Shown here piece by piece: positions 1-64,000 of a DNA stretch of 64,000 nt (position 1 is the first letter of the stretch; each line of letters begins with the position of its first letter). Position numbers and translations under genes: made by a program. Origin of the DNA: Actinopolymorpha cephalotaxi (GTDB taxonomy: Bacteria; Actinomycetota; Actinomycetes; Propionibacteriales; Actinopolymorphaceae). Below the pieces are notes generated by a model. It ran no database searches. It saw nothing but the letters and a program-made list of their open reading frames with translations, and was not told the DNA's origin. The stretch covers positions 4,114,850-4,178,849 of the forward strand of contig NZ_JACBZA010000001.1 of the NCBI RefSeq assembly GCF_013408535.1, read 5' to 3'.

Positions 1-23
1 CCGCCCCTGGGAGCATCGGCGGT

Positions 24-1160
24 ATGCCCGTCGGTTCGGTCGAGCCCGCTCCCGCCACCGCCATCTCCCGTCGCCTCGACGCACTCGCCCGAGCTGCCGT
101 CGGAGCCGGCGTGGTCCCCGGTCTGAGCATCGCGCTCGCCGACCACACCGGGCCCGTCTGGACTTCGGCGTACGGCGTCACCGACCTCTCGGCCCCCTCA
201 CCGGTCGGTACGGACACGGTGTTCGAGGCCGCGTCGCTGACCAAACCGGTGGTCGCGTACGCCGTCCTCCTCCTCGTCCAGGAGGGCCGCCTCGACCTCG
301 ACCGTCCGCTGGACTCCTACCTCCCCGCCCCGTACCTGCCGGACGAACCCGCCGCGGCCGGCATCACCGCCCGGATGGTGCTCGGGCACACCACCGGCTA
401 CCCGAACTGGCGGCCGGCCGGACGTCCGCTCACCCTGACGCACTCCCCCGGCGCCCGGTTCGGTTACTCGGGCGAGGGCTACGTCCAGGTCGGGCGGGTG
501 GTCGAGCACCTCACCAGCCGGCCGCTGGGCACGTTCCTGGCCGAACGCGTCCTCACGCCGCTGGGGATGACCGACAGCGCGCTCACCTGGTCCGGCAACC
601 TCGGGGACGGTGAACTCAGGGACGGTGAGCTCGGGCACCGGGTGGCCCTCGGCCACACGGCGGCCCGTGAGGTCCTCGCCAGGCAGCAGCCGAAGGAGGC
701 GGTCGCTTCCTCGTCCCTGCACACCACCGCGACCGACCTCGCCCGGTTCCTCGCCTGCTTCCTCTCCCCCACCACCTCTCCGGTCACTCTCACGCCGGAC
801 GCCGTCTCTCCGGTCGCCGTAGCTCCCACCGCTCCGGCGGGGCCGCTGCGGCCGGAGGGAGTGGAGTCGATGCTGGCGCCGCACGTACGGCTGGACCCGC
901 CGCTCGCCTGGGGACTGGGCTGGGGCCTGATCCTCGAAGGTGGCCCCACCAAGGAGCGGATGTTCTGGCAGTGGGGCGACAACCCCGGCTACAAGGCGTT
1001 CGCCGCCGGCTCGCCGGCCGCGGACGTCGGCGTGGTCGTGCTCACCAACGGCGACCAGGGACTCGACGTCGCCGCCGGTCTGGTGCGGGAGGTGCTGCCG
1101 TCCACCGCGCCGGCCTACGTCCGGGTGGCGACCGACCGGCTCACGCCCGGTCGAGGATGA
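24..1160 (+). CDS. Serine hydrolase, beta-lactamase/class C family
   Basis: Probable serine hydrolase of the beta-lactamase/D-alanyl-D-alanine carboxypeptidase/esterase fold (378 aa). The catalytic SxxK motif is SLTK (about residues 71-74, preceded by FEAA). A Tyr-containing second motif (FGYSGEGY) lies near residue 148, and the C-terminal WGDNPGYKAFAAG stretch sits where the KTG-like triad is expected. There is no signal peptide, so a cytoplasmic esterase or peptidase role is likelier than a secreted beta-lactamase; the substrate cannot be told. The ATG at 24 has GGGAG some 10 bases upstream. Its 3' end overlaps the convergent GMC oxidoreductase by 20 bp. A second, unrelated-in-position serine hydrolase occurs at 53.6 kb. 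Confidence 0.85.
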   Translation: MPVGSVEPAPATAISRRLDALARAAVGAGVVPGLSIALADHTGPVWTSAYGVTDLSAPSPVGTDTVFEAASLTKPVVAYAVLLLVQEGRLDLDRPLDSYLPAPYLPDEPAAAGITARMVLGHTTGYPNWRPAGRPLTLTHSPGARFGYSGEGYVQVGRVVEHLTSRPLGTFLAERVLTPLGMTDSALTWSGNLGDGELRDGELGHRVALGHTAAREVLARQQPKEAVASSSLHTTATDLARFLACFLSPTTSPVTLTPDAVSPVAVAPTAPAGPLRPEGVESMLAPHVRLDPPLAWGLGWGLILEGGPTKERMFWQWGDNPGYKAFAAGSPAADVGVVVLTNGDQGLDVAAGLVREVLPSTAPAYVRVATDRLTPGRG

Positions 1161-2757
1161 GGTCGGCCGCGTGCCAGGCCATCGCCATCACCGGGCCGTT
1201 CAGGTTGCCCGAGACCATGGCCGGGAGCACCGAGGCGTCCATGACCCGAAGGTTGTCCACTCCCCGGACCCGCAGGCGGGAGTCGACGACGTCCTCGTCG
1301 TTCGGGCCCATCGCGCACGTGCCGATGGCGTGGTAGCCGCAGTAGCCGGAGTCCAGCATGGTGTCCACGACGTCCTCGTCGGTGCGTACGCCCGTACCGG
1401 GGAAGGTCTCCGCCGACAGCCGCCCGGCGATCGGCTCGTGCGCGAAGAACTCCCGCATCCGGGCCAGGACGTCCACGGCGATCCGGCGGTCGTGCTCCGA
1501 GCCCAGGTAGTGGGGGTCGACGTCCATCGGCGCGTCCGGGTCGGCGGAGGTGATGCGCACGCTCCCCTCCGCGGTCGGGCGCAGGATCTCCGCCACGGCG
1601 GACAGGCCGGGCTCGCGCTCGACCGTGACCGCCTCTCCCGCCTGGTACGTCGCGACGGACCACGGCCCCGTCAGCACCTGGGCGTCCGGACGGTCCAGGC
1701 CGGGCCGGCTCTTCAGGAACGCGATCACGTCGTACGCCGGTGTGGCCAGCGGGCCGTCCCGGCGTACCAGGTATTTCAGCGCGGTGAGCCCCTGCCGGGC
1801 CGGTGAGGACAGCATCCGGTTGGTGCCGAGGTTCTCCCGGAGCCGGAACTTCAGCGGCAGGCACCTGTGCTCGCGCATCCGCGCGCCGACCAGCCCCCGG
1901 TCCAGGCGTACGTCGACACCGGCCGCACGGAGCACGTCGGCCGGGCCGATCCCCGACTGCTGGAGCAGCTTCGGCGTACCGAGGCTGCCCAGGGCCAGCA
2001 CCACCTCACGCGCAGCCCGGAACTCGGCGGTGGCCCCGGCGGCGTCGCGGGCACGCACCCCGACCACCTTGTCGCCGCCGAACAGCAGGCCGGTGACCGT
2101 CGTCCGGGTGCGCACGGTCAGGTTGGAGCGGCGGCGTACGGGACGGAGGAACGCGGTGGCCGCGCTGACCCGGCGGCCGTCGCGGATGGTGGCCATGGTG
2201 TGCCCGATGCGTTCGCCGCCGGTCTCCGCCGCATCGTCGACGTCGTTGACGTCCCGCACCGGCGTGAGCCCGACCGACCGGCCGGTCTCGACCATCTCCA
2301 CCGACAGCGGATCGGGCCGCCGGGGCGGTGACACCCCGAGCGGCCCGCCCGCGCCCCGGCTGTCCGACGGACCGAGGATGTTGTCCTCGAAGCCCCTGAA
2401 GACGGGCAGCATCGTGTCCCAGCCCCAGCCGGGGATGCCGAGCCGGACGAGACTGTCCCAGTCGTGGCGGTCGCCGCGGTTGTAGACCAGGCCGTTGATC
2501 GAGCTCGAACCGCCGAGGACCTTTCCCCGGGGCCACACCTCGGGCCGGGCCCGCGGGCCGAAGGGCCGGGTCTGGTAGTGCCAGGCCTTGCCGGGGTCGT
2601 CCATCAGCTTCCCGAACCCCTTCGGCACCCGGAACAGCGGATGGCGGTCGGACCCGCCGGCCTCGACCAGCAGCACCCGCACGTCCGGGTCGGCCGACAG
2701 CCGATTGGCGAGTACGCATCCCGCGGACCCGGCACCGACGATGACGTAGTCGTACAC
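1141..2757 (-). CDS. GMC family oxidoreductase (FAD)
   Basis: FAD-dependent glucose-methanol-choline oxidoreductase, 538 aa, the usual family length. The N-terminal dinucleotide fold reads YDYVIVGAGSAGCVLANRL, the GMC signature GGSSSINGLVYNRG follows near residue 85, and the C-terminal catalytic region has YHAIGTCAMGP and a later GNLNGP. Such enzymes oxidise primary or secondary alcohols (choline, sugars, polyols); the substrate is unknown. I chose the GTG at 2757 because AGGAGGA lies 8 bp upstream and the fold begins at once. A further-upstream ATG at 2820 would add residues encoded by a tandem repeat and is less likely. The C-terminus overlaps the convergent serine hydrolase. Confidence 0.9.
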   Translation of the reverse strand: MYDYVIVGAGSAGCVLANRLSADPDVRVLLVEAGGSDRHPLFRVPKGFGKLMDDPGKAWHYQTRPFGPRARPEVWPRGKVLGGSSSINGLVYNRGDRHDWDSLVRLGIPGWGWDTMLPVFRGFEDNILGPSDSRGAGGPLGVSPPRRPDPLSVEMVETGRSVGLTPVRDVNDVDDAAETGGERIGHTMATIRDGRRVSAATAFLRPVRRRSNLTVRTRTTVTGLLFGGDKVVGVRARDAAGATAEFRAAREVVLALGSLGTPKLLQQSGIGPADVLRAAGVDVRLDRGLVGARMREHRCLPLKFRLRENLGTNRMLSSPARQGLTALKYLVRRDGPLATPAYDVIAFLKSRPGLDRPDAQVLTGPWSVATYQAGEAVTVEREPGLSAVAEILRPTAEGSVRITSADPDAPMDVDPHYLGSEHDRRIAVDVLARMREFFAHEPIAGRLSAETFPGTGVRTDEDVVDTMLDSGYCGYHAIGTCAMGPNDEDVVDSRLRVRGVDNLRVMDASVLPAMVSGNLNGPVMAMAWHAADLILDRA

Positions 2758-2784
2758 GGCGGTCGTCCTCCTGCCCTCGTTGGC

Positions 2785-2825
2785 AATGTGCACCGAGAAA
2801 TGTGCACCGAGAATGTGCACCGAGG
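2785..2825. repeat. 14-bp tandem repeat, about 3 copies
   Basis: Two perfect copies of aatgtgcaccgaga (2785-2798, 2799-2812) and a third copy lacking one base. Each unit contains the palindrome GTGCAC. The array sits 20-60 bp upstream of the GMC oxidoreductase ribosome-binding site, where a promoter or operator is expected, and about 85 bp downstream of the stop of the next gene on the same strand. Confidence 0.8.
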
Positions 2826-2910
2826 ATGGTCCACCCGGCCGGGGCGGCGCATCACCCCAGCGGATGAAACGCCGCTCCGCCGGCGGAGGTAGCGGCTCGT
2901 GCCGGAACGC

Positions 2911-3621
2911 TCAGTCCGCGGCGATGTTCGCGGCCTCCTTCGCCAGGTGGTCGACCTCGGCCTCGGTCACGTTGTCGGCGACGTCGACGAAGCCGACCCG
3001 GGTGCCCACGGAGAAGACGATGTACCCACCGGCGGGCGTGTCGGAGTCGTACGCCGGGAAGTAGGTGACGTTCAGCTTCGACTCCACGGTGACCGCGGCC
3101 CCGTAGCCGAAGTCACCACCGGAGATCGCGGCACATTCGTCCACCAGCGTCACGATCCTGTCCGCGGTAGCCCTCGCCTCGCGCGCGGTCCGCGTCTGGG
3201 CCACCTGTTCGACGACCTGGTGACCGGTGTGGAAGGGGTCGACGAGTTGTGAGCTGATCCTCGTCACTCCGCTGCTCGGCAGTACGTCGGAAAACTTCTT
3301 CTCGCCCGTGCAGGGGCTCAGGGTCTGCGCCGGGTCCGGTTCGGTCCGGGTGAACGAGTGGCCGGTCACGTCGAAGTAGAGGCGTTCCCGGACGACGTTC
3401 TCCTCCGACAGGGCGTCCTGCGGCTTCGGCGTGGCCGACTGCGTCGGCTTCGGCGTGGTGGTCTTCCGCGCAGTCGGTGTCGATGGTGTCGGTGTGGTCG
3501 AGGGCGGCGAATGAGCGGCCTTCTGGTCGTGGGCGTTCGCGACCTGGGCGGCGCCGGCACCACCACCGACGCCGGTGATCACAGCCGCGAGCACGGCCAG
3601 CGCCGCGTTGGCGAGCTTCAT
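2911..3621 (-). CDS. Secreted protein, possible sensor-type domain
   Basis: A 236-aa exported protein with no confident family. The N-terminal signal segment MKLANAALAVLAAVITGVGGGAG is followed by a Ser/Thr/Pro/Lys-rich linker of about 45 residues, then a compact domain with two cysteines (LSPCTGEKK and VDECAAISG) that may form a disulfide. The layout resembles extracellular sensor domains of the PknH type, but this is only a resemblance. The ATG at 3621 is preceded by GGGGGA; an upstream ATG at 3666 would bury the signal peptide. The gene lies 123 bp downstream of the sigma factor on the same strand and opposite a protein kinase, so it may be an output or a sensor of that pair. Confidence 0.7.
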   Translation of the reverse strand: MKLANAALAVLAAVITGVGGGAGAAQVANAHDQKAAHSPPSTTPTPSTPTARKTTTPKPTQSATPKPQDALSEENVVRERLYFDVTGHSFTRTEPDPAQTLSPCTGEKKFSDVLPSSGVTRISSQLVDPFHTGHQVVEQVAQTRTAREARATADRIVTLVDECAAISGGDFGYGAAVTVESKLNVTYFPAYDSDTPAGGYIVFSVGTRVGFVDVADNVTEAEVDHLAKEAANIAAD

Positions 3622-3744
3622 GGTGTCCCCCGTGAGGAGTTGGGCGGGTTTGTTCCCGCCGTTCACTCGTTTCGATGCGCCCTCGGCTCAGTTCGTTGGC
3701 GGTCGGCCGGAAAAGGATGTGAAGAGTGGTACGTGATGAGCGGG

Positions 3745-4302
3745 TCACAGCCTGGCCGTCAGCGCGGACCGCATGAACTTCCGTGCCACGTGGATGCGGT
3801 CGCGGACCGTGGCGAGCGAGGTGCCGGTGATCGCGGCGATCTCCTCGTACGGCAGTGATCCGAGGTCGCGCAGCACGAACGGCTCCACCACCTGCGGCTT
3901 GCGTCGTTCCAGCTCCGAGAGCGCCTCCATCAGGTCGAGGCGGGTTCCGGCCACCACGCTCGTGGTGCGCGGGTCGGCCGTCTCGGGAAGCTCGGCGGCG
4001 CCGTTCTCGTCCGCTCGCCGGCGCAGCCGCCGGTAGGTCATCCGGGCGCTGTTGGAGGCGATCACGGTGATCCAGCCCTCGAACGAGCCGCTGCCGGTGA
4101 AGCCGCCGATGTTCCGCGCGATCGAGACCAGCGCGTCCTGGGCGGCCTCCTCGGCATCGTCGAGGTGCGGCAGGAAGCGCGAGCACCGCCGGACGAGCAG
4201 TGGGCGGATGGCGCCCAGTAGTTCCTCGAGCGCGTCCGCGTCGCCCGAACGGGCCCGCGCCACCAGTTCGGAGAGCGGCGCCGGATCCGCGAAGGAGCTC
4301 AT
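3745..4302 (-). CDS. ECF-like RNA polymerase sigma factor
   Basis: 185-aa sigma-70 family factor of extracytoplasmic-function size. Region 2 covers about residues 25-95 (AEEAAQDALVSI, then FEGWITVIASNSARMTYRR) and region 4 is a C-terminal helix-turn-helix (LPYEEIAAITGTSLATVRDRIHVAR). It would direct RNA polymerase to a specific promoter set. No membrane anti-sigma factor is adjacent; instead a Ser/Thr kinase is divergently transcribed with only 17 bp between the start codons, which suggests control by phosphorylation or a shared switch. The ATG at 4302 has no clear Shine-Dalgarno, and a CAAGAT -10-like element at 4314-4309 would make the message leaderless. Confidence 0.88.
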   Translation of the reverse strand: MSSFADPAPLSELVARARSGDADALEELLGAIRPLLVRRCSRFLPHLDDAEEAAQDALVSIARNIGGFTGSGSFEGWITVIASNSARMTYRRLRRRADENGAAELPETADPRTTSVVAGTRLDLMEALSELERRKPQVVEPFVLRDLGSLPYEEIAAITGTSLATVRDRIHVARKFMRSALTARL

Positions 4303-4319
4303 AGGACAATCTTGTCCCC
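4303..4319. promoter_or_regulatory. 17-bp divergent intergenic dyad (sigma/kinase)
   Basis: The whole gap between the sigma-factor and kinase start codons contains a perfect inverted repeat, GGACAA-TC-TTGTCC (4304-4317). CAATCT (4307-4312, plus strand) and CAAGAT (4314-4309, minus strand) both fit the xAxxxT -10 pattern at leaderless distance from their ATGs. The two -10 elements overlap, so polymerase on one should block the other. The motifs are visible; the promoter assignment is inferred. Confidence 0.55.
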
Positions 4320-5243
4320 ATGAGGCAGGTCGGGCGCTACCGCATGCGGCGAGTACTCGGCTCCGGCGCGTTCGCGACCGTGTGGCTGGGCGAGGACCCG
4401 GCCCTCGAGGTGCACGTGGCGATCAAGGTGCTCGCCGAGAACTGGGCGAACAACGCGGACGTGCGGGAGCGGTTCCTGGCGGAGGCGCGGCTGCTGCGCC
4501 GGGTCGACGACCCCCGCCTGGTGCGGGTCTTCGACGTCGGGGAGAGCGAGGACGACGAGGCGCGTCCCTACTTCGTGATGGAGTACATCCCCGGCGGCAC
4601 GCTCACGGAGCGGATCGGTTCACTGAGTACGCGGGAGGCACTGGCGTACGGCGTGGCGGCCGGCGAGGCCGTCCAGGTGCTGCACGACGCCGGCATCGTC
4701 CATCGCGACGTCAAACCGAGCAACCTGCTGATCGATGACCGCAGTACGCCGCCTCGGCTCGTGGTCTCCGACCTGGGAAGCGCGAAGGTGCTCGCCGAGG
4801 CCTCCGGTTTCACCGTCACGACCGGCACCCCGAGCTACATGGCGCCGGAGCAGATCCACCAGACCGACGGCTTCGACGGCCGGGCCGACGTCTACGCCGT
4901 GGCCGCGGTCACCTACCACCTGCTCACCGGGCAGCCCGCCTTCTCCGACCACAGTCCGGCGGCGGTGCTGGACCGCCGGGCCGACACCAAACCGCCACCC
5001 GTGGCGGCCCGCCTCGGCCGGCCCGCCGAGCTCGACCGGCTCCTCGCCCGTTCGCTGAGCTGGGACCCGGGCAAACGTCCGGGCACTGCGGCGGAGTTCG
5101 CCCGCGAGCTCGGGCGCTTCCTGGCCGACGACCCGCACCTGCACCGCCCGGGCCGGGAGGTGCCGACCGTGCCGGTGCTGGTCTTCTGTGTCGTCCTCGC
5201 GGCGGCGCTGTTCGCCGTCACCTACCAGTTGCTGGCCCGCTGA
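4320..5243 (+). CDS. Membrane-anchored Ser/Thr protein kinase
   Basis: 307-aa Hanks-type kinase. Visible elements are the glycine loop (LGSGAFATVW, about 13-22), VAIKVL with the ATP lysine (about 36), the catalytic loop HRDVKPSN (about 127-134), the metal motif as DLG (about 150) and PSYMAPEQ. A single C-terminal membrane segment (about 278-304, VLVFCVVLAAALFAVTYQLL) ends the protein with only three residues outside it. Unlike PknB-type kinases it therefore has no extracellular sensor; a separate protein, perhaps the secreted product at 2911-3621, could supply sensing. The divergent sigma factor is the obvious candidate substrate. Both partner assignments are inferences from gene order. Confidence 0.92.
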   Translation: MRQVGRYRMRRVLGSGAFATVWLGEDPALEVHVAIKVLAENWANNADVRERFLAEARLLRRVDDPRLVRVFDVGESEDDEARPYFVMEYIPGGTLTERIGSLSTREALAYGVAAGEAVQVLHDAGIVHRDVKPSNLLIDDRSTPPRLVVSDLGSAKVLAEASGFTVTTGTPSYMAPEQIHQTDGFDGRADVYAVAAVTYHLLTGQPAFSDHSPAAVLDRRADTKPPPVAARLGRPAELDRLLARSLSWDPGKRPGTAAEFARELGRFLADDPHLHRPGREVPTVPVLVFCVVLAAALFAVTYQLLAR

Positions 5244-5365
5244 CCTCCCATCGGTCGGTGCGGCCAGGTCCGGCCGGTGCGGTCGGCGGTGCTTGCGGCC
5301 GGCGCGGGAGCGGACGACGCTGCTCGGGACCTGACCGGGATTCCCCGGAGGCCTGACAAGCCAGG

Positions 5366-5411
5366 GTTGACAGCGGGCGTTGACAGCGGGCGTTGACAGC
5401 GGGCGTTGACA
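5366..5411 (+). repeat. 13-bp tandem repeat carrying four TTGACA hexamers
   Basis: GTTGACA recurs at 5366, 5379, 5392 and 5405, exactly every 13 bp, in the unit gttgacagcgggc. Each copy holds a perfect TTGACA -35 hexamer. The array ends about 27 bp before the start of the Gfo/Idh/MocA gene, in the right place to influence its transcription. Confidence 0.85.
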
Positions 5412-5437
5412 GGCCCATCGAACGGAGGAGGCACGTG

Positions 5438-6436
5438 GTGCTTGACATCGGGGTGGTGGGCGCGGGAATCCGGGGCCGGATGTTCGCGCAGGCGCTCGGT
5501 CAGCTCCCGGACGTGCGCGTGGTGGGGGTCGCCGACCCGACGCCGGCCGGAGCCGAGCTGGCGGCCGAGCTCGGCGCCGCCGCCCACGCGGGCCACGAGG
5601 ATCTGCTCGCCGCGCACGACCTCGCCGGCGTCGTGGTGGCCACCCCGGACTTCGCGCACCGGGACGCGGCGGTCGCCGTCGCCCGCGCAGGGATCGGCCT
5701 GCTGGTGGAGAAGCCGCTGGCCACCGACGTCAAGCAGGCCAGGGAGATCGAGGCCGCGGTGGAGGGCGGCGGTGGCCCGGCGATGGTGGCGTTCGAGAAC
5801 CGCTGGAACCCGCGCTTCGTCACCGTCCGGCGCCAGATCACCGACGGCGCCGTCGGCGACGTGCTCTTCCAGTGCGCACACCTGAACGACACCAGGTTCG
5901 TGCCGGAACGGATGCTGTCGTGGGCCGCGCGAACCACCCCGGCGTGGTTCCTGATGCCGCACACGGTCGACCTGGCGCTGTGGCTGTCCGGGCGTACTCC
6001 CAGCTCCGTCTACGCGACCGGCCTGCGGCGCGAGCTGGCCCGGGACGGCATCGACACCTACGACGGCGTCCACGCGCTGGTGACCTTCGACGACGGCACC
6101 ACCCTCGCGCTGCAGTCGCACTGGGTGCTGCCCGAGTCCTATCCCAGCGTGTTCGACTTCCGGTACGAGCTCGTCGGCAGCCGGGCCGCGGTGCGGGTGG
6201 ACGGATCCGACGAGGGCGTGCACTTCGCGGGCCCGTCACTGCAGTGGCTGCACCACTCCACGGTGGAGCGCGACGGCCGGCTGGTCGGTGTGGCCGCGGA
6301 GATCGCCCGCGACTTCGCCGGCCTGCTACGGGGCGAGCCGGTGACCGCACCCACCCTGGCCGAAGGCGTCGCGGTCACCGCCGTGGTGGCCGCCGTGCAC
6401 GAGAGCGTCACCTCCGGCCAGGTCGTACGGCTCTGA
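5438..6436 (+). CDS. Gfo/Idh/MocA family oxidoreductase
   Basis: NAD(P)-dependent sugar or inositol dehydrogenase-like protein, about 332 aa. The Rossmann fold starts immediately (LDIGVVGAGIRGRMFAQAL), EKPLATD (the conserved EKP motif) is near residue 92, and the C-terminal half matches the alpha/beta domain that shapes the substrate pocket (MPHTVDLALWLSG). It probably oxidises or epimerises a sugar derivative. GTG at 5438 (or 5435) is preferred because GGAGGAGG lies directly upstream; the longer reading frame from 5393 begins inside the 13-bp repeat. It is flanked by glycosidase genes, which fits carbohydrate use. Confidence 0.88.
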   Translation: MLDIGVVGAGIRGRMFAQALGQLPDVRVVGVADPTPAGAELAAELGAAAHAGHEDLLAAHDLAGVVVATPDFAHRDAAVAVARAGIGLLVEKPLATDVKQAREIEAAVEGGGGPAMVAFENRWNPRFVTVRRQITDGAVGDVLFQCAHLNDTRFVPERMLSWAARTTPAWFLMPHTVDLALWLSGRTPSSVYATGLRRELARDGIDTYDGVHALVTFDDGTTLALQSHWVLPESYPSVFDFRYELVGSRAAVRVDGSDEGVHFAGPSLQWLHHSTVERDGRLVGVAAEIARDFAGLLRGEPVTAPTLAEGVAVTAVVAAVHESVTSGQVVRL

Positions 6437-6450
6437 CCCCAGGGCACCCG

Positions 6451-6478
6451 ATCAGGACCGCCCGATCAGGACCGCCCG
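6451..6478. repeat. 14-bp direct duplication at a stop codon
   Basis: The sequence gatcaggaccgccc occurs twice in tandem. It places a minus-strand TGA at 6468-6466 (the stop of the GH-like 10 gene) and again 14 bp further downstream at 6454-6452. This is one of several stop-codon-anchored repeats in the window. Confidence 0.7.
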
Positions 6479-8862
6479 GTCGGCCAGCCGGCCGGGCGGG
6501 CCGTGTCCAGGATCCGCTGGACGAGGTCCAGGTCGGCGCGCAGGTGTTCCCGTACCGGCGCCGGAACGTCCACCGCGGCCACCGCGTGCCGGGCCACGGC
6601 GAGGTGACCGGCCGCGGGCGCCATCCGGCGGGCGGTGAGGTCGCGCCGTAGCTGGGTGAGCGTCGCGACCAGCCGGTCCCGGTCTTCTCGGTCGACCGCG
6701 GCGGCGTAGACCCCGTTCACTCGGCGCAGCAGGTCCGAGACCTCCGCCGCGGCACCGCCCACCGGGTCGGCCTGCGGGTCGAACGCCTCCCTCCGGTAGA
6801 CCGACCGGGCCAGCGCCGCCTGGTGTTCGGCGTCCATGGAGTGCCAGACGAAGTGCGCCTGTCCGGTCGCGTCCGCCTGCCGGGCGGCGACCACCTGCCA
6901 GACGCTCGACTCCGCGGGCGCGGCGAGGAACGACGGCGCGATGCCGATCGAGGTGAACGCGTCGGTCCCGACCTGCGCCACGAACTCCGCCGACCGGTCC
7001 CGTACGTCGCCGGTGCCGACGGAGTACACCTCCGGTACGACGACATCCAGGAGCCTCGCCCGCACCCAGGACGCGAAGTCCTGGTGGAACTTCGCCACGT
7101 CGGCGGCGTTGTCGGTCGTCTCCAGCGCCGAGGAGAGGATCGTGCCCTTCGGCAGCGCGGCTCGTGCTTCCCGGACGAAGGTCGTGACCTGTTCGGTCTG
7201 CCAGTCCAGCCAGGTCTGGTAGAGCGCGTCACCGGGGTGCAGCTGGGCCGGATCGGCGCCGTAGCGCTCCTCGAACCGGGCCCGGGCCAGGTCGTTGTAC
7301 GACGACACCTGGTCCGGACTCGACCCCTGGGAGGGGTAGCGGATGTAGTCCAGCTGTACGCCCGGAACGTCGTACTTGCCCGCGGCCTCGGTGAACACCT
7401 TCAGCAGCCACGCCCGCGCGGCCGGGATCGCCGGGTCGAGGAAGTAGTAGCCCGGCTCGGTGGTACTGACCACTCGGCCCGCCCGGTCCTTCACCAGCCA
7501 CTCGGGATGGTCGCGCACGACCGGCCCGGCCCCCGCGTCACCACCGGTGAAGCCGATGAAGAAGCTGTGCATCCACAGGTGCAGGTGGACGCCGTACCGG
7601 TTCGCCGCCGCGACGTAGGCCGCCAGCGGGTCCCAGCCCGCGAACGCGGGGTTCTGGTCGGTGAAGGCGCTCGGGTAGATCGTCTGGCCGCCCCAGAAGG
7701 TCTCCAGGTACAGCTGGTTGAAGCCGGCCTTCGCCATCGCCGCGACGGTGGCGTCGACCGCTGCCGGGCCGGTCTCGGTCGGCCGGTGCCAGACGGCGCG
7801 CGCCTCCACCGCGTCGGACTCGGCGGTGAGCTCTCCGGCCTCGACGGCGGTCGACGCGGCCTGGTCGGCGGTCTCGATCGCACCCCGGTCGTCGCCGGCC
7901 TCGTGTTTCGCGCCGGCCTGGGCCAGCTGGGCGCGTGCCTTGGCCAGCGTGTCGGCGGCCCGGTCGAGCGGCGCGTCGGCGAAGGACGCCCGCGCGGTGT
8001 CGATCCGATCCTTGGCGGCGTCGACGGCGAGCTGCCCGGCGTAGAGGTACGACGTGGCGTCGATCGTCGCCGACAGGGTGGCGCCCGCCGTGGTTCCCGA
8101 CAACGTGAGCAGCGTGCCCGGGATGACGTTCTGCTGGATCCAGGCGAGCATCGTGCCGTGCCCGGACACGACGATGCCGTCGGCGGGAATGGTGGAGTCG
8201 TTGCCGCCGACGGCGGTGACGCGGTAGCCGGAGCCCACGCGTTCGGCGACCGCCTCCACGCCGTACTGGTTGGTTCCGGTGGTCGGTTCGGAGTACGCCG
8301 GGGTGTAGACCACCAGCTCGTCGGGTCCGCGGCCGCCGGGGAACTCCCACGGCGACGCGGGGTCGACCTTGGTGACGGTGCTGGTGGCGGTGTGGCTGGT
8401 GGCCATGATGGCGTTCTTTCGGAGTTCGACCCGCATGCCGACGCGCAGGTGCGCGCCCATCCAGGTGGCGGCCAGCCCGTGCCCGGACAGCGTGTACCCA
8501 CCGGCGGGGATCGGTGCGTTTCCACCGACGCCGGGAGCGGTGAGCTTCGTGACGACGCCGTCGTCGACCACCGCCTCGGCACCCCACTGGTTCTGCCTGG
8601 TCGACTCACCCCACGCCGGGGTGTAGACGATGAGCTGGTCGGCCCCACGGGTGCGGTCGTATCCCGCGACGGCGAGGTAGCTGCCGTCCGGTGTCACCAC
8701 GAAGTCGCCGCGCAGTCCACTCGCGTAGGCCGGCGCCATCGGCCCGGCAACCAGTCCGGCGAACAGGCCGGCCACCGCGAGCAGGGCAACGGCCAACGCT
8801 GTACGGGGGCGCCGGGTGAGCCACGTGAACCTTCCGGCAGAGAACCTCGATCGTGACCACAT
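6466..8862 (-). CDS. Secreted glycoside hydrolase-like family 10 protein
   Basis: 798-aa exported protein. An Arg-rich N-terminus leads into a hydrophobic signal segment ending AYA near residue 39. Two tandem modules follow (about 45-125 and 130-235), each with a VYTPAY/W core, NQxGxEAV and SGHG. A coiled, Ala-rich connector comes next, then the GHL10/DUF187-type TIM barrel from about 335 (FNQLYLETFWGG, HLHLWMHSFF, VQLDYIRYP). Family members are putative glycosidases of uncertain substrate. ATG at 8862 has GAGGAGC upstream; upstream frame to 9075 lacks such support. It is divergent from a GH32 gene, suggesting coordinated polysaccharide breakdown outside the cell. Confidence 0.85.
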   Translation of the reverse strand: MWSRSRFSAGRFTWLTRRPRTALAVALLAVAGLFAGLVAGPMAPAYASGLRGDFVVTPDGSYLAVAGYDRTRGADQLIVYTPAWGESTRQNQWGAEAVVDDGVVTKLTAPGVGGNAPIPAGGYTLSGHGLAATWMGAHLRVGMRVELRKNAIMATSHTATSTVTKVDPASPWEFPGGRGPDELVVYTPAYSEPTTGTNQYGVEAVAERVGSGYRVTAVGGNDSTIPADGIVVSGHGTMLAWIQQNVIPGTLLTLSGTTAGATLSATIDATSYLYAGQLAVDAAKDRIDTARASFADAPLDRAADTLAKARAQLAQAGAKHEAGDDRGAIETADQAASTAVEAGELTAESDAVEARAVWHRPTETGPAAVDATVAAMAKAGFNQLYLETFWGGQTIYPSAFTDQNPAFAGWDPLAAYVAAANRYGVHLHLWMHSFFIGFTGGDAGAGPVVRDHPEWLVKDRAGRVVSTTEPGYYFLDPAIPAARAWLLKVFTEAAGKYDVPGVQLDYIRYPSQGSSPDQVSSYNDLARARFEERYGADPAQLHPGDALYQTWLDWQTEQVTTFVREARAALPKGTILSSALETTDNAADVAKFHQDFASWVRARLLDVVVPEVYSVGTGDVRDRSAEFVAQVGTDAFTSIGIAPSFLAAPAESSVWQVVAARQADATGQAHFVWHSMDAEHQAALARSVYRREAFDPQADPVGGAAAEVSDLLRRVNGVYAAAVDREDRDRLVATLTQLRRDLTARRMAPAAGHLAVARHAVAAVDVPAPVREHLRADLDLVQRILDTARPAGWPTGRS

Positions 8863-9039
8863 GCCGGCTCCTCGGGGGCGTACGTACGAATGCGCGTACG
8901 GAGTTGGGGCGTACAGAGATCGGAGGTACGAAATGGTGAGTACCAATGCAGGTCCGCGACCAGGATGGCCGCTCCACCCGCCACGGCCGAGGCCGATGTC
9001 CGGCTTCAGCCACGACAGATCGACAAGCCGGACGCGAAG

Positions 9040-9069
9040 TTGACCGCGGCGATCTCCGGGCACCATCGT
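9040..9069 (+). promoter_or_regulatory. Candidate leaderless promoter of the GH32 gene
   Basis: TTGACC at 9040-9045 (-35), an 18-bp spacer and CATCGT at 9064-9069 (-10) place transcription start at about 9077, the G of the GTG start codon. No Shine-Dalgarno is present. The hexamers are seen; activity is inferred. Confidence 0.5.
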
Positions 9070-9076
9070 TGGCACG

Positions 9077-10579
9077 GTGCCGGCACTTCCCCACGACCAC
9101 CACGCGCCGCACTTCCACGTGCGGTCGGTGGATGGCTACGTCAACGACCCGAACGGCCCGGTCCACTACCGGGGCGCCTTCCACCTCTACTTCCAGCAGG
9201 TCTTCGACACTCCCCGCACCGGGCCGGTGCACTGGGGCCACGCGACCAGCACCGACCTGGTGACCTGGACGCTGCACGGACCCGCGCTCACCCCCAGCCC
9301 CGGCACGCCGGACGAGGGTGGTTGCTGGTCGGGCAACACCGTGGCCGCGGACGACCGGCTGTACGCGTTCTACTCCGCGTTCGAATCAGGGAACCCGTTC
9401 CAGCCGGTACGGCGGGCGGAGTCGGCGGACGGCTTCGAGTTCACCGGGTCGATCCCGATGGTCGACGCGCCGGACGCCTCGGAGCGGCCGGTGCAGTTCC
9501 GGGACCCGTTCGTGTGGTGGCACCACGGCCGCTGGTGCATGCTCGTCGGCGCCGGGCTCGCCGGGGACGACGCCGACGGCCGTGCGCTCGGCCAGGCCAG
9601 GCTGTACGAGTCGGCAGACCTGGCGGAGTGGTCCTACGTCGGGCCGTTCGCGAGCCGGCGGCGTACCGACGAGGGCACCGGCCACGACACCGGGATGATG
9701 TGGGAGTGCCCGCAGTACGCCGCTCTCGGTGAGTGGGGCGTACTCCTCGTCGGTGCGTGGGACCGCGACGAGGGCATCACCCACGTGCTCGCGCTGACAG
9801 GCCGGGACGAGGCCGACCGGCTCGCCGATCCCGACCCGGCCGTGCGGATCGACCAGGGGCCGAACTTCTACGCCCCGTCGGTGATGCGCGCCCCGGACGG
9901 GCGGGTGCTGGTGTGGGGCTGGGTCACCGAGGGCCGCGACGCCTCCGCCTCGATCGAGGCGGACTGGTCCGGGATGCTCACCCTCCCCCGCGTCCTTACC
10001 GTGACCGAGGAGGGCGAGCCGCGCTGGCATCCGCCGGCCGAACTCGCCGCGCTCCGCGACGGCGCGATCGCCTCCGTCGAGGGCCCACTGGAGGCCGGCT
10101 CCTCCGTGGACGTGCCGGACGTGCCCGCGCGGTTCGAGCTCGACCTCGAGCTCACCACGTCCGGAACCGACCGTGAACCCACCCGCGTACGGCTGGTGGC
10201 CGGCAGTGCCGATGAGGACGAGCACCTGGACCTGCTGGTCGACTGGCAGGCGGGTGCGGTGGCCGTCGACCGGGACTCGGCGAGCCGGGACCCGAGGTCA
10301 CACCGGGGCACCTTCGCGATCACGGACGCGGTGGCGTCCGCGCCCGGCGAGAACGCCGGCGAAAGCAGGGACGCCGGAGCCGCCGAGGGTCCGGCGAGCG
10401 TCCGGCTCCGGTTCCTGGTGGACGGGTCGGTGGGCGAACTGTTCGCGGCCGGCCAGGCGCTCACCTGCCGCTTCTACCCGCAGGCGCCGCCGCCGTGGAC
10501 GCTGCGGGTCACGGCCGGCGCGGGCGGCCCGGTCGACGGGCACGTCACCGTGTGGCGGTTGCGCGGGTCGGTCGGGTGA
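9077..10579 (+). CDS. Glycoside hydrolase family 32 (invertase/levanase type)
   Basis: 500-aa GH32 enzyme hydrolysing beta-fructosides such as sucrose, levan or inulin. The family's three acidic motifs are visible: YVNDPNG (nucleophile Asp, about 20-26), FRDPFVW (about 141) and WECPQY with the acid/base Glu (about 212). A C-terminal beta-sandwich follows (about 330-500). No signal peptide is seen, so it should act inside the cell on imported sugar. The GTG start at 9077 appears leaderless. Its stop codon overlaps the next start as GTGA, coupling it to a sugar-kinase-like gene. Confidence 0.92.
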   Translation: MPALPHDHHAPHFHVRSVDGYVNDPNGPVHYRGAFHLYFQQVFDTPRTGPVHWGHATSTDLVTWTLHGPALTPSPGTPDEGGCWSGNTVAADDRLYAFYSAFESGNPFQPVRRAESADGFEFTGSIPMVDAPDASERPVQFRDPFVWWHHGRWCMLVGAGLAGDDADGRALGQARLYESADLAEWSYVGPFASRRRTDEGTGHDTGMMWECPQYAALGEWGVLLVGAWDRDEGITHVLALTGRDEADRLADPDPAVRIDQGPNFYAPSVMRAPDGRVLVWGWVTEGRDASASIEADWSGMLTLPRVLTVTEEGEPRWHPPAELAALRDGAIASVEGPLEAGSSVDVPDVPARFELDLELTTSGTDREPTRVRLVAGSADEDEHLDLLVDWQAGAVAVDRDSASRDPRSHRGTFAITDAVASAPGENAGESRDAGAAEGPASVRLRFLVDGSVGELFAAGQALTCRFYPQAPPPWTLRVTAGAGGPVDGHVTVWRLRGSVG

Positions 10580-11292
10580 CGTACGACGAACTGCTGGCCG
10601 AGGCACGCACGCTCGCCACCTCCGGCCGGCGGCGGGTTCTCGGCATCGTCGGCGCGCCCGGCGCCGGGAAGTCCACCCTGGCCGAACGCCTGGTCGCCGA
10701 CCTCGCACCGGCCGCGGTGTACGTGCCGATGGACGGCTTCCACCTCGCCCAGGCCGAACTCGAACGGCTCGGACGGGCCGACCGCAAGGGCGCGCCGGAC
10801 ACCTTCGACGCCGCGGGCTACCTCGCCCTGCTCCGCCGGCTGCGTGACCCGGCCGAGGGCACGGTCTACGCGCCGGCGTTCTCCCGCGTCCTGGAGGAAC
10901 CGGTGGCGGGTTCGCTGCCGGTTCCCGCGGACACGCCGCTGGTGGTGACCGAGGGCAACTACCTGCTCCTCACCGACGGGCCGTGGCGGCAGGTCCGTAC
11001 GTTGCTGGACGCGTGCTGGTTCGTGCTCACCGAGCACGACGTCCGGATGGACCGGCTGCTCCGCCGGCACCGCGAGTTCGGCCGGAGCCCGGCGGTGGCA
11101 CAGGCGTTCGCGACCGGCTCCGACCAGCGCAACGCCGACCTGGTGGCGGCCGGGATCGACCGCGCGGACCGGGTGGTCGACGTCACCGCCTGGGACCTCC
11201 GCCCGCGCGCTCCCCAGGGCGCGGCCGGCGGGGACGGTATGGACGGTATGGGCGGTGGTGTGAGCGGCGGAAACGGCGACGGTCCGGCCTGA
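10576..11292 (+). CDS. P-loop sugar/nucleoside kinase, FrcK-like
   Basis: 238-aa kinase of the phosphoribulokinase/uridine kinase superfamily. The Walker A motif is GAPGAGKS (about 29-36), followed by YVPMDGFHL and VTEGNYLL, both typical of the family that includes the fructose-operon kinase FrcK. The GTG at 10576 overlaps the GH32 stop (GTGA), so translation is coupled. Phosphorylation of fructose released by the upstream enzyme is a reasonable inference but not shown. The last 24 residues are Gly/Asp/Met-rich low complexity and overlap the convergent MFS gene by 110 bp. Confidence 0.8.
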   Translation: MTYDELLAEARTLATSGRRRVLGIVGAPGAGKSTLAERLVADLAPAAVYVPMDGFHLAQAELERLGRADRKGAPDTFDAAGYLALLRRLRDPAEGTVYAPAFSRVLEEPVAGSLPVPADTPLVVTEGNYLLLTDGPWRQVRTLLDACWFVLTEHDVRMDRLLRRHREFGRSPAVAQAFATGSDQRNADLVAAGIDRADRVVDVTAWDLRPRAPQGAAGGDGMDGMGGGVSGGNGDGPA

Positions 11293-12538
11293 CCCGTGCC
11301 GGGCCGCACGCCCTTCTCCCGCGTACGACATCAACGGTCACGTACGCCGCGCACAACGCCACCAGCAACCCGTCGGCGACGAACAGCCAGCCCATCGGCA
11401 GCCACACCGAGCCGACGCCGAACGCCGCGAACACCGCGAGGGCCGCACCTTCGGACAGCACGCCGGACAACGACGTCACGGTGGCCCGGGCCGGCCCGGT
11501 GATCGCGTGCTGCAGTCGCGCGTCCAGCAGCAGCCTCGCCAGGTGGAAGGCGCCGATGCCGGCACCGATCGCGACCACTCCGAGCGTGGAGGTGGCGGCC
11601 GCCCCGGCGCCGACGAGGAAGGCGGCCACGGCCAGCGCGACCGGTGCGACAACGTACCGCCACCTCCGGGCGGCGACCTGCATCGCCGCCACCACCATGG
11701 CCACCCCGGGCACGACCATCAGCAGCGGGACGTACGGGTCGGGAACGCCGACTGCCCGGGCCAGCAACGGGAGGTACTCGTCGAAGGCGACCAGCCCGGG
11801 CAGCAGGCCGGTCAGCAACGTGAGCCGGCGAACGGCCGGGTCGCGGACCGCCTCGGCAACGCCCGCCCGCAACGTCGCGACGTACGCGCGCATGCCGGTC
11901 GGCTCGGACTCGACGCCGGTGCGGGGCACGGCGGGGAACGCCAGGGCCACCGGCACCTGCGCCAGCCCCATCGCCACCGAGGCCCACCCCACCACCTGGT
12001 AGCCGCCGAACGCGAAGAGCGGGGCCGCCAGCGCGGTCGCGACCAGTCCGGCGGCCCCCTCGGCGGCGGCGGACCGGCCGAGCAACCGGTCGTAGGTGGA
12101 CTCGGCGCCGGCCGCGGCAAGCTCGTCGTACACCAGCGCCTGCAGCGTCCCGGACTTCAGCGCGCCCTGCGCGGACCACGCCACGAAGCCGACCGAGAAG
12201 GCCGGGAAGGACGGCAGACAGATCCACAGGGCGAACCCGGCGGCGCGCAGCACCGCGCCGACGGCGAGCAGGTGACGGCGCGACAGCCGGTCCGCGAGGA
12301 CGCCGGAGGGCACCTCGAGGACGAACGCGGCACCTGCCCACAGGCCGAGCAGGAACGAGATCTCGCCGGTGGAGAGCCCGGTGTCGGCGAACAGCAGGGT
12401 GTACAGCGGATACAGGAAGATCGCGTCGTCCAGCGCGGAGAACGCGACGAACAGCCGGCCGATCCGCCAGGCCTGGCCGGCCGGTGGATCAGGCGAGTGT
12501 TCGAGCCCCGCCGCGCGGCGGCGGGACCGGCTGGAAGC
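11183..12538 (-). CDS. MFS transporter with in-frame stop near 5' end
   Basis: Major facilitator transporter with 11-12 membrane segments; substrate unknown, perhaps a drug or sugar. The first membrane segment (LFVAFSALDDAIFLYPLYTLLF) is encoded at about 12454-12389, upstream of the first usable GTG (12313). No ATG, GTG or TTG lies in frame between 12313 and a TGA at 12541-12539. Beyond that TGA, in the same frame, an ATG at 12556 sits at leaderless distance from TAGGGT. The natural start is thus probably 12556 with a stop at codon 6. This could be a recent nonsense mutation, a sequencing error, readthrough, or a non-standard start such as CTG at 12454. The C-terminal 45 residues are Arg/Pro-rich and overlap the convergent kinase gene. 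Confidence 0.7.
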   Translation of the reverse strand, partial: ASSRSRRRAAGLEHSPDPPAGQAWRIGRLFVAFSALDDAIFLYPLYTLLFADTGLSTGEISFLLGLWAGAAFVLEVPSGVLADRLSRRHLLAVGAVLRAAGFALWICLPSFPAFSVGFVAWSAQGALKSGTLQALVYDELAAAGAESTYDRLLGRSAAAEGAAGLVATALAAPLFAFGGYQVVGWASVAMGLAQVPVALAFPAVPRTGVESEPTGMRAYVATLRAGVAEAVRDPAVRRLTLLTGLLPGLVAFDEYLPLLARAVGVPDPYVPLLMVVPGVAMVVAAMQVAARRWRYVVAPVALAVAAFLVGAGAAATSTLGVVAIGAGIGAFHLARLLLDARLQHAITGPARATVTSLSGVLSEGAALAVFAAFGVGSVWLPMGWLFVADGLLVALCAAYVTVDVVRGRRACGPARVRPDRRRFRRSHHRPYRPYRPRRPRPGERAGGGPRR

Positions 12539-12556
12539 TCAACGAGGCCAGTTCAT

Positions 12557-12568
12557 GGGGAGACCCTA
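12557..12568 (-). promoter_or_regulatory. Leaderless -10 element before the MFS frame
   Basis: On the minus strand TAGGGT (12568-12563) is followed by six bases and ATG at 12556, the geometry seen at many leaderless genes here. This ATG opens the MFS frame but meets TGA five codons later. Confidence 0.5.
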
Positions 12569-12610
12569 GGTTGTCGGGGGTGGGCGGCGCCAGGGTTTGT
12601 CACGTACGCC

Positions 12611-12651
12611 GGTTCTGCTCGGTGCGGTCCTGCTCGGTGCGGGCCTGCTCA
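12611..12651. repeat. 15-bp repeat, 3 units, ending at a stop codon
   Basis: ctgctc recurs at 12615, 12630 and 12645 in a 15-bp unit (ctgctcggtgcggtc and variants). The last unit supplies the TCA that is the minus-strand TGA stop of the epimerase gene; in the other two the same position reads TCG. Confidence 0.65.
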
Positions 12652-13770
12652 ACGCCGGTGCCAGGCGGCGAGGACGTCAGCCTCCTCCGTCGCGGTCAGC
12701 CCGGCGCGCAGGCCGGCCGAGTCGGCAGCGTCGCCCGAGCCGGCCGAGCCGGCCGAGCCGGCAGCGTCGCCCGAGCCGGCCGAGCCGGCCTGGCCGAGGC
12801 CGGTCTCCAGGGCCCAGGTCAGGGTGTCGCGGGCGGTCTGGGCGAGGTCGCGGACGGCCAGCCCGGCGGCCAGCGTCTCGCTGACGTCGTGATCGAGCAT
12901 CCCGGCGTACTCCGGGAGCGGCAGCCAGACCGGCAGCGACCGCGGCCCCGCCCACGGGTCGACCTTCTGCGCCGTCAGGAACTCCTGGTCCACCCAGGTC
13001 AGCTTCGGCTCGGTGTCCGCGCCGGCGACGGAGTCCACGTCCGCTCCGGCCTTCATCATGGCGTCGGCGACCCCGGCCGCGACGCGGTCCAGGAACTCAC
13101 CGCGCCCCACGGCGGGAGCGGTGGCGTCGAAGACGCCGACCACTCCGGTCTCCGCGGACCGGACGATCCAGGCCGCGAGGTCGCGTACGTCGATCACCTG
13201 CACGGGTTCGTCGGGCGCCCCCGGCGCGAGCACCTCGCCGCCCCGCGCCAGCCGCACCGGCCAGTAGGTGAACCGGTCGCTCCGGTCGCCCGGCCCGACG
13301 ATCAGCCCGGCGCGCACGACGTTGGCCCGGTCGCCGAGGGAGGCGAGCACGGCCTGCTCGCAGGAGACCTTCGCCGGCCCGTAGTTCGCCACGTCGCCCT
13401 CGTCCGCGTCGTCGGGCAGCGGGTCGTGCACGGGACCGGTGTGCGGGTTCTGCTTCGGAGTGGAGTTGTCGGTGTAGACGCTGATCGAGGAGACGAACGT
13501 CCAGTGGCGTACGCCGTCGCCGAGCGCGGCCACCGCCCGGGCGACCTGACTGGGCAGCCGGGCGACGTCGACCACCGCGTCGAACTCCCGGCCGGCCAGC
13601 GGGGCCAGCCCGTCGGGGTCGTCGCGGTCGACGCGGACGAACGATGTTCCGGCCGGTGGCTCACCACTGGTGCCGCGGGCCGCGCAGGTCACCTCGTGGC
13701 CACGCGCCACCGCCTCGGCGGCCACCGCCGCGGACAGGAACACCGTTCCGCCCAGGACCAGGATCCGCAT
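12649..13770 (-). CDS. NAD-dependent epimerase/dehydratase family protein
   Basis: 373-aa extended short-chain dehydrogenase/reductase. The N-terminal cofactor motif is MRILVLGGTVFLS (a GGTxFLS variant of GxxGxxG), and FVSSISVYTDNS near residue 107 with NYGPAKV near 143 gives the Ser and YxxxK-type catalytic residues. Proteins of this exact type are often annotated as sugar-nucleotide epimerases or reductases; the substrate is not evident. ATG at 13770 is preceded by a strong GAGGAGGAGG. The C-terminal region contains an expanded Ala/Gly/Ser/Asp low-complexity block (about 325-350) encoded by imperfect repeats of gagccggcc, probably produced by slippage. Confidence 0.85.
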   Translation of the reverse strand: MRILVLGGTVFLSAAVAAEAVARGHEVTCAARGTSGEPPAGTSFVRVDRDDPDGLAPLAGREFDAVVDVARLPSQVARAVAALGDGVRHWTFVSSISVYTDNSTPKQNPHTGPVHDPLPDDADEGDVANYGPAKVSCEQAVLASLGDRANVVRAGLIVGPGDRSDRFTYWPVRLARGGEVLAPGAPDEPVQVIDVRDLAAWIVRSAETGVVGVFDATAPAVGRGEFLDRVAAGVADAMMKAGADVDSVAGADTEPKLTWVDQEFLTAQKVDPWAGPRSLPVWLPLPEYAGMLDHDVSETLAAGLAVRDLAQTARDTLTWALETGLGQAGSAGSGDAAGSAGSAGSGDAADSAGLRAGLTATEEADVLAAWHRR

Positions 13771-13949
13771 CGGGCCTCCTCCTCGTCGTCGCGTGGCGAC
13801 CGGAGAGGAACGCCGGCCCTGCACACCGCGGTTCCGGGAAGCGTGGCCGATCCCGCGGCGGATGCGCCAGCGGATTCCGCCGACGGCGATCGGGCTACGC
13901 CGTGGGCGGAACCACTTGCGGATTCGGGTACACCAGGTTGCGATGCCGG

Positions 13950-13979
13950 TTCGGGGCCGGACCGTGGTCCGGCCCCGAA
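13950..13979 (-). terminator. Strong hairpin terminator after the PIG-L gene
   Basis: ttcggggccggacc (13950-13963) and ggtccggccccgaa (13966-13979) form a 14-bp perfect stem starting 6 bases past the PIG-L stop codon on the minus strand. There is no U-tract, as is common in actinobacterial terminators. Confidence 0.75.
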
Positions 13980-13985
13980 ACCCGG

Positions 13986-16814
13986 CTACTTCCGCAGCGG
14001 CACCCTCGACGCGAGCGTGCCGGCACCCGACGTCGCCTCCCAGCCGGCCAGCACCCGCGGGTGCGCGGACAGCGCACGGTCCAGCGGGACCTTCACCGCG
14101 GTCCGCCCGGCGCCATTCACCGAGACGACCGCGCTACCGGCGGTGCCCTTGTCGTCCACCACGAACACGTGCGCCTCACCGGCACCGGTGCTGCGCAGGT
14201 CGGCGATCACCGTTCCACGACTCCACCGGGCACCGACCAGCCAGCCGCTGTCGGCGAGAGGTGCGGCCGTACCGCCGGACAGCGGCACGTTGACCCGCAC
14301 CGACTGCTCGACCGTCTGCGGCGACTCCACGCTGCGCAGCGCGGTGTTGGGCACCACCGGGTCGGCCGTCGGCCGGTCCGCGGGCGGCTGGTAGCCGGCG
14401 AGTCGCGCCAGCCCCCAGCGGTAGGGGTCGCCCTGCACGCCACCCCAGGTGGACCAGCCGATCCGCGTCTGGCCGGTCTTGTCCTGGGTGTCGGAGTCGT
14501 AGACGAGCACGTTCAGGCCCAGCTTGTCCGGGTCGACCGAGGCGGGGAGTTCGGTCAGCGGGATCGCGGCCTCCACGGTGTATCCGGCGTAGGGCGAGCT
14601 GACCGTACTGGCGAACTTCACACCCGGAGCCGTCTGCGCGATCGGGCCCTGGTGGTTGTCGGCGTCGCGCAGTGCGCACGCCGGCCCCTCCGCGGTGAAC
14701 GGCAGCACGGCCAGCTTGAACGTCGAGGCGGTGTTCTCGCTGGTGCCGCGCGGGTCCAGGCCGATCTCGACGCTGTCGGTACGCCAGTGCCGCTTGCAGT
14801 CGCTGGTCGCCAGCGGCGTGCCCCTGGTCTCGTCGCGCACCTGGACGGCCACGTAGAGCGTGTCGCCCGAACGGGTGACGTGCGCGGTGCCCGAGCAGTC
14901 GGCGGCGGAGTCACACGGCGAGCCCTCCCACAGCCGGGAGATGTCCAGTGCCTCGCCGGGGTACTCCCCCGCGCTCACCTTGCCGTCCACGGCGGGCGCG
15001 GCCGCGGCGGGTTCGACCGTGGTCGCCGGCACGAGTTCCAGCGCCGGCTTGCTCACCGAGGTGGCGCCGTCCGCGGTGGTCGTGGTGACGGTGTACGCGT
15101 AGTCGCCGGGCGCCGCGCCCTGGGTGCCACCCGCGTTGGAGGTGGGCAGCGAGGCGTCGGTGTTCCGTACGGGGAACGTCACCTTCGTGCTGGCGCCCGC
15201 GGCCAGGTCGGTGAACGGCTTCTGCGCCGCGTCCGCCGCGAACCCGTCCGGCAAGGTCACCTTGACGGTGCCGGACCGGGTGGTGTCGGAGTTGTTCGTG
15301 ACGGTGTAGTCGATCGCCCGCTCGCCGCCGGACGGGATGGTGAGGACCGGTACGACGAAGCCGCGCAGTTGCGGTGCGCCGACCTGCCGGGCCCACGCCT
15401 CGAACGAGGAGACCTGCGGCAGGAGCTGCTGCTGGGTCGCGACGTCCGGGGTCAGCTGGACCTGTGCCGCGGCGTACCCCGTGCCGGCCATCGTGGTGAG
15501 GAACGCCTCCAGCCGGGATCGCGCGCTGACCGGGTCGCCCTCGGGCTGGGTCGCCGGCGGGGTCACCGTGAACGTCACGGTCGCCGAACCGCCGGGGCGC
15601 ACCCGGCCGAGTGCGCCGTCGCCCTCGACCTTCCAGCCGTCCGGCGCGCGCAGCGCCACCGAGGACTGGCCGAGGTTCGCACCGCGCGGTGCGGTGACGT
15701 GCACCTTCACCGTGGTGGGCTTGCCCGGGCGTACGTCGAAGTCGCTGTCCACCGTCAGCTGCGTGCCCAGTGGGACGGTGCCGTCGGGCCGGGTCAGCGC
15801 GCCGTCGAGGATCGCGTCCGGCTGCGCCGCGGCTTCCGTACCCACCTCCGGGTACGGCACCCGCGAGGCGACCTGGGTGAACCGGTCACAGCCCAGCTGC
15901 GCCGGGTCGGAGGACGGGTCGGGGAAGCCTGCCCAGCCCTGCGAGGCGTACTCGCGCTGAGCTTCGCGTTCGATCTGCGCCCAGGTCTTGCCCTGCGCGC
16001 GGGAGACGTTGCCGGAGAAGACGCCGTAGATGTCCTGGGACGGGTCGACCGGGGTGAAGGTGTTCACGCACGACGGGCCGACCGGCCCGGTGCCGCGCGC
16101 CCGGCTCAGCAGCACCTTCGCCGGCGCGAACGGCTTCAGCCCCTCCTTGGTGATCTGGTCGGGGAACGCCTTCGGGTCGGCGGCGGCGTGGTAGGCCGCG
16201 ATCGCCAGCCGGGCCGCCTCCTGGTGGTTGCCGTGGTTGCCGGGCGAGGGAGCGGGGTCCATCGTGACGAGGACCTCCGGCCTGGTCTGGCGGACGATCC
16301 GGACCACCTTCGCCAGCGCGTCCTGCTGGTCCCACAGCTTCTCGGTCAGCGGTGCGGACACGGTGTAGAAGAAGTCGACCTTGTCCAGGTTGAACACGTC
16401 GGTGACGCCGGCCTTGCCGACCGCGCGGCGTTCCTCCGCCTCGCGGATCAGGCCGAGCGCGGGGCCCTCCTCCGGGCCGACCGCGTTGCCGCCACCCTCG
16501 CCCCGGGTGACCGTGATGACGCCGGTGCGTACGCCGTTGTCCTCGCCCCACTGCCCGAACGTGGACAGCGCGCCGGACTCGTCGTCGGGGTGCGCGCCGA
16601 CGAACAGCGCGCCCAGGTCGACCGGCGTCCCTCGCGACGTGTCCGCCCTCGTGTCCGCGGACCGGGCGGATGTGACCGTGGCGGGCGTGACCTTGGCGGG
16701 CGCGGCCGGCACTGTGGCGGCGGTGGCCGGCCCGGCGGCAGCGACCAGTCCGGCGGCGACCAGGCTCGCGACCGCGCTCAGCGCCGTCCGACCTCGAACG
16801 GGTGGAAACCCCAT
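13986..16814 (-). CDS. Large secreted PIG-L deacetylase, multidomain
   Basis: 942-aa exported protein. The signal peptide spans about residues 1-33 and ends ATAAT. The PIG-L/LmbE deacetylase domain (about 65-340) has the zinc motif AHPDDE (74-79) and PSPGNHGNHQEA. NEW3-like Ig-fold alpha-galactosidase-associated domains follow (about 365-620). A CBM9-like carbohydrate-binding domain (about 630-810) has VDGKVSAGEY, and the C-terminal tail completes the protein. PIG-L enzymes remove N-acetyl groups from N-acetylglucosaminyl substrates, so an extracellular deacetylase acting on a glycan is likely. ATG at 16814 is preceded by AGGAGGACAAGC; the longer frame to 16994 lacks a signal peptide at its start. 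It is divergent from a DUF4832 gene. Confidence 0.88.
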   Translation of the reverse strand: MGFPPVRGRTALSAVASLVAAGLVAAAGPATAATVPAAPAKVTPATVTSARSADTRADTSRGTPVDLGALFVGAHPDDESGALSTFGQWGEDNGVRTGVITVTRGEGGGNAVGPEEGPALGLIREAEERRAVGKAGVTDVFNLDKVDFFYTVSAPLTEKLWDQQDALAKVVRIVRQTRPEVLVTMDPAPSPGNHGNHQEAARLAIAAYHAAADPKAFPDQITKEGLKPFAPAKVLLSRARGTGPVGPSCVNTFTPVDPSQDIYGVFSGNVSRAQGKTWAQIEREAQREYASQGWAGFPDPSSDPAQLGCDRFTQVASRVPYPEVGTEAAAQPDAILDGALTRPDGTVPLGTQLTVDSDFDVRPGKPTTVKVHVTAPRGANLGQSSVALRAPDGWKVEGDGALGRVRPGGSATVTFTVTPPATQPEGDPVSARSRLEAFLTTMAGTGYAAAQVQLTPDVATQQQLLPQVSSFEAWARQVGAPQLRGFVVPVLTIPSGGERAIDYTVTNNSDTTRSGTVKVTLPDGFAADAAQKPFTDLAAGASTKVTFPVRNTDASLPTSNAGGTQGAAPGDYAYTVTTTTADGATSVSKPALELVPATTVEPAAAAPAVDGKVSAGEYPGEALDISRLWEGSPCDSAADCSGTAHVTRSGDTLYVAVQVRDETRGTPLATSDCKRHWRTDSVEIGLDPRGTSENTASTFKLAVLPFTAEGPACALRDADNHQGPIAQTAPGVKFASTVSSPYAGYTVEAAIPLTELPASVDPDKLGLNVLVYDSDTQDKTGQTRIGWSTWGGVQGDPYRWGLARLAGYQPPADRPTADPVVPNTALRSVESPQTVEQSVRVNVPLSGGTAAPLADSGWLVGARWSRGTVIADLRSTGAGEAHVFVVDDKGTAGSAVVSVNGAGRTAVKVPLDRALSAHPRVLAGWEATSGAGTLASRVPLRK

Positions 16815-17104
16815 GCTTGTCCTCCTCATGCCGTACCGACGAAGCGGCACGGCGCGTGACCGGCGACGTACGTCCGCGCCGAAGAGCCGACGACGGACAC
16901 ACTCCCCCTGTGGCGCTCGCGTGATCGTCTCGCGCCATCCGTGACCTTGCAAAGGGTGCGAGCGAGGAGGTATTCCCGCCGTGGGGCCGAACACGCGCGG
17001 CGGAGCCGGTTGTGGCCAATGCGCATGCGCTTGCCGTCATCAGGGCGGTCGCGTGGGTAGCGTGCGGAGTCATCAGCCGCGCAAGGACTTCGCAGGAGGC
17101 ACGC

Positions 17105-18676
17105 GTGCCGAGGAGACTGTCCGCAACCGTCGCGCTCGTGTGCGGCCTGGCCCTGCTACCCGCCCTGCCCGCGTTCGCATCACCGGCTTCCACGTCGTCC
17201 GCGGCCACTCGTCACTCCAGTCCCGGCGACGGGCAGCGCACCGAGCGGACCTACGCGCCGAGCGACCAGACCATCGCGAACCCCGAGCGCGGCTTCTACC
17301 ACCACACCGAGACGCACTTCCGCGCCGATGGTTCGGGGTACGAGCCGCTGGACCTGGCCACGCTGCGCGGCTGGCGCGAACGCGAGCACGTCACCCAGAT
17401 CCTTCGGGTCTTCTACCTGGAGAAGTTCGCGGGCACCGACACGATCGACCCGGCTTACCTGGCCCGCGTCCAGGCCGACTTCGCCACCGCCCGCGCGGCC
17501 GGCGTCAAGGTGATCGTGCGGTTCGCGTACGCGCAGCCGAAGGACGACTGGCCCTACCAGCCGCCGTACGGCGACGCCCCGAAGGATCGCGTCCTGCGCC
17601 ACATCGCTCAGCTCGCGCCCGTCCTGCGGGCGAACGCCGACGTGATCGCCACCGTGCAGGCCGGCTTCATCGGGTTGTGGGGCGAGGGCTACTACACCGA
17701 CCACTTCGTCGCCGACCCCCTCCACCCCGAGAACGTCACGCCGCAGGACTGGGCCAACCGGCGTGAGGTGTTCCTCGCCCTGCTGCGCGCGCTGCCGGCC
17801 AGCCGCACCATCCAGGTCCGCACGATGCTGATGAAGCAGAAGACGGTCGACCGGCCCACCGGGGCGGATGGAGCACTCACGCCTGAGGAGGCGTTCAACG
17901 GCACGCCCGTCGCGCGCATCGGGCACCACAACGACTGCTTCCTCGCCAGCCCGGACGACTTCGGCACCTTCCTGTCCGACCCGATCACGCTGGACCAGGA
18001 GTACCTCGCCCAGGACTCGAGGTTCGTCCCGGTCGGTGGCGAGACGTGCAACGTCAACCCGCCGCGTTCGGAATGGCCCAGTGCGGTCGCGGAGATGGAG
18101 CGCTACCACTACAGCTACCTCAACTCCGACTACAACAAGGACGTGCTGGGCAGCTGGGGCGCGAACATCGAGGAGGCCCGGCAGCGGCTGGGCTACCGGC
18201 TGCGGCTCACCACCGGCGACTTCTCCGACGGCGTGCGGCCGGGGCATTCGTTCACCGCCAATCTGGGCCTGCGCAACGACGGTTTCGCCGCGCCGTACAA
18301 CCCGCGTTCGGTCCGCCTGGTGCTCACCGGCGCACACCGGTCCTACGAGGTTCCGCTGCCGGCCGACCCGCGCCGCTGGGAGCCGGGCACGCCGATCCAG
18401 CTGAACTCCCGGATCTGCGCAAGCCTCCCACCGGGGCGGTACGCCCTGTCCCTGGACCTGCCCTCGCCCGAACACCGGCTGCGGTCGCAGGCTCTGCTCC
18501 CTGGCACCGACACGAGCTACCACGCGGCGTACGCGATCCAGCTCGCCAACACCGGCGTGTGGGACTCGCGTACCGGCTACAACGACCTCGGGCAGTCCGT
18601 CGTCGTCGGCCGCGACCAGGCACCCTCCACGTCCTGCGCCGGCGGACTGCGGCCGCACCCACTGCCGCGACAGTAG
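17105..18676 (+). CDS. Secreted DUF4874/DUF4832 protein
   Basis: 523-aa exported protein. The signal peptide is MPRRLSATVALVCGLALLPA and ends at about AFASPAS. The N-terminal TIM-barrel-like DUF4874 region begins NPERGFYHHTE and includes IVRFAYAQPK and GFIGLWGEGYYTDH; the C-terminal DUF4832 region includes ERYHYSYLNSDYN and ends in an Ig-like part. Such proteins look like glycoside hydrolases but have no established activity that I know of. GTG at 17105 has AGGAGG 5 bp upstream. The divergent neighbour is the secreted PIG-L deacetylase, across a 290-bp promoter region, so the two may act on the same extracellular glycan. Confidence 0.88.
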   Translation: MPRRLSATVALVCGLALLPALPAFASPASTSSAATRHSSPGDGQRTERTYAPSDQTIANPERGFYHHTETHFRADGSGYEPLDLATLRGWREREHVTQILRVFYLEKFAGTDTIDPAYLARVQADFATARAAGVKVIVRFAYAQPKDDWPYQPPYGDAPKDRVLRHIAQLAPVLRANADVIATVQAGFIGLWGEGYYTDHFVADPLHPENVTPQDWANRREVFLALLRALPASRTIQVRTMLMKQKTVDRPTGADGALTPEEAFNGTPVARIGHHNDCFLASPDDFGTFLSDPITLDQEYLAQDSRFVPVGGETCNVNPPRSEWPSAVAEMERYHYSYLNSDYNKDVLGSWGANIEEARQRLGYRLRLTTGDFSDGVRPGHSFTANLGLRNDGFAAPYNPRSVRLVLTGAHRSYEVPLPADPRRWEPGTPIQLNSRICASLPPGRYALSLDLPSPEHRLRSQALLPGTDTSYHAAYAIQLANTGVWDSRTGYNDLGQSVVVGRDQAPSTSCAGGLRPHPLPRQ

Positions 18677-18826
18677 AGGACGACGGGCACGCCCGCGCCG
18701 GAGTGGCGGGTGCCGTAGCTGCGCCAAGTTCGACGCCGGGTTCGACGGGCGCCGTGGTCTCGAGGTCGCGGCTGATGGCACGCGTCCGCGACGTCGTTGA
18801 CTTGCGTTCGCCGGGCGGTGGCTGGA

Positions 18827-18838
18827 TAGCCTTGCGGG
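18827..18838 (+). promoter_or_regulatory. Leaderless promoter of the Nudix-GNAT gene
   Basis: TAGCCT (18827-18832) lies exactly six bases before the ATG at 18839, and TTGCGT (18802-18807) is a possible -35 with a 19-bp spacer. No Shine-Dalgarno precedes the ATG. Confidence 0.55.
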
Positions 18839-19822
18839 ATGCGTGAACCTGCCTGTGTCGGCGCCCTCATCCGTGACTCCCAGCACCGGGTCTACGCCCA
18901 GCGCCGGAGCCCGGACCGTCGGCTGCTGCCCGGGATCTGGGATGTCGTGGGCGGGCACGTCGAGGCCGGCGAGACGCCGGAGCAGGCGCTGGCCCGGGAG
19001 GTCGAGGAGGAGACCGGCTGGCGGCTGCGGAGCGTCGAAGCGGTGGTCGCCGACTGGGAGTGGTCCCACGAAGGTGTCGTACGCCGGGAGCTCGACTATC
19101 TCGTCGAGGTGGACGGAGACCTCACCTCTCCCCGGTTGGAGGAGGGCAAGCACGATGCCTACGCCTGGGTGGGACCCGCCGACCTCGATCTGATGATGGT
19201 CGACCGTACCGACGGCGACCGGCGGCTGCGGGACGTGGTGGCGAAGGCGATTCGCACCAGGTTCACCGACCGGCTCCGGCTCGAACCCGTCGGCCCTGAG
19301 CACGCCGAGGATCTGTGGACGATGCACCAGGACGCGGCGGTCGCCGAGTGGAACGGCGGCCGGTGGACCATCGAGGCCGCGCGGGCCAACGCGGCCGAGT
19401 GGGGCGCGGCATGGGAACGCGACGGGGTGCACAAGTGGGTCGCGTACGCCCGCACCGACGATGGGCCGGCCAAGCGGGACGAGCTGATCGGCCGGGGCGG
19501 GCTGTCCCGAGCCGTCGTCGACGGCACGGAGTGCCTCGAGCTGGGCTGGAACCTGCGGGACCGTTTCCGCGGGCAGGGATACGCGAGCGAGATCGGCCGG
19601 GCGGGGATGGCGTTCGCGTTCGACCAACTCGGCGCCGACGAGGTGGTGGCGTTCACCGAACGGCACAATCTCCGGTCGCGTGCGGTGATGGAACGCATCG
19701 GTATGGGGTTCGTCCGGGAGTTCACCTCGCCCGGTCTGGTGGAAGGCCGCGAGGGCGTCCACGACGATGCCGTCTTCGCGCTGTACGCCGCGGACCGCAG
19801 GACGTCTCGGCCCACGACGTAG
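18839..19822 (+). CDS. Nudix hydrolase-GNAT acetyltransferase fusion
   Basis: 327-aa two-domain protein. The first half (about 1-135) has a full Nudix box (GGHVEAGETPE, then REVEEETG) for hydrolysis of nucleoside-diphosphate-linked compounds. The second half (about 140-320) is a RimJ/RimL-type GNAT N-acetyltransferase with WNLRDRFRGQGYASE as the acetyl-CoA loop and ERHNLRSRAVMERIGM. Each domain is complete, so this is a real fusion rather than a read-through of two genes. The joint substrate is unknown; repair or detoxification of a modified metabolite is a guess. The next gene downstream is convergent. Confidence 0.9.
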   Translation: MREPACVGALIRDSQHRVYAQRRSPDRRLLPGIWDVVGGHVEAGETPEQALAREVEEETGWRLRSVEAVVADWEWSHEGVVRRELDYLVEVDGDLTSPRLEEGKHDAYAWVGPADLDLMMVDRTDGDRRLRDVVAKAIRTRFTDRLRLEPVGPEHAEDLWTMHQDAAVAEWNGGRWTIEAARANAAEWGAAWERDGVHKWVAYARTDDGPAKRDELIGRGGLSRAVVDGTECLELGWNLRDRFRGQGYASEIGRAGMAFAFDQLGADEVVAFTERHNLRSRAVMERIGMGFVREFTSPGLVEGREGVHDDAVFALYAADRRTSRPTT

Positions 19823-19880
19823 GATTCGACGGTCCGTCACCAGGCCGTCAAGCCCCTCTTGACACTCAAGAACGCTCACT

Positions 19881-19906
19881 GGCCGGCACCCGGTGACCCG
19901 CCGGCC
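19881..19906. terminator. Candidate convergent terminator hairpin
   Basis: GGCCGGC (19881-19887) and GCCGGCC (19900-19906) form a 7-bp stem with a 12-base loop in the 128-bp gap between the convergent Nudix-GNAT and HNH genes. Neither flank has a T-tract. Confidence 0.4.
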
Positions 19907-19950
19907 CTCTCCGTCCATCCGGCACCGCGCACGTTGGCCTCTCGTGGGAC

Positions 19951-22059
19951 TCATGGCCGTCGCACGTTCTGGTGCGGGTCCACCCACTCCGGCGGGATGT
20001 ACTCCGGGTGGCCGTGGCTGCCCATCCGCACCTGCCAGCCCTTGTGGTGCACGAAGGTGTGATGCGTCCGGCACAACAGCACCCCGTTGTCGAGGTCCGT
20101 CGGGCCGAAGTCGTCCCACGCCGTCATGTGGTGCGCGATGCAGCGTCGTTCGGGTACCAGGCATTCGGGGAAGTGACAGTGGGACCCGTCGCGGACGGCG
20201 AGGGCGCGGCGTTGGGCTTCGGTGAAGAACCTGTCGGCCATTCCGACGTCGAGGACCTCGCCGTTGCCGCCGAGTACGACGGGGATGATGTTCGCGTCGC
20301 ACGCCATCCTCCGGATCGTCGCCACCGACAGCGGCTCACCACGCAGTCCGGTGATGCGAGCTGAACCGCCGCCACCGCAGTTCTGACACCCGTCGTGGGG
20401 ATCGAGGGCAGCCTCCGGCACCGCCGCACCCTCGTCGGGTTCGGCGTCGTTGTCGGCATCCGCTCCGAGGTCGCAGTCCTCAGGTCCGGTATGTGGTTCC
20501 GGATCCCATCGGGGTCCCGGCTCAGCTTCGGGGCCGGTACCGGTGGCGGTGTTCGGTTGTGGGGGCTGGCCGGGTTCTCGCGGTGCGGGTATCCGCTCCG
20601 CGACCCCGGTCGGCGGGTCCGGCTGACGGGGCGGTGGTTTCTCGTTGTCCGGTTGACCTTTCGGCGCGGTCGCTGTGGTCTCCGCGCCAGTGGGAGCCGC
20701 CGCCGGGTCGCCGGTGCCGGCCGCGCTTTTGATCTGGACGGGGTCGCTCGTCACGTCCGGGTCGCCGGCGTCGTAATGGTCGCCGGGTTCACTGGCGTCA
20801 GCAGGCTCGGCGGTGGGGCCGCTCGTGACGTCCGGGTCGTCGGCGTCGTCGTGGTTGGTGACTGCATGGCCAGACCGGGCGTCGGGACCGGTGTCGTCGG
20901 CGTTCTCGCTGGGCTTTGTGTCTGCACTGGGCTCGCCGCAACTGCTGGGCTCGGCGTCCTCAGGCATGGCGGCCTCAGTGCCGCCAGGATTCTTACCCGG
21001 CTGGGCAGTCTCGGCCTTCTTGCTGGGCTTGGTGCCCGTCGCGGCGGTGGCGTCGTTGGTGCTGGCGCGCTTGCGGGCCTTGCGCTGTGCTTGGCGTTTG
21101 GCGTCGGGGGTCTGGCAGCCGCAGGGCATGGGGCGGACGGGGTTGAGGTCGTCGATCGTGCCGAACCCGACACCTGCCATCAGCTGCTGCAGGTGGATCA
21201 GGACGGTGACGCAGTCCCGGCCGCGGCCGCGGTTGGGGGATGCCTCCCACTCGGCCATCGCGGCGACGAGTTCGGCGAACGCGTCCCCGCGCCGCTGGTC
21301 CAGCGGCCGGTCGTCAGGTTCGGCGCGCTTGTCGGCGGCGACGAGCATTTCGATGATCTTGCGGAGTTGTTCCATCTCCAGCACCGGCAGCTTGATCACC
21401 ACCGTCTCCGACCCCGGGCTGCCGTTCGGGACGTATTTCAGGGACCGTGCACACTGCGCGGCCTGTTCCTCATCGCCGAGTTCCTTGCCCAGCCGTCTCT
21501 CCCACTCCTCCGGTGCGAGGTACTGCAGCAGCGCCCGCCCCAGCACCCGCACGTCGTCGGGGTTACGCCGCCTGGCTTCGTCGATCAGGTACTCCTCGGC
21601 CTTCACCCGTTGTTCGAGGCTGATCCATTTGGGCAGATCGGTGATCGCGGCGGCGATCACCTGAGCGTGCCGAAAGGAGACCTCCCCGCGTGCCATGGCG
21701 CGGGCAGTCAACGTCACGGTCCGGTCCAGGTCGCGGGCCAGGTTGACGGTCGCGTAGGAGTCCTTCATGCCCATCCGCTGCGTGGTGCGCAGCCAGGCCG
21801 CCGTGGTCGCCGCGCCGGTGGTCTTGCCGATGTCGCAGGCCTCTGCCTGACGTACCCATCCGAGTTTCAGCGCGTCGAACCGGGACTCCTCCACGGTGAG
21901 TTCGCTGATCAGCTCACCGAGGGCGCGGGCGTCGACGTAGGTGGTGGGGGTGGCCAGGGCGTCGTCGAGTCCGGCGCGGAACATGCCGACCGCAGCCTTC
22001 AACCGGGCGACGGTGCCACTGCCACCGCTGCCGGGAAGGTCCTGCGTCGTCGAATGCAT
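19951..22059 (-). CDS. DUF222/HNH endonuclease domain protein (13E12 type)
   Basis: 702-aa member of the actinobacterial 13E12 repeat family. The N-terminal DUF222 helical region spans about residues 1-310. The C-terminal HNH domain (about 625-680) reads HCHFPECL, CIAHHMTAWDDFGPTDLDNG and LLCRTHHTFVHHKGW. Between them is an unusually long acidic/Pro/Thr-rich linker (about 325-565), bounded by CGCQTP and CQNCGGGG, which could together bind a metal. Family members are predicted nucleases; several M. tuberculosis homologues are LexA-regulated. The ATG at 22059 appears leaderless (TAGAGT at -12 to -7) and lies inside an SOS box. Paired DnaA-type boxes lie just upstream. Confidence 0.88.
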   Translation of the reverse strand: MHSTTQDLPGSGGSGTVARLKAAVGMFRAGLDDALATPTTYVDARALGELISELTVEESRFDALKLGWVRQAEACDIGKTTGAATTAAWLRTTQRMGMKDSYATVNLARDLDRTVTLTARAMARGEVSFRHAQVIAAAITDLPKWISLEQRVKAEEYLIDEARRRNPDDVRVLGRALLQYLAPEEWERRLGKELGDEEQAAQCARSLKYVPNGSPGSETVVIKLPVLEMEQLRKIIEMLVAADKRAEPDDRPLDQRRGDAFAELVAAMAEWEASPNRGRGRDCVTVLIHLQQLMAGVGFGTIDDLNPVRPMPCGCQTPDAKRQAQRKARKRASTNDATAATGTKPSKKAETAQPGKNPGGTEAAMPEDAEPSSCGEPSADTKPSENADDTGPDARSGHAVTNHDDADDPDVTSGPTAEPADASEPGDHYDAGDPDVTSDPVQIKSAAGTGDPAAAPTGAETTATAPKGQPDNEKPPPRQPDPPTGVAERIPAPREPGQPPQPNTATGTGPEAEPGPRWDPEPHTGPEDCDLGADADNDAEPDEGAAVPEAALDPHDGCQNCGGGGSARITGLRGEPLSVATIRRMACDANIIPVVLGGNGEVLDVGMADRFFTEAQRRALAVRDGSHCHFPECLVPERRCIAHHMTAWDDFGPTDLDNGVLLCRTHHTFVHHKGWQVRMGSHGHPEYIPPEWVDPHQNVRRP

Positions 22060-22065
22060 GTTCGA
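22050..22065 (-). promoter_or_regulatory. SOS (LexA) box over the HNH gene start
   Basis: TCGAATGCATGTTCGA matches 11 of the 12 conserved positions of the actinobacterial SOS box TCGAAC-N4-GTTCGA. It covers the start codon (22059-22057) and abuts the -10 element TAGAGT, so LexA binding would block initiation. The match is seen; LexA control is inferred from known 13E12 genes. Confidence 0.8.
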
Positions 22066-22096
22066 ACTCTACCGGCTGCCACCGACACCTCACCCG

Positions 22097-22135
22097 TTGT
22101 CCACAAGGGCAAGCCGATCCGCCACCTGTGGACAA
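22097..22135. promoter_or_regulatory. Two inverted DnaA-type boxes
   Basis: TTGTCCACA (22097-22105) and TGTGGACAA (22127-22135) are perfect inverted copies of the Streptomyces-type DnaA box, 21 bp apart. With flanking AGG/CC they extend the dyad to about 11 bp with one bulge. They lie 38-76 bp upstream of the HNH start codon, in its promoter region. Confidence 0.65.
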
Positions 22136-22179
22136 AAAGCTGGCACGCCCTCCCCCGCGAGGGGACCGCCAACCTCGAT

Positions 22180-23151
22180 TCAATGAACGGTCGAGACCTG
22201 AAGCCGGCCGAGGATCTCGGGCGTGACGGGTACGCCGACGGACTGCAACGCCGTCAGCGCCGCACCGCCGAGCGGGTCGAGTGCGGCAGTCACGACGCCG
22301 ACCGTGGGCGCGGAATCAGCGGAGAGAAGCGGGCCGATCCGGTCGGCGAACTCGGGGGCGGTGGCCAGCGCGCCCGCCAACGCCACCGGCACGGCGACGT
22401 CGCTGACCAACGGAGCCAGCAGCCGGACGCCGGCCGCGGTCTTCTCGGCCAGCCGGGTCACCGCCGCGTCGGCGAGCGGGGAGGTGCCCGCGGCAGCGGT
22501 GACCGCGGGCGCCAGTCCGCCGTAGCGGCGCTTCACGTCGTTGTGGTCCAGGCCGCCGAGCCCGAGAACGATCCGCCGGAGGTCCGCGACGTCGCGGGCG
22601 CCCCACCAGGCCAGCACCGTCCCGACGAATGTCAGATCGGCGTCGGCGTACTCGCCGAGCAGGATGCGGTGCATCACGTCGAAGACGAGGTGCCGCGCAC
22701 CACCGGCGTAGTGCTGGAACCGGCCGCTCGCGAGCACCGTGCCGTCGGCGGTGATCGCCGCGACCATCGAACCGGTGCCGCCGACGACGATGACTCCCGG
22801 CGCTCCGGCGAGCGCGCCGCGATGCGCGATGACCGCGTCGTTGACCACGTGCCGCGGGCAGGTCAGCGCGGATCCGTCGAAGAACGCGCCGATCCAGTCC
22901 GCTTCACCGTCGATCGGGTACCCCGCCACGCCTGCCGCCATCGCGACCGCGTCCTCGACCGCGAGCCCGCCCTCGGTCACCGCCGCGGCGATCGTGGAAC
23001 AGACGTTCTCGGCGGCGGCGTGATTGTGAGAGGGCGACCCGCCTGCCCCGACAGCCCGGGCCAGCAACCAACCCTCGAGACCGAAACAACCAACCCTGGT
23101 TTGCGTTCCACCGGCGTCGACCGCGACGACGTACGGCATGGAAGTCGGCAT
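22180..23151 (-). CDS. BadF/BadG-type ATPase, N-acetylglucosamine kinase-like
   Basis: 323-aa protein of the ASKHA (actin-like) ATPase fold. The phosphate-1 loop is VAVDAGGTQTRVG (about 9-21), and VIVVGGTGSMV (about 121) is the second phosphate motif. The BadF/BadG/BcrA/BcrD family includes N-acetylglucosamine kinases in actinobacteria, which phosphorylate amino sugars from cell-wall or chitin turnover. The ATG at 23151 lies 7 bases after TAGCCT, so a leaderless message is likely and this start is preferred to the ATG at 23139. A DUF1330 gene precedes it by 18 bp on the same strand. Confidence 0.85.
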   Translation of the reverse strand: MPTSMPYVVAVDAGGTQTRVGCFGLEGWLLARAVGAGGSPSHNHAAAENVCSTIAAAVTEGGLAVEDAVAMAAGVAGYPIDGEADWIGAFFDGSALTCPRHVVNDAVIAHRGALAGAPGVIVVGGTGSMVAAITADGTVLASGRFQHYAGGARHLVFDVMHRILLGEYADADLTFVGTVLAWWGARDVADLRRIVLGLGGLDHNDVKRRYGGLAPAVTAAAGTSPLADAAVTRLAEKTAAGVRLLAPLVSDVAVPVALAGALATAPEFADRIGPLLSADSAPTVGVVTAALDPLGGAALTALQSVGVPVTPEILGRLQVSTVH

Positions 23152-23169
23152 GGCGTGCAGGCTAGTCGA

Positions 23170-23469
23170 TCACACGCCCTCCACGCCCTCCACGAACAGC
23201 AACCGGCGGTCCAGTGCGGTCCGGCGGATCGCCAGCGCCTCGGCATAGTCGTCGGAGTCGTACCACTCCCGTGCCCGCGCCATCGAGGCGAACTCGACCA
23301 CGACCACCCGCGCCGACTCCGGCCACTTTCCTTCGGGTACGAACGGCTCGGCGCCCCGCACGACGTAGCGGCCACCGTGGCGGGCGATGGACTCGGCCGC
23401 GAGCGTGCGATAGCGGTCGGCGGCGGCCCGGTCGACGATGTCGACCTCGGAGATCACGTAAGCAGGCAT
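23170..23469 (-). CDS. DUF1330 family protein
   Basis: 99-aa dimeric alpha/beta-barrel-type protein. It starts MPAYVISEVDI and contains ADRYRTLAAESIARHGGRYVVRG and ARVVVVEFASMARAREWYDSDDYAEAL, which match the DUF1330/YciI-like fold over its full length. No enzymatic role is established. The C-terminus FVEGVEGV is encoded by two copies of gtggagggc directly before the stop. It is 18 bp upstream of the N-acetylglucosamine kinase-like gene. Confidence 0.88.
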   Translation of the reverse strand: MPAYVISEVDIVDRAAADRYRTLAAESIARHGGRYVVRGAEPFVPEGKWPESARVVVVEFASMARAREWYDSDDYAEALAIRRTALDRRLLFVEGVEGV

Positions 23470-23552
23470 GCCACCAGCTTCGCACGATGGTCAGACATCA
23501 ACGGGCATTGGTGTTTGGGCATCGGCGACCCGGTCGAGCCCGACCACCCCCA

Positions 23553-23576
23553 AACGCTCAAACGCTCAAACGCTCA
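23553..23576. repeat. 8-bp repeat, 3 perfect units, from a stop codon
   Basis: aacgctca occurs three times in tandem (23553-23560, 23561-23568, 23569-23576). On the minus strand this is TGAGCGTT three times, and the first TGA is the stop codon of the YceI gene. The TGAs fall in all three reading frames. Confidence 0.85.
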
Positions 23577-24146
23577 GACGCCCGCGAGCTCGGGCTGGAG
23601 TACCGCCTCGACGTCCACGGTGACCTCCACCACGTCGCTCACCACCACACCGCCCCGGTCCACCGAGTCGTTCCAGCTGACTCCGAAGTCGTGCCGGTTG
23701 ATGCTCGTACGCCCGACGAACCCGGCCCGGCGGCGCGGGCCGAGGTCACGTCCGTCCTCCCACCACGGTGTGTCCCACTGACCGAGGTAGGTGACGTGCA
23801 ACGTGACCGGTCTGGTGACGCCGCGGATCGTGAGGTCGCCGGTCACCTCGAACGCCGAGGCGCCGATCCGCTCCACCTTCCCTCCGACGAACGTCCAGGT
23901 CGGGTGGTTCTCGACGTCGAAGAAGTCCGCGCTGCGCAGGTGCGCGTCCCTCGCCGGCTCACCGGTGTAGACCTTGGTGGCGTCGATCATCGCCTCGATC
24001 CGGGTACGGTCGAGGTGGTCCGGGTCGACCACGACCGACCCGTGCACGTCCTTGAACTGCCCCCGCACGTAGGCGACCATCATGTGCCTCGCGGTGAACT
24101 CCGCGCCGGTGTGGCCCGGCTCGAACACCCAGTGGTTTGCCCCCAT
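23574..24146 (-). CDS. YceI family protein
   Basis: 190-aa YceI-like lipocalin-fold protein that in other bacteria binds long isoprenoid lipids. Diagnostic segments are FEPGHTGAEFTARHMMV, FKDVHGSVVVDP, HLRSADFFDVENHPTWTF, GDLTIRGVTRPVTL and RTSINRHDFGVSW. There is no signal peptide, so it is probably cytoplasmic. ATG at 24146 is preceded by GAGGGGGAG. The stop codon starts a perfect 8-bp tandem repeat. Confidence 0.92.
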   Translation of the reverse strand: MGANHWVFEPGHTGAEFTARHMMVAYVRGQFKDVHGSVVVDPDHLDRTRIEAMIDATKVYTGEPARDAHLRSADFFDVENHPTWTFVGGKVERIGASAFEVTGDLTIRGVTRPVTLHVTYLGQWDTPWWEDGRDLGPRRRAGFVGRTSINRHDFGVSWNDSVDRGGVVVSDVVEVTVDVEAVLQPELAGV

Positions 24147-24275
24147 GACTCCCCCTCGACGCGATGTCGTCAGCGGTCGTACGTCATCCGGCGCGGACCC
24201 GACATCCGGAGCGAATCACCCGATCGGCGGTGCGGGCAGCGTCCGGCCGTCCTTCAATCGTGTCACGCCGGTGAG

Positions 24276-24704
24276 TCAGCCGGCCGAGGCCGCGACAGGC
24301 GAGGCCGTGAGAGGCGAGGCTGCGACGGGCGAGGCCGCGACGGGCGAGGGCTCGCTCGGCTCGGCGGCGGCGATCACGCCGTCCAGGACGCGCAGCGACG
24401 CGGCCATCTCCTCGATCCGGCGCAGGATGCGGGTGCGCTCGACCTGCAGGTCGCCGACCAGGCCGGCGGAGGGGATCACGCGTTCGCCGTCGGAGCGGAT
24501 GCACGGCAACAGCTCGACGATCTTCGAGCTGCACAGGCCCGCGGAGTACAGCAACTGGATCTGGCCGACCCGGGCGACCGCCGACTCGTCGTACTCCCGA
24601 TAGCCGTTCGGGCAGCGCCGCGACGCCAGCAGGCCCTGTTCCTCGTAGTAGCGCAGGGCGCGCACGCTGACCCCGCTCCGCCTGGACAGTTCTCCGATGC
24701 GCAT
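24276..24704 (-). CDS. MerR family transcriptional regulator
   Basis: 142-aa MerR regulator. The winged helix is MRIGELSRRSGVSVRALRYYEEQGLL, followed by CPNGYREY and a dimerisation helix (about 75-120). A cysteine pair (GLCSSKIVELLPC) could sense metal or redox state but is not a known metal motif. The tail repeats PVAAS four times imperfectly, encoded by slippage-prone DNA. ATG at 24704 lies 7 bases after TACCCT, so it is likely leaderless. It is divergent from a deaminase/F420 oxidoreductase pair whose promoter has the long spacer typical of MerR targets. Confidence 0.9.
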   Translation of the reverse strand: MRIGELSRRSGVSVRALRYYEEQGLLASRRCPNGYREYDESAVARVGQIQLLYSAGLCSSKIVELLPCIRSDGERVIPSAGLVGDLQVERTRILRRIEEMAASLRVLDGVIAAAEPSEPSPVAASPVAASPLTASPVAASAG

Positions 24705-24732
24705 GCGGGACAGGGTAGCCCCGATAACGGGC

Positions 24733-24764
24733 TTGACCCTCTCACCGACGTCACGGTTTAGCGT
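24733..24764 (+). promoter_or_regulatory. MerR-type long-spacer promoter
   Basis: TTGACC (24733-24738) and TAGCGT (24759-24764) are separated by 20 bp instead of 17-18. ACCG/CGGT half-sites flank the palindrome-containing centre (accgacgtcacggt). MerR regulators typically activate such promoters by twisting the spacer. The deaminase ATG follows 7 bases after the -10. Confidence 0.55.
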
Positions 24765-24771
24765 CTGGCCC

Positions 24772-25320
24772 ATGACGACGACACCGGCGTTCCCTGACCT
24801 TCCCCCCGGCCAACCTCAAGGCCAACCCCAGCACGGGTCCGACGACGACCTGCTTCCCTATCTGCGCCAGGCCCTGTCCCTGGCCACGGCGAACGCGGAC
24901 GCGGGTCAGCTGCCGTTCGCCGCCGTCGTGGTCCGCGACGGGAAGGTGCTCGGCACCGGCGTCAACACCGCCGTCCGCGACTCCGACCCGATCGCCCACG
25001 CCGAGGTCGAGGCGGTACGCGACGCCGGCCGGAAGCTCGGCGACGGTGACCTCACCGGGGCGGTCGTGGTGTCCAGCTGCGAGCCTTGCGCGATGTGCCA
25101 CACCGCGGCGCTGGTGGCCGGCGCGACCAGGATCGTGTACGCCGCACCGAAAGAGTACGTCCCGGACTTCGGGGGTACGCCGCGACCGGACCTCACCCGG
25201 CTGCAGGGGATCCTGCGGGAGGCCGCACCGGAGACCGTCGAGCACCAGCCCGTCGACGGTGCGCGGGAACCCTTCGACCGGTACCTGGCAGTGCTCGCGG
25301 CAAGGAGTGAGGGCCGGTGA
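24772..25320 (+). CDS. Cytidine/guanine-type nucleoside deaminase family protein
   Basis: 182-aa zinc deaminase of the CMP/dCMP-guanine deaminase superfamily. Zinc and catalytic motifs are HAEVEAV (about 72-78) and SCEPCAMCH (about 102-110). A Pro/Gln-rich N-terminus of about 25 residues precedes the domain. The substrate could be guanine, a nucleoside or a related heterocycle. It is transcribed divergently from merR and its TGA overlaps the next start as GTGA, so it forms a coupled pair with the F420-type oxidoreductase. Confidence 0.87.
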   Translation: MTTTPAFPDLPPGQPQGQPQHGSDDDLLPYLRQALSLATANADAGQLPFAAVVVRDGKVLGTGVNTAVRDSDPIAHAEVEAVRDAGRKLGDGDLTGAVVVSSCEPCAMCHTAALVAGATRIVYAAPKEYVPDFGGTPRPDLTRLQGILREAAPETVEHQPVDGAREPFDRYLAVLAARSEGR

Positions 25321-26252
25321 AACTCGGCGTCAACATCATCAACTTCGGGGACGGCACCAACCCGGACGCGCTGCTCGGCTGGGCGAGGTTCGCCGAGGGT
25401 GCGGGCTTCTCGCTGGGGATGATCTCCGACCACGCGGCGGTCACCCAGGACGTCGCCGACCTGTATCCCGAGCCGTTCTACGAGCCGTTCACCGCGATGG
25501 CCTGGCTGGCCGGGGCCACCGAGCAGCTCGAACTCGGCACCTCCGTGGCGGTCGCGCCCTACCGCAACCCGCTGTTGACAGCACGGATGACGACCGCCAT
25601 CGACCAGTTCAGCAACGGGCGGGTCATCCTCGGGGTCGGTGTCGGCTGGTCGGAGCCGGAGTTCGCCGCCCTGAACGCCCCGCCGTTCAAGCGCCGCGGT
25701 GACGTCACCGACGAGTACCTCGCCGCTGTCAAGGCGCTCTGGACATCCGAACGCGCGACGTACGAAGGCGAGTTCGTGTCGTTCCGCGACGTGTACAGCG
25801 GCCCGCCGCCGGTACGCCGTCCGCACCCGCCGATCTGGGTGGGCGGTGCCAGCCGGGCGGGCCTGCGGCGGGCGGTGACCTACGGCGACGCGTGGCACCC
25901 GATCAACCCGCGTCCCGGCTGGCTGCGTACGACCGGAATGCCCGGCCTGCGGGAGGAGGCCGACGCCGCCGGCCGCGACGTGCCGATGCTGTCGGTGCGG
26001 ATCCGGGCCAACCCGAGTGACACCCGGCGCGACGACGCCGACCGGCTGACCGGCGAGGGCACCATGGCGCAGATCCTGGCCGACGTGACCGACCTCGTCG
26101 ACCTCGGCGCGGAGTACGTCACGCTGGACACCGTTCTGGAAAGCCCTTCGCTGCGGCGTCCGCTCGAGGAGGACTGGCGGCTGCTGGAGAAGGTCGCGAA
26201 CGCGCTCTTCGACGCCGGAATCGCCACCCCCGCAGGAAAGCGAGCGACCTGA
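25317..26252 (+). CDS. Luciferase-like F420-dependent oxidoreductase
   Basis: 311-aa LLM-class flavin/F420-dependent oxidoreductase with a TIM barrel. Recognisable segments are the N-terminal strand KLGVNIINFGD, LELGTSVAVAPYRNPLLTARM (about 80), GRVILGVGVGW and PPIWVGGASRAGLRRAV. GTG at 25317 overlaps the deaminase stop by 4 bp. The stop codon region is partly duplicated: acctgaac recurs 14 bp later. Regulation by the divergent MerR is inferred. The pair may degrade or modify a heterocyclic compound. Confidence 0.88.
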   Translation: MKLGVNIINFGDGTNPDALLGWARFAEGAGFSLGMISDHAAVTQDVADLYPEPFYEPFTAMAWLAGATEQLELGTSVAVAPYRNPLLTARMTTAIDQFSNGRVILGVGVGWSEPEFAALNAPPFKRRGDVTDEYLAAVKALWTSERATYEGEFVSFRDVYSGPPPVRRPHPPIWVGGASRAGLRRAVTYGDAWHPINPRPGWLRTTGMPGLREEADAAGRDVPMLSVRIRANPSDTRRDDADRLTGEGTMAQILADVTDLVDLGAEYVTLDTVLESPSLRRPLEEDWRLLEKVANALFDAGIATPAGKRAT

Positions 26253-26288
26253 ACCACGGAACCTGAACGGGGCAGGCGAGCCGGCAGG

Positions 26289-27698
26289 TCACATCGACTC
26301 CAGCTCCCTGCCCTTGGTCTCGCGTACGGCACGCGCGACGAACAGGAACGACAGAATCGCGAACAACGTGTAGAGCCCGTACGCGAATCCCAGCCCGATC
26401 TGCTGCAGCACCGGGAAGGTCGTCGACACCGCGAAGTTCGCCAGCCACTGCGCGGCGGCCGCGACGGCCAGCGCCTGCGCACGGATGCGGTTGTTGAACA
26501 TTTCCCCCAGCAGCACCCACACCACCGGCCCCCAGCTCAGGCCGAAGAACACGACGTAGATGTTCGCCGCGACCAGTGCCAGCGGCGACATCACGCCTTC
26601 CAGCACAGGCTTGCCGTGCACGACGGGCGCGGTCCCGAACGCGAACGCCAACGTACCAAGGGTGATGATCATCCCCGCCGAGCCGATCAGCAGCAGCGGT
26701 TTGCGGCCGATCCGGTCGATGGTGGCGATCGCGATCAGGGTGGTGACGATGTTCGTCACCGAGGTGATGACCGTGATGACCAGCGAGTCCTGCTCGCTGA
26801 AGCCGACCGCCTGCCACAGCACCGAGGAGTAGTAGAAGATCACGTTGATGCCGACGAACTGCTGGAACACCGACAGCAGGATCCCCACCCACACGATCGG
26901 CAGCAGGCCGAGCCGCGGGCCGCGCAGGTCGCCCAGCCGGGACCGCCGGTCCGTGCCGAGGGTGCGCTGGATGTCCACGATCTTCGCGTCGACGTCGCCG
27001 CCGACGTACTGCACCAGGACCTCCCGCGCCTCGGTCAGCCGTTTGCGGGCGACGAGGTAGCGCGGCGACTCCGGGATCTGCAGCGCGAGGATGCCGTACG
27101 CCAGCGCGGGGATCATCAGGGACAGGAACATCCAGCGCCACGCGTCCAGCCCGAACCACAGCTCGCTGGTCGCGCCGCCCGCCGCCGCGACCAGCCCGAA
27201 GTCGACCAGCAACGCCATGAAGATGCCGGTCACGATCGCCAGCTGCTGCAGGGAGCCGAGCCGGCCGCGGATCCGGGCGGGTGAGATCTCCGCGATGTAC
27301 GCCGGTGCGATCACCGAGGCCGCGCCCACACCCATGCCGCCGACGAACCGCCAGACCGCGAGATCCCAGATCGAGAACGAGAACCCGGACCCCACGGCGC
27401 TCACCAGGAACAGCACGGCCGCGATCACCATCACCCGGATCCGGCCCATCCGGCCGGCCAGCGGCCCGGCGAACCACGCACCGAGCGCCGAGCCGAGCAG
27501 CGCGGCGGCCACCGCGAACCCCAGCACACCGGGTGAGGCGTGGAAGGTGTCCCGGACCGCGGCGACCGCGCCGTTGATGACCGCGGTGTCGTAGCCGAAG
27601 AGGAACCCACCGAGGGCGGCGACCATGGCCACCAGCACGGTGTGGCCGGTGCCGCCCGCGCTCGAGGCGCCCGAAACGTCGGGATCTGCTCGGCTCAT
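26289..27698 (-). CDS. Sugar porter family MFS transporter
   Basis: 469-aa sugar/H+ symporter with 12 membrane segments. Family signatures are GGFLFGYDTAVINGA (TM1), GRMGRIRVM, the R-G-R-L motif after TM4 (ARIRGRLGSLQQ), PESPRYL after TM6, QQFVGINVIFYYS (TM7) and the C-terminal PETKG variant RETKGRE. It resembles glucose or inositol transporters; the sugar cannot be fixed. ATG at 27698 is preceded by GAGGAGACCGGG. It lies apart from the glycosidase genes and next to a repeat-rich membrane protein. Confidence 0.92.
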   Translation of the reverse strand: MSRADPDVSGASSAGGTGHTVLVAMVAALGGFLFGYDTAVINGAVAAVRDTFHASPGVLGFAVAAALLGSALGAWFAGPLAGRMGRIRVMVIAAVLFLVSAVGSGFSFSIWDLAVWRFVGGMGVGAASVIAPAYIAEISPARIRGRLGSLQQLAIVTGIFMALLVDFGLVAAAGGATSELWFGLDAWRWMFLSLMIPALAYGILALQIPESPRYLVARKRLTEAREVLVQYVGGDVDAKIVDIQRTLGTDRRSRLGDLRGPRLGLLPIVWVGILLSVFQQFVGINVIFYYSSVLWQAVGFSEQDSLVITVITSVTNIVTTLIAIATIDRIGRKPLLLIGSAGMIITLGTLAFAFGTAPVVHGKPVLEGVMSPLALVAANIYVVFFGLSWGPVVWVLLGEMFNNRIRAQALAVAAAAQWLANFAVSTTFPVLQQIGLGFAYGLYTLFAILSFLFVARAVRETKGRELESM

Positions 27699-27860
27699 CC
27701 CGGTCTCCTCACCCGGCGGGGTGGCGAGCCGGGCCGGATCACCTCAGCTCACGACTCACCGTAACCGAGCGATCCGGCTGCGTCCTCGCGCCGCGACGAA
27801 GCGGCGCGAGGACGCGGGTGGCCGGCGAAGAGCCTGAAGCCGTCGCCGGCCGGTGAAACC

Positions 27861-28793
27861 TCAGGCGGGCTGGTCGGGGTGCGGTGCCCGGCGCTCCCGG
27901 CGGCCGTCGGAGTCGACGTCGCCTGCCTCGCCGTACGCCCGCTCGTCCGGGTTCCGGTCGTACGCCCGCTCGTCGGGGTTCTGGCCGTACGCCCGCTCGT
28001 CGGGGTTCTGGCCGTACGCCTGCTGGTCACCCGGCCGGTCGTGGGCCTGCTCCTCGCCGTACTGGGCGGTGGGGCGCTCGGCGGCCGGCTGGTCGTGACC
28101 ACCCTGCTCGTACGCACCCTGGTCGTACCCGGCCAGGTCGCCACCCGGCTGGTCGTACCCAGCCTGCTCGTGACCCGCCTGGTCATGACCTGAGCCGGCG
28201 TGGCCCGGTTGCGCGTAGTCGCTTCCGCGCATGTGCTCCACGGAACCGCGCGGACCCCGGTGACGCTCGTCGCCGGTCACTGTCTGGTCGCCCTCGTCGA
28301 CGGGGCCGGCAGCCACGTGGTCGCCGTGCGGCTGGTGCTCACCGCCGGGGAGGGTGCCGGTCCGGTCGTCGGCGCGGTCGTCGGCGCGGTCGCCAACCCG
28401 CTCGTCGGTCCGGTCGTCAGCCCGGTCGTTCGTACGGTCCTCGTCGCGCAGGTCGGGGTCGATCTCGTCGGCCCGGCGCAGGTGTTCCTCGGCCTCGGCG
28501 CGGGTGGTGTGCGCGCGCTCCCCACGTACCCGGGCCTCCTCCTCCAGCCGCTGGGCCTCGGCCAGCTGCTGCTCCGCGGCGGTGCGGACCTCCTGCGCGC
28601 GGTCACCCAGCTGTCCGGCCTCCCGGTCGTGGACCGCGGCCTGGCGGCTGATCTCCACCGCACGGTCGCGGGCCTCCTGCGCCGCGATCCGGCGTTCCTC
28701 CTGCTTCTTTGCCCGCGCGCGCAACGCGACGGCCACGCCGACGATGATCAGCGCGACCACCACGATCACGGCGATGACGATGCCTGTGCCCAT
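27861..28793 (-). CDS. Membrane-anchored coiled-coil protein with repeats
   Basis: 310-aa protein of unknown function. One N-terminal membrane segment (about 4-24, VIAVIVVVALIIVGVAVAL) leads into a charged coiled coil (about 28-115, rich in Glu/Arg/Ala). An Asp/Arg-rich stretch, a His/Gly/Gln/Asp/Tyr-rich disordered region and three 9-residue AYGQNPDER-like repeats (about 258-285) follow. ATG at 28793 has GGAGG upstream. The coiled coil resembles general actinobacterial cell-envelope proteins, but no family can be named. The large disordered tail is probably cytoplasmic and could be a scaffold. Confidence 0.75.
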   Translation of the reverse strand: MGTGIVIAVIVVVALIIVGVAVALRARAKKQEERRIAAQEARDRAVEISRQAAVHDREAGQLGDRAQEVRTAAEQQLAEAQRLEEEARVRGERAHTTRAEAEEHLRRADEIDPDLRDEDRTNDRADDRTDERVGDRADDRADDRTGTLPGGEHQPHGDHVAAGPVDEGDQTVTGDERHRGPRGSVEHMRGSDYAQPGHAGSGHDQAGHEQAGYDQPGGDLAGYDQGAYEQGGHDQPAAERPTAQYGEEQAHDRPGDQQAYGQNPDERAYGQNPDERAYDRNPDERAYGEAGDVDSDGRRERRAPHPDQPA

Positions 28794-28969
28794 CTGAACC
28801 TCCGGTGTTCGGGCGCTCGGCCCATCTGCCCGCGCACCGTTGCCGAGTGGCCCGCAGGAGAGTGCGTCGTTCGGTCACCGGCAGGACACAGCCAGCTGCG
28901 GCCGCGCCGGTGCGGCCATCGGACGCTAGCACCGGTGAGACCGCTTCGCAGGAACGCTCGGAGCGGGCC

Positions 28970-29587
28970 CTACTCGGCGGCCCGCTTTCCCCAGCTGCCG
29001 CTGTCGTTCAGGTGCGGGTAGGGCTCCGCGGGGACCGGCAGGTCGAGGAACGCGCACAACGGCTCCCAGCCGTCGCCGACGTGGTGGACGAGCAGCCGGT
29101 CCGCCGGCACCGTCGTCCGGACCTCCTCGTTGTGGCGTTCGAACGCCGCGATCAGCCGCTCACGGTCGTGCGGCTCGCCGGCGAGGAGGCGCTGGACGAC
29201 CACCTCCTGCGCCATGGCGTTCCACTTCTCCGCGCTCGGGTCGTCCAAGCCGAGGGCGATCGGCCGGTAGACGGTGGCGTGGTAGCTGGTGAACCACCGC
29301 TCCGGGTCGCGCAGTGTGAGCAGGACCTTCGCCTCGGGATAGGCGGCGACGAGCTCGCGCCAGAACACGCTGCCCGGCCAGTCGACGGTGGCCGAGTAGC
29401 CGGCGTAGATCCGCTCCCACTCGAAGTCGGGCCCGGCCTTGACCGCCTCGCGGAAGAGGTCGGCCTGCTCGGGGTGGTCGAACACCTCGTGCATGTGGTG
29501 GCAGGGCAGCCCGAGTGTCTCCAGCGCCTGCTTCATGGAGGTGGTTCCCGTACGGGCCCAGCCGGCTCCGATCACCTGCAGCGTCAT
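28970..29587 (-). CDS. Sulfotransferase family protein
   Basis: 205-aa P-loop sulfotransferase. The PAPS-binding loop is GAGWARTGTTSMKQALE (about 7-23) and the 3'-phosphate region includes LTLRDPERWFTSYHATV (about 91-107). This compact form resembles the family often found in actinobacteria and eukaryotes with unknown acceptors. ATG at 29587 lies 11 bp after the PP2C stop, so the two are probably cotranscribed. An upstream frame to 29863 is a shadow of the phosphatase. Confidence 0.87.
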   Translation of the reverse strand: MTLQVIGAGWARTGTTSMKQALETLGLPCHHMHEVFDHPEQADLFREAVKAGPDFEWERIYAGYSATVDWPGSVFWRELVAAYPEAKVLLTLRDPERWFTSYHATVYRPIALGLDDPSAEKWNAMAQEVVVQRLLAGEPHDRERLIAAFERHNEEVRTTVPADRLLVHHVGDGWEPLCAFLDLPVPAEPYPHLNDSGSWGKRAAE

Positions 29588-29598
29588 CGAGACACCAC

Positions 29599-30441
29599 CT
29601 AGGCCGCGTGGCCGTGACCGGCCGGGTCGACGATGTTGGCGAGGTCGGTGACCGCGCCCTCCATCCGGCAGAAGTAGGGCCGCCGGTGCCAGGGCATCAG
29701 GTCGCCGTCGAGGACGTCGCCGACCACGCAGGTGACGTTGTCGCGGCCGCCGGCGATCAGCGCCGCCCGCACAAGCTTGTCGGTGGCCTCCTCCGGGGTC
29801 CCACCCATCAGAAGCGAGCGGACCTCGTCCTCGTCCACGAAGTCGCTGAGCCCGTCGCTGCACAGCAGCAGCCGGTCACCCGGCCGCAGGTCGAGCAGCA
29901 CGATGTCGGGGTCCGGGCGGTCGCCCCCGTCGACGAACCGCGTGACGGCGGAGCGGTACGGATGAGCCTTGGCCTGTGCCGGGGTGATGCGTCCCTGGTC
30001 GAGCAGCGACTGGACCAGCGTGTGGTCGACGGACACCTGCCGCAGGCGTTCGTCGCGCAGGACGTACGCCCGGGAGTCGCCGGCATGCGCCATCGCGAAA
30101 ATGTGGCCGTCGGTCAGGACGGCAGTGAGGGTGGTGGCCATTCCGGCGCGCTCCAGGTCGGCCGCGACGCCCTCGACGAGGAGCTGGTGGGCGCGGTCGA
30201 CCCACGCGCGCAGGACGTCGGGAAGGTCGTCGCCGGAAGTCGTGGATTCGCCGGACGCCGGGTCGGGCACCAGCGACAGCGCGCCGAGCAGATGCGCCGC
30301 GCTCGCCGAGGCGACCTCACCCGCGGCGTGCCCACCGACCCCGTCCGCGACCAGCAACAGGTGTGGCCCGGCGAACGCGGAGTCCTCGTTGTTGCCGCGG
30401 ACCAGACCGACGTGAGTACGCACCGAGTAGGTGAAGCGCAT
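29599..30441 (-). CDS. PP2C-family Ser/Thr protein phosphatase
   Basis: 280-aa PPM phosphatase of the PstP type. Metal-binding motifs are RGNNEDSAF (about 17-25), LVADGVGGHAAGEVAS (about 31-46), HAGDSRAYVL (about 119) and CSDGLSDFVDEDEV (about 191); GRDNVTCVV is near 233. Unlike PstP it has no membrane segment. It would reverse phosphorylation by Hanks-type kinases, such as the one at 4320-5243. ATG at 30441 is chosen because the fold starts there. A 12-bp palindrome GCCACGCGTGGC lies at 30452-30463, just upstream. Confidence 0.9.
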   Translation of the reverse strand: MRFTYSVRTHVGLVRGNNEDSAFAGPHLLLVADGVGGHAAGEVASASAAHLLGALSLVPDPASGESTTSGDDLPDVLRAWVDRAHQLLVEGVAADLERAGMATTLTAVLTDGHIFAMAHAGDSRAYVLRDERLRQVSVDHTLVQSLLDQGRITPAQAKAHPYRSAVTRFVDGGDRPDPDIVLLDLRPGDRLLLCSDGLSDFVDEDEVRSLLMGGTPEEATDKLVRAALIAGGRDNVTCVVGDVLDGDLMPWHRRPYFCRMEGAVTDLANIVDPAGHGHAA

Positions 30442-30513
30442 AGGACATCGTGCCACGCGTGGCTCGCACAGCCCACCCCCGAGGGACCACCCATCAGACG
30501 AATCAGGGCCGCA

Positions 30514-30539
30514 GGCGGATCGGCCGCGGTGGATCCGCC
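30514..30539 (-). terminator. Terminator-like hairpin after the aminotransferase
   Basis: GGCGGATC (30514-30521) and GATCCGCC (30532-30539) form an 8-bp stem with a 10-base GC-rich loop, about 50 bp past the minus-strand aminotransferase stop and beyond its 14-bp repeats. Confidence 0.5.
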
Positions 30540-30540
30540 G

Positions 30541-30600
30541 CAGCTGGTCAGGCGCAGTGGGTCAAGCACAGCTGGTCAGGAACAGCTGGTCAGGCACGGT
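30541..30600. repeat. 14-bp repeat, 4 units, from a stop codon
   Basis: TCA occurs at 30548, 30562, 30576 and 30590, exactly every 14 bp, within cagctggtcagg-like units. On the minus strand the TGA at 30592-30590 is the aminotransferase stop, and it is repeated three more times downstream. Confidence 0.85.
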
Positions 30601-31852
30601 CGAGCAGCCGGCCGAGCGCGGCGCTCAGCCGGTCGAGCCGGTCCGCGACCCAGGGCAGCGCCACCGGGTCGGCCGCGGTGAGCGCCTTGTCCCGCTGCTC
30701 GCCCTCGCCGTACAGCATGCTCGTCGCGACCCGCAGGCTCAGCCGCTCGTCCGGGTCGCCGAACGCCGCACCGGGCAGGGTCGCCACGTCGAAGGAGTCC
30801 AGGAGCAGGGCCGCGAGCTCGGTGCCGGTGCCGACCGACCAGCGTTCGGCGAGCAGGCCGGCGTACGCGGAGAAGTCCGGGTAGAGGTAGAACGCCGCGG
30901 CCGGCGGGTGCACGGCCGCCCCCGCCGCGGCGAACCGGTCGGCGACCGCGAGGGCCACCCGGGCGTGCAGGGAGCGGCTGGCGGCGATGCGTTCGGTGAG
31001 CTGGTCGGGCTCCTCGAACGCCCACGCGGCCGCCTGCTGCACCGGGTTCGCCGGGCTGGACCACACCTCGCTGGCGATGGCGGCCACCTCGGCGCCGAGC
31101 CGGTCGCCGAGCGGCCCCTCCGGCATCCGGGCGACGCCGATCCGCCAGCCGCCGAGGGCGAGGTTCTTGCTCAGGCCGGTGGTCACGACGGTGCGTTCGG
31201 GCGCCAGCTCGGCCGGGCTGAGGAACTCCCGGATCGGGTCGTGGACGAGGTCGCGGTAGATCTCGTCGGACACGATCAGCAGGTCGTGCCGGCGGGCGAC
31301 GTCGGCGACGGCCCGGATCGTGCCGCTGCCGGCCAGCGTCCCGGTCGGGTTGTCGGGCAGGGTGAGCACGACCAGCCCGATCGGGCGGCCGGCGGCTCTC
31401 GCGGCGGTGGCGGCCGCGTCCAGCAGGTCGGGGTCGGGCACGCCGCCCTGCCCGTCGGGCGCCGGCACGTGGTGCACCTCGCGGCCGAGGAGCTGGGCCT
31501 GTGCGGCGTAGGTCACCCAGCTCGGCCGGGGCAGCGCGACCCCGCCGGCGCGCGCCCGGAGTACGGCGTACAGCAGGGGCTTGCTGCCCGGGCCCGCGAC
31601 CACCTGCGCGGCCGTCGTCGGCAGGCACCGCCGTCGCCAGTAGCCCGCCGCGGCCTCGCGCAGCGCGGGAAGTCCGGCGACGGGTCCGTAGCTCCCCGAC
31701 GATCCGGCCGCCGCGGCCGCGGTCAGCGCCGCCACCAGGTCCGGGTGCACCGGGAGTCCGGCCTCACCGAACCCGAGGGGCAGGACGGGCCGCCCGGCCG
31801 CCAGCCGTTCGGAGGTGAGCTGGTTGATGGCCAAGGTCGCCGAGACTGCCAT
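30590..31852 (-). CDS. PLP-dependent class I/II aminotransferase
   Basis: 420-aa fold-type I aminotransferase. Visible features are SYGPVAGLPALREAAAGY (about 53-70), the LTLPDNPTGT segment (about 162), IVSDEIYRDLVHD, and the PLP lysine in TTGLSKNLALGGWRIG (about 223-238). The substrate amino acid is not evident. ATG at 31852 lies 12 bp after the stop of the aldo/keto reductase, so the two form an operon. The stop codon begins a four-unit 14-bp tandem repeat. Confidence 0.9.
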   Translation of the reverse strand: MAVSATLAINQLTSERLAAGRPVLPLGFGEAGLPVHPDLVAALTAAAAAGSSGSYGPVAGLPALREAAAGYWRRRCLPTTAAQVVAGPGSKPLLYAVLRARAGGVALPRPSWVTYAAQAQLLGREVHHVPAPDGQGGVPDPDLLDAAATAARAAGRPIGLVVLTLPDNPTGTLAGSGTIRAVADVARRHDLLIVSDEIYRDLVHDPIREFLSPAELAPERTVVTTGLSKNLALGGWRIGVARMPEGPLGDRLGAEVAAIASEVWSSPANPVQQAAAWAFEEPDQLTERIAASRSLHARVALAVADRFAAAGAAVHPPAAAFYLYPDFSAYAGLLAERWSVGTGTELAALLLDSFDVATLPGAAFGDPDERLSLRVATSMLYGEGEQRDKALTAADPVALPWVADRLDRLSAALGRLLDRA

Positions 31853-31864
31853 GGCGTCACTTCA

Positions 31865-32746
31865 TCACACGTACCGCTCGTGCAGCGCGGTCAGGTCGAT
31901 CCGTCCGGCGAGGTCGTCGGCGACGGCGAGGTTGGCGCGTACGACGTCCGGGTCCCGCATCCCCACCAGCGCCACGTCGACGTGCGGGTTCGACAGCACG
32001 AACTGCACCAGCGCGCTCGAGTAGTCGAAGGTGCCGGCGGGGTTCACCATCGCCACCCAGCGCTGGAACGTCCCGGAGGTGGTGGTGCGCATCGTCACCG
32101 TGCCGAGTCCGTTCCGGCGGGCCTCGAGCAGGCTGCCGAACGGCCGGGTGGGGTCGTACGGGTGCTGGAAGAGGAGGTTGTAGCAGACCTGCACGGTGTC
32201 GAACCGGCCGCTGCGGATCAGCCGGTAGACCGAGTCGTTGTTGTCCTCGGTGGTGAAGCCGACATGCCTGGTCAAGCCCTCAGACTTGACGGAATGTAAC
32301 TGTTCGATTACGCCGCCGGGTGCGAGGATGGCGTCGGTCTGCTCGGTGGTGAACGAGTCGCCGTGGATCTGCAGCAGGTCGACATGGTCCCGGCCGAGGC
32401 GTTCCAGGCTGGCCTCCAGCGACGCCCGCACGTGCGTGGCATCCGTACTGTCCATGCTGAACGGCACCTTGGTGGCCACGAACAACGGGCAGCCGCCGCT
32501 GGAGTCCACCCCGCGGAGGGCTTCGCCGAGCACCCGCTCGCTCGCGCCGCCGCCGTAGCCGGGTGCGGTGTCGTAGTAGTTGATGCCGCCGTCCAGCGCC
32601 ACCTCGATCGCCGCGAACATCGCCGACCGGTCGCCCGCGTCGTCGGGGTCGAACCGTCCGAGGTAGTTCGTCAGGCCGAGGGTCGCGCCGCCGAACCCGA
32701 TCCGGGAGACCCTCGCTCCGGTCCCGCCGAGAGTGGTGTACTCCAT
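31865..32746 (-). CDS. Aldo/keto reductase
   Basis: 293-aa NADPH-dependent aldo/keto reductase. The start MEYTTLGGTGARVSRIGFGG is typical, INYYDTAPGYGGGASERVLGEAL supplies the Asp and Tyr of the catalytic tetrad (about 55-60), FVATKVPF the Lys, and HVDLLQIHG the His. ATG at 32746 has GGAGG 8 bp upstream. A longer open frame reaching 33910 runs antisense to the riboswitch and cobT and is not coding. It is the first gene of a two-gene unit with the aminotransferase. Confidence 0.9.
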   Translation of the reverse strand: MEYTTLGGTGARVSRIGFGGATLGLTNYLGRFDPDDAGDRSAMFAAIEVALDGGINYYDTAPGYGGGASERVLGEALRGVDSSGGCPLFVATKVPFSMDSTDATHVRASLEASLERLGRDHVDLLQIHGDSFTTEQTDAILAPGGVIEQLHSVKSEGLTRHVGFTTEDNNDSVYRLIRSGRFDTVQVCYNLLFQHPYDPTRPFGSLLEARRNGLGTVTMRTTTSGTFQRWVAMVNPAGTFDYSSALVQFVLSNPHVDVALVGMRDPDVVRANLAVADDLAGRIDLTALHERYV

Positions 32747-32821
32747 CGCCGCCTCCGTTTCCCCCGCCGACCGTCCGTCCGTCCGGCCGACAGGTCGCAT
32801 CGGCCCGTTCGTGATCATGTG

Positions 32822-32980
32822 CCATTCTGGTCGCCGACGACAGGGAGGAACCCGGTGCGAATCCGGGGCGGTCCCGCCACTGTCACCAGGAAGCGACCTC
32901 TCCACGCAGAGGCCACTGCCGCGCGAGCGGTGGGAAGGCCGGAGCGGAAGCCACGATCTGGGAGCCAGGACACTCCGTTC
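32822..32980 (+). ncRNA. Cobalamin (B12) riboswitch
   Basis: Both hallmark boxes of the adenosylcobalamin riboswitch are present. Near 32843-32882 the core reads GGGAGGAACCCGGTGCGAAT followed by CCGGGG and GTCCCGCCACTGT. Near 32958-32974 the downstream box reads GGGAGCCAGGACACTC. Between them is a variable stem region with GGAAGC and cctctccacgcagagg. It lies 50 bp upstream of the cobT-cobU start and should switch the cob operon off when B12 is plentiful. Confidence 0.93.
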
Positions 32981-33006
32981 GTCGGTACGACCATCCAGGG
33001 CGCGGA

Positions 33007-33017
33007 CTCCTGTGGAG
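33007..33017 (+). promoter_or_regulatory. Hairpin masking the cobT-cobU ribosome-binding site
   Basis: CTCC-TGT-GGAG (33007-33017) pairs the Shine-Dalgarno of the first cob gene, 9 bases before its GTG. Together with the riboswitch this suggests control at translation initiation rather than only by a transcription terminator. Pairing is short (4 bp), so this is tentative. Confidence 0.45.
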
Positions 33018-33026
33018 GGACTACTC

Positions 33027-34763
33027 GTGGCTGCCGTGAACTCTGCCGGCCCGTCGAACTCCGACGGCTCGATCGGCCCAGTCGGACCAGTCGGCCCAGT
33101 CGGCTCTTCCGGCTCGGTGCTGGACCGTACGCTGCGCGCCGTCCGTCCACCGGACGCCGGCGCGGTGGCCCGGGCCCGCGCCCGGCACGACGCGCTGGCG
33201 AAGCCGCGCGGCGCACTCGGTGTCGTGGAGGACCTCGGCGCACAACTAGCCGGGCTGGCCGGAACCTGCCCGCCGCCGGTACCCGAGCCCGCCGGCCTCG
33301 CCGTCTTCGCCGGTGACCACGGCGTCCACCGGCAGGGCGTCTCGCCGTGGCCGCAGGAGATCACCGCCGCGATGGTGTCGACGTTCCTGTCCGGCGGCGC
33401 GGTCGTCAACGCGCTCGCCCGGCAGGCCGGAGCGCGCGTGCGGGTCGTCGACGTCGGGGTGGCGGCCGACCTCCCGCCGGCGCCGGGCCTGCTGGACCGC
33501 AAGGTACGCGCGGGCACCGACGACCTCAGCGAGCGGCCGGCCATGAGCCGGACCGAGGCTGTCGCGGCGGTCGAGGTCGGCATCGACGTCGCCGCCGACC
33601 TGGTGGCGCAGGGGTGCCGCTGTCTGCTGACCGGCGACATGGGCATCGCGAACACCACTCCCGCGGCGGCCCTGGTCGCGGCGTTCACCGGGGGTACGCC
33701 GGAGCTGGTGACCGGCCGCGGTACCGGGATCGACGACGCCACCTGGGCGACCAAGGTCGCGGTCGTCGGCCGGGCCCTCGACCTGCACCGCCCCGACCCG
33801 GCCGACCCGCTGGGCGTCCTCGCCGCACTCGGTGGCCTCGAACACGCCGCGACCGTCGGCTTCCTGCTGGGCGCGGCCGCCGCCCGGGTGCCGGTGGTAC
33901 TGGACGGCATCGCCGCGGGGGCCGCCGCGCTGGTGGCCCGGGCGCTCGCGCCGGACGCGGTGGGCGCGTTCGTCGCCGGTCACGTGTCCGCCGAACCAGC
34001 CGCACGGCTGGCGCTGGCAGAGCTCGGGCTGCGGCCCGTCCTCGACCTGGACCTGCGGCTCGGCGAAGGGTCCGGCGCGGTGCTGGCGCTGCCCGTCGTC
34101 CGGGCCGCGGCGGTCGTCCTGAGCGAGGTCGCCACCCTGGACGAGGTGGCCGCGGGCGGAGCGGACGCTCGGAGCGCCCGGCGACCGCGGCGGATCCTGG
34201 TGCTGGGCGGAGCGCGCTCGGGCAAGTCCACGACCGCCGAACGGCTGGCCGGGGCGGGCGGGCCGGTCACCTACCTCGCCACCGGCCCGCGGCCCACCGC
34301 CGGCGACCCGGAGTGGGCCGAGCGCGTACGCACCCACCGCGAACGCCGGCCGCCGGACTGGACCACGGTCGAGACCTCCGACCTGGTGGCGCACCTGAAG
34401 GCCGACGACCCGGAGCGTACGGAACCGTTGCTGATCGACTGCCTGTCCACCTGGCTGACCGGCGTGATGGACGCGGCGGGCTGCTTCGGCACCGAGCACC
34501 ACTCCCCCGGCGGCCCGCCCGGCGACGAGGTGCGGGACCCGGCCGCCGTGCTGGCGGCGGAGGTGGACGCGCTGGTCGCGGCCTGGGGATCGACAACCCG
34601 TACGGTCGTCGCGGTCAGCAACGAGGTCGGCGGCGGGGTCGTGCCCGCCACCTCCTCCGGCCGGCTCTTCCGCGACGAGCTCGGTGTGCTGAACGCCCGG
34701 ATCGCCGCCGCGTCCGACGAGGTGTGGCTCCTCACCGCCGGCATCCCCCAGCGGCTGCGGTGA
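33027..34763 (+). CDS. cobT-cobU: CobT-CobU fusion, B12 lower-ligand assembly
   Basis: 578-aa bifunctional protein. Residues about 30-385 are nicotinate-nucleotide:dimethylbenzimidazole phosphoribosyltransferase (AKPRGALG, FAGDHGVHRQGVSPWPQE, GDMGIANTTPAAAL, LGEGSGAVLALPVVRAA). Residues about 390-578 are adenosylcobinamide kinase/guanylyltransferase (P-loop LVLGGARSGKSTTAERLA, then TYLATG, later VSNEVGGGVVPATSSGRLFRDELG). The two parts make alpha-ribazole phosphate and GDP-cobinamide, the two substrates of CobS, encoded next. GTG at 33027 has GGAGGGA upstream; the first about 25 residues include a GPVGPVGPVG slippage repeat. The stop overlaps cobS by 4 bp. Confidence 0.92.
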   Translation: MAAVNSAGPSNSDGSIGPVGPVGPVGSSGSVLDRTLRAVRPPDAGAVARARARHDALAKPRGALGVVEDLGAQLAGLAGTCPPPVPEPAGLAVFAGDHGVHRQGVSPWPQEITAAMVSTFLSGGAVVNALARQAGARVRVVDVGVAADLPPAPGLLDRKVRAGTDDLSERPAMSRTEAVAAVEVGIDVAADLVAQGCRCLLTGDMGIANTTPAAALVAAFTGGTPELVTGRGTGIDDATWATKVAVVGRALDLHRPDPADPLGVLAALGGLEHAATVGFLLGAAAARVPVVLDGIAAGAAALVARALAPDAVGAFVAGHVSAEPAARLALAELGLRPVLDLDLRLGEGSGAVLALPVVRAAAVVLSEVATLDEVAAGGADARSARRPRRILVLGGARSGKSTTAERLAGAGGPVTYLATGPRPTAGDPEWAERVRTHRERRPPDWTTVETSDLVAHLKADDPERTEPLLIDCLSTWLTGVMDAAGCFGTEHHSPGGPPGDEVRDPAAVLAAEVDALVAAWGSTTRTVVAVSNEVGGGVVPATSSGRLFRDELGVLNARIAAASDEVWLLTAGIPQRLR

Positions 34764-35647
34764 GGAGCGCGGACAGCGCCGCGCCGGGCGAGGGTGCGGG
34801 CGGCCATGCGTTCGCGGGGGCGGGCGGAGGTGCTCGTGAGGGCGCGGCGAGAGGACGCGGCCTGGTGCTGGCGGTGACGATGTTCACCGCCGTGCCCGTG
34901 CCGGGCAGGTGGACCGGAACGCCGGTGGACCGCGGCACCGCTGGGCGGGCGGTGTGCTGGCTGCCGTTCGTCGGCGCCCTCCTCGGCGCACTCGCCGGAC
35001 TCCCACTGCTCGCCGTCACCGCACTCGTACCCGACGGCACCGGCGCGCTGCTGGGCGCCGCACTCGCCGTCGCCACGCTGGCGCTGGTCACCCGCGGCCT
35101 GCACCTGGACGGACTGGCCGACACCGTGGACGGACTGGGGAGTTCCGCGCCGGCCGACCGCGCGCTGGCGATCATGCGGCAGCCGGACATCGGGCCGTTC
35201 GGGGTGGTGACCGTTGTACTCCTGCTGCTGGTGAAGGTGGCCGCCCTGGCGGCACTGGCGAACCAGGCGCCGGTGGCCGCCCTGCTCGCGCTCGCCGCGG
35301 CCGAGGGCGCGGGACGCCTGGGCGTGGTGTGGGCGACCGGAGCGGGCGTGGCCTCCGCGCGGCCCGGCGGGTTCGGCGCGCTGGTGGCCGGTACGACGAC
35401 CCGGCCCGCCCACCTCCTCCTGACCTCGGCCGTCGCCGCCGGCTGCCTGCTACCGCTCGGGTGGGACCAGCCCCGGCTCGCCGGAGCGCTCGTCGCCACC
35501 CTGGCCGTCGGGCTCGGCGCCGCCGTGGCCTGGCGCCGGCACGTCGTCCGCCGACTCGGCGGGGTGACCGGAGACGTGTTCGGCTCGGTCGTCGAGCTCG
35601 GCGCGGCCGCGGGCCTGCTTGCCGCCGTACTCCTGTCCTCGGCGTGA
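34760..35647 (+). CDS. cobS: Adenosylcobinamide-GDP ribazoletransferase (CobS)
   Basis: 295-aa integral membrane cobalamin synthase that joins GDP-cobinamide and alpha-ribazole. Key segments are FTAVPVPGRW, RGLHLDGLADTVDGLGSS (acidic active-site loop, about 115-132), IMRQPDIGPFGVV and the C-terminal GGVTGDVFGSVVEL. About seven membrane helices are apparent. GTG at 34760 overlaps the CobT-CobU stop as GTGA. A Gly/Ala-rich N-terminal extension of about 35 residues precedes the first helix. It belongs to the riboswitch-controlled transcript. Confidence 0.92.
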   Translation: MRSADSAAPGEGAGGHAFAGAGGGAREGAARGRGLVLAVTMFTAVPVPGRWTGTPVDRGTAGRAVCWLPFVGALLGALAGLPLLAVTALVPDGTGALLGAALAVATLALVTRGLHLDGLADTVDGLGSSAPADRALAIMRQPDIGPFGVVTVVLLLLVKVAALAALANQAPVAALLALAAAEGAGRLGVVWATGAGVASARPGGFGALVAGTTTRPAHLLLTSAVAAGCLLPLGWDQPRLAGALVATLAVGLGAAVAWRRHVVRRLGGVTGDVFGSVVELGAAAGLLAAVLLSSA

Positions 35648-35661
35648 GAACCGCCCCTCCT

Positions 35662-35706
35662 GCCGTACGCCATACCGCCGTACGCCCCACCGCCGTACGA
35701 CCCACC
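35662..35706 (+). repeat. 15-bp tandem repeat, 3 units, inside the cob operon
   Basis: gccgtacgccatacc (35662-35676), gccgtacgccccacc (35677-35691) and gccgtacgacccacc (35692-35706) follow each other, with a decayed fourth copy. The array fills the 89-bp gap between cobS and the ECF S-component gene. Confidence 0.75.
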
Positions 35707-35736
35707 GCCCACGCACGACCCACTCTGGGAGCCGAC

Positions 35737-36555
35737 ATGTCAGCCAGCACCTCCTTCGCACCGGTCCGGCTGCGGCCCCGGAGCGCGCTGGTGCTGGCGC
35801 TGGCCTCCGTGGTCGGCCTGGCCGGCTTCGGCTGGCCGTTCCTGGCGGTGACGCCCGGCGGGACCGGCGCGGCCCACGGCCAGGACGCGGCGTACCTCTT
35901 CGTGGCCCTGCTGCCGCTGCTGCTCGGCCTGGTCTGGGCCGAGCTCGGCGACGGAGGCATGGACGTCAAGGCGGTGGCGATGCTCGGCGTGCTCGCCGCC
36001 GCGGGCGCCGGGCTGCAGACGCTCAGCCCGGGCACCGGAGGGTTCGACCCGGCGTTCTTCCTGCTGGTCGTCGCCGGACGGGTGTTCGGACCGGGCTTCG
36101 GCTTCGCGCTCGGCGTGGTGGCCATGCTCGCCACCTCCCTGCTCACCGGCGGGGCCGGACCGTGGCTGCCGTTCCAGATGATCGGGCTGGCCTGGGTGGG
36201 GCTACTCGCCGGCTGCCTGCCGGCCGCCTCCGGGTGGGCCGAGCGCGGGCTGCTCGCGGCGTACGCCGGGCTGAGCGGCTTCGGCTACGGCGCGCTGCTC
36301 AACCTGTGGTTCTGGCCGGCCGCGGCGTACCTGCCCGACGGTGCGTCGTACGTGCCGGGTGCCTCGCTCGGCACCAACCTGCACCACTACGCCGTCTTCT
36401 ACGCCACCACCTCCCTCGGCTGGGACACCGCGCGGGCGCTGCTGGGCGGCGTCCTGGTCCTGGTCGCCGGGCGGCCGGTGCTGGCGACCCTGCGCCGGGC
36501 CGGCCGGCGGGCCGCCTTCACCGGAGGTCGGGACGGCGGGACCGACCCGGCCTGA
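35737..36555 (+). CDS. ECF transporter S component
   Basis: 272-aa membrane protein with about 6-7 helices, recognised as a substrate-binding S subunit of an energy-coupling factor vitamin importer (VAGRVFGPGFGFALGVVAMLATSLLTGG, WLPFQMIGLAWVGLLAG, ALLNLWFWPAAAYL). Its position after cobS under a B12 riboswitch suggests that it imports a cobalamin precursor or the lower-ligand base. No ATPase or T subunit follows, so it must share an energising module encoded elsewhere. ATG at 35737 has GGGAGCC upstream. Its stop codon begins a seven-unit 13-bp repeat. Confidence 0.8.
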   Translation: MSASTSFAPVRLRPRSALVLALASVVGLAGFGWPFLAVTPGGTGAAHGQDAAYLFVALLPLLLGLVWAELGDGGMDVKAVAMLGVLAAAGAGLQTLSPGTGGFDPAFFLLVVAGRVFGPGFGFALGVVAMLATSLLTGGAGPWLPFQMIGLAWVGLLAGCLPAASGWAERGLLAAYAGLSGFGYGALLNLWFWPAAAYLPDGASYVPGASLGTNLHHYAVFYATTSLGWDTARALLGGVLVLVAGRPVLATLRRAGRRAAFTGGRDGGTDPA

Positions 36556-36643
36556 CGGTGCGGGCTGACGGTGCGGGCTGACGGTGCGGGCTGACGGTGC
36601 GGGGTGACAGCGCGGGCTGACAGGGCGGCCTGACAGTGATCTG
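36553..36643 (+). repeat. 13-bp repeat, 7 units, from a stop codon
   Basis: TGAC recurs at 36553, 36566, 36579, 36592, 36605, 36618 and 36631, exactly every 13 bp, in the unit tgacggtgcgggc and variants. The first TGA is the stop codon of the ECF S-component gene. Because 13 is not a multiple of 3, the TGAs cover all frames. Confidence 0.9.
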
Positions 36644-36884
36644 TGCGGGCTCTCTCAGCGGCCGGGTTCATCCTCGGTGAGGCCGGGGTGGACGGCGGCG
36701 GACCGTACTGTGTCAACGCTCGGTATTCGTCTCGACGGGCGATCCGGGACCACCTAGATTGCCGGGGGCGACACCGACCGCACCGGGCGCGCCCGCCGCC
36801 GATCCCGCCCGGCACCGGCCAGGTATCCGGCCCGAGACCCGGTCACTCCCCGACCCGCACCCACCCGACCCCAGGAAGGCCCGC
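36644..36884 (+). other. Intergenic region before the ABC exporter operon
   Basis: With the 13-bp repeats this completes a 329-bp gap without a gene. It should hold the promoter of the exporter operon, but I see no convincing -35/-10 pair. AGGAAGG at 36873-36879 is the ribosome-binding site of the first exporter gene. No tRNA or other RNA was recognised. Confidence 0.5.
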
Positions 36885-38618
36885 GTGCTCATCCGTCTCC
36901 TGCGCGCCCACCTGCGCCCCTACACCAGGCCCATCGCCCTGGTCGTGGTGCTGCAGCTCGTGCAGACCCTCGCCACCTTGTACCTACCAAGCCTGAACGC
37001 CGACATCATCGACAACGGCGTGGTCAAGGGCGACACCGGCTACATCATGTCCACCGGGGGCATCATGCTCGCGGTGACCCTGGTGCAGATCCTGTGCGCC
37101 GCGGCCGCGGTCTACTTCGGTGCGCGTACGGCGATGGCCCTCGGCCGCGACGTCCGGGCCGCGATCTTCGACCGGGTGCAGCAGTTCTCCGTCCGCGAGG
37201 TCGGGCAGTTCGGGGCGCCGTCGCTGATCACCCGCACCACCAACGACGTCCAGCAGGTGCAGATGCTGGTCCTGATGACGCTCACCCTGATGGTGTCCGC
37301 ACCCATCATGTGTGTGGGCGGGGTGCTGATGGCCCTGAACCAGGACGTTCCCCTGTCGGCGCTGCTGCTGGTGGTCGTGCCGGTGCTGATCCTCGCGGTG
37401 AGCATGATCATCCGTCGGATGCACCCGCTGTTCCGTTCGATGCAAGAACGCATTGACACCGTGAACCGCGTGATGCGCGAGCAGATCACCGGCATCCGGG
37501 TGATCCGGGCGTTCGTCCGCGACCGCCACGAACAGGCCCGTTTCGCCGTCGCCAACAACTCGCTGATGGACGTCTCCCTCGGCGTCGGCCGGCTGATGGC
37601 GTTCATGTTCCCGATCGTGATGGTCGTGATGAACCTCTCCAGCGTGGCCGTCATGTGGTTCGGTGCGCACCGGATCGACAGCGGTTCGATGCAGATCGGC
37701 GCGCTGACCGCGTTCCTCAGCTACCTGATGCAGATCCTGATGTCGGTGATGATGGCGACGTTCATGTTCGTCATGGTCCCGCGGGCGTCGGTGTGTGCCG
37801 AGCGGATCAGCGAGGTCCTCGACACCGAGACCAGCGTGCGGCCGGCGGCCTCGCCGGTACGCCGACTCCACGGGCACGGTCAGCTCGACCTGCGGGGTGT
37901 GGACTTCCGCTACCCGGGCGCGGAGGCGCTCGTCCTCGCCGGTGTCGACGTGACCGCCCGGCCGGGCCAGACCACCGCCATCATCGGGAGTACGGGCGCG
38001 GGCAAGACCACCCTGCTCAACCTCGTACCCCGCCTGTTCGACGCCGACGGCGGCCAGGTGCTGGTCGACGGCGTCGACGTCCGCGAGCTCGACCCGGCGC
38101 TGCTGTCGCGCACCGTCGGCCTGGTGCCGCAGAAGCCGTACCTCTTCTCCGGCACCGTCGCGTCCAACCTCCGTTACGGAAACCCCGACGCGACCGACGA
38201 GGACCTGTGGAACGCCCTGGACATCGCGCAGGCGCGCGACTTCGTGGAGGCGATGGAGGGACAGCTCGAGGCGCCGATCGGTCAGGGCGGCAGCAACGTG
38301 TCCGGCGGGCAGCGGCAACGGCTCGCGATCGCCCGGCTGCTGGTGGCCCGCCCGGAGGTCTACCTCTTCGACGACTCGTTCTCCGCTCTCGACTACGCCA
38401 CCGACGCCGCCCTGCGGGCCGCCCTGCACCGGGAGATCGGTGACGCCACCATCGTCATCGTCGCCCAGCGGGTGTCCACCATCCGCGACGCCGACCGGAT
38501 CGTCGTCCTCGACGAGGGCCGGGTCGTCGGGATCGGGACCCACACCGAACTGATGGACGGCAACCAGACCTACCGGGAGATCGTGCTCTCCCAGCTCACC
38601 GAGCAGGAGGCCGCATGA
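36885..38618 (+). CDS. ABC exporter half, degenerate ATPase site
   Basis: 577-aa fused permease-ATPase (type IV/ABCB-like exporter). Six membrane helices span about 1-320, then the ATPase: Walker A GSTGAGKTT (about 367), signature NVSGGQRQRLA (about 468) and Walker B VYLFDDSFSALD (about 492). The residue after the Walker B aspartate is Asp instead of catalytic Glu, as in the TM287-like half of heterodimeric exporters. GTG at 36885 has AGGAAGG upstream. The stop overlaps the next gene's ATG (ATGA), as expected for obligate partners. The substrate, probably a drug or lipid, is unknown. Confidence 0.93.
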   Translation: MLIRLLRAHLRPYTRPIALVVVLQLVQTLATLYLPSLNADIIDNGVVKGDTGYIMSTGGIMLAVTLVQILCAAAAVYFGARTAMALGRDVRAAIFDRVQQFSVREVGQFGAPSLITRTTNDVQQVQMLVLMTLTLMVSAPIMCVGGVLMALNQDVPLSALLLVVVPVLILAVSMIIRRMHPLFRSMQERIDTVNRVMREQITGIRVIRAFVRDRHEQARFAVANNSLMDVSLGVGRLMAFMFPIVMVVMNLSSVAVMWFGAHRIDSGSMQIGALTAFLSYLMQILMSVMMATFMFVMVPRASVCAERISEVLDTETSVRPAASPVRRLHGHGQLDLRGVDFRYPGAEALVLAGVDVTARPGQTTAIIGSTGAGKTTLLNLVPRLFDADGGQVLVDGVDVRELDPALLSRTVGLVPQKPYLFSGTVASNLRYGNPDATDEDLWNALDIAQARDFVEAMEGQLEAPIGQGGSNVSGGQRQRLAIARLLVARPEVYLFDDSFSALDYATDAALRAALHREIGDATIVIVAQRVSTIRDADRIVVLDEGRVVGIGTHTELMDGNQTYREIVLSQLTEQEAA

Positions 38619-40588
38619 GCACGCAGGTGAAGCCGGCCAGCCCACCCAAACGCGGGATGGGGCCGGACCGTCGCCACGGCCCGATGATGGGCGGCGGGAT
38701 GTCCACCGAGAAGGCGATGAACTTCCGCGGCTCCAGCAAGCGGCTGATCGCCATGATGCGACCAGAGCGTCCGGTGGTCCTCGGCGTCCTCGTGCTCGGC
38801 GCGATCAGCGTCGGGCTGTCGGTGCTCGGGCCGAAGATCCTCGGCCACGCCACCAACCTGATCTTCGCCGGGGTGGTCGGACGCCAGCTTCCGGCCGGGA
38901 TCACCAAGGAACAGGCGATCGAGGGCCTGCGCGCACGCGGGCAGGGCGACGTCGCCGACCTGCTCCGCACGGTCGACGTCGTACCCGGACAGGGCATCGA
39001 CTTCAACGCGGTGGGCATGGTCCTGATGGCCGCGCTGGGGATCTTCGTGGTGGCGTCGCTGTTCGCCCTTGTCCAGGGCAGGTTGACAGCGGTCGTGGTG
39101 CAGAAGCTGGCGTTCCGGCTGCGTGAGCAGGCCGAGACCAAGCTCTCCCGGCTGCCGCTCGGCTACTTCGACCGGCAGCCGCGCGGTGAGGTCCTGTCGC
39201 GTACGACGAACGACATCGACAACATCGCCCAGACGCTGCAACAGGCGCTCAGCCAGATCGTCACCTCCGTCCTCACCATCATCGGCGTGCTGGCGATGAT
39301 GATCTGGATCTCACCGCTCCTCGCGGTCATCGCGCTGGTCACCGTGCCCGTGTCGGTGCTCGTCGTCGCGGTGATCGGCAAGCGCGCCCAGCCGCAGTTC
39401 ATCAAGCAGTGGGCGACCACGGGAACGCTGAACGCCCACATCGAGGAGATGTACACCGGGCACGCGCTGGTGAAGGTGTTCGGGCGGCAGCGGGAGGCCG
39501 CGCAGACCTTCGCCGAGGAGAACGAGGCGCTGTTCACCTCCAGCTTCAAGGCGCAGTTCATCTCCGGCACGATCCAGCCGGCGATGATGTTCATCGGCAA
39601 CCTGAACTACGTGCTGGTCGCGGTGATCGGCGGGCTGCGGGTCGCCTCCGGGACGCTGTCGCTGGGCGACGTGCAGGCGTTCATCCAGTACTCCCGGCAG
39701 TTCAGCCAGCCGATCACCCAGGTCGCCTCGATGGCCAACCTGCTGCAGTCCGGCGTCGCCTCGGCCGAGCGCGTCTTCGACCTGCTCGACGCCGAGGAGC
39801 AGCAGGCCGACCCGTCGCCTTCGCGGCGGCCTGCGCAGGTGACCGGCAAGGTCGCCTTCGAGCACGTGTCGTTCCGGTACGACCCGGACAAGCCGCTGAT
39901 CGAGGACCTCTCCCTGGTGGTCGAACCCGGCCACACGGTGGCCATCGTCGGCCCGACCGGCGCCGGCAAGACGACGCTCGTCAACCTGCTCATGCGGTTC
40001 TACGAGGTGACCGGCGGGCGGATCACCCTCGACGGGGTGGACGTCACCGAGATGTCGCGGGACGACCTGCGCGCACGGATCGGCATGGTCCTGCAGGACA
40101 CCTGGCTGTTCGGCGGGACGATCGCTGACAACATCGCCTACGGTGCCGGAGACGTGCCGCGGGAGCAGGTGGTGGCGGCCGCGCAGGCCACCCACGCCGA
40201 CCGGTTCATCCGGACCCTGCCGGACGGGTACGACACGGTGATGGACGAGGAGGGCGGGAACGTCAGCGCCGGCGAGAAGCAGCTGATCACCATCGCCCGC
40301 GCGTTCCTCACCGAGCCGTCGATCCTGGTGCTGGACGAGGCCACCTCGTCGGTGGACACCCGGACCGAGGTGCTCATCCAGCACGCGATGACGTCGCTGC
40401 GGGCCGGGCGTACCAGCTTCGTCATCGCCCACCGGTTGTCCACCATCCGCGACGCCGACGTGATCCTGGTGATGGAGAACGGCCGGATCGTCGAGCAGGG
40501 CAACCACGAGAAGCTGCTGGCCGCCGACGGTGCGTACGCCCGGCTGTACGCCGCGCAGTTCGCCCAGGCGGTGGTCGAGGTCGACTGA
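38615..40588 (+). CDS. ABC exporter half, canonical ATPase site
   Basis: 657-aa partner of the preceding exporter half. A Met/Gly/Pro-rich N-terminal extension of about 45 residues precedes six membrane helices (about 50-390). The ATPase has Walker A GPTGAGKTT (about 446), an altered signature NVSAGEKQL (Ala-Gly-Glu-Lys in place of SGGQ, about 551) and Walker B ILVLDEATSSVD with the catalytic Glu (about 571). The asymmetry, altered signature here and missing Glu in the partner, is that of TM288/BmrD-type heterodimers with one active site. The stop codon region is duplicated 16 bp downstream, followed by a strong terminator. Confidence 0.93.
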   Translation: MSTQVKPASPPKRGMGPDRRHGPMMGGGMSTEKAMNFRGSSKRLIAMMRPERPVVLGVLVLGAISVGLSVLGPKILGHATNLIFAGVVGRQLPAGITKEQAIEGLRARGQGDVADLLRTVDVVPGQGIDFNAVGMVLMAALGIFVVASLFALVQGRLTAVVVQKLAFRLREQAETKLSRLPLGYFDRQPRGEVLSRTTNDIDNIAQTLQQALSQIVTSVLTIIGVLAMMIWISPLLAVIALVTVPVSVLVVAVIGKRAQPQFIKQWATTGTLNAHIEEMYTGHALVKVFGRQREAAQTFAEENEALFTSSFKAQFISGTIQPAMMFIGNLNYVLVAVIGGLRVASGTLSLGDVQAFIQYSRQFSQPITQVASMANLLQSGVASAERVFDLLDAEEQQADPSPSRRPAQVTGKVAFEHVSFRYDPDKPLIEDLSLVVEPGHTVAIVGPTGAGKTTLVNLLMRFYEVTGGRITLDGVDVTEMSRDDLRARIGMVLQDTWLFGGTIADNIAYGAGDVPREQVVAAAQATHADRFIRTLPDGYDTVMDEEGGNVSAGEKQLITIARAFLTEPSILVLDEATSSVDTRTEVLIQHAMTSLRAGRTSFVIAHRLSTIRDADVILVMENGRIVEQGNHEKLLAADGAYARLYAAQFAQAVVEVD

Positions 40589-40611
40589 TCCGAACGTCGA
40601 CTGATCCAAAC
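40580..40611 (+). repeat. 16-bp duplication containing a stop codon
   Basis: gtcgactgatccgaac (40580-40595) and gtcgactgatccaaac (40596-40611) are adjacent. The TGA stop of the exporter gene (40586-40588) is repeated at 40602-40604. Confidence 0.75.
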
Positions 40612-40622
40612 AGTGTGAGCAG

Positions 40623-40653
40623 GGGCGGCCGGACCGGAATGGTCCGGCCGCCC
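40623..40653. terminator. Bidirectional terminator, 13-bp stem
   Basis: gggcggccggacc (40623-40635), loop ggaat, ggtccggccgccc (40641-40653), then ttgttgt on the plus strand. It separates the convergent exporter and ankyrin genes and should terminate both. Confidence 0.88.
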
Positions 40654-40671
40654 TTGTTGTACGAGGATCTG

Positions 40672-42201
40672 TCAGGCGAGGCCGCGCAGGTACGCCGCGG
40701 TCTCCTCCTGGCCGCCGTGCTCGGCCCAGCCGAGCGGCGTTCCGCCGAAGGAAGCGTCGCGGAGGTGGGGATCCGCGCCCTGCTCCACCAGGAACCGTAC
40801 GAGCGGGAGGTGTCCTGCATTGGCTGCCTCGTGCAGCGCGGTGCGCCGCAGGTGTGGTCCGAGCATCCCGCCGCGTGCACCGGCGTTCACGTCGAACCCC
40901 TGCTCCAGCAGGAGCCTCATCGCCTCGACCCTGCCCGAGCGGGCCACCAGAACACCGGCGTCCGGGAACTTCTCCCGCACGTGCGCGGGCAAGCCGGGGT
41001 TGACGGCGGTCAGGCGTTCCACCTCGGCCCGGTCACCGGCCGCGCACGCGCCCACGAACTCCTGCACCGCGCTCACCCGGCCGCGATCGGCGCCGGCGTC
41101 GAGGAGCATCCGGGCGATCTCGCGTTCGCCGGCCAGCGTGGCCAGCTGCAACGCGGTGAGGTCGCCGTAGTTCGGGTGGTAGCCAGGGCCGTCGGCGGCG
41201 ACACCGTGGTCCAGCAGCAACCTGACCCGGGCGGCGAACCCGTGGTCGGCGGCCACCCGAAGCTGCTCCTCCACCATCGCCGTGGTCGACGGGTAGGTGT
41301 GGCTCAGCCGCCGGCGCCACGGACTGTCGAACTCCTTGCCCAGCCCGAACTCGAACAGCACCTCCAGGTGGTCGTTCTCAGGCGTGAACTGCCTGTTGTA
41401 CAAGGCCTGGTTGTCGTTCGGGTCCGCACCGGCCGCCAGCAGCGCCCGGGCCAGGGCGACCGCCCGCGGGTGCGGCGGCTGTCCCTGCTCGCCGCCGCCG
41501 AACGCTCCGGTGAGCGCGGTGAACGCCGACGTCATCCCCTGCCACAGCCGGCCGGCGTTCGGGTCGGCGCCGGCGGCCAGCAGCACCTCCGCCGCCTCGA
41601 CCGGTGAGCCCGCGTCGAGCCGGGCGTACGTCAGGTACATGAGCGGCGGCCAGCCGTACGGGCCGCCGCCCTGGTCGACCTGGGAGCGATCCCGCTCCAG
41701 CGCCTCCCGCAGCCCGGCCGCGTCGCCGGCGGCCGCCATCGTGTGCGGGGAGAACCTCGCGACCTCCGGGTGGGCCCGCAGGAGCTCCCGTGCCCGGGCC
41801 GGCCGGTGCGGGGTGTCGCGGGTGTAGTTGAGGCAGGCGAGGTCGAGGAAGCGGTCGGCCAGAGCAGGCAGGTCCCGGCCGTCCGGGAAGTCGGCGTCGG
41901 CCGTGTCAGCCATGTCACCGATGTCACCCGTGTCGTCCACCGGCCGCGGCCAGTACGAGTACTCCGCCACCACGTCGAGATGGGTCCGCAGCCGTTGCCA
42001 GCTGGGGAATCCGTAGCTGCGGGCGACCACGAGCTGTGCGTCGCTGAGGGTGCATCCGCCGGAGACGTCACGGCGGGGATCGAACTCCTGGAACACCGCC
42101 AGCGCCTCGGCGTCACCGGCCCGCGCACTGCGCTGCAGCGACCTGGCCTGGTTCCTGAGATGCTCGAGACTGGGGTTGTCGGGGAGCGGACGAGCAGGCA
42201 C
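40672..42201 (-). CDS. Ankyrin repeat protein
   Basis: 509-aa protein with an N-terminal region of about 95 residues (SLEHLRNQARSLQRSARAGD, ARSYGFPSWQRLRTHL) also seen in other bacterial ankyrin proteins. Ankyrin-type helical repeats follow to the C-terminus; clear units are AAEVLLAAGADPN, ALARALLAAGADPND, ARMLLDAGAD, MRLLLEQGFDVN and LVRFLVEQGADPH. No signal peptide or membrane segment is seen, so it is a cytoplasmic protein-interaction scaffold of unknown partner. GTG at 42201 has AAGGAGG upstream. It is convergent with the exporter operon. Confidence 0.88.
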   Translation of the reverse strand: MPARPLPDNPSLEHLRNQARSLQRSARAGDAEALAVFQEFDPRRDVSGGCTLSDAQLVVARSYGFPSWQRLRTHLDVVAEYSYWPRPVDDTGDIGDMADTADADFPDGRDLPALADRFLDLACLNYTRDTPHRPARARELLRAHPEVARFSPHTMAAAGDAAGLREALERDRSQVDQGGGPYGWPPLMYLTYARLDAGSPVEAAEVLLAAGADPNAGRLWQGMTSAFTALTGAFGGGEQGQPPHPRAVALARALLAAGADPNDNQALYNRQFTPENDHLEVLFEFGLGKEFDSPWRRRLSHTYPSTTAMVEEQLRVAADHGFAARVRLLLDHGVAADGPGYHPNYGDLTALQLATLAGEREIARMLLDAGADRGRVSAVQEFVGACAAGDRAEVERLTAVNPGLPAHVREKFPDAGVLVARSGRVEAMRLLLEQGFDVNAGARGGMLGPHLRRTALHEAANAGHLPLVRFLVEQGADPHLRDASFGGTPLGWAEHGGQEETAAYLRGLA

Positions 42202-42384
42202 GACGGCCTCCTTCTCTGAACGCCCGATGTCCGCATGATCAGGCCGAAAAGGAGGAACCTCGGCTGGGAGACCAACTCAGGTGGGCTGTGCCCTTCCCGC
42301 GGACCGGATGCGCCCCGACGCGCGACCACACCGTACACACGGGCGGCTCCACCGCGCCAGTCCCCCGAGCGAGACGACGAGACG

Positions 42385-43029
42385 ATGACCCCGACGAGCC
42401 CACCGACACCACCGACGACGACATCGACGCCGGCACCCGCGACGATCCCGGCGCTTTCGGTCACCACCTTCGGCCATGGCACCGCCAGCGCCGAGGCCAC
42501 GGTCGAGCTGCTGCGTGGCGCCGGGATCTCCATGGTGGTGGACGTCCGGACCGCGCCGGGCAGCCGCCGCAACCCGCAGTTCTCCCGGGCCGAGCTCGAA
42601 CGCCACCTGCCCGAGCTCGGGATCGGCTACCGCTGGGACCGCCGGCTCGGCGGCTTCCGCAAGGTGGCCGCCGACTCGCCGGACTCGGCCTGGCGAAACG
42701 ACGCGTTCCGTGGGTACGCCGGGCACATGCGCACGCCCGAGTTCCTGGCCGGCATCGACGACCTGCTCGCCGGCCTCCAGGACGCCCCCGCCGGCGACGA
42801 GGACAGCTTCGGGCCGACCGCGATCATGTGCAGCGAGAGCCTGTGGTGGCGGTGCCACCGGCGGATGATCGCCGACTTCCTCCACCTGGTGCGCGGCGTG
42901 CGGGTGCGGCACCTGTTCCCGGACGGGTCGGTGGCCCCGCACCAACTCGGTCCGGGCGTGCGGGTGCGTTCCGACGGGCTGCTCGTCTACGACGGCGGGC
43001 AGGCCAGCGTGTTCGACGACCCGGAGTAG
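42385..43029 (+). CDS. DUF488 family protein
   Basis: 214-aa DUF488 protein. After a Thr/Pro-rich leader of about 25 residues come the family motifs TFGHGTASAEATVELL (about 29), VVDVRTAPGSRRNPQFSR (about 52), DRRLGGFRK, and the conserved IMCSESLWWRCHRRMIADF (about 150), whose Cys and His are likely functional. The function of the family is not settled. ATG at 42385 has GAGACG close upstream; the longer frame lacks family similarity in its extra part. Confidence 0.87.
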   Translation: MTPTSPPTPPTTTSTPAPATIPALSVTTFGHGTASAEATVELLRGAGISMVVDVRTAPGSRRNPQFSRAELERHLPELGIGYRWDRRLGGFRKVAADSPDSAWRNDAFRGYAGHMRTPEFLAGIDDLLAGLQDAPAGDEDSFGPTAIMCSESLWWRCHRRMIADFLHLVRGVRVRHLFPDGSVAPHQLGPGVRVRSDGLLVYDGGQASVFDDPE

Positions 43030-43221
43030 GCCGAAAATCATCACCTGAGCCCGGTCCGGTTCGCGGCCTTCGTTCCCGATGCACCACCGGACTCGTGCGG
43101 ATCTGTCACGACGAAACGGCGTTCGGCGGGCTCCCGGTTTTTGTCATCGGTAACGTGTGATCGCGGCCGTTGAGCCCTTGTGTGCAACGGAAAAAGGCTC
43201 TCCGAGGACGTGCCGTGCGAC

Positions 43222-43235
43222 TAGCGTCACCAGTC
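43222..43235 (+). promoter_or_regulatory. Leaderless -10 element of murT
   Basis: TAGCGT (43222-43227) is followed by eight bases and the GTG at 43236, with no Shine-Dalgarno. The 190 bp upstream are less GC-rich than the surroundings, as expected for a promoter. Confidence 0.5.
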
Positions 43236-44483
43236 GTGAGCACACAGTTGCCAGTGCGGGCCAGGTTCGCGGCCAGGGTCACCCGTCGCGTGGCCGCCGT
43301 CTCCAGGGCCGCCGGACGCGGTGACGGATCGGTCATCGGCGGCCGCGTCGGCCTCGGCCTCGATCCCCGCCTCCTCCACCGGCTCGCGGCCGGCCGGCAG
43401 GTCGCGGTGGTGTCCGGCACCAACGGAAAGACCACCACCACCCGGCTCACCGCGGCGGCCATCGGCGTTCTCGGCCCGGTGGCCAGCAACCCGTTCGGCG
43501 CCAACCTGCCGAACGGCCACGTGTCCGCGCTGGCCCTGGCCCCGGACACGAAGTACGCCGTCCTGGAGGTGGACGAGCACTACCTCCCGCACGTGTGTGA
43601 CGCCGCCCGGCCCCAGGTGATGGCGATGCTCAACCTCACCCGGGACCAACTCGACCGGGCCATGGAAGTGGCGATGATCGCCAAGCTGTGGCGGGACACG
43701 GTGAGCGGGCGTCACCTGCATGTCGTGGCCAACGCCGACGACCCGATGGTGGTGTGGGCGGCGAACGCGGCCGAGGAGGTCAGCTGGGTGGCCGCCGGCC
43801 AACGCTGGCACGACGACTCCGCGGTCTGCCCGGAGTGCGGCAGCGCCATCGAACGCGTCCCGCACGCCGACGGGACGGCGACCCACTGGCGGTGCACCGG
43901 TTGCGCGCTGGCCCGGCCGCAGGCGCAATGGACGCTTGACGGCGAGGCCGTGATCGATCCGGACGGCAACCGCCACGATGTCAAGCTGCAGTTGCCCGGC
44001 CGGGTCAACCGGGCGAACGCGGCGATGGCGCTGGCGGTCGCGGCGCGGTTCGGCGTACGCCCGAACGACGCCCTGCCCAGGCTGGCGGAGGTCACCTCGG
44101 TCGCCGGGCGCTACGCGGTCGTGGAACGCGACGGCAAGGCCATCCGGCTGCTGCTGGCGAAGAACCCGGCCGGCTGGCTGGAGGCCTTCGACATGGCCGA
44201 GCAGGCGCCGACCCTGCTGTGCATCAACGCCCGCGACCCCGACGGCCTGGACACGTCCTGGTTGTTCGACGTGGACTTCGCGCCCCTGCGTGGGCGCCGG
44301 GTGCTGATCAGCGGCGACCGCGCGTACGACCTCGGAGTCCGGCTGGCCGTGAACGGCGTCGACTTCGTGCACGTCCGCTCCTTCACCGACGCGCTCGCGG
44401 CGATGCCGGACGGACGCACGGAGGTGATCGCGAACTACACCGCCTTCCAGCAGATCAGAGCGGAGCTGAATCGTGTCGACTGA
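43236..44483 (+). CDS. murT: Lipid II isoglutaminyl synthase subunit MurT
   Basis: 415-aa Mur-ligase-family subunit of the enzyme that amidates D-glutamate in lipid II to isoglutamine. The ATP-binding loop is VVSGTNGKTTTTR (about 58-70) and the Mur ligase central domain follows. A four-cysteine zinc ribbon (CPECG ... CTGC, about 202-227) is typical of MurT. The C-terminal DUF1727 domain holds RYAVVERDGK and LLLAKNPAGW. Its partner GatD overlaps it by 11 bp. GTG at 43236 is preferred to an upstream start at 43170 because of the leaderless promoter and family length. Confidence 0.93.
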   Translation: MSTQLPVRARFAARVTRRVAAVSRAAGRGDGSVIGGRVGLGLDPRLLHRLAAGRQVAVVSGTNGKTTTTRLTAAAIGVLGPVASNPFGANLPNGHVSALALAPDTKYAVLEVDEHYLPHVCDAARPQVMAMLNLTRDQLDRAMEVAMIAKLWRDTVSGRHLHVVANADDPMVVWAANAAEEVSWVAAGQRWHDDSAVCPECGSAIERVPHADGTATHWRCTGCALARPQAQWTLDGEAVIDPDGNRHDVKLQLPGRVNRANAAMALAVAARFGVRPNDALPRLAEVTSVAGRYAVVERDGKAIRLLLAKNPAGWLEAFDMAEQAPTLLCINARDPDGLDTSWLFDVDFAPLRGRRVLISGDRAYDLGVRLAVNGVDFVHVRSFTDALAAMPDGRTEVIANYTAFQQIRAELNRVD

Positions 44484-45213
44484 CAGTGAGCTGCGGATCG
44501 TGTGGGTGTACCCCGATCTGCTGTCGACGTACGGCGACCGGGGCAACCTGCTGATCCTCGCCCAGCGCGCCCGCCTGCGCGGGATTCCCGTGCGGACCGA
44601 GGAGATCCGTACCGACGAACCGATCCCGGCCGAGGCCGACATCTACCTGCTCGCGGGCGGGGAGGACGCACCGCAGACGCTGGCCGCCGAACGCATGCTC
44701 GACGACGGCGGTCTGCGGCGGGCGGTCGAGCACGGCGCGATCGTGTTCGCGGTGTGCGCGGGCTACCAACTGGTGGGTTCGGCGTTCGCGGCGCAGGGAC
44801 GGAAGTACGCCGGGCTGGACCTGTTCGACCTGACTTCGGACCGCGGGCCGAGCCGGGCGGTCGGCGAGCTCGCCGGCCCGGTCGACCCGGCCCTCGCCCT
44901 GCCGCTGCTCACCGGGTTCGAGAACCACGGCGGGCGTACCCACCTCGGTCCGGGGGTGCGGCCGCTGGCCACCGTCTCGGTCGGGGTCGGCAACGACGGC
45001 CACACCGAGGGCGCCTGGACGAAGGGCTTCATCGGGACGTACGCCCACGGGCCGGCGTTGTCCCGCAACCCCGCGCTCGCCGACCTGGTGCTGCGGTGGG
45101 CGACCGGGCGGGAGTCCCTCGAGCCGCTGGACGACACCTGGCACGACAAGCTCCGCGACGAACGCCTGGCCGCCCTCGCCGCACGAGGCAAGGACCTCCG
45201 CCACGCCGCCTGA
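44473..45213 (+). CDS. gatD: Lipid II glutaminase subunit GatD
   Basis: 246-aa class I glutamine amidotransferase-like subunit delivering ammonia to MurT. The nucleophile Cys is in VFAVCAGYQLVG (about 94-105) and the catalytic His in GTYAHGPALS (about 192). The N-terminus LRIVWVYPDLLSTYGDRGNL matches GatD proteins. GTG at 44473 overlaps murT by 11 bp, as for an obligate heterodimer. The pair is essential in several Gram-positive bacteria. Confidence 0.93.
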   Translation: MSTDSELRIVWVYPDLLSTYGDRGNLLILAQRARLRGIPVRTEEIRTDEPIPAEADIYLLAGGEDAPQTLAAERMLDDGGLRRAVEHGAIVFAVCAGYQLVGSAFAAQGRKYAGLDLFDLTSDRGPSRAVGELAGPVDPALALPLLTGFENHGGRTHLGPGVRPLATVSVGVGNDGHTEGAWTKGFIGTYAHGPALSRNPALADLVLRWATGRESLEPLDDTWHDKLRDERLAALAARGKDLRHAA

Positions 45214-45317
45214 CCGTGCCCCGGCTGCCTCCCCTGCTTGACAGCACCGGCCGGCCTGGGCGATAACAGCGGCACCTGGACCGGGTTCCCCGCGTCCGCA
45301 CACCGAGAGACACCGCG

Positions 45318-45587
45318 ATGAGCTGTCCGCCGGCGATGACCCCCGAGGATTCCGACACCCTGGCCAGGCTGGCGGCCGCCGTCCTGTGGGTGCTCGGCTC
45401 GCTCTATGCCTGGGCCCGGACCGGCTTCGCGCACGAGGACCCCTGGCTGCTGCTGAGGGTCCCTGTCACCGGAATCTGGTGGGGATTCGTCGTAGGTCTC
45501 GTCCTGGGGCTCTTCGCGGTGATGTTCGAAGCACGGTTGCTGACCGCGTACTGGTGGTGGAAGAACCGGCACGGAAACAGGAACTGA
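45318..45587 (+). CDS. Small two-helix membrane protein
   Basis: 89-aa protein with two predicted membrane segments (about 20-36 and 47-70; GIWWGFVVGLVLGLFAVMF) and a Trp-rich basic end (YWWWKNRHGNRN). No family is recognised. ATG at 45318 (alternatively 45336) has weak GAGAGAC upstream. It lies 104 bp after gatD on the same strand and converges on the phosphotransferase gene 4 bp away. Third-position GC remains high, which supports coding, but the gene is less certain than its neighbours. Confidence 0.6.
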   Translation: MSCPPAMTPEDSDTLARLAAAVLWVLGSLYAWARTGFAHEDPWLLLRVPVTGIWWGFVVGLVLGLFAVMFEARLLTAYWWWKNRHGNRN

Positions 45588-45591
45588 TCGG

Positions 45592-46569
45592 TCACAGCCC
45601 TCGCCGGCGCAGCCAGTGCAGGCACGCGAGGCCCTGCGCGCGCTGGAACGCCCGGACCGTGGGGATTCCCGGCGGCGGTGGCTGCAGGGACCTCGACACG
45701 AAGTAGCCCGCCAACCCCGCGATCACGGCGGTGACCGCGTCCTTGTCGGCGTCCCGGGCCAGCGGGTGGCCGGCCAGCAGTTCCTCGGGATCACCCGCAC
45801 CCTGCATGGCCATGCTCGGCAGCATCAGCACGAGGTCGACCCAGGCGGCGCCGACCAACGCGGCCGGCCAGTCGACGAAGTAGACCCGATCCTCGGTGAG
45901 GAGGAGGTTGTCCGCGCGGAGGTCTCCGTGCAGCAGGGTGTCGCCCTGCGCGGCCGCCTGCCAGCGGGTCTCCCACACCGCCAGGTCGGCGAGCCGCCCG
46001 GCGGCCCACGGGTCGACCTCGGCCAGCCGCGGATCCGGCCGGTCCAGCAGGCCGCGCCAGCCGGAGAAGTCCTCGTCCAGGACGTCGACCGGGGGTAGGT
46101 CCAGCTCGGGTGGCACCGGGGTCAACGCGGCGCCGAGGTCGGTCAGGGCAGCGAGTACGCGGTCGCGCTCGGCCGGTACCCACGGCAGCGTGGGCGGGAC
46201 ACCGGTCAGTGCCTCGAACACCAGCACCACCCAGTCACCGTCGTCGTGTGACCACAACAGCCTCGGGACGGGAGCCGACGCGGGAAGCCGGCCCGCGATC
46301 GTGGCCTCGCGGCGGTGCATGCTCGGCGAGATCGGGTTCGGTGCCGAGCTGACCGCCTTGGCGAACACCTGCGATCCGTCGGCGAGCCGGAGCACGGAGG
46401 CCAGTCCGGGCGAGAAGCCGCCCGCCTTGCTGGCCGCCGCGACGACCGGACTCCCAAGCCTGCTTTCGATCTCGGCACGCAGCCCGTCCGGAAGGTCCGG
46501 CCACAGCAGCCGGTTGCCGCCGCGTCCGTGCAACGTCTCGGCGTGCGGCCCGTCCTGCTCGGATGCCAT
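45592..46569 (-). CDS. Aminoglycoside phosphotransferase-like (APH) kinase
   Basis: 325-aa kinase-fold protein of the APH/choline kinase superfamily. The Brenner motif is LLHGDLRADNLLL (about 213-225) and the metal-binding motif VYFVDWPAAL (about 230). The substrate is unknown; many such genes in actinobacteria are not resistance genes. ATG at 46569 has CAGTAT at -12 to -7, so it may be leaderless. A perfect 14-bp palindrome lies 36-49 bp upstream. A decayed relative of this family occurs at 52.6-53.5 kb. Confidence 0.87.
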   Translation of the reverse strand: MASEQDGPHAETLHGRGGNRLLWPDLPDGLRAEIESRLGSPVVAAASKAGGFSPGLASVLRLADGSQVFAKAVSSAPNPISPSMHRREATIAGRLPASAPVPRLLWSHDDGDWVVLVFEALTGVPPTLPWVPAERDRVLAALTDLGAALTPVPPELDLPPVDVLDEDFSGWRGLLDRPDPRLAEVDPWAAGRLADLAVWETRWQAAAQGDTLLHGDLRADNLLLTEDRVYFVDWPAALVGAAWVDLVLMLPSMAMQGAGDPEELLAGHPLARDADKDAVTAVIAGLAGYFVSRSLQPPPPGIPTVRAFQRAQGLACLHWLRRRGL

Positions 46570-46604
46570 CCCCCGATACTGGCAGCGGCTGCGACCTCGG
46601 CGCG

Positions 46605-46618
46605 AGCGGTTAACCGCT
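46605..46618. promoter_or_regulatory. Perfect 14-bp palindrome, operator candidate
   Basis: AGCGGTTAACCGCT lies between the phosphotransferase start (46569) and the GntR stop (46664). The GGT-N2-ACC core resembles sites bound by FadR-type GntR regulators, one of which is encoded immediately upstream. It sits at about -36 to -49 relative to the phosphotransferase start codon. Confidence 0.5.
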
Positions 46619-46663
46619 GCGGGCCGGGTAGCCCAAAGCTCCCCCGGCGGGCCAGGACCGGCT

Positions 46664-47374
46664 CTACTCGGCGCGGCCGGCCCAGGTGCCGCGGACATGA
46701 CCGAGATGCCGGCGCATCAACTTCCGTACGGCCTCGGCGTCGCCGGCCTCCAGCAGGTCGAGCAGCGCGAGGTGTTCGCGGGCCGAGGTCTCCAGCACAC
46801 CGCGTTCGGCGAGGCGGCCCAGCCCGAACAGGCGGGTGCGTTCGCGGAGTTCGGCCACCGTGTCCACGAGGGCGGCGTTCCCGGCCAGCCGCAGCAGGTC
46901 GAGGTGGAACCTCCGGTCCGCCTCGACGTAGCCGATCAGGTCACCGGCCCGGGCGGCGTCCACGATCGCCTGGGCGAGCGGCCGGAGTTCGGCGTACGCT
47001 TGCGCCGGGACCTCGCCGGCGAGCCTCGTGACGGTCGGCACCTCGATCAGCCCGCGGAGTTCGGTGATGTCGTCCAGTTCGGCGTCGGACACCTCGGTGA
47101 CCCGGAACCCCTTGTTTCGTACGACTTCCACCAGCCCGGTGCGGGCAAGGTCGAGCATCGCCTCCCGCACCGGCGTCGCGGACACCCCGAACCGCGCGGC
47201 CAGCGCGGGCGCGGAGTAGACCACGCCCGGGCGCATCTGGCCGGACACCAGCGCCGCCCGAAGGGCGTCCGACACCTCGTCCCGCAGACTGCGGAATCCT
47301 CGCAGGGACGGGAGATCCGGCGCGTTCCCGTTCGCGGCGTTCCCGGCGACGTCCCCGGCGTTCCCGGCGTTCAC
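46664..47374 (-). CDS. GntR/FCD transcriptional regulator of hydroxyproline genes
   Basis: 236-aa FadR-subfamily regulator. After an Asn/Ala/Gly-rich start made of slippage repeats, the winged helix spans about 25-90 (LRDEVSDALRAALVSGQMRPG, then SAPALAARFGVSATPVREAML). The all-helical FCD effector domain follows (about 100-225; ELRGLIEVPTV, DRRFHLDLLRLAGN, EHLALLDLLEAGD) with the Asp/His residues that bind metal and ligand. GTG at 47374 overlaps the epimerase stop (GTGA), so it is the last gene of the hydroxyproline operon. It likely represses the operon and responds to a pathway intermediate. Confidence 0.9.
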   Translation of the reverse strand: MNAGNAGDVAGNAANGNAPDLPSLRGFRSLRDEVSDALRAALVSGQMRPGVVYSAPALAARFGVSATPVREAMLDLARTGLVEVVRNKGFRVTEVSDAELDDITELRGLIEVPTVTRLAGEVPAQAYAELRPLAQAIVDAARAGDLIGYVEADRRFHLDLLRLAGNAALVDTVAELRERTRLFGLGRLAERGVLETSAREHLALLDLLEAGDAEAVRKLMRRHLGHVRGTWAGRAE

Positions 47375-48372
47375 AGTGAGAACCCGTGCGGGAACGGATC
47401 CTCCGGGTCGAGGAAGTACTGCGCGGTACCGGTGAGCCAGGCCCGCCCGGTCACCGTCGGCACCACCGCGGGTAGGTCGCCCACAGTGGTCTCGGCCAGC
47501 AGCCGGCCGACGAACGTCGTACCGATGAACGACTCGTTGACGAAGTCGCGTTCGAGTTCGAGCAGGCCGCGGGCGTGCAACTGCGCCATCCGGGCACACG
47601 TCCCGGTGCCGCAGGGCGAACGGTCGAACCAGCCCGGGTGAATTGCCATCGCGTGCCGGGAACGGCGGGCGTCCGAGCCGGGTGCGGCGAGGTAGACGTG
47701 GTGGCACCCGGCGATGTCGGGGTTCTCCGGGTGGCGAGGCGGCGCGGCCTCGTTGATCGCCGCCATGATCGCCAGCCCGGCGTCAAGGAGCGCTTGCTTG
47801 TTCGAGCGGTCGAAGCCGAGCCCGACGCGGTCGGTCTCCACGATGGCGTAGAAGTTTCCGCCGTACGCCAGGTCGTAGGGCACCTCGCCCAGTCCCGGCA
47901 CCTTGACCGACAGGTCCAGCCCGGCGGAGTACGCCGGGACGTTCCGCAGGGTGACACCGCGGGCGACACCGTCGGACACCGCGACCTCGGCCACCACCAG
48001 CCCCGCCGGAGTGTCAAGGCGTACTTGCGTGACCGGCTCGACCACCGGGACCATGCCGGTCTCCACCAGGACGGTGGCCACCCCGATCGTCCCGTGCCCG
48101 CACATCGGCAGGCAGCCGGACACCTCGATGAAGAGCACGCCGAAGTCGGCGTCCGGCCGGGTGGGTGGCTGCAGGATCGCCCCGCTCATCGCGCTGTGGC
48201 CGCGCGGCTCGTACATCAGCAACGTACGCAGGTGGTCCAGGTGCTCGACGAAGTGCAGCCGGCGTGCTGCCATCGTGGCCCCGGGGATCACGCCCACTCC
48301 CCCGGTGATCACCCGCGTCGGCATCCCCTCGGTGTGGGAGTCGACGGCGTGGAAGACGTGCCGGGTCCTCAT
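47371..48372 (-). CDS. 4-hydroxyproline 2-epimerase (proline racemase family)
   Basis: 333-aa proline racemase-family enzyme converting trans-4-hydroxy-L-proline to cis-4-hydroxy-D-proline. Both catalytic cysteines are present: MCGHGTIG (Cys about 91) and SPCGTGTCAR (Cys about 253). This favours an epimerase over the trans-3-hydroxyproline dehydratase type, in which the first Cys is usually Ser and the second Thr. ATG at 48372 overlaps the upstream stop (ATGA). Operon context with a D-amino-acid dehydrogenase and a DHDPS-type deaminase supports hydroxyproline as substrate. Confidence 0.9.
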   Translation of the reverse strand: MRTRHVFHAVDSHTEGMPTRVITGGVGVIPGATMAARRLHFVEHLDHLRTLLMYEPRGHSAMSGAILQPPTRPDADFGVLFIEVSGCLPMCGHGTIGVATVLVETGMVPVVEPVTQVRLDTPAGLVVAEVAVSDGVARGVTLRNVPAYSAGLDLSVKVPGLGEVPYDLAYGGNFYAIVETDRVGLGFDRSNKQALLDAGLAIMAAINEAAPPRHPENPDIAGCHHVYLAAPGSDARRSRHAMAIHPGWFDRSPCGTGTCARMAQLHARGLLELERDFVNESFIGTTFVGRLLAETTVGDLPAVVPTVTGRAWLTGTAQYFLDPEDPFPHGFSL

Positions 48373-49340
48373 GGTCGCGGCCCGCCCGACGGCATGGCCC
48401 CGAACGCGGCCACCACCTGCTCGGTGGCGGCCCGTACGACCGCCTCGTGCTCGGCCGTCAGCTCCAGCCGCGGGTGCCGGCACGGTCCGCCGTAACGGCC
48501 CGCGAGGTCCATGGACAGCTTGATCGCCTGCACGAACTCGACCTTCGAATCCCAGCGCAGCAAGGGATGCAGGGTGCGGTACAGCGGCAGGGCGGTGGCC
48601 AGGTCACCGGCCCGCGCCGCGTCGTACATCCGTACACACTCGGCCGGGAAGGTGTTCGGGAAGCCCGCGATCCAGCCGACCGCGCCGGCGACGGCGAGCT
48701 CCAGCGCCACGTCGTCGGCGCCGATGATCAGGTCCAGGTCGGGTGCGAGCTCGGCGATCTGGTAGGCCCGCCGCACGTCGCCGCTGAACTCCTTCACCGC
48801 GACGATGTGACCCTCACCGTGCAGCCGGGCGAGGAGTTCGGGGGTGAGGTCGACCCTGGTGTCGTAGGGGTTGTTGTACGCGACGACCGGCAGGCCCACC
48901 TTGGCCACCTCGGCGAAGTGCGCCAGCACGATCCGGTCGTCCGCACGGTAGGCGTTCGGCGGCAGGCACAGCACGGCCGGCGCGCCCGCCTCCGCGGCGT
49001 CCTCGGCCCAGCGCCGGGCGGCCTGCGCACTGTAGGCGGACACCCCGGGGACCACCGCCGCGTCGGGCACGGCCTTGAGCGCGGTACGCAGGACCGCCGA
49101 ACGCTCCTCGTCGGTGAGGGAGGCGTACTCCCCCAACGAGCCGTTCGGGATCACTCCGGCGCAGCCGTTGTCGACCAGCCAGCGCACGTGCTCGGCGTAC
49201 CGGTCGTGGTCCACGGTCAGGTCGTCGTGGTACGGCAGCGCGGTCGCCACCAGGACGCCGTGCCAGGGCTTGCTGGGCGGGTCGGCCTGAAGCTGCGGCT
49301 GGATCGTGGGCTGAGCCTGCGGCTGGGTCGGCGTGGTCAT
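48369..49340 (-). CDS. DHDPS-family pyrroline-4-hydroxy-2-carboxylate deaminase
   Basis: 323-aa class I aldolase-fold protein of the DapA/NanA family. Visible are GVIPNGSLGEYASLT (substrate carboxylate loop, about 63-77), VVAYNNPYDTRVDL (Tyr, about 152) and VAVKEFSGDVRR (Schiff-base Lys, about 180). Within this operon the expected reaction is deamination of 1-pyrroline-4-hydroxy-2-carboxylate to alpha-ketoglutarate semialdehyde. A Gln/Pro-rich leader of about 20 residues precedes the fold. ATG at 49340 has GGAGGAAC upstream and overlaps the preceding stop (ATGA). Confidence 0.87.
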   Translation of the reverse strand: MTTPTQPQAQPTIQPQLQADPPSKPWHGVLVATALPYHDDLTVDHDRYAEHVRWLVDNGCAGVIPNGSLGEYASLTDEERSAVLRTALKAVPDAAVVPGVSAYSAQAARRWAEDAAEAGAPAVLCLPPNAYRADDRIVLAHFAEVAKVGLPVVAYNNPYDTRVDLTPELLARLHGEGHIVAVKEFSGDVRRAYQIAELAPDLDLIIGADDVALELAVAGAVGWIAGFPNTFPAECVRMYDAARAGDLATALPLYRTLHPLLRWDSKVEFVQAIKLSMDLAGRYGGPCRHPRLELTAEHEAVVRAATEQVVAAFGAMPSGGPRP

Positions 49341-51223
49341 CGGGCTGTTCCTCCGGAGGGTTCGTCGCTGTCCATGACGTGCGTGGGTGGGAGGTCGGCG
49401 AGGGAGGCGAGTACGCCGAGTGGCACCGGCTGGGCGACCGGCCGGCGGGCCAGTGCGGCGGCGTCCGTGCCGTCCGGCGGCGAACCCGTCAGCCGGCCGA
49501 CCAGAGCGGCGGTGGCCGCCGCGCAGGTGCGTCCCTGGCACCAGCCCATCCCGGTCCGGGTGAGGAGTTTCGCGGAGCGGGGATCACCGGCCCCGAGGTC
49601 GCGGACCGCCTCCCGGACCGCCCCGACCGGGACCTCCTCGCACCGGCACAGGACCGTCTCGTCGGGCAGGTCGTCCAACCAGCCCACGGGCAGGGGGTGT
49701 ACGGCGTCGAGCACGTCGGCGAAGGCGCGCAAGCTGTCCTTGCGCCGCGTCAACCCGGCCTTGCGCTGCTCCTCGACCGGACGGCCGGTCGCCGCCACCA
49801 CCGCGAGCCCGGCGAGCTCCCCCTCGGCCAGGGCCAGGGCCGCGCCGCCCACGCCGGTCGTCTCACCGGCGGAGTACAGCCCCGCGCACGTCGTTGCCTG
49901 GTCGGCGTCCACCAGCACCGCAGTGGAGCCGCCGGTGCCCGTCGACACGTCGCAGCCGACCTCGACCAGCAGGTCGAGTTGCGGGGTGAAGCCGTACCCG
50001 ACCGCGAGCGTGCCGCACTCGACTCGCCGTTCGCTGCCGGGGATCGGGCGACGCTGCCCGTCCAGTCGGGCGACCGTGACGCCGGTGAGCCGTTCGTCCC
50101 CGTGTGCGGCGACCACCGCATGGCCGGTGCGGTACGGGACCCGATGCCGGGCCAGGTCGCGGGCGTACCCGGCGGCCTCGCCGAACCGGCCCGGCTGCCT
50201 CGCCAGCGTCCGCGCATGGCGCAGGTAGTCGCGTGCCCGGCTCGCCTCGTACACCCCGGCGACTTCCGCCCCGGCCTGCGCCAGCCCGGTGGCCACCGGC
50301 AACAGGAACGGCCCGCTGCCCGCGACCACCACCCGGCCGCCGGGACCACCGGGACCACCGAGCGCGACGCCGCTTCCCTTGAGCAGCGCCTGGGCACCAC
50401 CGGCCGCCACGACACCGGGCAGATCCCAACCAGGGAAGGGAAGTTGCCGGTCGTACCCGCCGGTGGCCACCACCACCGCGGGCGCGAGCACCTGGACGGG
50501 GCTGGGTTCGGGCCCCTCCGCCACCGCGTGCACCGTCCACACCGGGTCGGCCGGCGGCGCGGCGGCAGGCGCGGGAATGGGCGGCGTCGTTCGTTCCAGC
50601 GTCCACACCTGGTGACGCGGCCGGTAGTCGACCCGCCCGGCGACCACGTGCCGGTCCAACTCGGCCCGCAGCGTACGGAAGCGCGGGCTCGCGGCCGCGC
50701 CCGAGCCGCCACCGACGCAGTGCCGGTAGTACTGCCCGCCGGGCCGCTCCCCGACGTCCAGCAGGACGACCGACAGCCCGTGCTCGGCCATCGCGTTCGC
50801 GGCGGTGAGGCCGGCCGGCCCCGCACCGACGACCACGGCGTCACACCTGGTGGGCAGCGCCGGCCCGGTCCGGACCGCTGGCTCGTGCGGCACCTCACGC
50901 GGGGACTCACGCAGGGACTCGCGCGGGGACTCGGTGACGTCGGTGCTCACCGGCCCGGTCGTCACCACGTCGCCCGGGCGGGCAGGTTCCAGGCAGGCGC
51001 GCACCCGGCGGCCGTTCGTGGTGACCAGGCAGTCGAAGCAGACCCCGATGCCGCAGAAAATCCCGCGCGGCCGGCCCGTACGGGTCGTCCGCCACGACGT
51101 CCGGTCGGCCGCGAGCAGCGCGGCAGCGATGGTCTGCCCGTGCTCGAACGCCACCGACTGCCCGTCCACGACCAGGTGCTCGGAGGACTTACCGGCTGCC
51201 CGCGCTCCGCTGTCACCGGTCAT
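49337..51223 (-). CDS. Fused [2Fe-2S]-FAD D-hydroxyproline dehydrogenase subunit
   Basis: 628-aa fusion of two usually separate subunits. Residues about 15-85 are a ferredoxin-like [2Fe-2S] domain (Cys about 57, 62, 65, 77; FCGIGVCFDC). Residues about 125-500 are a pyridine-nucleotide-disulfide-type FAD domain (AVVVGAGPAGLTAANAM; RVVVAGSGPFLLPVA). The C-terminus has a BFD-like [2Fe-2S] domain (CRCEEVPVG about 523, CQGRTC about 562). In Pseudomonas LhpB and LhpF are separate proteins. The linker between the domains holds ESPRESLRESPRE repeats. ATG at 51223 overlaps the upstream stop (ATGA). Confidence 0.87.
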   Translation of the reverse strand: MTGDSGARAAGKSSEHLVVDGQSVAFEHGQTIAAALLAADRTSWRTTRTGRPRGIFCGIGVCFDCLVTTNGRRVRACLEPARPGDVVTTGPVSTDVTESPRESLRESPREVPHEPAVRTGPALPTRCDAVVVGAGPAGLTAANAMAEHGLSVVLLDVGERPGGQYYRHCVGGGSGAAASPRFRTLRAELDRHVVAGRVDYRPRHQVWTLERTTPPIPAPAAAPPADPVWTVHAVAEGPEPSPVQVLAPAVVVATGGYDRQLPFPGWDLPGVVAAGGAQALLKGSGVALGGPGGPGGRVVVAGSGPFLLPVATGLAQAGAEVAGVYEASRARDYLRHARTLARQPGRFGEAAGYARDLARHRVPYRTGHAVVAAHGDERLTGVTVARLDGQRRPIPGSERRVECGTLAVGYGFTPQLDLLVEVGCDVSTGTGGSTAVLVDADQATTCAGLYSAGETTGVGGAALALAEGELAGLAVVAATGRPVEEQRKAGLTRRKDSLRAFADVLDAVHPLPVGWLDDLPDETVLCRCEEVPVGAVREAVRDLGAGDPRSAKLLTRTGMGWCQGRTCAAATAALVGRLTGSPPDGTDAAALARRPVAQPVPLGVLASLADLPPTHVMDSDEPSGGTAR

Positions 51224-52455
51224 CCGCGTACCTCCCCCGGCCGTTCCGCGTACGGCTGTTCCGCGTGCTGCTGGTCTGCGGGCGTCGGCGGGTCGTCGAA
51301 CCGGTCCGCCCGGAACGGCCGGAGGTCCACCGCGGGTTCGGCACCGGTGAGCGCCGCCGCGACCAGCGACCCGGTGACCGGCGCCAGGCCCACCCCCGCG
51401 CCTTCGTGCCCGCAGGCGTGGAAGAGCCCCTCCACCCGCGGGTCCGGACCGATGACCGGCAGGTGGTCGGGCAGGTAGGGCCGGAAACCGCGGTACGCCC
51501 GGATGGTCGAAACCCGTTCCAGGAAGGGGAAAAGTCGCACCGCCTGGGCGGCGAGCCGGGCCAGCACCGGAACCGACAGCGTACGGTCGAAGCCGACCCG
51601 CTCGCGACTCGCACCGATCAGGATGGTGCCGCCGCGGGTCCCCTCCACCACCGTGGACGTCTCCAGTCCCGCCGAACTGCTGGCCACGTTGGCCACGTAG
51701 CCCGCGTCGTAGACCTTGTGGCGTACGAGCGGTGGCAGCGGCTCGGTGACCAGGATGAAACCGCGGCGCGGCTGGATCGGCAGCGAGACCCCCGCGAGCA
51801 GGGCCACCTCGCCACTCCAGGTGCCGGCGGCGTTGACGACGGCGCCGGCCGCCAGCCTCCCGGCGGAGGTGACGACTCCGGTGATCCGACCCTCCGAACC
51901 CTGGTCCGTGGCCACAACGTCGACGACGCGGACGCCGGTGTATACCCGGGCGCCGAGTTCGCGGGCCCGGCGCAGCAGGCACGCGGCCGCCAGCATCGGC
52001 TGGACCTGGGCGTCCTGCGGGTAGTGCATCCCGCCGGCGAGACCGGGTGCGAGGTGGGGTTCGAGCTCGGCCAGGCCGGCGCCGTCCACCCGCTCGGCGC
52101 GTACTCCGTACGAACGTTGCGCTTCCGCCAGTTTCGTCAACGCCGCAAGGGACTCCGGCGCCTCGGCGACGACGACCCCGCCCTTGGGTTCGTACTCGAC
52201 GTCGGCCGGTGCGAGGTCCTCGGCGAGCTCGTGCCACAGCCGCAACGACGCCAGCGCGAGGTCGAGTTCGGGGCCGGGCTCCTTGTCCGAAACCAGCAGG
52301 TTGCCCTCGCCCGATCCGGTGGTGCCGCCGGCGATCGCGCCGGCCTCGACCACCGCCACCCGCAGCCCCGCCCGAGCGGCGTAGTAGGCACAGGCAGCGC
52401 CCACCACTCCGGCGCCGACGATCACCACGTCGGCGGGCGGTCCAAGATCAGCCAC
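51220..52455 (-). CDS. D-amino-acid oxidase-type D-hydroxyproline dehydrogenase subunit
   Basis: 411-aa FAD-dependent DAO/glycine-oxidase-fold protein. The FAD motif is VVIVGAGVVGAACAYYAARAG (about 9-29), VVNAAGTWSGEVA is near 205, and the C-terminal FAD loop reads FHACGHEGAGVGLAPVTG (about 350). It corresponds to the catalytic beta subunit (LhpE-like) that oxidises cis-4-hydroxy-D-proline and passes electrons to the iron-sulfur/FAD subunit encoded next. GTG at 52455 is the first gene of the operon. The upstream sequence contains TGTGATGTGACA (minus strand), a possible regulator site. Confidence 0.87.
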   Translation of the reverse strand: MADLGPPADVVIVGAGVVGAACAYYAARAGLRVAVVEAGAIAGGTTGSGEGNLLVSDKEPGPELDLALASLRLWHELAEDLAPADVEYEPKGGVVVAEAPESLAALTKLAEAQRSYGVRAERVDGAGLAELEPHLAPGLAGGMHYPQDAQVQPMLAAACLLRRARELGARVYTGVRVVDVVATDQGSEGRITGVVTSAGRLAAGAVVNAAGTWSGEVALLAGVSLPIQPRRGFILVTEPLPPLVRHKVYDAGYVANVASSSAGLETSTVVEGTRGGTILIGASRERVGFDRTLSVPVLARLAAQAVRLFPFLERVSTIRAYRGFRPYLPDHLPVIGPDPRVEGLFHACGHEGAGVGLAPVTGSLVAAALTGAEPAVDLRPFRADRFDDPPTPADQQHAEQPYAERPGEVRG

Positions 52456-52529
52456 CGCAGTACCATGTCACATCACAGTGCCCGCCCGTCCGACCGGTAG
52501 GCAGACCTGGCAGGATCCGGCCGCGGACT

Positions 52530-52555
52530 CATGTCACGAACTCAGGTCACGAACT
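52530..52555 (+). repeat. 13-bp direct repeat, 2 units
   Basis: catgtcacgaact (52530-52542) and caggtcacgaact (52543-52555) are adjacent, in the gap between the hydroxyproline operon and the decayed phosphotransferase. Confidence 0.6.
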
Positions 52556-52642
52556 CGCACCACGCGCTCCCGATGGCCGGATGTGCCCAGCACTTCGCCG
52601 AGGCGGCGTCCGACCGGCCGCATCGTGGCAGGATCGCCGACC

Positions 52643-53473
52643 GTGCCGCCTGTGACCGTTCCCCCTCCCGTCGGCCAACTCGAACGCCTCCTGTCGCGCT
52701 CCGCGGGCACGCCGGTGCGCGTCCTCTCCTGCGAACCCCAACTGGACCGCGACGTCGGCGGCAGATGGACGGAATCCGGTCGACCCGGCACTGGACCTGG
52801 TGAGCTGCGGCGGCTTCCCGCTCGCCGGGCCTCGGGACCGGCTCCTCGCCTACGCCGCGTCGGCACCCGGCCTGCCCGACCCGGTGGGCATCGACGACGA
52901 CCTCGACGAGATCTTCCGTACGCTGTCCGCGCCCGGTGACCACCTCGTCTTCTCCGGTGGCGACAGCTGCCCGCAGAACTGCCGGCTGACCGACGACGGC
53001 CACCGCACCGGTGTGCGCTTCTTCGACTTCGAGAGCGCCTGCTTCCAGCACGCGCTGCTGGACGCGGTGTGCCTGCGCTTCCCTTTCCCGGGCTGCCCCT
53101 GCTGGTCGCTGCTCCCGGAGGAGATCAGCGACCGGCTCGAGGTGGCGTACCGCAAGGAGTTCGCGGTGCGGTGTCCGGCGGTGCTGGACGAGGTCGGCTT
53201 CGCCGCCGCCCGCACCGTCGCGGCCGCGGCGAAGACCATCCAGCTGGCAGGCCAGTCACAGAAGTACGACGGCACCTACTCCCCGCACGGGATGGGATTC
53301 TCCAAGCGGGCAAGGGTGCTCGCGACGATCGACATCTTCCTCACCTGTGCGCACCGCTCCGGACGCTCGAGTCGCTGGCCGGCTGGTTCGGAGAGCTTGC
53401 CGACGCCCTGCGCCGACGCTGGCCGAACGTGCCGGCGGTGCCCCTCTACCCGGCCTTCCGCGAATCAGGCTGA
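52643..53473 (+). pseudogene. Decayed APH-like phosphotransferase
   Basis: Remnant of a phosphotransferase in at least three reading frames. The N-terminal piece (from GTG 52643: GQLERLLSRSAGTPVRVLSCEP) runs into an apparent deletion of the kinase N-lobe near 52775. The middle piece is in another frame (DPALDLVSCGGFPLAGPRDRLLAY ... VFSGGDSCPQNCRLTDDG ... RFFDFESACFQHALLD). The end shifts frame again near 53350 and reads APLRTLESLAGWFGELADAL to a stop at 53473. The catalytic HGD is replaced by GGD. Loss of the N-lobe plus the frameshift argues for a pseudogene rather than sequencing error alone. Confidence 0.75.
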
Positions 53474-53552
53474 GCGGTCGGCGGCGCTTCGGTAGCCACA
53501 TCGGCGCCGTACCCACCACAATGGTCCGGCAGATGGCACGAGGAGGCCGCAC

Positions 53553-54761
53553 ATGAGTACCGAAAACCTGTCCAAGGCACGCCTGGCCCGGATGCACGAC
53601 ACGATGGCCGCCCACGTCGCGCGCGGCACCGCACCCGGCCTGGTCACCCTGGTCAGCAGGCGCGGTGAGACCCACGTCGACACGATCGGGCTCACCGAGG
53701 TGGACGGCCGTAGCCCCATGGCGCGGGACACGATCTTCCGGATCTCCTCGATGACCAAGCCGGTCACCGCGGTGGCCGCGATGATCCTGGTCGAGGAGTG
53801 CCAACTCCGCCTTGACGACCCGGTCGACACGTTGCTGCCCGAGCTCGCCGACCGCCAGGTGCTCAGGCGGCTCGACGGGTCGGTCACCGACACGGTTCCG
53901 GCGACCCGGCCGATCAGCGTGCGCGACCTGCTGACGTTCCAGCTCGGCTTCGGGGTTCTCTTCGCACCGCCGGGCACCTACCCGATCCAGGACGCGATCG
54001 CCGAGGCGGGCATCGGCGACGGCCCGCCCCAGCCGGCCACGCTGCCCGGGCCGAACGAATGGCTGCGCCGGTTCTCCACGTTGCCGCTGATGCACCAGCC
54101 CGGCGAGCGGTGGATGTACAACACCGGCGCCGACCTCCTCGGCGTACTGATCGAACGCGCCTCCGGTCAGTCGCTGGAGACGTTCTGCCGCCGCCGGATC
54201 TTCGAACCCCTCGGCATGAAGGACACCGCCTTCAGCGTCCCGGCGAACAAGCTGAACCGGTTCGCCACCAGCTACGAGCCCGACCCCGAGACCGGTGCGC
54301 TGCGGGTGTACGACCCGGCCGCCGGTGGCCAGTGGGCCAGTCCGCCCGCGTTCCAGGCCGGCGGCAGCGGGCTCGTCTCCACCGTCGACGACTACGCGGC
54401 GTTCGGTCAGATGATGCTGGCCGGCGGGCGGTCCGGCAACGAGCGCATCGTGTCCCGTACCACCGTCCAGGCGATGGTCACCGACCACCTCACGCCGCGG
54501 GTGAAAGAGGAGTCGGGCTTCTTCCCGGGCTACTTCGACAGCAGGAGCTGGGGATTCGGCCTGGCCGTGGTGACCCGCCGGGACTCCCCGTCGGCGGTGC
54601 CCGGGCAGTTCGGCTGGGACGGCGGCCTCGGCACGTCGTGGTACTCCGACCCGCGCGAGGGCCTCACCGCGATCCTGATGACCCAGCGGTCGGGGTTCCC
54701 GCAACTGTCGGAGGTCTACCTCGACTTCTGGACCTCGGTCTACCAGACCCTCGACGACTGA
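53553..54761 (+). CDS. Serine hydrolase, beta-lactamase/class C family
   Basis: 402-aa serine hydrolase of the beta-lactamase/esterase fold. Motifs are ISSMTKPVT (SxxK, Ser about 66), ERWMYNTGADLLGVL (YxN-like Tyr-Asn, about 189) and QFGWDGGLGTSWYSDP (third motif, about 352). The C-terminal strand is EGLTAILMTQRSGF. No signal peptide is seen, so a cytoplasmic esterase is likely. ATG at 53553 has GAGGAGG 6 bp upstream. It ends at a strong bidirectional terminator. It resembles the gene at 24-1160 only in fold. Confidence 0.9.
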   Translation: MSTENLSKARLARMHDTMAAHVARGTAPGLVTLVSRRGETHVDTIGLTEVDGRSPMARDTIFRISSMTKPVTAVAAMILVEECQLRLDDPVDTLLPELADRQVLRRLDGSVTDTVPATRPISVRDLLTFQLGFGVLFAPPGTYPIQDAIAEAGIGDGPPQPATLPGPNEWLRRFSTLPLMHQPGERWMYNTGADLLGVLIERASGQSLETFCRRRIFEPLGMKDTAFSVPANKLNRFATSYEPDPETGALRVYDPAAGGQWASPPAFQAGGSGLVSTVDDYAAFGQMMLAGGRSGNERIVSRTTVQAMVTDHLTPRVKEESGFFPGYFDSRSWGFGLAVVTRRDSPSAVPGQFGWDGGLGTSWYSDPREGLTAILMTQRSGFPQLSEVYLDFWTSVYQTLDD

Positions 54762-54775
54762 ACAGTCTCTCGATC

Positions 54776-54808
54776 CGGCCCACTCCGGACGCGTTCCGGA
54801 GTGGGCCG
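54776..54808. terminator. Bidirectional terminator, 14-bp stem, with 9-bp repeats
   Basis: cggcccactccgga (54776-54789) and tccggagtgggccg (54795-54808) form a perfect 14-bp stem between the convergent serine hydrolase and GH76 genes. Immediately after it ccgtgtagg is repeated three times (54806-54832). Confidence 0.85.
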
Positions 54809-54840
54809 TGTAGGCCGTGTAGGCCGTGTAGGCCGGATCG

Positions 54841-56430
54841 TCAACCCTGGTTGGGCCCGCGCCCCCACAGCGGTGCGATCTGTGCCTCGGTCGCACTCTG
54901 CTGGGTGGCCGCGCTGATCGACTCGATCGGACCGGCCCAGTGCACGCCGTACTGGTCGAAGCGGTTGCGGTCGCGCAGGTACGACGCGGTCGCCTGCCGT
55001 TGCAGGTACCGCTGGTACGGCCGGCCGCGCAGCACCGCGTTCAGCTCGCCGAGGTTGCGCACGTAGACGCCCTTGAACGTCGGTCCGTCCCCGCCGCAGC
55101 CGTTCGGCTCGCACGGCTCGGTCAGCACACCGCCCGGGTTGAGGTACTCGCTACCGGTCGAGGCGTCGGCGAGCACGCGCGCCTGGGCGAGGTAGGAGGT
55201 GTCCTTCGTCGCCGCCGCGAGCTCGGTCAGCGCACCGAGAACGATGCCCTGGTTGTAGGTCCAGGTCGTACCGCCGTTGTTCTGGCAGGTCGTGCCGTTC
55301 AGGCCGTCGTTGATCAGGTTGTCGGCGTTGATCATCCCGCTGGCCCTGAACCACTGCCAGATGTTCAGTGCCCGGTCGAGATACTGCGTGTCGCCGGGGA
55401 TGCGGTTGTGCAGGCTCGCCGCCGCCTTGACGAACAGCTCGTTGGTGACGGCGTTCTTGTAACGCTGGTTGACGTTCCACACCACGCCGCCGCCGCAGAC
55501 GTCGTCGTGGGTGCTCCACATGTAGTCGACGTCGAACTTCGCCGTGTCCAGGTAGCGCTGCTGTCCGGTCAGGTCGTACGCCCTGATCCAGGCCAGTGCC
55601 CACCAGCCGGTGTCGTCGATGTAGTCGTTGGTGAAGTTGCCGTGCTGGGCGTGCAGGTTCTTGTCGTAGGTGTTGGCGATGATCCAGTCGTAGGAGCGGT
55701 CACCGGTGGCCAGCTCGTAGTCGAGCACCGCGGTCAGCGCGTTCGCGGAGTTCCACCAGCCGGTGGTCTTCCACAGCCCGGTGTCCTTGTTGTAGAGCTT
55801 GACCAGCGCCTCCACCGCCCGCTTGGTGGGCGTTCCTTCGAGGTTCGGCCGCTCCACGCCGGTCCAGGCGGTGCACACCACGTCGTCGCGGTTGCCGGCC
55901 TTGCCGCAGGCGCGGAGTACGCCGGCGCGCTGGTTGTCACGGTCGTTCACGTTGAACATCGCGGTGGTGGTGCCGCGGCTGCCGGCGGGGATGGTCGCGT
56001 CGCCGAGCTTGGTGTCGGTGACCGTCTTCCCACCGTCGTAGGACCGGTCCAGCCACACCTCGTCGGTCGGGTCGCCGTTGTTGATGCTCGCCCAGCCCAT
56101 CGCGTCCAGGTCGGACAGGTGCAACTCGATCGAGCGTCCGTAGATGGTCGTTCCGTCGGCCAGCCGGTCCTCGCGTGCCTCGCTCACCGGAGCACCGTCG
56201 CACAGCGTGCCGCAGACCGGCGCGGCGACGGGCGCGACGCCGGGCCTGGCGGCCGAGACGGCCGCGGCTGGTGCGGCTCCCGTGGCCGCCGGGTGCGCGG
56301 GGGCGACGCGGACCGGCTGCGGCGCCGCCGCCGCGGTGCCGGTCAGGACTCCCAAGCCGAGCGCGAGCGTGCCGGCCGCCGCCAGTACCCGCGGCAGCAG
56401 GTGTGACGACCGGGACGGTGTTCTGGACAC
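54841..56430 (-). CDS. Secreted GH76 alpha-1,6-mannanase-like protein
   Basis: 529-aa exported enzyme. The signal peptide (about 1-36, LAAAGTLALGLGVLTGTAAAA) is followed by an Ala/Pro-rich linker. A region with CGTLCDG and a sugar-binding-like N-terminal portion precedes the (alpha/alpha)6 barrel. The catalytic Asp pair is in NDYIDDTGWWALAWIRAYDLTG (about 265-286), diagnostic of GH76. Family members cut alpha-1,6-mannan, so fungal or mycobacterial mannans are plausible substrates. GTG at 56430 has GGAGG 5 bp upstream. Confidence 0.92.
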   Translation of the reverse strand: MSRTPSRSSHLLPRVLAAAGTLALGLGVLTGTAAAAPQPVRVAPAHPAATGAAPAAAVSAARPGVAPVAAPVCGTLCDGAPVSEAREDRLADGTTIYGRSIELHLSDLDAMGWASINNGDPTDEVWLDRSYDGGKTVTDTKLGDATIPAGSRGTTTAMFNVNDRDNQRAGVLRACGKAGNRDDVVCTAWTGVERPNLEGTPTKRAVEALVKLYNKDTGLWKTTGWWNSANALTAVLDYELATGDRSYDWIIANTYDKNLHAQHGNFTNDYIDDTGWWALAWIRAYDLTGQQRYLDTAKFDVDYMWSTHDDVCGGGVVWNVNQRYKNAVTNELFVKAAASLHNRIPGDTQYLDRALNIWQWFRASGMINADNLINDGLNGTTCQNNGGTTWTYNQGIVLGALTELAAATKDTSYLAQARVLADASTGSEYLNPGGVLTEPCEPNGCGGDGPTFKGVYVRNLGELNAVLRGRPYQRYLQRQATASYLRDRNRFDQYGVHWAGPIESISAATQQSATEAQIAPLWGRGPNQG

Positions 56431-56584
56431 GGAGCCTCCAGGGCAGGACGCGGAGCGGTCCTGGCGAACCTAGGCCGCGTCCGCGTACGCCACAAGATCA
56501 TCGCCGCCAAACTGGCCGGACTCGGATACGCCGATGCCCGGCGAGAGTGACCGGTCGACGCGACCGCCGTGGCGACAATGGGGC

Positions 56585-57142
56585 ATGGCTGACCACAACC
56601 GGTACGAGGCCGACCCCAACAGGGTCGCGATCGTCCTGCCCGGTGCCCGCTACACCCCCGCCCACCCGCTGCTCTACTTCACCCGCGGGGTGCTGCACGC
56701 CCACGGCTGGACGGTGCAGGAGGTGTGGTGGGAACCGCCCGCCCTGTCCGACCGCGCGGCGGTGTCCGGATGGGTGTGCGACCAGGCGACCGCGGCGCTG
56801 GACCGGGAGAAGGCCGAACGCCTGCTGCTGGTGGGCAAGTCGCTCGGCACGTTCGCCGCTCCGGTCGCGGTCGAACGAGACCTCCCGGCGATCTGGCTGA
56901 CACCACTGTGCGGCGAGCGGTACGTCACCGGAGCGCTGACGACGGCCACCGCGCCGACGCTGCTGGTCGGCGGCACCGGCGACCCGACCTGGAACGGCGA
57001 CCTGGCCCGGTCCACGAAGGCGGAGGTGCTGGAGATCCCCGGCGCCGACCACGGCCTGGAAACCGAGCACGATCCGGTCAATTCGGCCGACATCCTCCGC
57101 CAGGTGGTGGGGACCGTGGACGGTTTCGTGGCGAGGTTGTGA
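56585..57142 (+). CDS. Small alpha/beta-hydrolase
   Basis: 185-aa compact alpha/beta-hydrolase. The nucleophile elbow is LLVGKSLGTFAAP (Ser about 82), a late Asp lies in GGTGDPTWNG (about 139) and the His in EIPGADHGLETE (about 159), so the triad is complete. The substrate is unknown. ATG at 56585 has no Shine-Dalgarno; GACAAT at -11 to -6 suggests a leaderless message. It is followed 31 bp later by the pentapeptide lipoprotein gene on the same strand. Confidence 0.85.
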   Translation: MADHNRYEADPNRVAIVLPGARYTPAHPLLYFTRGVLHAHGWTVQEVWWEPPALSDRAAVSGWVCDQATAALDREKAERLLLVGKSLGTFAAPVAVERDLPAIWLTPLCGERYVTGALTTATAPTLLVGGTGDPTWNGDLARSTKAEVLEIPGADHGLETEHDPVNSADILRQVVGTVDGFVARL

Positions 57143-57173
57143 CGGGTCCGAGCGGGGCGTCGATACTGGTCGG

Positions 57174-57833
57174 GTGCGGTACGGGGGAACGCGTACGGCG
57201 GTGCTGTGTGTCGTACTCGCGGCACTGCTCGGAGGGCTCGTGGCCTGTGGGTCCGACACCCACGGGCGCAACTGTCCCCGCGCCCAGGCAGGCCCCGATC
57301 TGTCCGGCAGAACGCTGTCCGGCTCCTCGCTCAGCCGCCGAAAGATGCGCTGCGCGAACCTCGAAGGTGTCACTCTCGACGACCAGGCCGTGAGCCGGGC
57401 AACCCTCGGCCGGGCCAACCTGCACCGGGCGAGCCTGGCCGCGACGAGACTCAGTCACGTCGACCTGTCCGGCGCCGACCTCACCGACTCCGTCCTGGAG
57501 ACCGCGACGTTGCGAGGCGTCGACCTCGGCGCCGCGGATCTGCGCCGGGCCGCCCTGCACGGCGCCAACCTGTCCGCGGTGGGACTGATCCGGGCGCGCC
57601 TTTCCGCCGCGGACCTGAGCCAGGCGGTGCTCGCCCGGACGGACGCGACGGGTGCGGACCTGCGCGACGCCGACCTGTCCGGCGCCCGGCTGGTCGACTC
57701 CGACCTCACCGGCGCCCGGCTCGAGGACGCCGACCTCACCGACACGGTGTGGTCGGACGTGGTGTGCCCGGACGGCTCACGCTCGTCCGGGCAACCACAG
57801 ACCTGCGCCGGGCACCTCGAGCCCGCCGAGTGA
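57174..57833 (+). CDS. Pentapeptide-repeat lipoprotein
   Basis: 219-aa exported lipoprotein. The signal sequence ends in the lipobox LVAC (Cys about 25). From about residue 42 the protein is made of pentapeptide repeats A(D/N)LxX (for example LSGADLTDS, LRGVDLGAADLRRA, ATGADLRDADLSGARL), which fold as a right-handed beta-helix. A final cysteine pair (VCPDG, TCAGH) may close the helix. Surface binding of a DNA- or protein-like partner is known for other pentapeptide proteins, but no role is evident here. GTG at 57174 follows GATACT at -12 to -7. Confidence 0.88.
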   Translation: MRYGGTRTAVLCVVLAALLGGLVACGSDTHGRNCPRAQAGPDLSGRTLSGSSLSRRKMRCANLEGVTLDDQAVSRATLGRANLHRASLAATRLSHVDLSGADLTDSVLETATLRGVDLGAADLRRAALHGANLSAVGLIRARLSAADLSQAVLARTDATGADLRDADLSGARLVDSDLTGARLEDADLTDTVWSDVVCPDGSRSSGQPQTCAGHLEPAE

Positions 57834-57847
57834 GGGGACGGCCGCCG

Positions 57848-59359
57848 CTACCGGAAGAGCGAGGTGCCGAGGAACGCCCGGGCCACCACCGGGAACGCCA
57901 GCACCTGCGGGGTCAGCACCGGGAACACACCGGACCCGCCCACCCCGGCGGCCCTCCCCGTCAGGACCATCGCCAGCCCCTGGTTGGCGTTCGTACCGAC
58001 CGCCGTGATGGCGAGGTCCGCACGGCGGTCCCGGTTGAAGTCCCGGAACACCATCGCCCAGCCGAACCTGTTGCCGGCCCGGACCGTGCCCGGCACACCA
58101 CCGGTCCCCTGCTGGTACGCCTTGGACCCGGCGAAGTTCAGGCCGGCGGCGGCACCGGGCACCACGGTCGCGTAGCCGGCGTCCAGGGCGGTGCCGATGT
58201 CCTCGAACGGCGTCCCGACCGCCAGGTCGGCCCTGCCGTCCCCGGTCGCGTCGCCGAGGGCGACGCTGTAGCCGAAGTAGTCACCGGACTCCGCCCCACC
58301 CGGGATCCCGGCCGTGTCCTGGCTGATCACCGTCACCCCGCGCCCGATGTTGAGCCCGGACGCACTGCCGAACCACACGCGGACCAGCCCGGCCAGGTCG
58401 TGCCCGCTCACGACGGCGGACGGACTGCCCACCGCCAGGTCGCCGTAGCCGTCGCCGTTGATGTCCCCGATCGAGGCGGACGTGGACAGCGACGTGGCGA
58501 TCTGCTGGGAGAAGCTGGTGCCGAGGCCGGTGGCCCGGCCGAAGTAGACCTGCAGCACCACCCCCCGCGAGCGGGACGCGGTGTAGACGACGTCGGAGTA
58601 GCCGTCGCGGTTCAGGTCGCCGGCCGCGAGCGCGGCCCGCGCGAACAGGTCGGAGTTCACCACCCCGAAGTTCCGGAGCACGATCCCGCCGGGGTTGCTC
58701 AACGTCGCGCTTCCGTACACCACGTGCGGCCGGTCACCGAGGATCGCGAGGTCGGGGAAGCCGTCCCCGTTGAACCTTCCGGTCGCCACCTCGTCGCAGT
58801 TGGAGACGACGCGCGAGGCCCGCTGCAGACCCGAGGAGGTGCCGAACAGGATGTAGAGCGCCCCGACTCCGCCGAAGGAACCCTCGGCCTCGGTGGGCGC
58901 GCACACCGCCAGGTCGGCGAACCCGTCGGCGTTGAAGTCGGCCGAGGCGAGCGTGGACCCGAACCCCTCGTCCTGCTCAGGTGTGCCCGGCACCCAGGCC
59001 AGCGACTCGTCGATACGCTGCCGCCTGGCCGGGTTGAGCGTCGTACCGGTTCCGTAGACGATCGGAACCATGCCGGCGAACGGGAAGCCGGAGACGGTCG
59101 CCTGCGAGCCGAGCGCGAGGTCGACGAATCCGTCACCGTTGAAGTCGTTCGGGACAGCCACCGCGGTGGGCCGAGACGTCGCCGCGGGTGTGGGTGTCGC
59201 GGCCAGCCCGGAAGTCCTCGCCGGCCCGGAAGTCATGGCCGTTCCTGGGGTCGCTGTGGCCGGCGGGGCGATCGCCGCCAGTGCGAGGATCAGCACCGGC
59301 AGGCAAGCCGCGATTGACACCACGCGCATGCGCCGTGTGTCCGTACGTTCTCTGGGCAT
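57848..59359 (-). CDS. Secreted FG-GAP beta-propeller protein 1
   Basis: 503-aa exported protein, last of three tandem paralogues in the direction of transcription. The signal peptide is about 1-36 (SIAACLPVLILALAAIAPP). Seven FG-GAP/integrin-alpha-type blades follow, each with a DxNGDGxxDL calcium loop: NDFNGDGFVDLALGS, ADFNADGFADLAVCAP, GRFNGDGFPDLAIL, GDLNRDGYSDVVY, GDINGDGYGDLAVGSP, GDATGDGRADLAVGTP and RDFNRDRRADLAI. The product is an extracellular Ca2+-binding propeller, probably adhesive. ATG at 59359 has TAGGAG upstream. It ends PVLTPQVLAFPVVARAFLG, shared with its paralogues. Confidence 0.9.
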   Translation of the reverse strand: MPRERTDTRRMRVVSIAACLPVLILALAAIAPPATATPGTAMTSGPARTSGLAATPTPAATSRPTAVAVPNDFNGDGFVDLALGSQATVSGFPFAGMVPIVYGTGTTLNPARRQRIDESLAWVPGTPEQDEGFGSTLASADFNADGFADLAVCAPTEAEGSFGGVGALYILFGTSSGLQRASRVVSNCDEVATGRFNGDGFPDLAILGDRPHVVYGSATLSNPGGIVLRNFGVVNSDLFARAALAAGDLNRDGYSDVVYTASRSRGVVLQVYFGRATGLGTSFSQQIATSLSTSASIGDINGDGYGDLAVGSPSAVVSGHDLAGLVRVWFGSASGLNIGRGVTVISQDTAGIPGGAESGDYFGYSVALGDATGDGRADLAVGTPFEDIGTALDAGYATVVPGAAAGLNFAGSKAYQQGTGGVPGTVRAGNRFGWAMVFRDFNRDRRADLAITAVGTNANQGLAMVLTGRAAGVGGSGVFPVLTPQVLAFPVVARAFLGTSLFR

Positions 59360-59404
59360 CTCCTACCCTCGTTACCTGTGGTGGCTTCCGTGCTTTCGGA
59401 CTCG

Positions 59405-60901
59405 TTACCTGGACAGTGAGACGCCGAAGAACGCCAGAGCCGGCACCGGGAACGCCAGTACCTGCGGCGTCAGCACCGGGAACACCCCTGGCCCGTTCAC
59501 CCCGGTGGCCGTACCGGTCAGCACCATCGTCAGTCCCTGGTTGGCGTTCGTGCCGACCGCCGTGATGGCCAGGTCGGCACGGTTGTCCCGGTTGAAATCC
59601 CGGAACACCGTCGCCCAGCCGAACTCGTTGCCCTCCGCGGCGGTGCCCGGGACACCTCCGGTGCCCTGCTGGAACGCCTTGGACGAGGCGAGGTTCAGGC
59701 CGGCGGTGGTACCGAGGATCACCGTCGCGTAGCCGGCGTCGAGGGTCGTACCGATGTCCTCGAACGGCACCCCGATCGCCAGGTCGGCCTTGCCGTCGCC
59801 GGTGGCGTCGCCGAGCGCGACGCTGAAGCCGAAGTAGTCACCCGCCTCCGGGCCGCCCGGCACACCCGGTGAGTCCTGGTTGATCACCGTGACGCCGCGG
59901 GTGAGGTTGAGCCCGGTCGCGCTGCCGAACCACACGCGCACCTGCCCGGCCAGGTCGAACCCGCCCACCGTGTCCGCGGGACTGCCCACCGCCAGGTCGC
60001 CGAACCCGTCGCCGTTGATGTCCCCGATCGAGGCCGAGGTGGACAGCGACGTGGCGATCTGCTGGGAGAACGTGGAGCCCAGGCCGCCGGCGCCGCCGAA
60101 GTAGACCTGCAGCACCACACCCCGCGTACGCGAGACGGTGTAAACGACGTCGGAGTAACCGTCGCGGTTGAGGTCGCCGGCCGCGAGCGCGGTCCGCGCG
60201 AACAACTCCTCGCTGACGACCCCGAAGTTCCGGAGTACGAGGCCACCCGGTTGGCTCAGCGTCGCGCTGCCGTACACCACGTGCGGCTGGTCACCGAGGA
60301 TCGCGAGGTCGGGAAACTTGTCCCCGTTGAAGTTCCCGGCCGCCACCTCGTCGCAGTTCGTGGCGGCACGCACGGCGAACTGCAGCCCCACCGATCTGCC
60401 GAACAGGATGTAGAGCGCCCCGACTCCTCCGAATCCGTTCTCCGTCTCGGTGGGCGCACAGACTGCGAGGTCGGCGAACCCGTCGGCGTTGAAGTCGGCC
60501 GAGGCCAGCGCCGACCCGAAACCCTCGTCCTGCTGCGGATCCCCCGGCACCCACGAGAGCGACTCGTCGATCCGCTGCCGCTTCGCCGGGTTGAGGGTGG
60601 TGCCGGTGCCGTAGACGACCGGAACCATGCCGGCGAACGGGAACCCGGAGACGGTCGCCTGCGAGCCGAGCGCGAGGTCGATGAACCCGTCGCCGTTGAA
60701 GTCGTTCGGTGCGGCCGTCTTCACCGGAGGCGGCGTCGGTGTGGTCGTGGGTGTCGCCGCTGGTGTGGCGGCCGTCGTGGCTGCGGTCGTCGAGCCCGCT
60801 GCCGGCGGGGCGATCGTCGCCGCCGCGAGTATCACCGCGGGCAGGCAAGCCGCGATTGACGCCGCCCGCGCTCGCCTGGAGACCGTACGCATCCTGGGCA
60901 T
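59405..60901 (-). CDS. Secreted FG-GAP beta-propeller protein 2
   Basis: 498-aa paralogue with the same signal peptide (SIAACLPAVILAAATIAPP), a Thr/Ala/Pro linker rich in TTAATTAATPAATPTTTP, and seven FG-GAP blades. The calcium loops match its neighbours almost residue for residue, so the trio arose by tandem duplication. The most variable part is the post-signal linker, which is typical slippage sequence. It is 45 bp upstream of copy 1, and copy 3 ends 60 bp upstream of its ATG. Cotranscription is likely. Confidence 0.9.
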   Translation of the reverse strand: MPRMRTVSRRARAASIAACLPAVILAAATIAPPAAGSTTAATTAATPAATPTTTPTPPPVKTAAPNDFNGDGFIDLALGSQATVSGFPFAGMVPVVYGTGTTLNPAKRQRIDESLSWVPGDPQQDEGFGSALASADFNADGFADLAVCAPTETENGFGGVGALYILFGRSVGLQFAVRAATNCDEVAAGNFNGDKFPDLAILGDQPHVVYGSATLSQPGGLVLRNFGVVSEELFARTALAAGDLNRDGYSDVVYTVSRTRGVVLQVYFGGAGGLGSTFSQQIATSLSTSASIGDINGDGFGDLAVGSPADTVGGFDLAGQVRVWFGSATGLNLTRGVTVINQDSPGVPGGPEAGDYFGFSVALGDATGDGKADLAIGVPFEDIGTTLDAGYATVILGTTAGLNLASSKAFQQGTGGVPGTAAEGNEFGWATVFRDFNRDNRADLAITAVGTNANQGLTMVLTGTATGVNGPGVFPVLTPQVLAFPVPALAFFGVSLSR

Positions 60902-60961
60902 CTCAACCCCACCAAACTCGTTGTGACAGTTGTCCGGAGACCGACAGTTATCTGGAACGAC

Positions 60962-62455
60962 TTATCTGGAGACCGACACGCCGAGGAAGGCCAGCGCCGT
61001 CACGCGGAAGCCCAGCACCTGCGGCGTCAGCACCGGAACACACCGGACCCGCCCCACCCCGGTGGCCGAACCGGTCAGCACCAGGGCGAGGCCCTGGTTG
61101 GCGTTCGTGCCAACCGCCGTGATCGCGAGGTCCGCGCGGTTGTCGCGGTTGAAGTCCCGGAACATCAGCGCCCAGCCGAACTCGTTGTTCGCCGCGACAG
61201 TGCCCGGCACACCTCCGGCGCCCTGCTGGAACGCCTTGGACGAGGCGAGGTTCAGGCCGGCGGCCGCCCCGAGCATCACCGTGACGTACCCCGCGTCGGG
61301 GGTCGTGTAGATGTCCTCCAACGGGACGCCGATCGCGAGGTCGGCCCTGCCGTCGCCGGTGGCGTCGCCGAGGGCGACGCTGAAGCCGAAGTAGTCGCCC
61401 GCCTCCGGGCCGCCCGGCACCCCGGGTGAGTTCTGGTTGATCACCGTGACGCCGCGGGTGAGGTTGAGGCCGGTCGCGCTGCCGTACCACACGCGCACCT
61501 GCCCGGCCAGCGCGATCGCGCCCACACTGTCCCACGGGCTGCCCACCGCCAGGTCGGCGTAGCCGTCGCCGTTGATGTCCCCGATCGAGGCGGACGTGGA
61601 CAACGACGTGGGGATCTGCTGCGAGGGTGTGGTGCCGAGGCCGCCGGTGCCGCCGCGGTATACCTGCAGGACCACCCCGCCCGAGCGGGAGACGGCGTAG
61701 ACGACGTCGGCATAGCCGTCGTGGTCGATGTCGCCGGAGGCGAGCGCGGACCGCGCGAACAACTCCTCGCTGATGGCTCCGAACCTTCGCAGCGGGATGC
61801 CGATGCCACCGGGTCCCAGGGCCGCGTTGCCGTACATCACGTGCGGCTGGTCACCGAGAATCGCGAGGTCTGGAAGCCCGTCCCCGTTGAACTTTCCGGT
61901 CGTCACCTCGTCGCAGTTCGAGACGGTACGCAGGCCGCTCCGCAGACCGGTGGAGGTGCCGAACAGCACGTAGAGGGCGCCGATACCGGTGAAGGAGGGG
62001 CCGACCTCGGTGGGCGCGCACACCGCCAGGTCGGCGAACCCGTCGCCGTTGAAGTCGGCCGAGGCGAGCGTCGACCCGAATGCCTCGTCGTGGTCTGGGG
62101 AACCCGGAACCCAGTCGAGCGACTCGTCGACCAGTTGCCGGTTGGCGGGGTCGAGAGTGCTGCCGGTGCCGTAGACGATCGGAACCAGCCCGGCGAACGG
62201 GAAACCGCTGACGGTCGCCGACGAGCCGAGGGCGAGATCGACGAAGCCGTCGCCGTTGAAGTCATTCGGCGCCGCCACCGCGGGAGGTGTGGGCGTGGCT
62301 GTCGCCGCCGGCGTGGGCACCGCGGAGCGTGTCGCCGTGGAGGGTGTCGCGGCCGCCGGCGGGGCGATCGTCGCCCCGGCGAGCACCACGGCGGGAAGAC
62401 AAGCCGCGATTGACAGTGCCCGGACTCGCCTGGAGACCGTACGCATTCTGGGCAT
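60962..62455 (-). CDS. Secreted FG-GAP beta-propeller protein 3
   Basis: 497-aa first gene of the tandem trio, with signal peptide (SIAACLPAVVLAGATIAPP), short Pro/Thr linker and seven FG-GAP blades. Near the C-terminus it reads TGVGRVRCVPVLTPQVL where the paralogues read GVFPVLTPQVL. The DNA shows a one-base deletion and a one-base insertion within about 25 bp relative to copy 1, so the local sequence was changed by a compensated double frameshift. ATG at 62455 is chosen by alignment with the paralogues; the open frame further upstream is a shadow of the DUF402 gene. Confidence 0.9.
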   Translation of the reverse strand: MPRMRTVSRRVRALSIAACLPAVVLAGATIAPPAAATPSTATRSAVPTPAATATPTPPAVAAPNDFNGDGFVDLALGSSATVSGFPFAGLVPIVYGTGSTLDPANRQLVDESLDWVPGSPDHDEAFGSTLASADFNGDGFADLAVCAPTEVGPSFTGIGALYVLFGTSTGLRSGLRTVSNCDEVTTGKFNGDGLPDLAILGDQPHVMYGNAALGPGGIGIPLRRFGAISEELFARSALASGDIDHDGYADVVYAVSRSGGVVLQVYRGGTGGLGTTPSQQIPTSLSTSASIGDINGDGYADLAVGSPWDSVGAIALAGQVRVWYGSATGLNLTRGVTVINQNSPGVPGGPEAGDYFGFSVALGDATGDGRADLAIGVPLEDIYTTPDAGYVTVMLGAAAGLNLASSKAFQQGAGGVPGTVAANNEFGWALMFRDFNRDNRADLAITAVGTNANQGLALVLTGSATGVGRVRCVPVLTPQVLGFRVTALAFLGVSVSR

Positions 62456-62462
62456 CCCAACC

Positions 62463-63098
62463 TCAGCCAGGTCGTTGTGACAGCCGTGCGTCCGAGTGTC
62501 CCAGCCGAAATTCGTCGTACGCCGTGTATGACGAAACTCTCCTGCCGGCCTGCTTCCCGTCGAAGGGATGCGCGCCGGCGGCCATGGCCTGGCGCACTTC
62601 CGCGGCCGAGCGCAAGGCGTCCTTGACGACCGCCCCGGGGTAGCCGAGCGCGAGGCGGTGCTCCTCGAACTCGTCCACGTCCAGGACCTCCACGGCACCG
62701 TCCCACGTGCGTACGACGTCGAGGTCCAGGTCGACCAGGTGCACGGAGGGCACTCCCTGCTCGTCCGGGTCCACGTGCGCCGGGGTGGTGATGTCGACGT
62801 AGCAGGAGTAGCGCGAGGCCCGCCCGGTGGCCGCCTGCCTGGCGTACCACCGCGCCGCCCAGCCCTGCCCGTACGGCAGGAACGAAACCCAGTCCTCCGA
62901 CACGACGTTCGGGCGCCGCCCCGGCCCGCGGTCCACACCGCGGCCCTTCCGTCCGCCGATCCAGGCGCCGTCCTCGTCCGCGCCGAGGAACACCGTCCTC
63001 ACCCGGTAGTGCAGGGACGCGGGCCACTTGCGGAACTCCAGGAGCAGGTCGTCCCCGGCGGTGAACGACGCGTACGAGGCACGGGAGGCGGCTGGCAT
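62463..63098 (-). CDS. DUF402 domain protein
   Basis: 211-aa protein of the DUF402 family, some members of which are metal-dependent nucleotide phosphatases. The core reads ASRYSCYVDITTPAHVDP and VHLVDLDLDVVRTWDGAVEVLDVDEFEEHRLALGYP, containing the Asp/Glu metal ligands. The substrate is unknown. ATG at 63098 follows CATACT at -12 to -7, so it may be leaderless. It ends 7 bp before the start of the FG-GAP trio on the same strand, so the four genes may form one transcript. Confidence 0.87.
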   Translation of the reverse strand: MPAASRASYASFTAGDDLLLEFRKWPASLHYRVRTVFLGADEDGAWIGGRKGRGVDRGPGRRPNVVSEDWVSFLPYGQGWAARWYARQAATGRASRYSCYVDITTPAHVDPDEQGVPSVHLVDLDLDVVRTWDGAVEVLDVDEFEEHRLALGYPGAVVKDALRSAAEVRQAMAAGAHPFDGKQAGRRVSSYTAYDEFRLGHSDARLSQRPG

Positions 63099-63128
63099 CG
63101 CGCAAGTATGCCCGTGTCCGTCGGCCGG

Positions 63129-63989
63129 TCAGGCCCCGCAGGATCGGCAGCGTCCACGCCGGCGCAGGTGGTAGGCGAGGGTGGCGGCGCCCAGGCCGGC
63201 CGCCCACAGCGGCCACAACAGGCCGGGCGCGATCGTCCCCCAGTTCTCCCCCACGCCGGCCGGGTACGCCCCGTCGGCCAGCGCCCGGAGGTTGCCCAGC
63301 CCCGCGGCGGTGATGAGCAGGGTGACCGCGGTGGCGGGGATGACGGCGGTGCGCGGCCGAACCGGTTTGCCGCGCAGGAACGGGATCCACCCGGGGTAGA
63401 TCTCAGCCCATCGCTGCGCCAGCCCGAGGGTGAGTACGGCGCCACCGATCGCCAGCGTCCCCTCCATCGCCCCGGCCAGCCAGATGTCCGGCGTGTCCAC
63501 GGCTTCCACCCGCAGGAACTCCGTGGTCACGCCGAACGGAATGCCCAGGAACCACGACCACCTGATGGCCGCGTAGAACAGCGGCACGACCACCGCGATC
63601 CCCACCGCCCACCGGCCCCAGCGGGCAGCGGCAGCCGGCGTCGTCCAGGAGGCGGCGCCGCGCCCCCGGCCGCAGTGCCCGCAGGTGTCCCGCCGGCGCC
63701 GCTGGTAGACGAGGGTGGCGGCCGCCCAGCAGAGGCCGCCGAGCATCAGCACCAGCTCGTTCAGCACCGGCCAGGTGAACATGCCCGGCCCGAACACGCT
63801 GACTCCCTCGGGCCAGCCGAACGGTGCGCCCACCGCGAGCAGCGGCAGCCTCGCCACCCCCATCAGCGGCCGCACGTCGGGCAGGCCGACCGTGAGGAGG
63901 ATCGCCAGCACCCAGCCGAATCCGATCATTGCGGCACCCACCGCACCAGCCCCCGTCCCGCCCCGCCGCCGGACCCGGGCCATCGCCAC
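63129..63989 (-). CDS. Multi-pass membrane protein, possibly cut by window edge
   Basis: At least 286 aa with about seven hydrophobic segments and no recognised family. It carries two cysteine motifs at the ends of loops, RRDTCGHCGRGRG (about 110) and a C-terminal GRCRSCGA, possibly a shared metal site. The GTG at 63989 and ATG at 63983 are possible starts, but the frame stays open to base 64000, so the true N-terminus may lie outside. It is 30 bp upstream of the DUF402 gene on the same strand. Confidence 0.65.
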   Translation of the reverse strand: MAMARVRRRGGTGAGAVGAAMIGFGWVLAILLTVGLPDVRPLMGVARLPLLAVGAPFGWPEGVSVFGPGMFTWPVLNELVLMLGGLCWAAATLVYQRRRRDTCGHCGRGRGAASWTTPAAAARWGRWAVGIAVVVPLFYAAIRWSWFLGIPFGVTTEFLRVEAVDTPDIWLAGAMEGTLAIGGAVLTLGLAQRWAEIYPGWIPFLRGKPVRPRTAVIPATAVTLLITAAGLGNLRALADGAYPAGVGENWGTIAPGLLWPLWAAGLGAATLAYHLRRRGRCRSCGA

Positions 63990-64000
63990 CGCCCCGGCCG

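What the first reader, a model, noticed from the sequence alone, without database searches (positions are those of the whole stretch)
36553..36643. Stop-codon-anchored tandem repeats: a recurring 3'-end structure
At several unrelated genes a short tandem repeat starts at the stop codon, so the TGA itself is repeated: ECF S component (13 bp x 7, TGA every 13 bp from 36553), aminotransferase (14 bp x 4, 30590), YceI (8 bp x 3, 23574), second ABC exporter half (16 bp x 2, 40586), GH-like 10 (14 bp x 2, 6466), LLM oxidoreductase (partial 14 bp x 2, 26250). The epimerase (15 bp x 3, 12649) is similar. The units differ in sequence and length but share the phase. This may be slippage tolerated only after the stop, or a functional element giving backup stops in all frames, acting in mRNA 3'-end formation or ribosome release. 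I know of no description of such a set.
Basis: partly seen in the sequence, partly recalled or inferred. Interest (0 to 1): 0.82.

Follow-up and report, generated by a model that had tools for sequence, protein, structure and literature searches.

The report
Neutral tandem repeats around stop codons
Short tandem repeats do sit on several stop codons in this soil-bacterium genome, but no more often than random placement after genes would give, and they come and go between related species, so they look like harmless copying slips rather than a new functional element.

Summary
The repeats are real: six of the seven listed arrays are found by Tandem Repeats Finder at the stated stops; the LLM one is not. 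Stop anchoring is not supported. In 100 stretches of the same genome, window excluded (2.0 Mb, 1,771 called genes), 18 of 76 arrays in 3' regions contain the stop, against 14.7 +/- 2.8 if arrays are placed at random in the space where they leave the protein unchanged (p = 0.16). A mild excess exists just after the stop in head-to-tail regions (16 of 53 against 8.9). Relatives (genus Actinopolymorpha) show turnover: of 131 gene ends compared with G004, two straddling arrays are only here, four only there, one in both. Unit lengths show no frame preference. Nearly all straddled stops are TGA (48 of 49), which short direct repeats near TGA largely explain. Best explanation: slippage minisatellites, tolerated when the first copy holds the stop. 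Stop-overlapping repeats are already in print for Yersinia pestis (PMC3689786), and selection for backup stops in bacteria was tested and not found (PMC6764699, abstract). Ordinary.

The parts
36548..36638 (+).
30541..30597 (-). 14 bp x 4 imperfect array over the stop of an aminotransferase (30590-31852)
   Evidence: G002 has a different 13-bp array at the same gene end, G004 and G001 none
23551..23581 (-). 8 bp array over the stop of a YceI protein (23574-24146)
   Evidence: no array in G004, G002, G001
40580..40611 (+). 16 bp x 2 array over the stop of the second ABC exporter half (38615-40588)
   Evidence: absent in G004, G002, G001 (read by eye); a hairpin lies downstream of it
40618..40658 (+). 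terminator-like hairpin after the ABC exporter gene, downstream of the array; the relatives without the array also have it (read by eye)
   Evidence: 75-nt fold z = -5.6
6447..6478 (-). 14 bp x 2 array over the stop of a GH-like 10 protein, in a 29-base gap between convergent genes
   Evidence: no relative with an aligned stop in the fetched stretches
12610..12650 (-). 15 bp x 2.7 array that begins at the second base of the stop of an epimerase-family gene (12649-13770)
   Evidence: no array in G004 and G001
26237..26275 (+). claimed partial 14-bp repeat at the LLM oxidoreductase stop (25317-26252); not a repeat by TRF (coordinates approximate)
   Evidence: not; G001 has a 9-bp array at this gene end

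Best explanation
These are short minisatellites made by tandem duplication (replication slippage or recombination between nearby short direct repeats) in the weakly constrained DNA after genes. A duplication that overlaps a stop codon leaves the protein unchanged as long as the first copy contains the whole stop, so such duplications survive, and the TGA is copied with the unit. Further slippage raises the number of copies, and point changes and deletions erode the array. No specific attraction to the stop is needed. Shown here: number on stops as random placement predicts, the limit on the coding side, absence of most of them in relatives, different units at one same gene end. Inferred: the slippage mechanism itself and selective neutrality.
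For: Random placement within permitted 3' space predicts the number of stop-containing arrays: 18 of 76 against 14.7 +/- 2.8, p = 0.16; 7 of 72 against 6.2 in 1.3 Mb of other actinobacteria (75 loci) and 3 of 17 against 2.1 in 400 kb from five congeners, G001-G005 (convergent regions are counted from both sides there). Arrays are densest where constraint should be least: convergent 0.78 per kb, head-to-tail 0.44, divergent 0.33; convergent against divergent p = 0.005, head-to-tail against divergent p = 0.28. In coding DNA 165 of 166 arrays have unit lengths divisible by three, between genes 47 of 119. Three arrays containing a stop start further upstream than the permitted limit, against 23 within it. 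Of 131 gene ends compared with G004, straddling arrays are own-only at 2, G004-only at 4, shared at 1. YceI, ABC exporter and epimerase arrays are not seen in the relatives; the aminotransferase end has unrelated arrays in two species. At the ECF S end, G002 and G001 without arrays show two CTGAC copies 10 and 22 bases apart, a plausible seed.
Against: In head-to-tail regions arrays starting at most 10 bases after the stop's first base are in excess: 16 of 53 against 8.9, p = 0.004; 8 of 20 against 4.1, p = 0.014, with the last 100 bases before the next start left out. The 40 stretches fetched last give 8 of 26 against 5.2, p = 0.09, and convergent regions 18 of 23 against 16.1, p = 0.18, so I read this as relaxed constraint just after the stop, but a mild local mutation bias would look the same. 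The first sample, which included the window, gave a borderline excess of stop-containing arrays (14 of 60 against 9.2, p = 0.05). Straddled stops are TGA in 31 of 31 cases at the loosest threshold, 77% expected, p = 0.0003; direct-repeat availability raises the expectation to 91-95%, which explains most of it but was reasoned after the fact. PMC3689786 (section 12) reports low diversity of stop-overlapping VNTRs and suggests they may be constrained. Copy number within one species could not be tested, and an excess of up to roughly half is not excluded by 18 against 14.7.
Confidence: 0.86

Rival explanations
1. Backup stops: the repeated TGA catches ribosomes that read through or slip, in all frames.
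For: Straddled stops in the own genome are all TGA, generally held to be the leaky one (the PMC6764699 abstract calls it the leakiest), and units not divisible by three put stops in other frames.
Against: Unit lengths divisible by three: 7 of 23 straddling arrays, 47 of 119 intergenic arrays in general, so no frame preference. Only 1-2% of genes have one (23 to 31 of 1,771 by threshold). Turnover is rapid. PMC6764699 (abstract and outline read) finds no evidence for selection of additional stops in eubacteria, rather a paucity.
Confidence: 0.03
2. An mRNA 3'-end element: the array folds into a terminator or an RNase-stopping structure.
For: The 91-nt ECF S array alone folds slightly better than shuffles (z = -1.7, 12 of 200 as good).
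Against: With its downstream flank z = -0.4. No terminator-like site by consensus scan in 36500-40750, though that scan needs a T tail and misses the hairpin at 40618-40658 too. At the ABC exporter the strong hairpin is separate from the array and present in relatives that lack the array. Units at different genes look unrelated (read by eye). Only these two arrays were folded.
Confidence: 0.05
3. A mutational hotspot: a TGA stop with a second nearby TGA seeds tandem duplications, so gene ends are born repetitive more often than other noncoding DNA.
For: In genes without arrays, a 5-mer holding the stop recurs 6-24 bases downstream for 74 of 767 TGA stops, 6 of 198 TAG stops and 1 of 31 TAA stops; straddled stops are TGA in 48 of 49 cases; mild excess just after the stop in head-to-tail regions.
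Against: Stop-containing arrays are not in significant excess; some of the counted 5-mers may be worn remains of old arrays. This is a refinement of the best explanation more than a rival.
Confidence: 0.2
4. A mobile repeat that targets stop codons, like mycobacterial MIRUs.
For: Insertion at a stop without harm to the gene is how MIRUs are described (recalled).
Against: Units differ in length and sequence from gene to gene (read by eye; no clustering run); in several cases a local single-copy state is seen in relatives.
Confidence: 0.01

Closest known systems
VNTRs overlapping stop codons in Yersinia pestis (PMC3689786; sections 11 and 12 and passages read)
   Same: Tandem units of 8-19 bp in 9 of the 10 listed, with the stop codon inside the repeat, at unrelated genes, variable copy number; 10 of 88 loci overlap a 3' end, 6 a 5' end (one of these a CRISPR); the authors note that copy number at 3' ends might affect the protein less.
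   Different: Known from strains of one species, where they showed low diversity; here the comparison is between species. Base composition is much lower in GC there (recalled).
TAACTGA direct repeats of Beggiatoaceae (PMC4679880; abstract start and passages read)
   Same: Short tandem repeats containing stop codons, in 13 cases overlapping the stop of an upstream gene.
   Different: One fixed 7-bp unit genome-wide, mostly pointing toward start codons, proposed as a post-transcriptional regulator site; here each locus has its own unit.
Fail-safe additional stop codons (PMC6764699; abstract and outline read)
   Same: Extra stops after the first one.
   Different: Concerns in-frame stop codons downstream as objects of selection, and was tested and not supported in eubacteria.
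Mycobacterial interspersed repetitive units (mostly recalled; mentioned in passages of PMC2734929)
   Same: Repeats between genes, some overlapping stop and start codons (recalled), with variable copy number.
   Different: One family of far longer units, about 100 bp (passage).

Membership tests
Slippage minisatellite / VNTR overlapping a stop codon | Tandem head-to-tail units above chance, with the stop in the first unit | tested here: met
Slippage minisatellite / VNTR overlapping a stop codon | Copy number differs between lineages | tested here: met
   between species:
Slippage minisatellite / VNTR overlapping a stop codon | Copy number differs between strains of one species | not testable with these tools
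   one genome per species held in the genome collections searched
Slippage minisatellite / VNTR overlapping a stop codon | Unit length free of the reading frame | tested here: met
   47 of 119 intergenic units divisible by three against 165 of 166 coding
   18 of 76 against 14.7 +/- 2.8, p = 0.16; a borderline p of 0.05 in the earlier sample with the window
   1 of 7 straddling arrays shared between own genome and G004
Backup stop codons | Frame preference of repeated stops | tested here: not met
   7 of 23 unit lengths divisible by three
Intrinsic terminator | Stable fold of the array above shuffles | tested here: inconclusive
   ECF S array: z = -1.7 alone, -0.4 with flank
MIRU-like mobile repeat | One unit family at many sites | tested here: not met
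   units look unrelated between loci, by reading; no clustering run

The most novel reading that the evidence does not exclude
Stop codon choice sets the indel mutability of gene ends: TGA stops, because TGA is common in GC-rich 3' sequence, pair with a second nearby TGA and seed tandem duplications, so TGA-ended genes carry repeat arrays on their stops and TAG- or TAA-ended genes almost never do (48 of 49 straddled stops in the three samples, at its loosest threshold, are TGA). This would make 3' ends of TGA genes a recurrent source of new minisatellites.
Probability: 0.2. Interest if true: 0.35.

Novelty: new member of a known kind. Interest (0 to 1): 0.17.

Why it matters
It shows that a striking pattern seen by eye in one window loses its force under the right null, in which the protein-neutral space for a duplication extends into the last codons by nearly a unit length. 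The same null can be used to judge other claims of gene-end repeats. The TGA bias is a small testable lead on how stop codon choice and indel mutation interact.

Tried and rejected
Rejected: backup stops (frame test), terminator function, mobile repeat family (units look unrelated). A first test on 60 stretches plus the window gave a borderline excess of stop-containing arrays (p = 0.05; p = 0.07 for the same count); it did not hold in the larger sample without the window, of which those 60 stretches are a part. The TGA bias looked like evidence for function until direct-repeat availability was counted. The Rfam scan of the window at gathering thresholds found one match, a cobalamin riboswitch, and nothing at the arrays. 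Literature searches run; two searches returned no paper, the latter for Actinopolymorpha with tandem repeats.

Rows dropped: the placement test uses arrays lying wholly inside an intergenic region plus the permitted overlap, 18 with a stop; one search counts 23 at the same threshold. The five left out are four arrays that run into a neighbouring called gene and one at a stretch edge. In one search, 131 of 160 queried genes (from 204 kb of the own genome) gave a gene end in G004; the rest had no hit, under 80% identity, or an alignment ending more than 45 bases before the stop. One of the two own-only arrays there, GH-like 10, is weak evidence because the G004 stop lies 339 bases further on; the other is YceI. 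That call's threshold misses the imperfect aminotransferase array and the ABC exporter array of the own genome, which were compared by eye. For the ECF S end of G001, settle on different TGA codons; neither reading has an array. Two of 77 loci (9 kb or shorter) were left out of the other-actinobacteria sample. Gene calls come from a hexamer-based caller written here, so starts are rough; stops are exact for each called frame.

Full report
What was checked. The window is part of a 6.86-Mb, single-contig genome, 72% GC in the window. The closest named relatives found with the ABC exporter protein are Actinopolymorpha species; G004 has the contig length of A. rutila. Six of the seven listed arrays are confirmed by Tandem Repeats Finder; the LLM one is not. 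Pfam supports the names aminotransferase, YceI, ABC exporter, GH-like 10, luciferase-like (LLM) oxidoreductase and epimerase; the ECF S protein has no Pfam match at E 0.001.

Is the stop special? I wrote a gene caller and a detector of approximate tandem repeats (units 6-24 bp in these tests) and applied them to the window and to 20-kb stretches spread over the genome. Repeats between genes are real: dinucleotide-shuffled regions give a mean of 0.0 arrays over five rounds against 102 observed at the same threshold. A duplication of p bases leaves the protein unchanged if the first copy contains the whole stop, so the neutral space begins p-3 bases before the stop. Placing each array at random in that space of its own region, the expected number of stop-containing arrays in 100 stretches without the window is 14.7 +/- 2.8 and the observed number is 18 of 76 (p = 0.16). 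At a looser threshold it is 20 of 97 against 18.8 (p = 0.41) and at a stricter one 14 of 45 against 10.7 (p = 0.10). In convergent regions, which have no promoter to avoid, it is 12 of 23 against 10.0 (p = 0.22). Other actinobacteria, 1.3 Mb in 75 loci, give 7 of 72 against 6.2, and stretches of G001-G005 around the orthologous region give 3 of 17 against 2.1. The second, equal frequency at starts, is not met: seven arrays contain a called start against 26 that contain a stop, with a few in both.

Results against this reading. The first 60 stretches with the window gave 14 of 60 against 9.2 (p = 0.05) and an excess of arrays starting at most 10 bases after the stop's first base, 27 of 60 against 17.6 (p = 0.0015). 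In the 100 stretches without the window that wider excess persists in head-to-tail regions, 16 of 53 against 8.9 (p = 0.004), also with the last 100 bases before the next start left out, 8 of 20 against 4.1 (p = 0.014). It is not significant in convergent regions, 18 of 23 against 16.1 (p = 0.18), and weak in the 40 last-fetched stretches alone, 8 of 26 against 5.2 (p = 0.09). So the first bases after genes are mildly favoured in head-to-tail regions, but not the stop codon itself.

Constraint. Arrays are densest in convergent regions (0.78 per kb), then head-to-tail (0.44) and divergent ones (0.33); only the convergent-divergent contrast is significant (p = 0.005; head-to-tail against divergent p = 0.28). 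Coding arrays have unit lengths divisible by three in 165 of 166 cases, intergenic ones in 47 of 119. Of 26 arrays that contain a stop, 23 start within the neutral limit and three further upstream. This is the footprint of purifying selection on proteins, with tolerance after the stop.

Turnover. At the ECF S end, the own genome has 13 bp x 7, G004 a related but different 13-bp array, and G001 and G002 no array. YceI, ABC exporter and epimerase arrays are not seen in G004, G002 or G001 (for the epimerase the G002 end aligns poorly); the aminotransferase end carries a different 13-bp array in G002. Of 131 gene ends compared with G004, straddling arrays are own-only at 2 (YceI, and GH-like 10, where the G004 stop lies 339 bases further on), G004-only at 4 and shared at 1. 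Gene 47371-48372 has a 9-bp array on its stop in G004 and a weak, different 9-bp one just after it here. An end that holds a worn array may be prone to slip again (inference).

The stop codon involved. Straddled stops are TGA in 31 of 31 cases in the own genome at the loosest threshold (77% expected among genes with noncoding space after them, p = 0.0003), 7 of 7 in G001-G005, 10 of 11 in other actinobacteria; arrays near but not on the stop show the usual mix, 51 of 66. In genes without arrays, a 5-mer that includes the stop recurs 6-24 bases downstream for 74 of 767 TGA genes, 6 of 198 TAG genes and 1 of 31 TAA genes. If arrays are born in proportion, 91-95% of straddled stops should be TGA, close to what is seen. 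This was reasoned after seeing the bias and stays a lead.

Function. No frame preference (7 of 23 units divisible by three), no unusual fold for the ECF S array with its flank (z = -0.4; -1.7 for the array alone), and at the ABC exporter a strong separate hairpin, seen also in relatives without the array. The PMC6764699 abstract reports no evidence of selection for additional stops in eubacteria.

What is known. PMC3689786 (sections 11, 12 and passages read) lists 10 VNTRs of Y. pestis that overlap stop codons and remarks that their copy number might affect the protein less, although their diversity was low. PMC4679880 (passages read) describes TAACTGA repeats that overlap stop codons of upstream genes in 13 cases. 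The present arrays are therefore new members of a known kind.

Verdict. Real repeats, ordinary explanation: minisatellites formed by slippage in weakly constrained 3' DNA, visible on stops because duplications that overlap the stop are protein-neutral.

Noticed in passing
window 32812-32994: Cobalamin riboswitch (RF00174, 78.2 bits) ahead of CobT/CobU-like and CobS genes (33117-35647); the ECF S-like gene 35737-36555 and the ABC exporter pair follow, so the ECF S protein may handle cobalamin or a precursor (inference).
   Followed up: partly
window 36643-36720: Noncoding block just after the ECF S array is conserved by eye in G004, G001 and G002, whereas the array before it is not; function not examined.
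   Followed up: no
L165, 3' end of the gene orthologous to window 4320-5243: G002 carries a perfect 15-bp array on this stop, G004 a worn 15-bp one with a similar unit, the own genome none: an apparent loss or independent gain.
   Followed up: partly
window 5366-5412: 13 bp x 3.6 perfect array upstream of the called start at 5435, each full unit holding a TTGACA hexamer; not tested for promoter effect.
   Followed up: no
L017 18253-18367: 19-bp array of about six copies, read on the minus strand, that joins the stop of one called gene to the start of the next; most units hold a TGA and an ATG.
   Followed up: no
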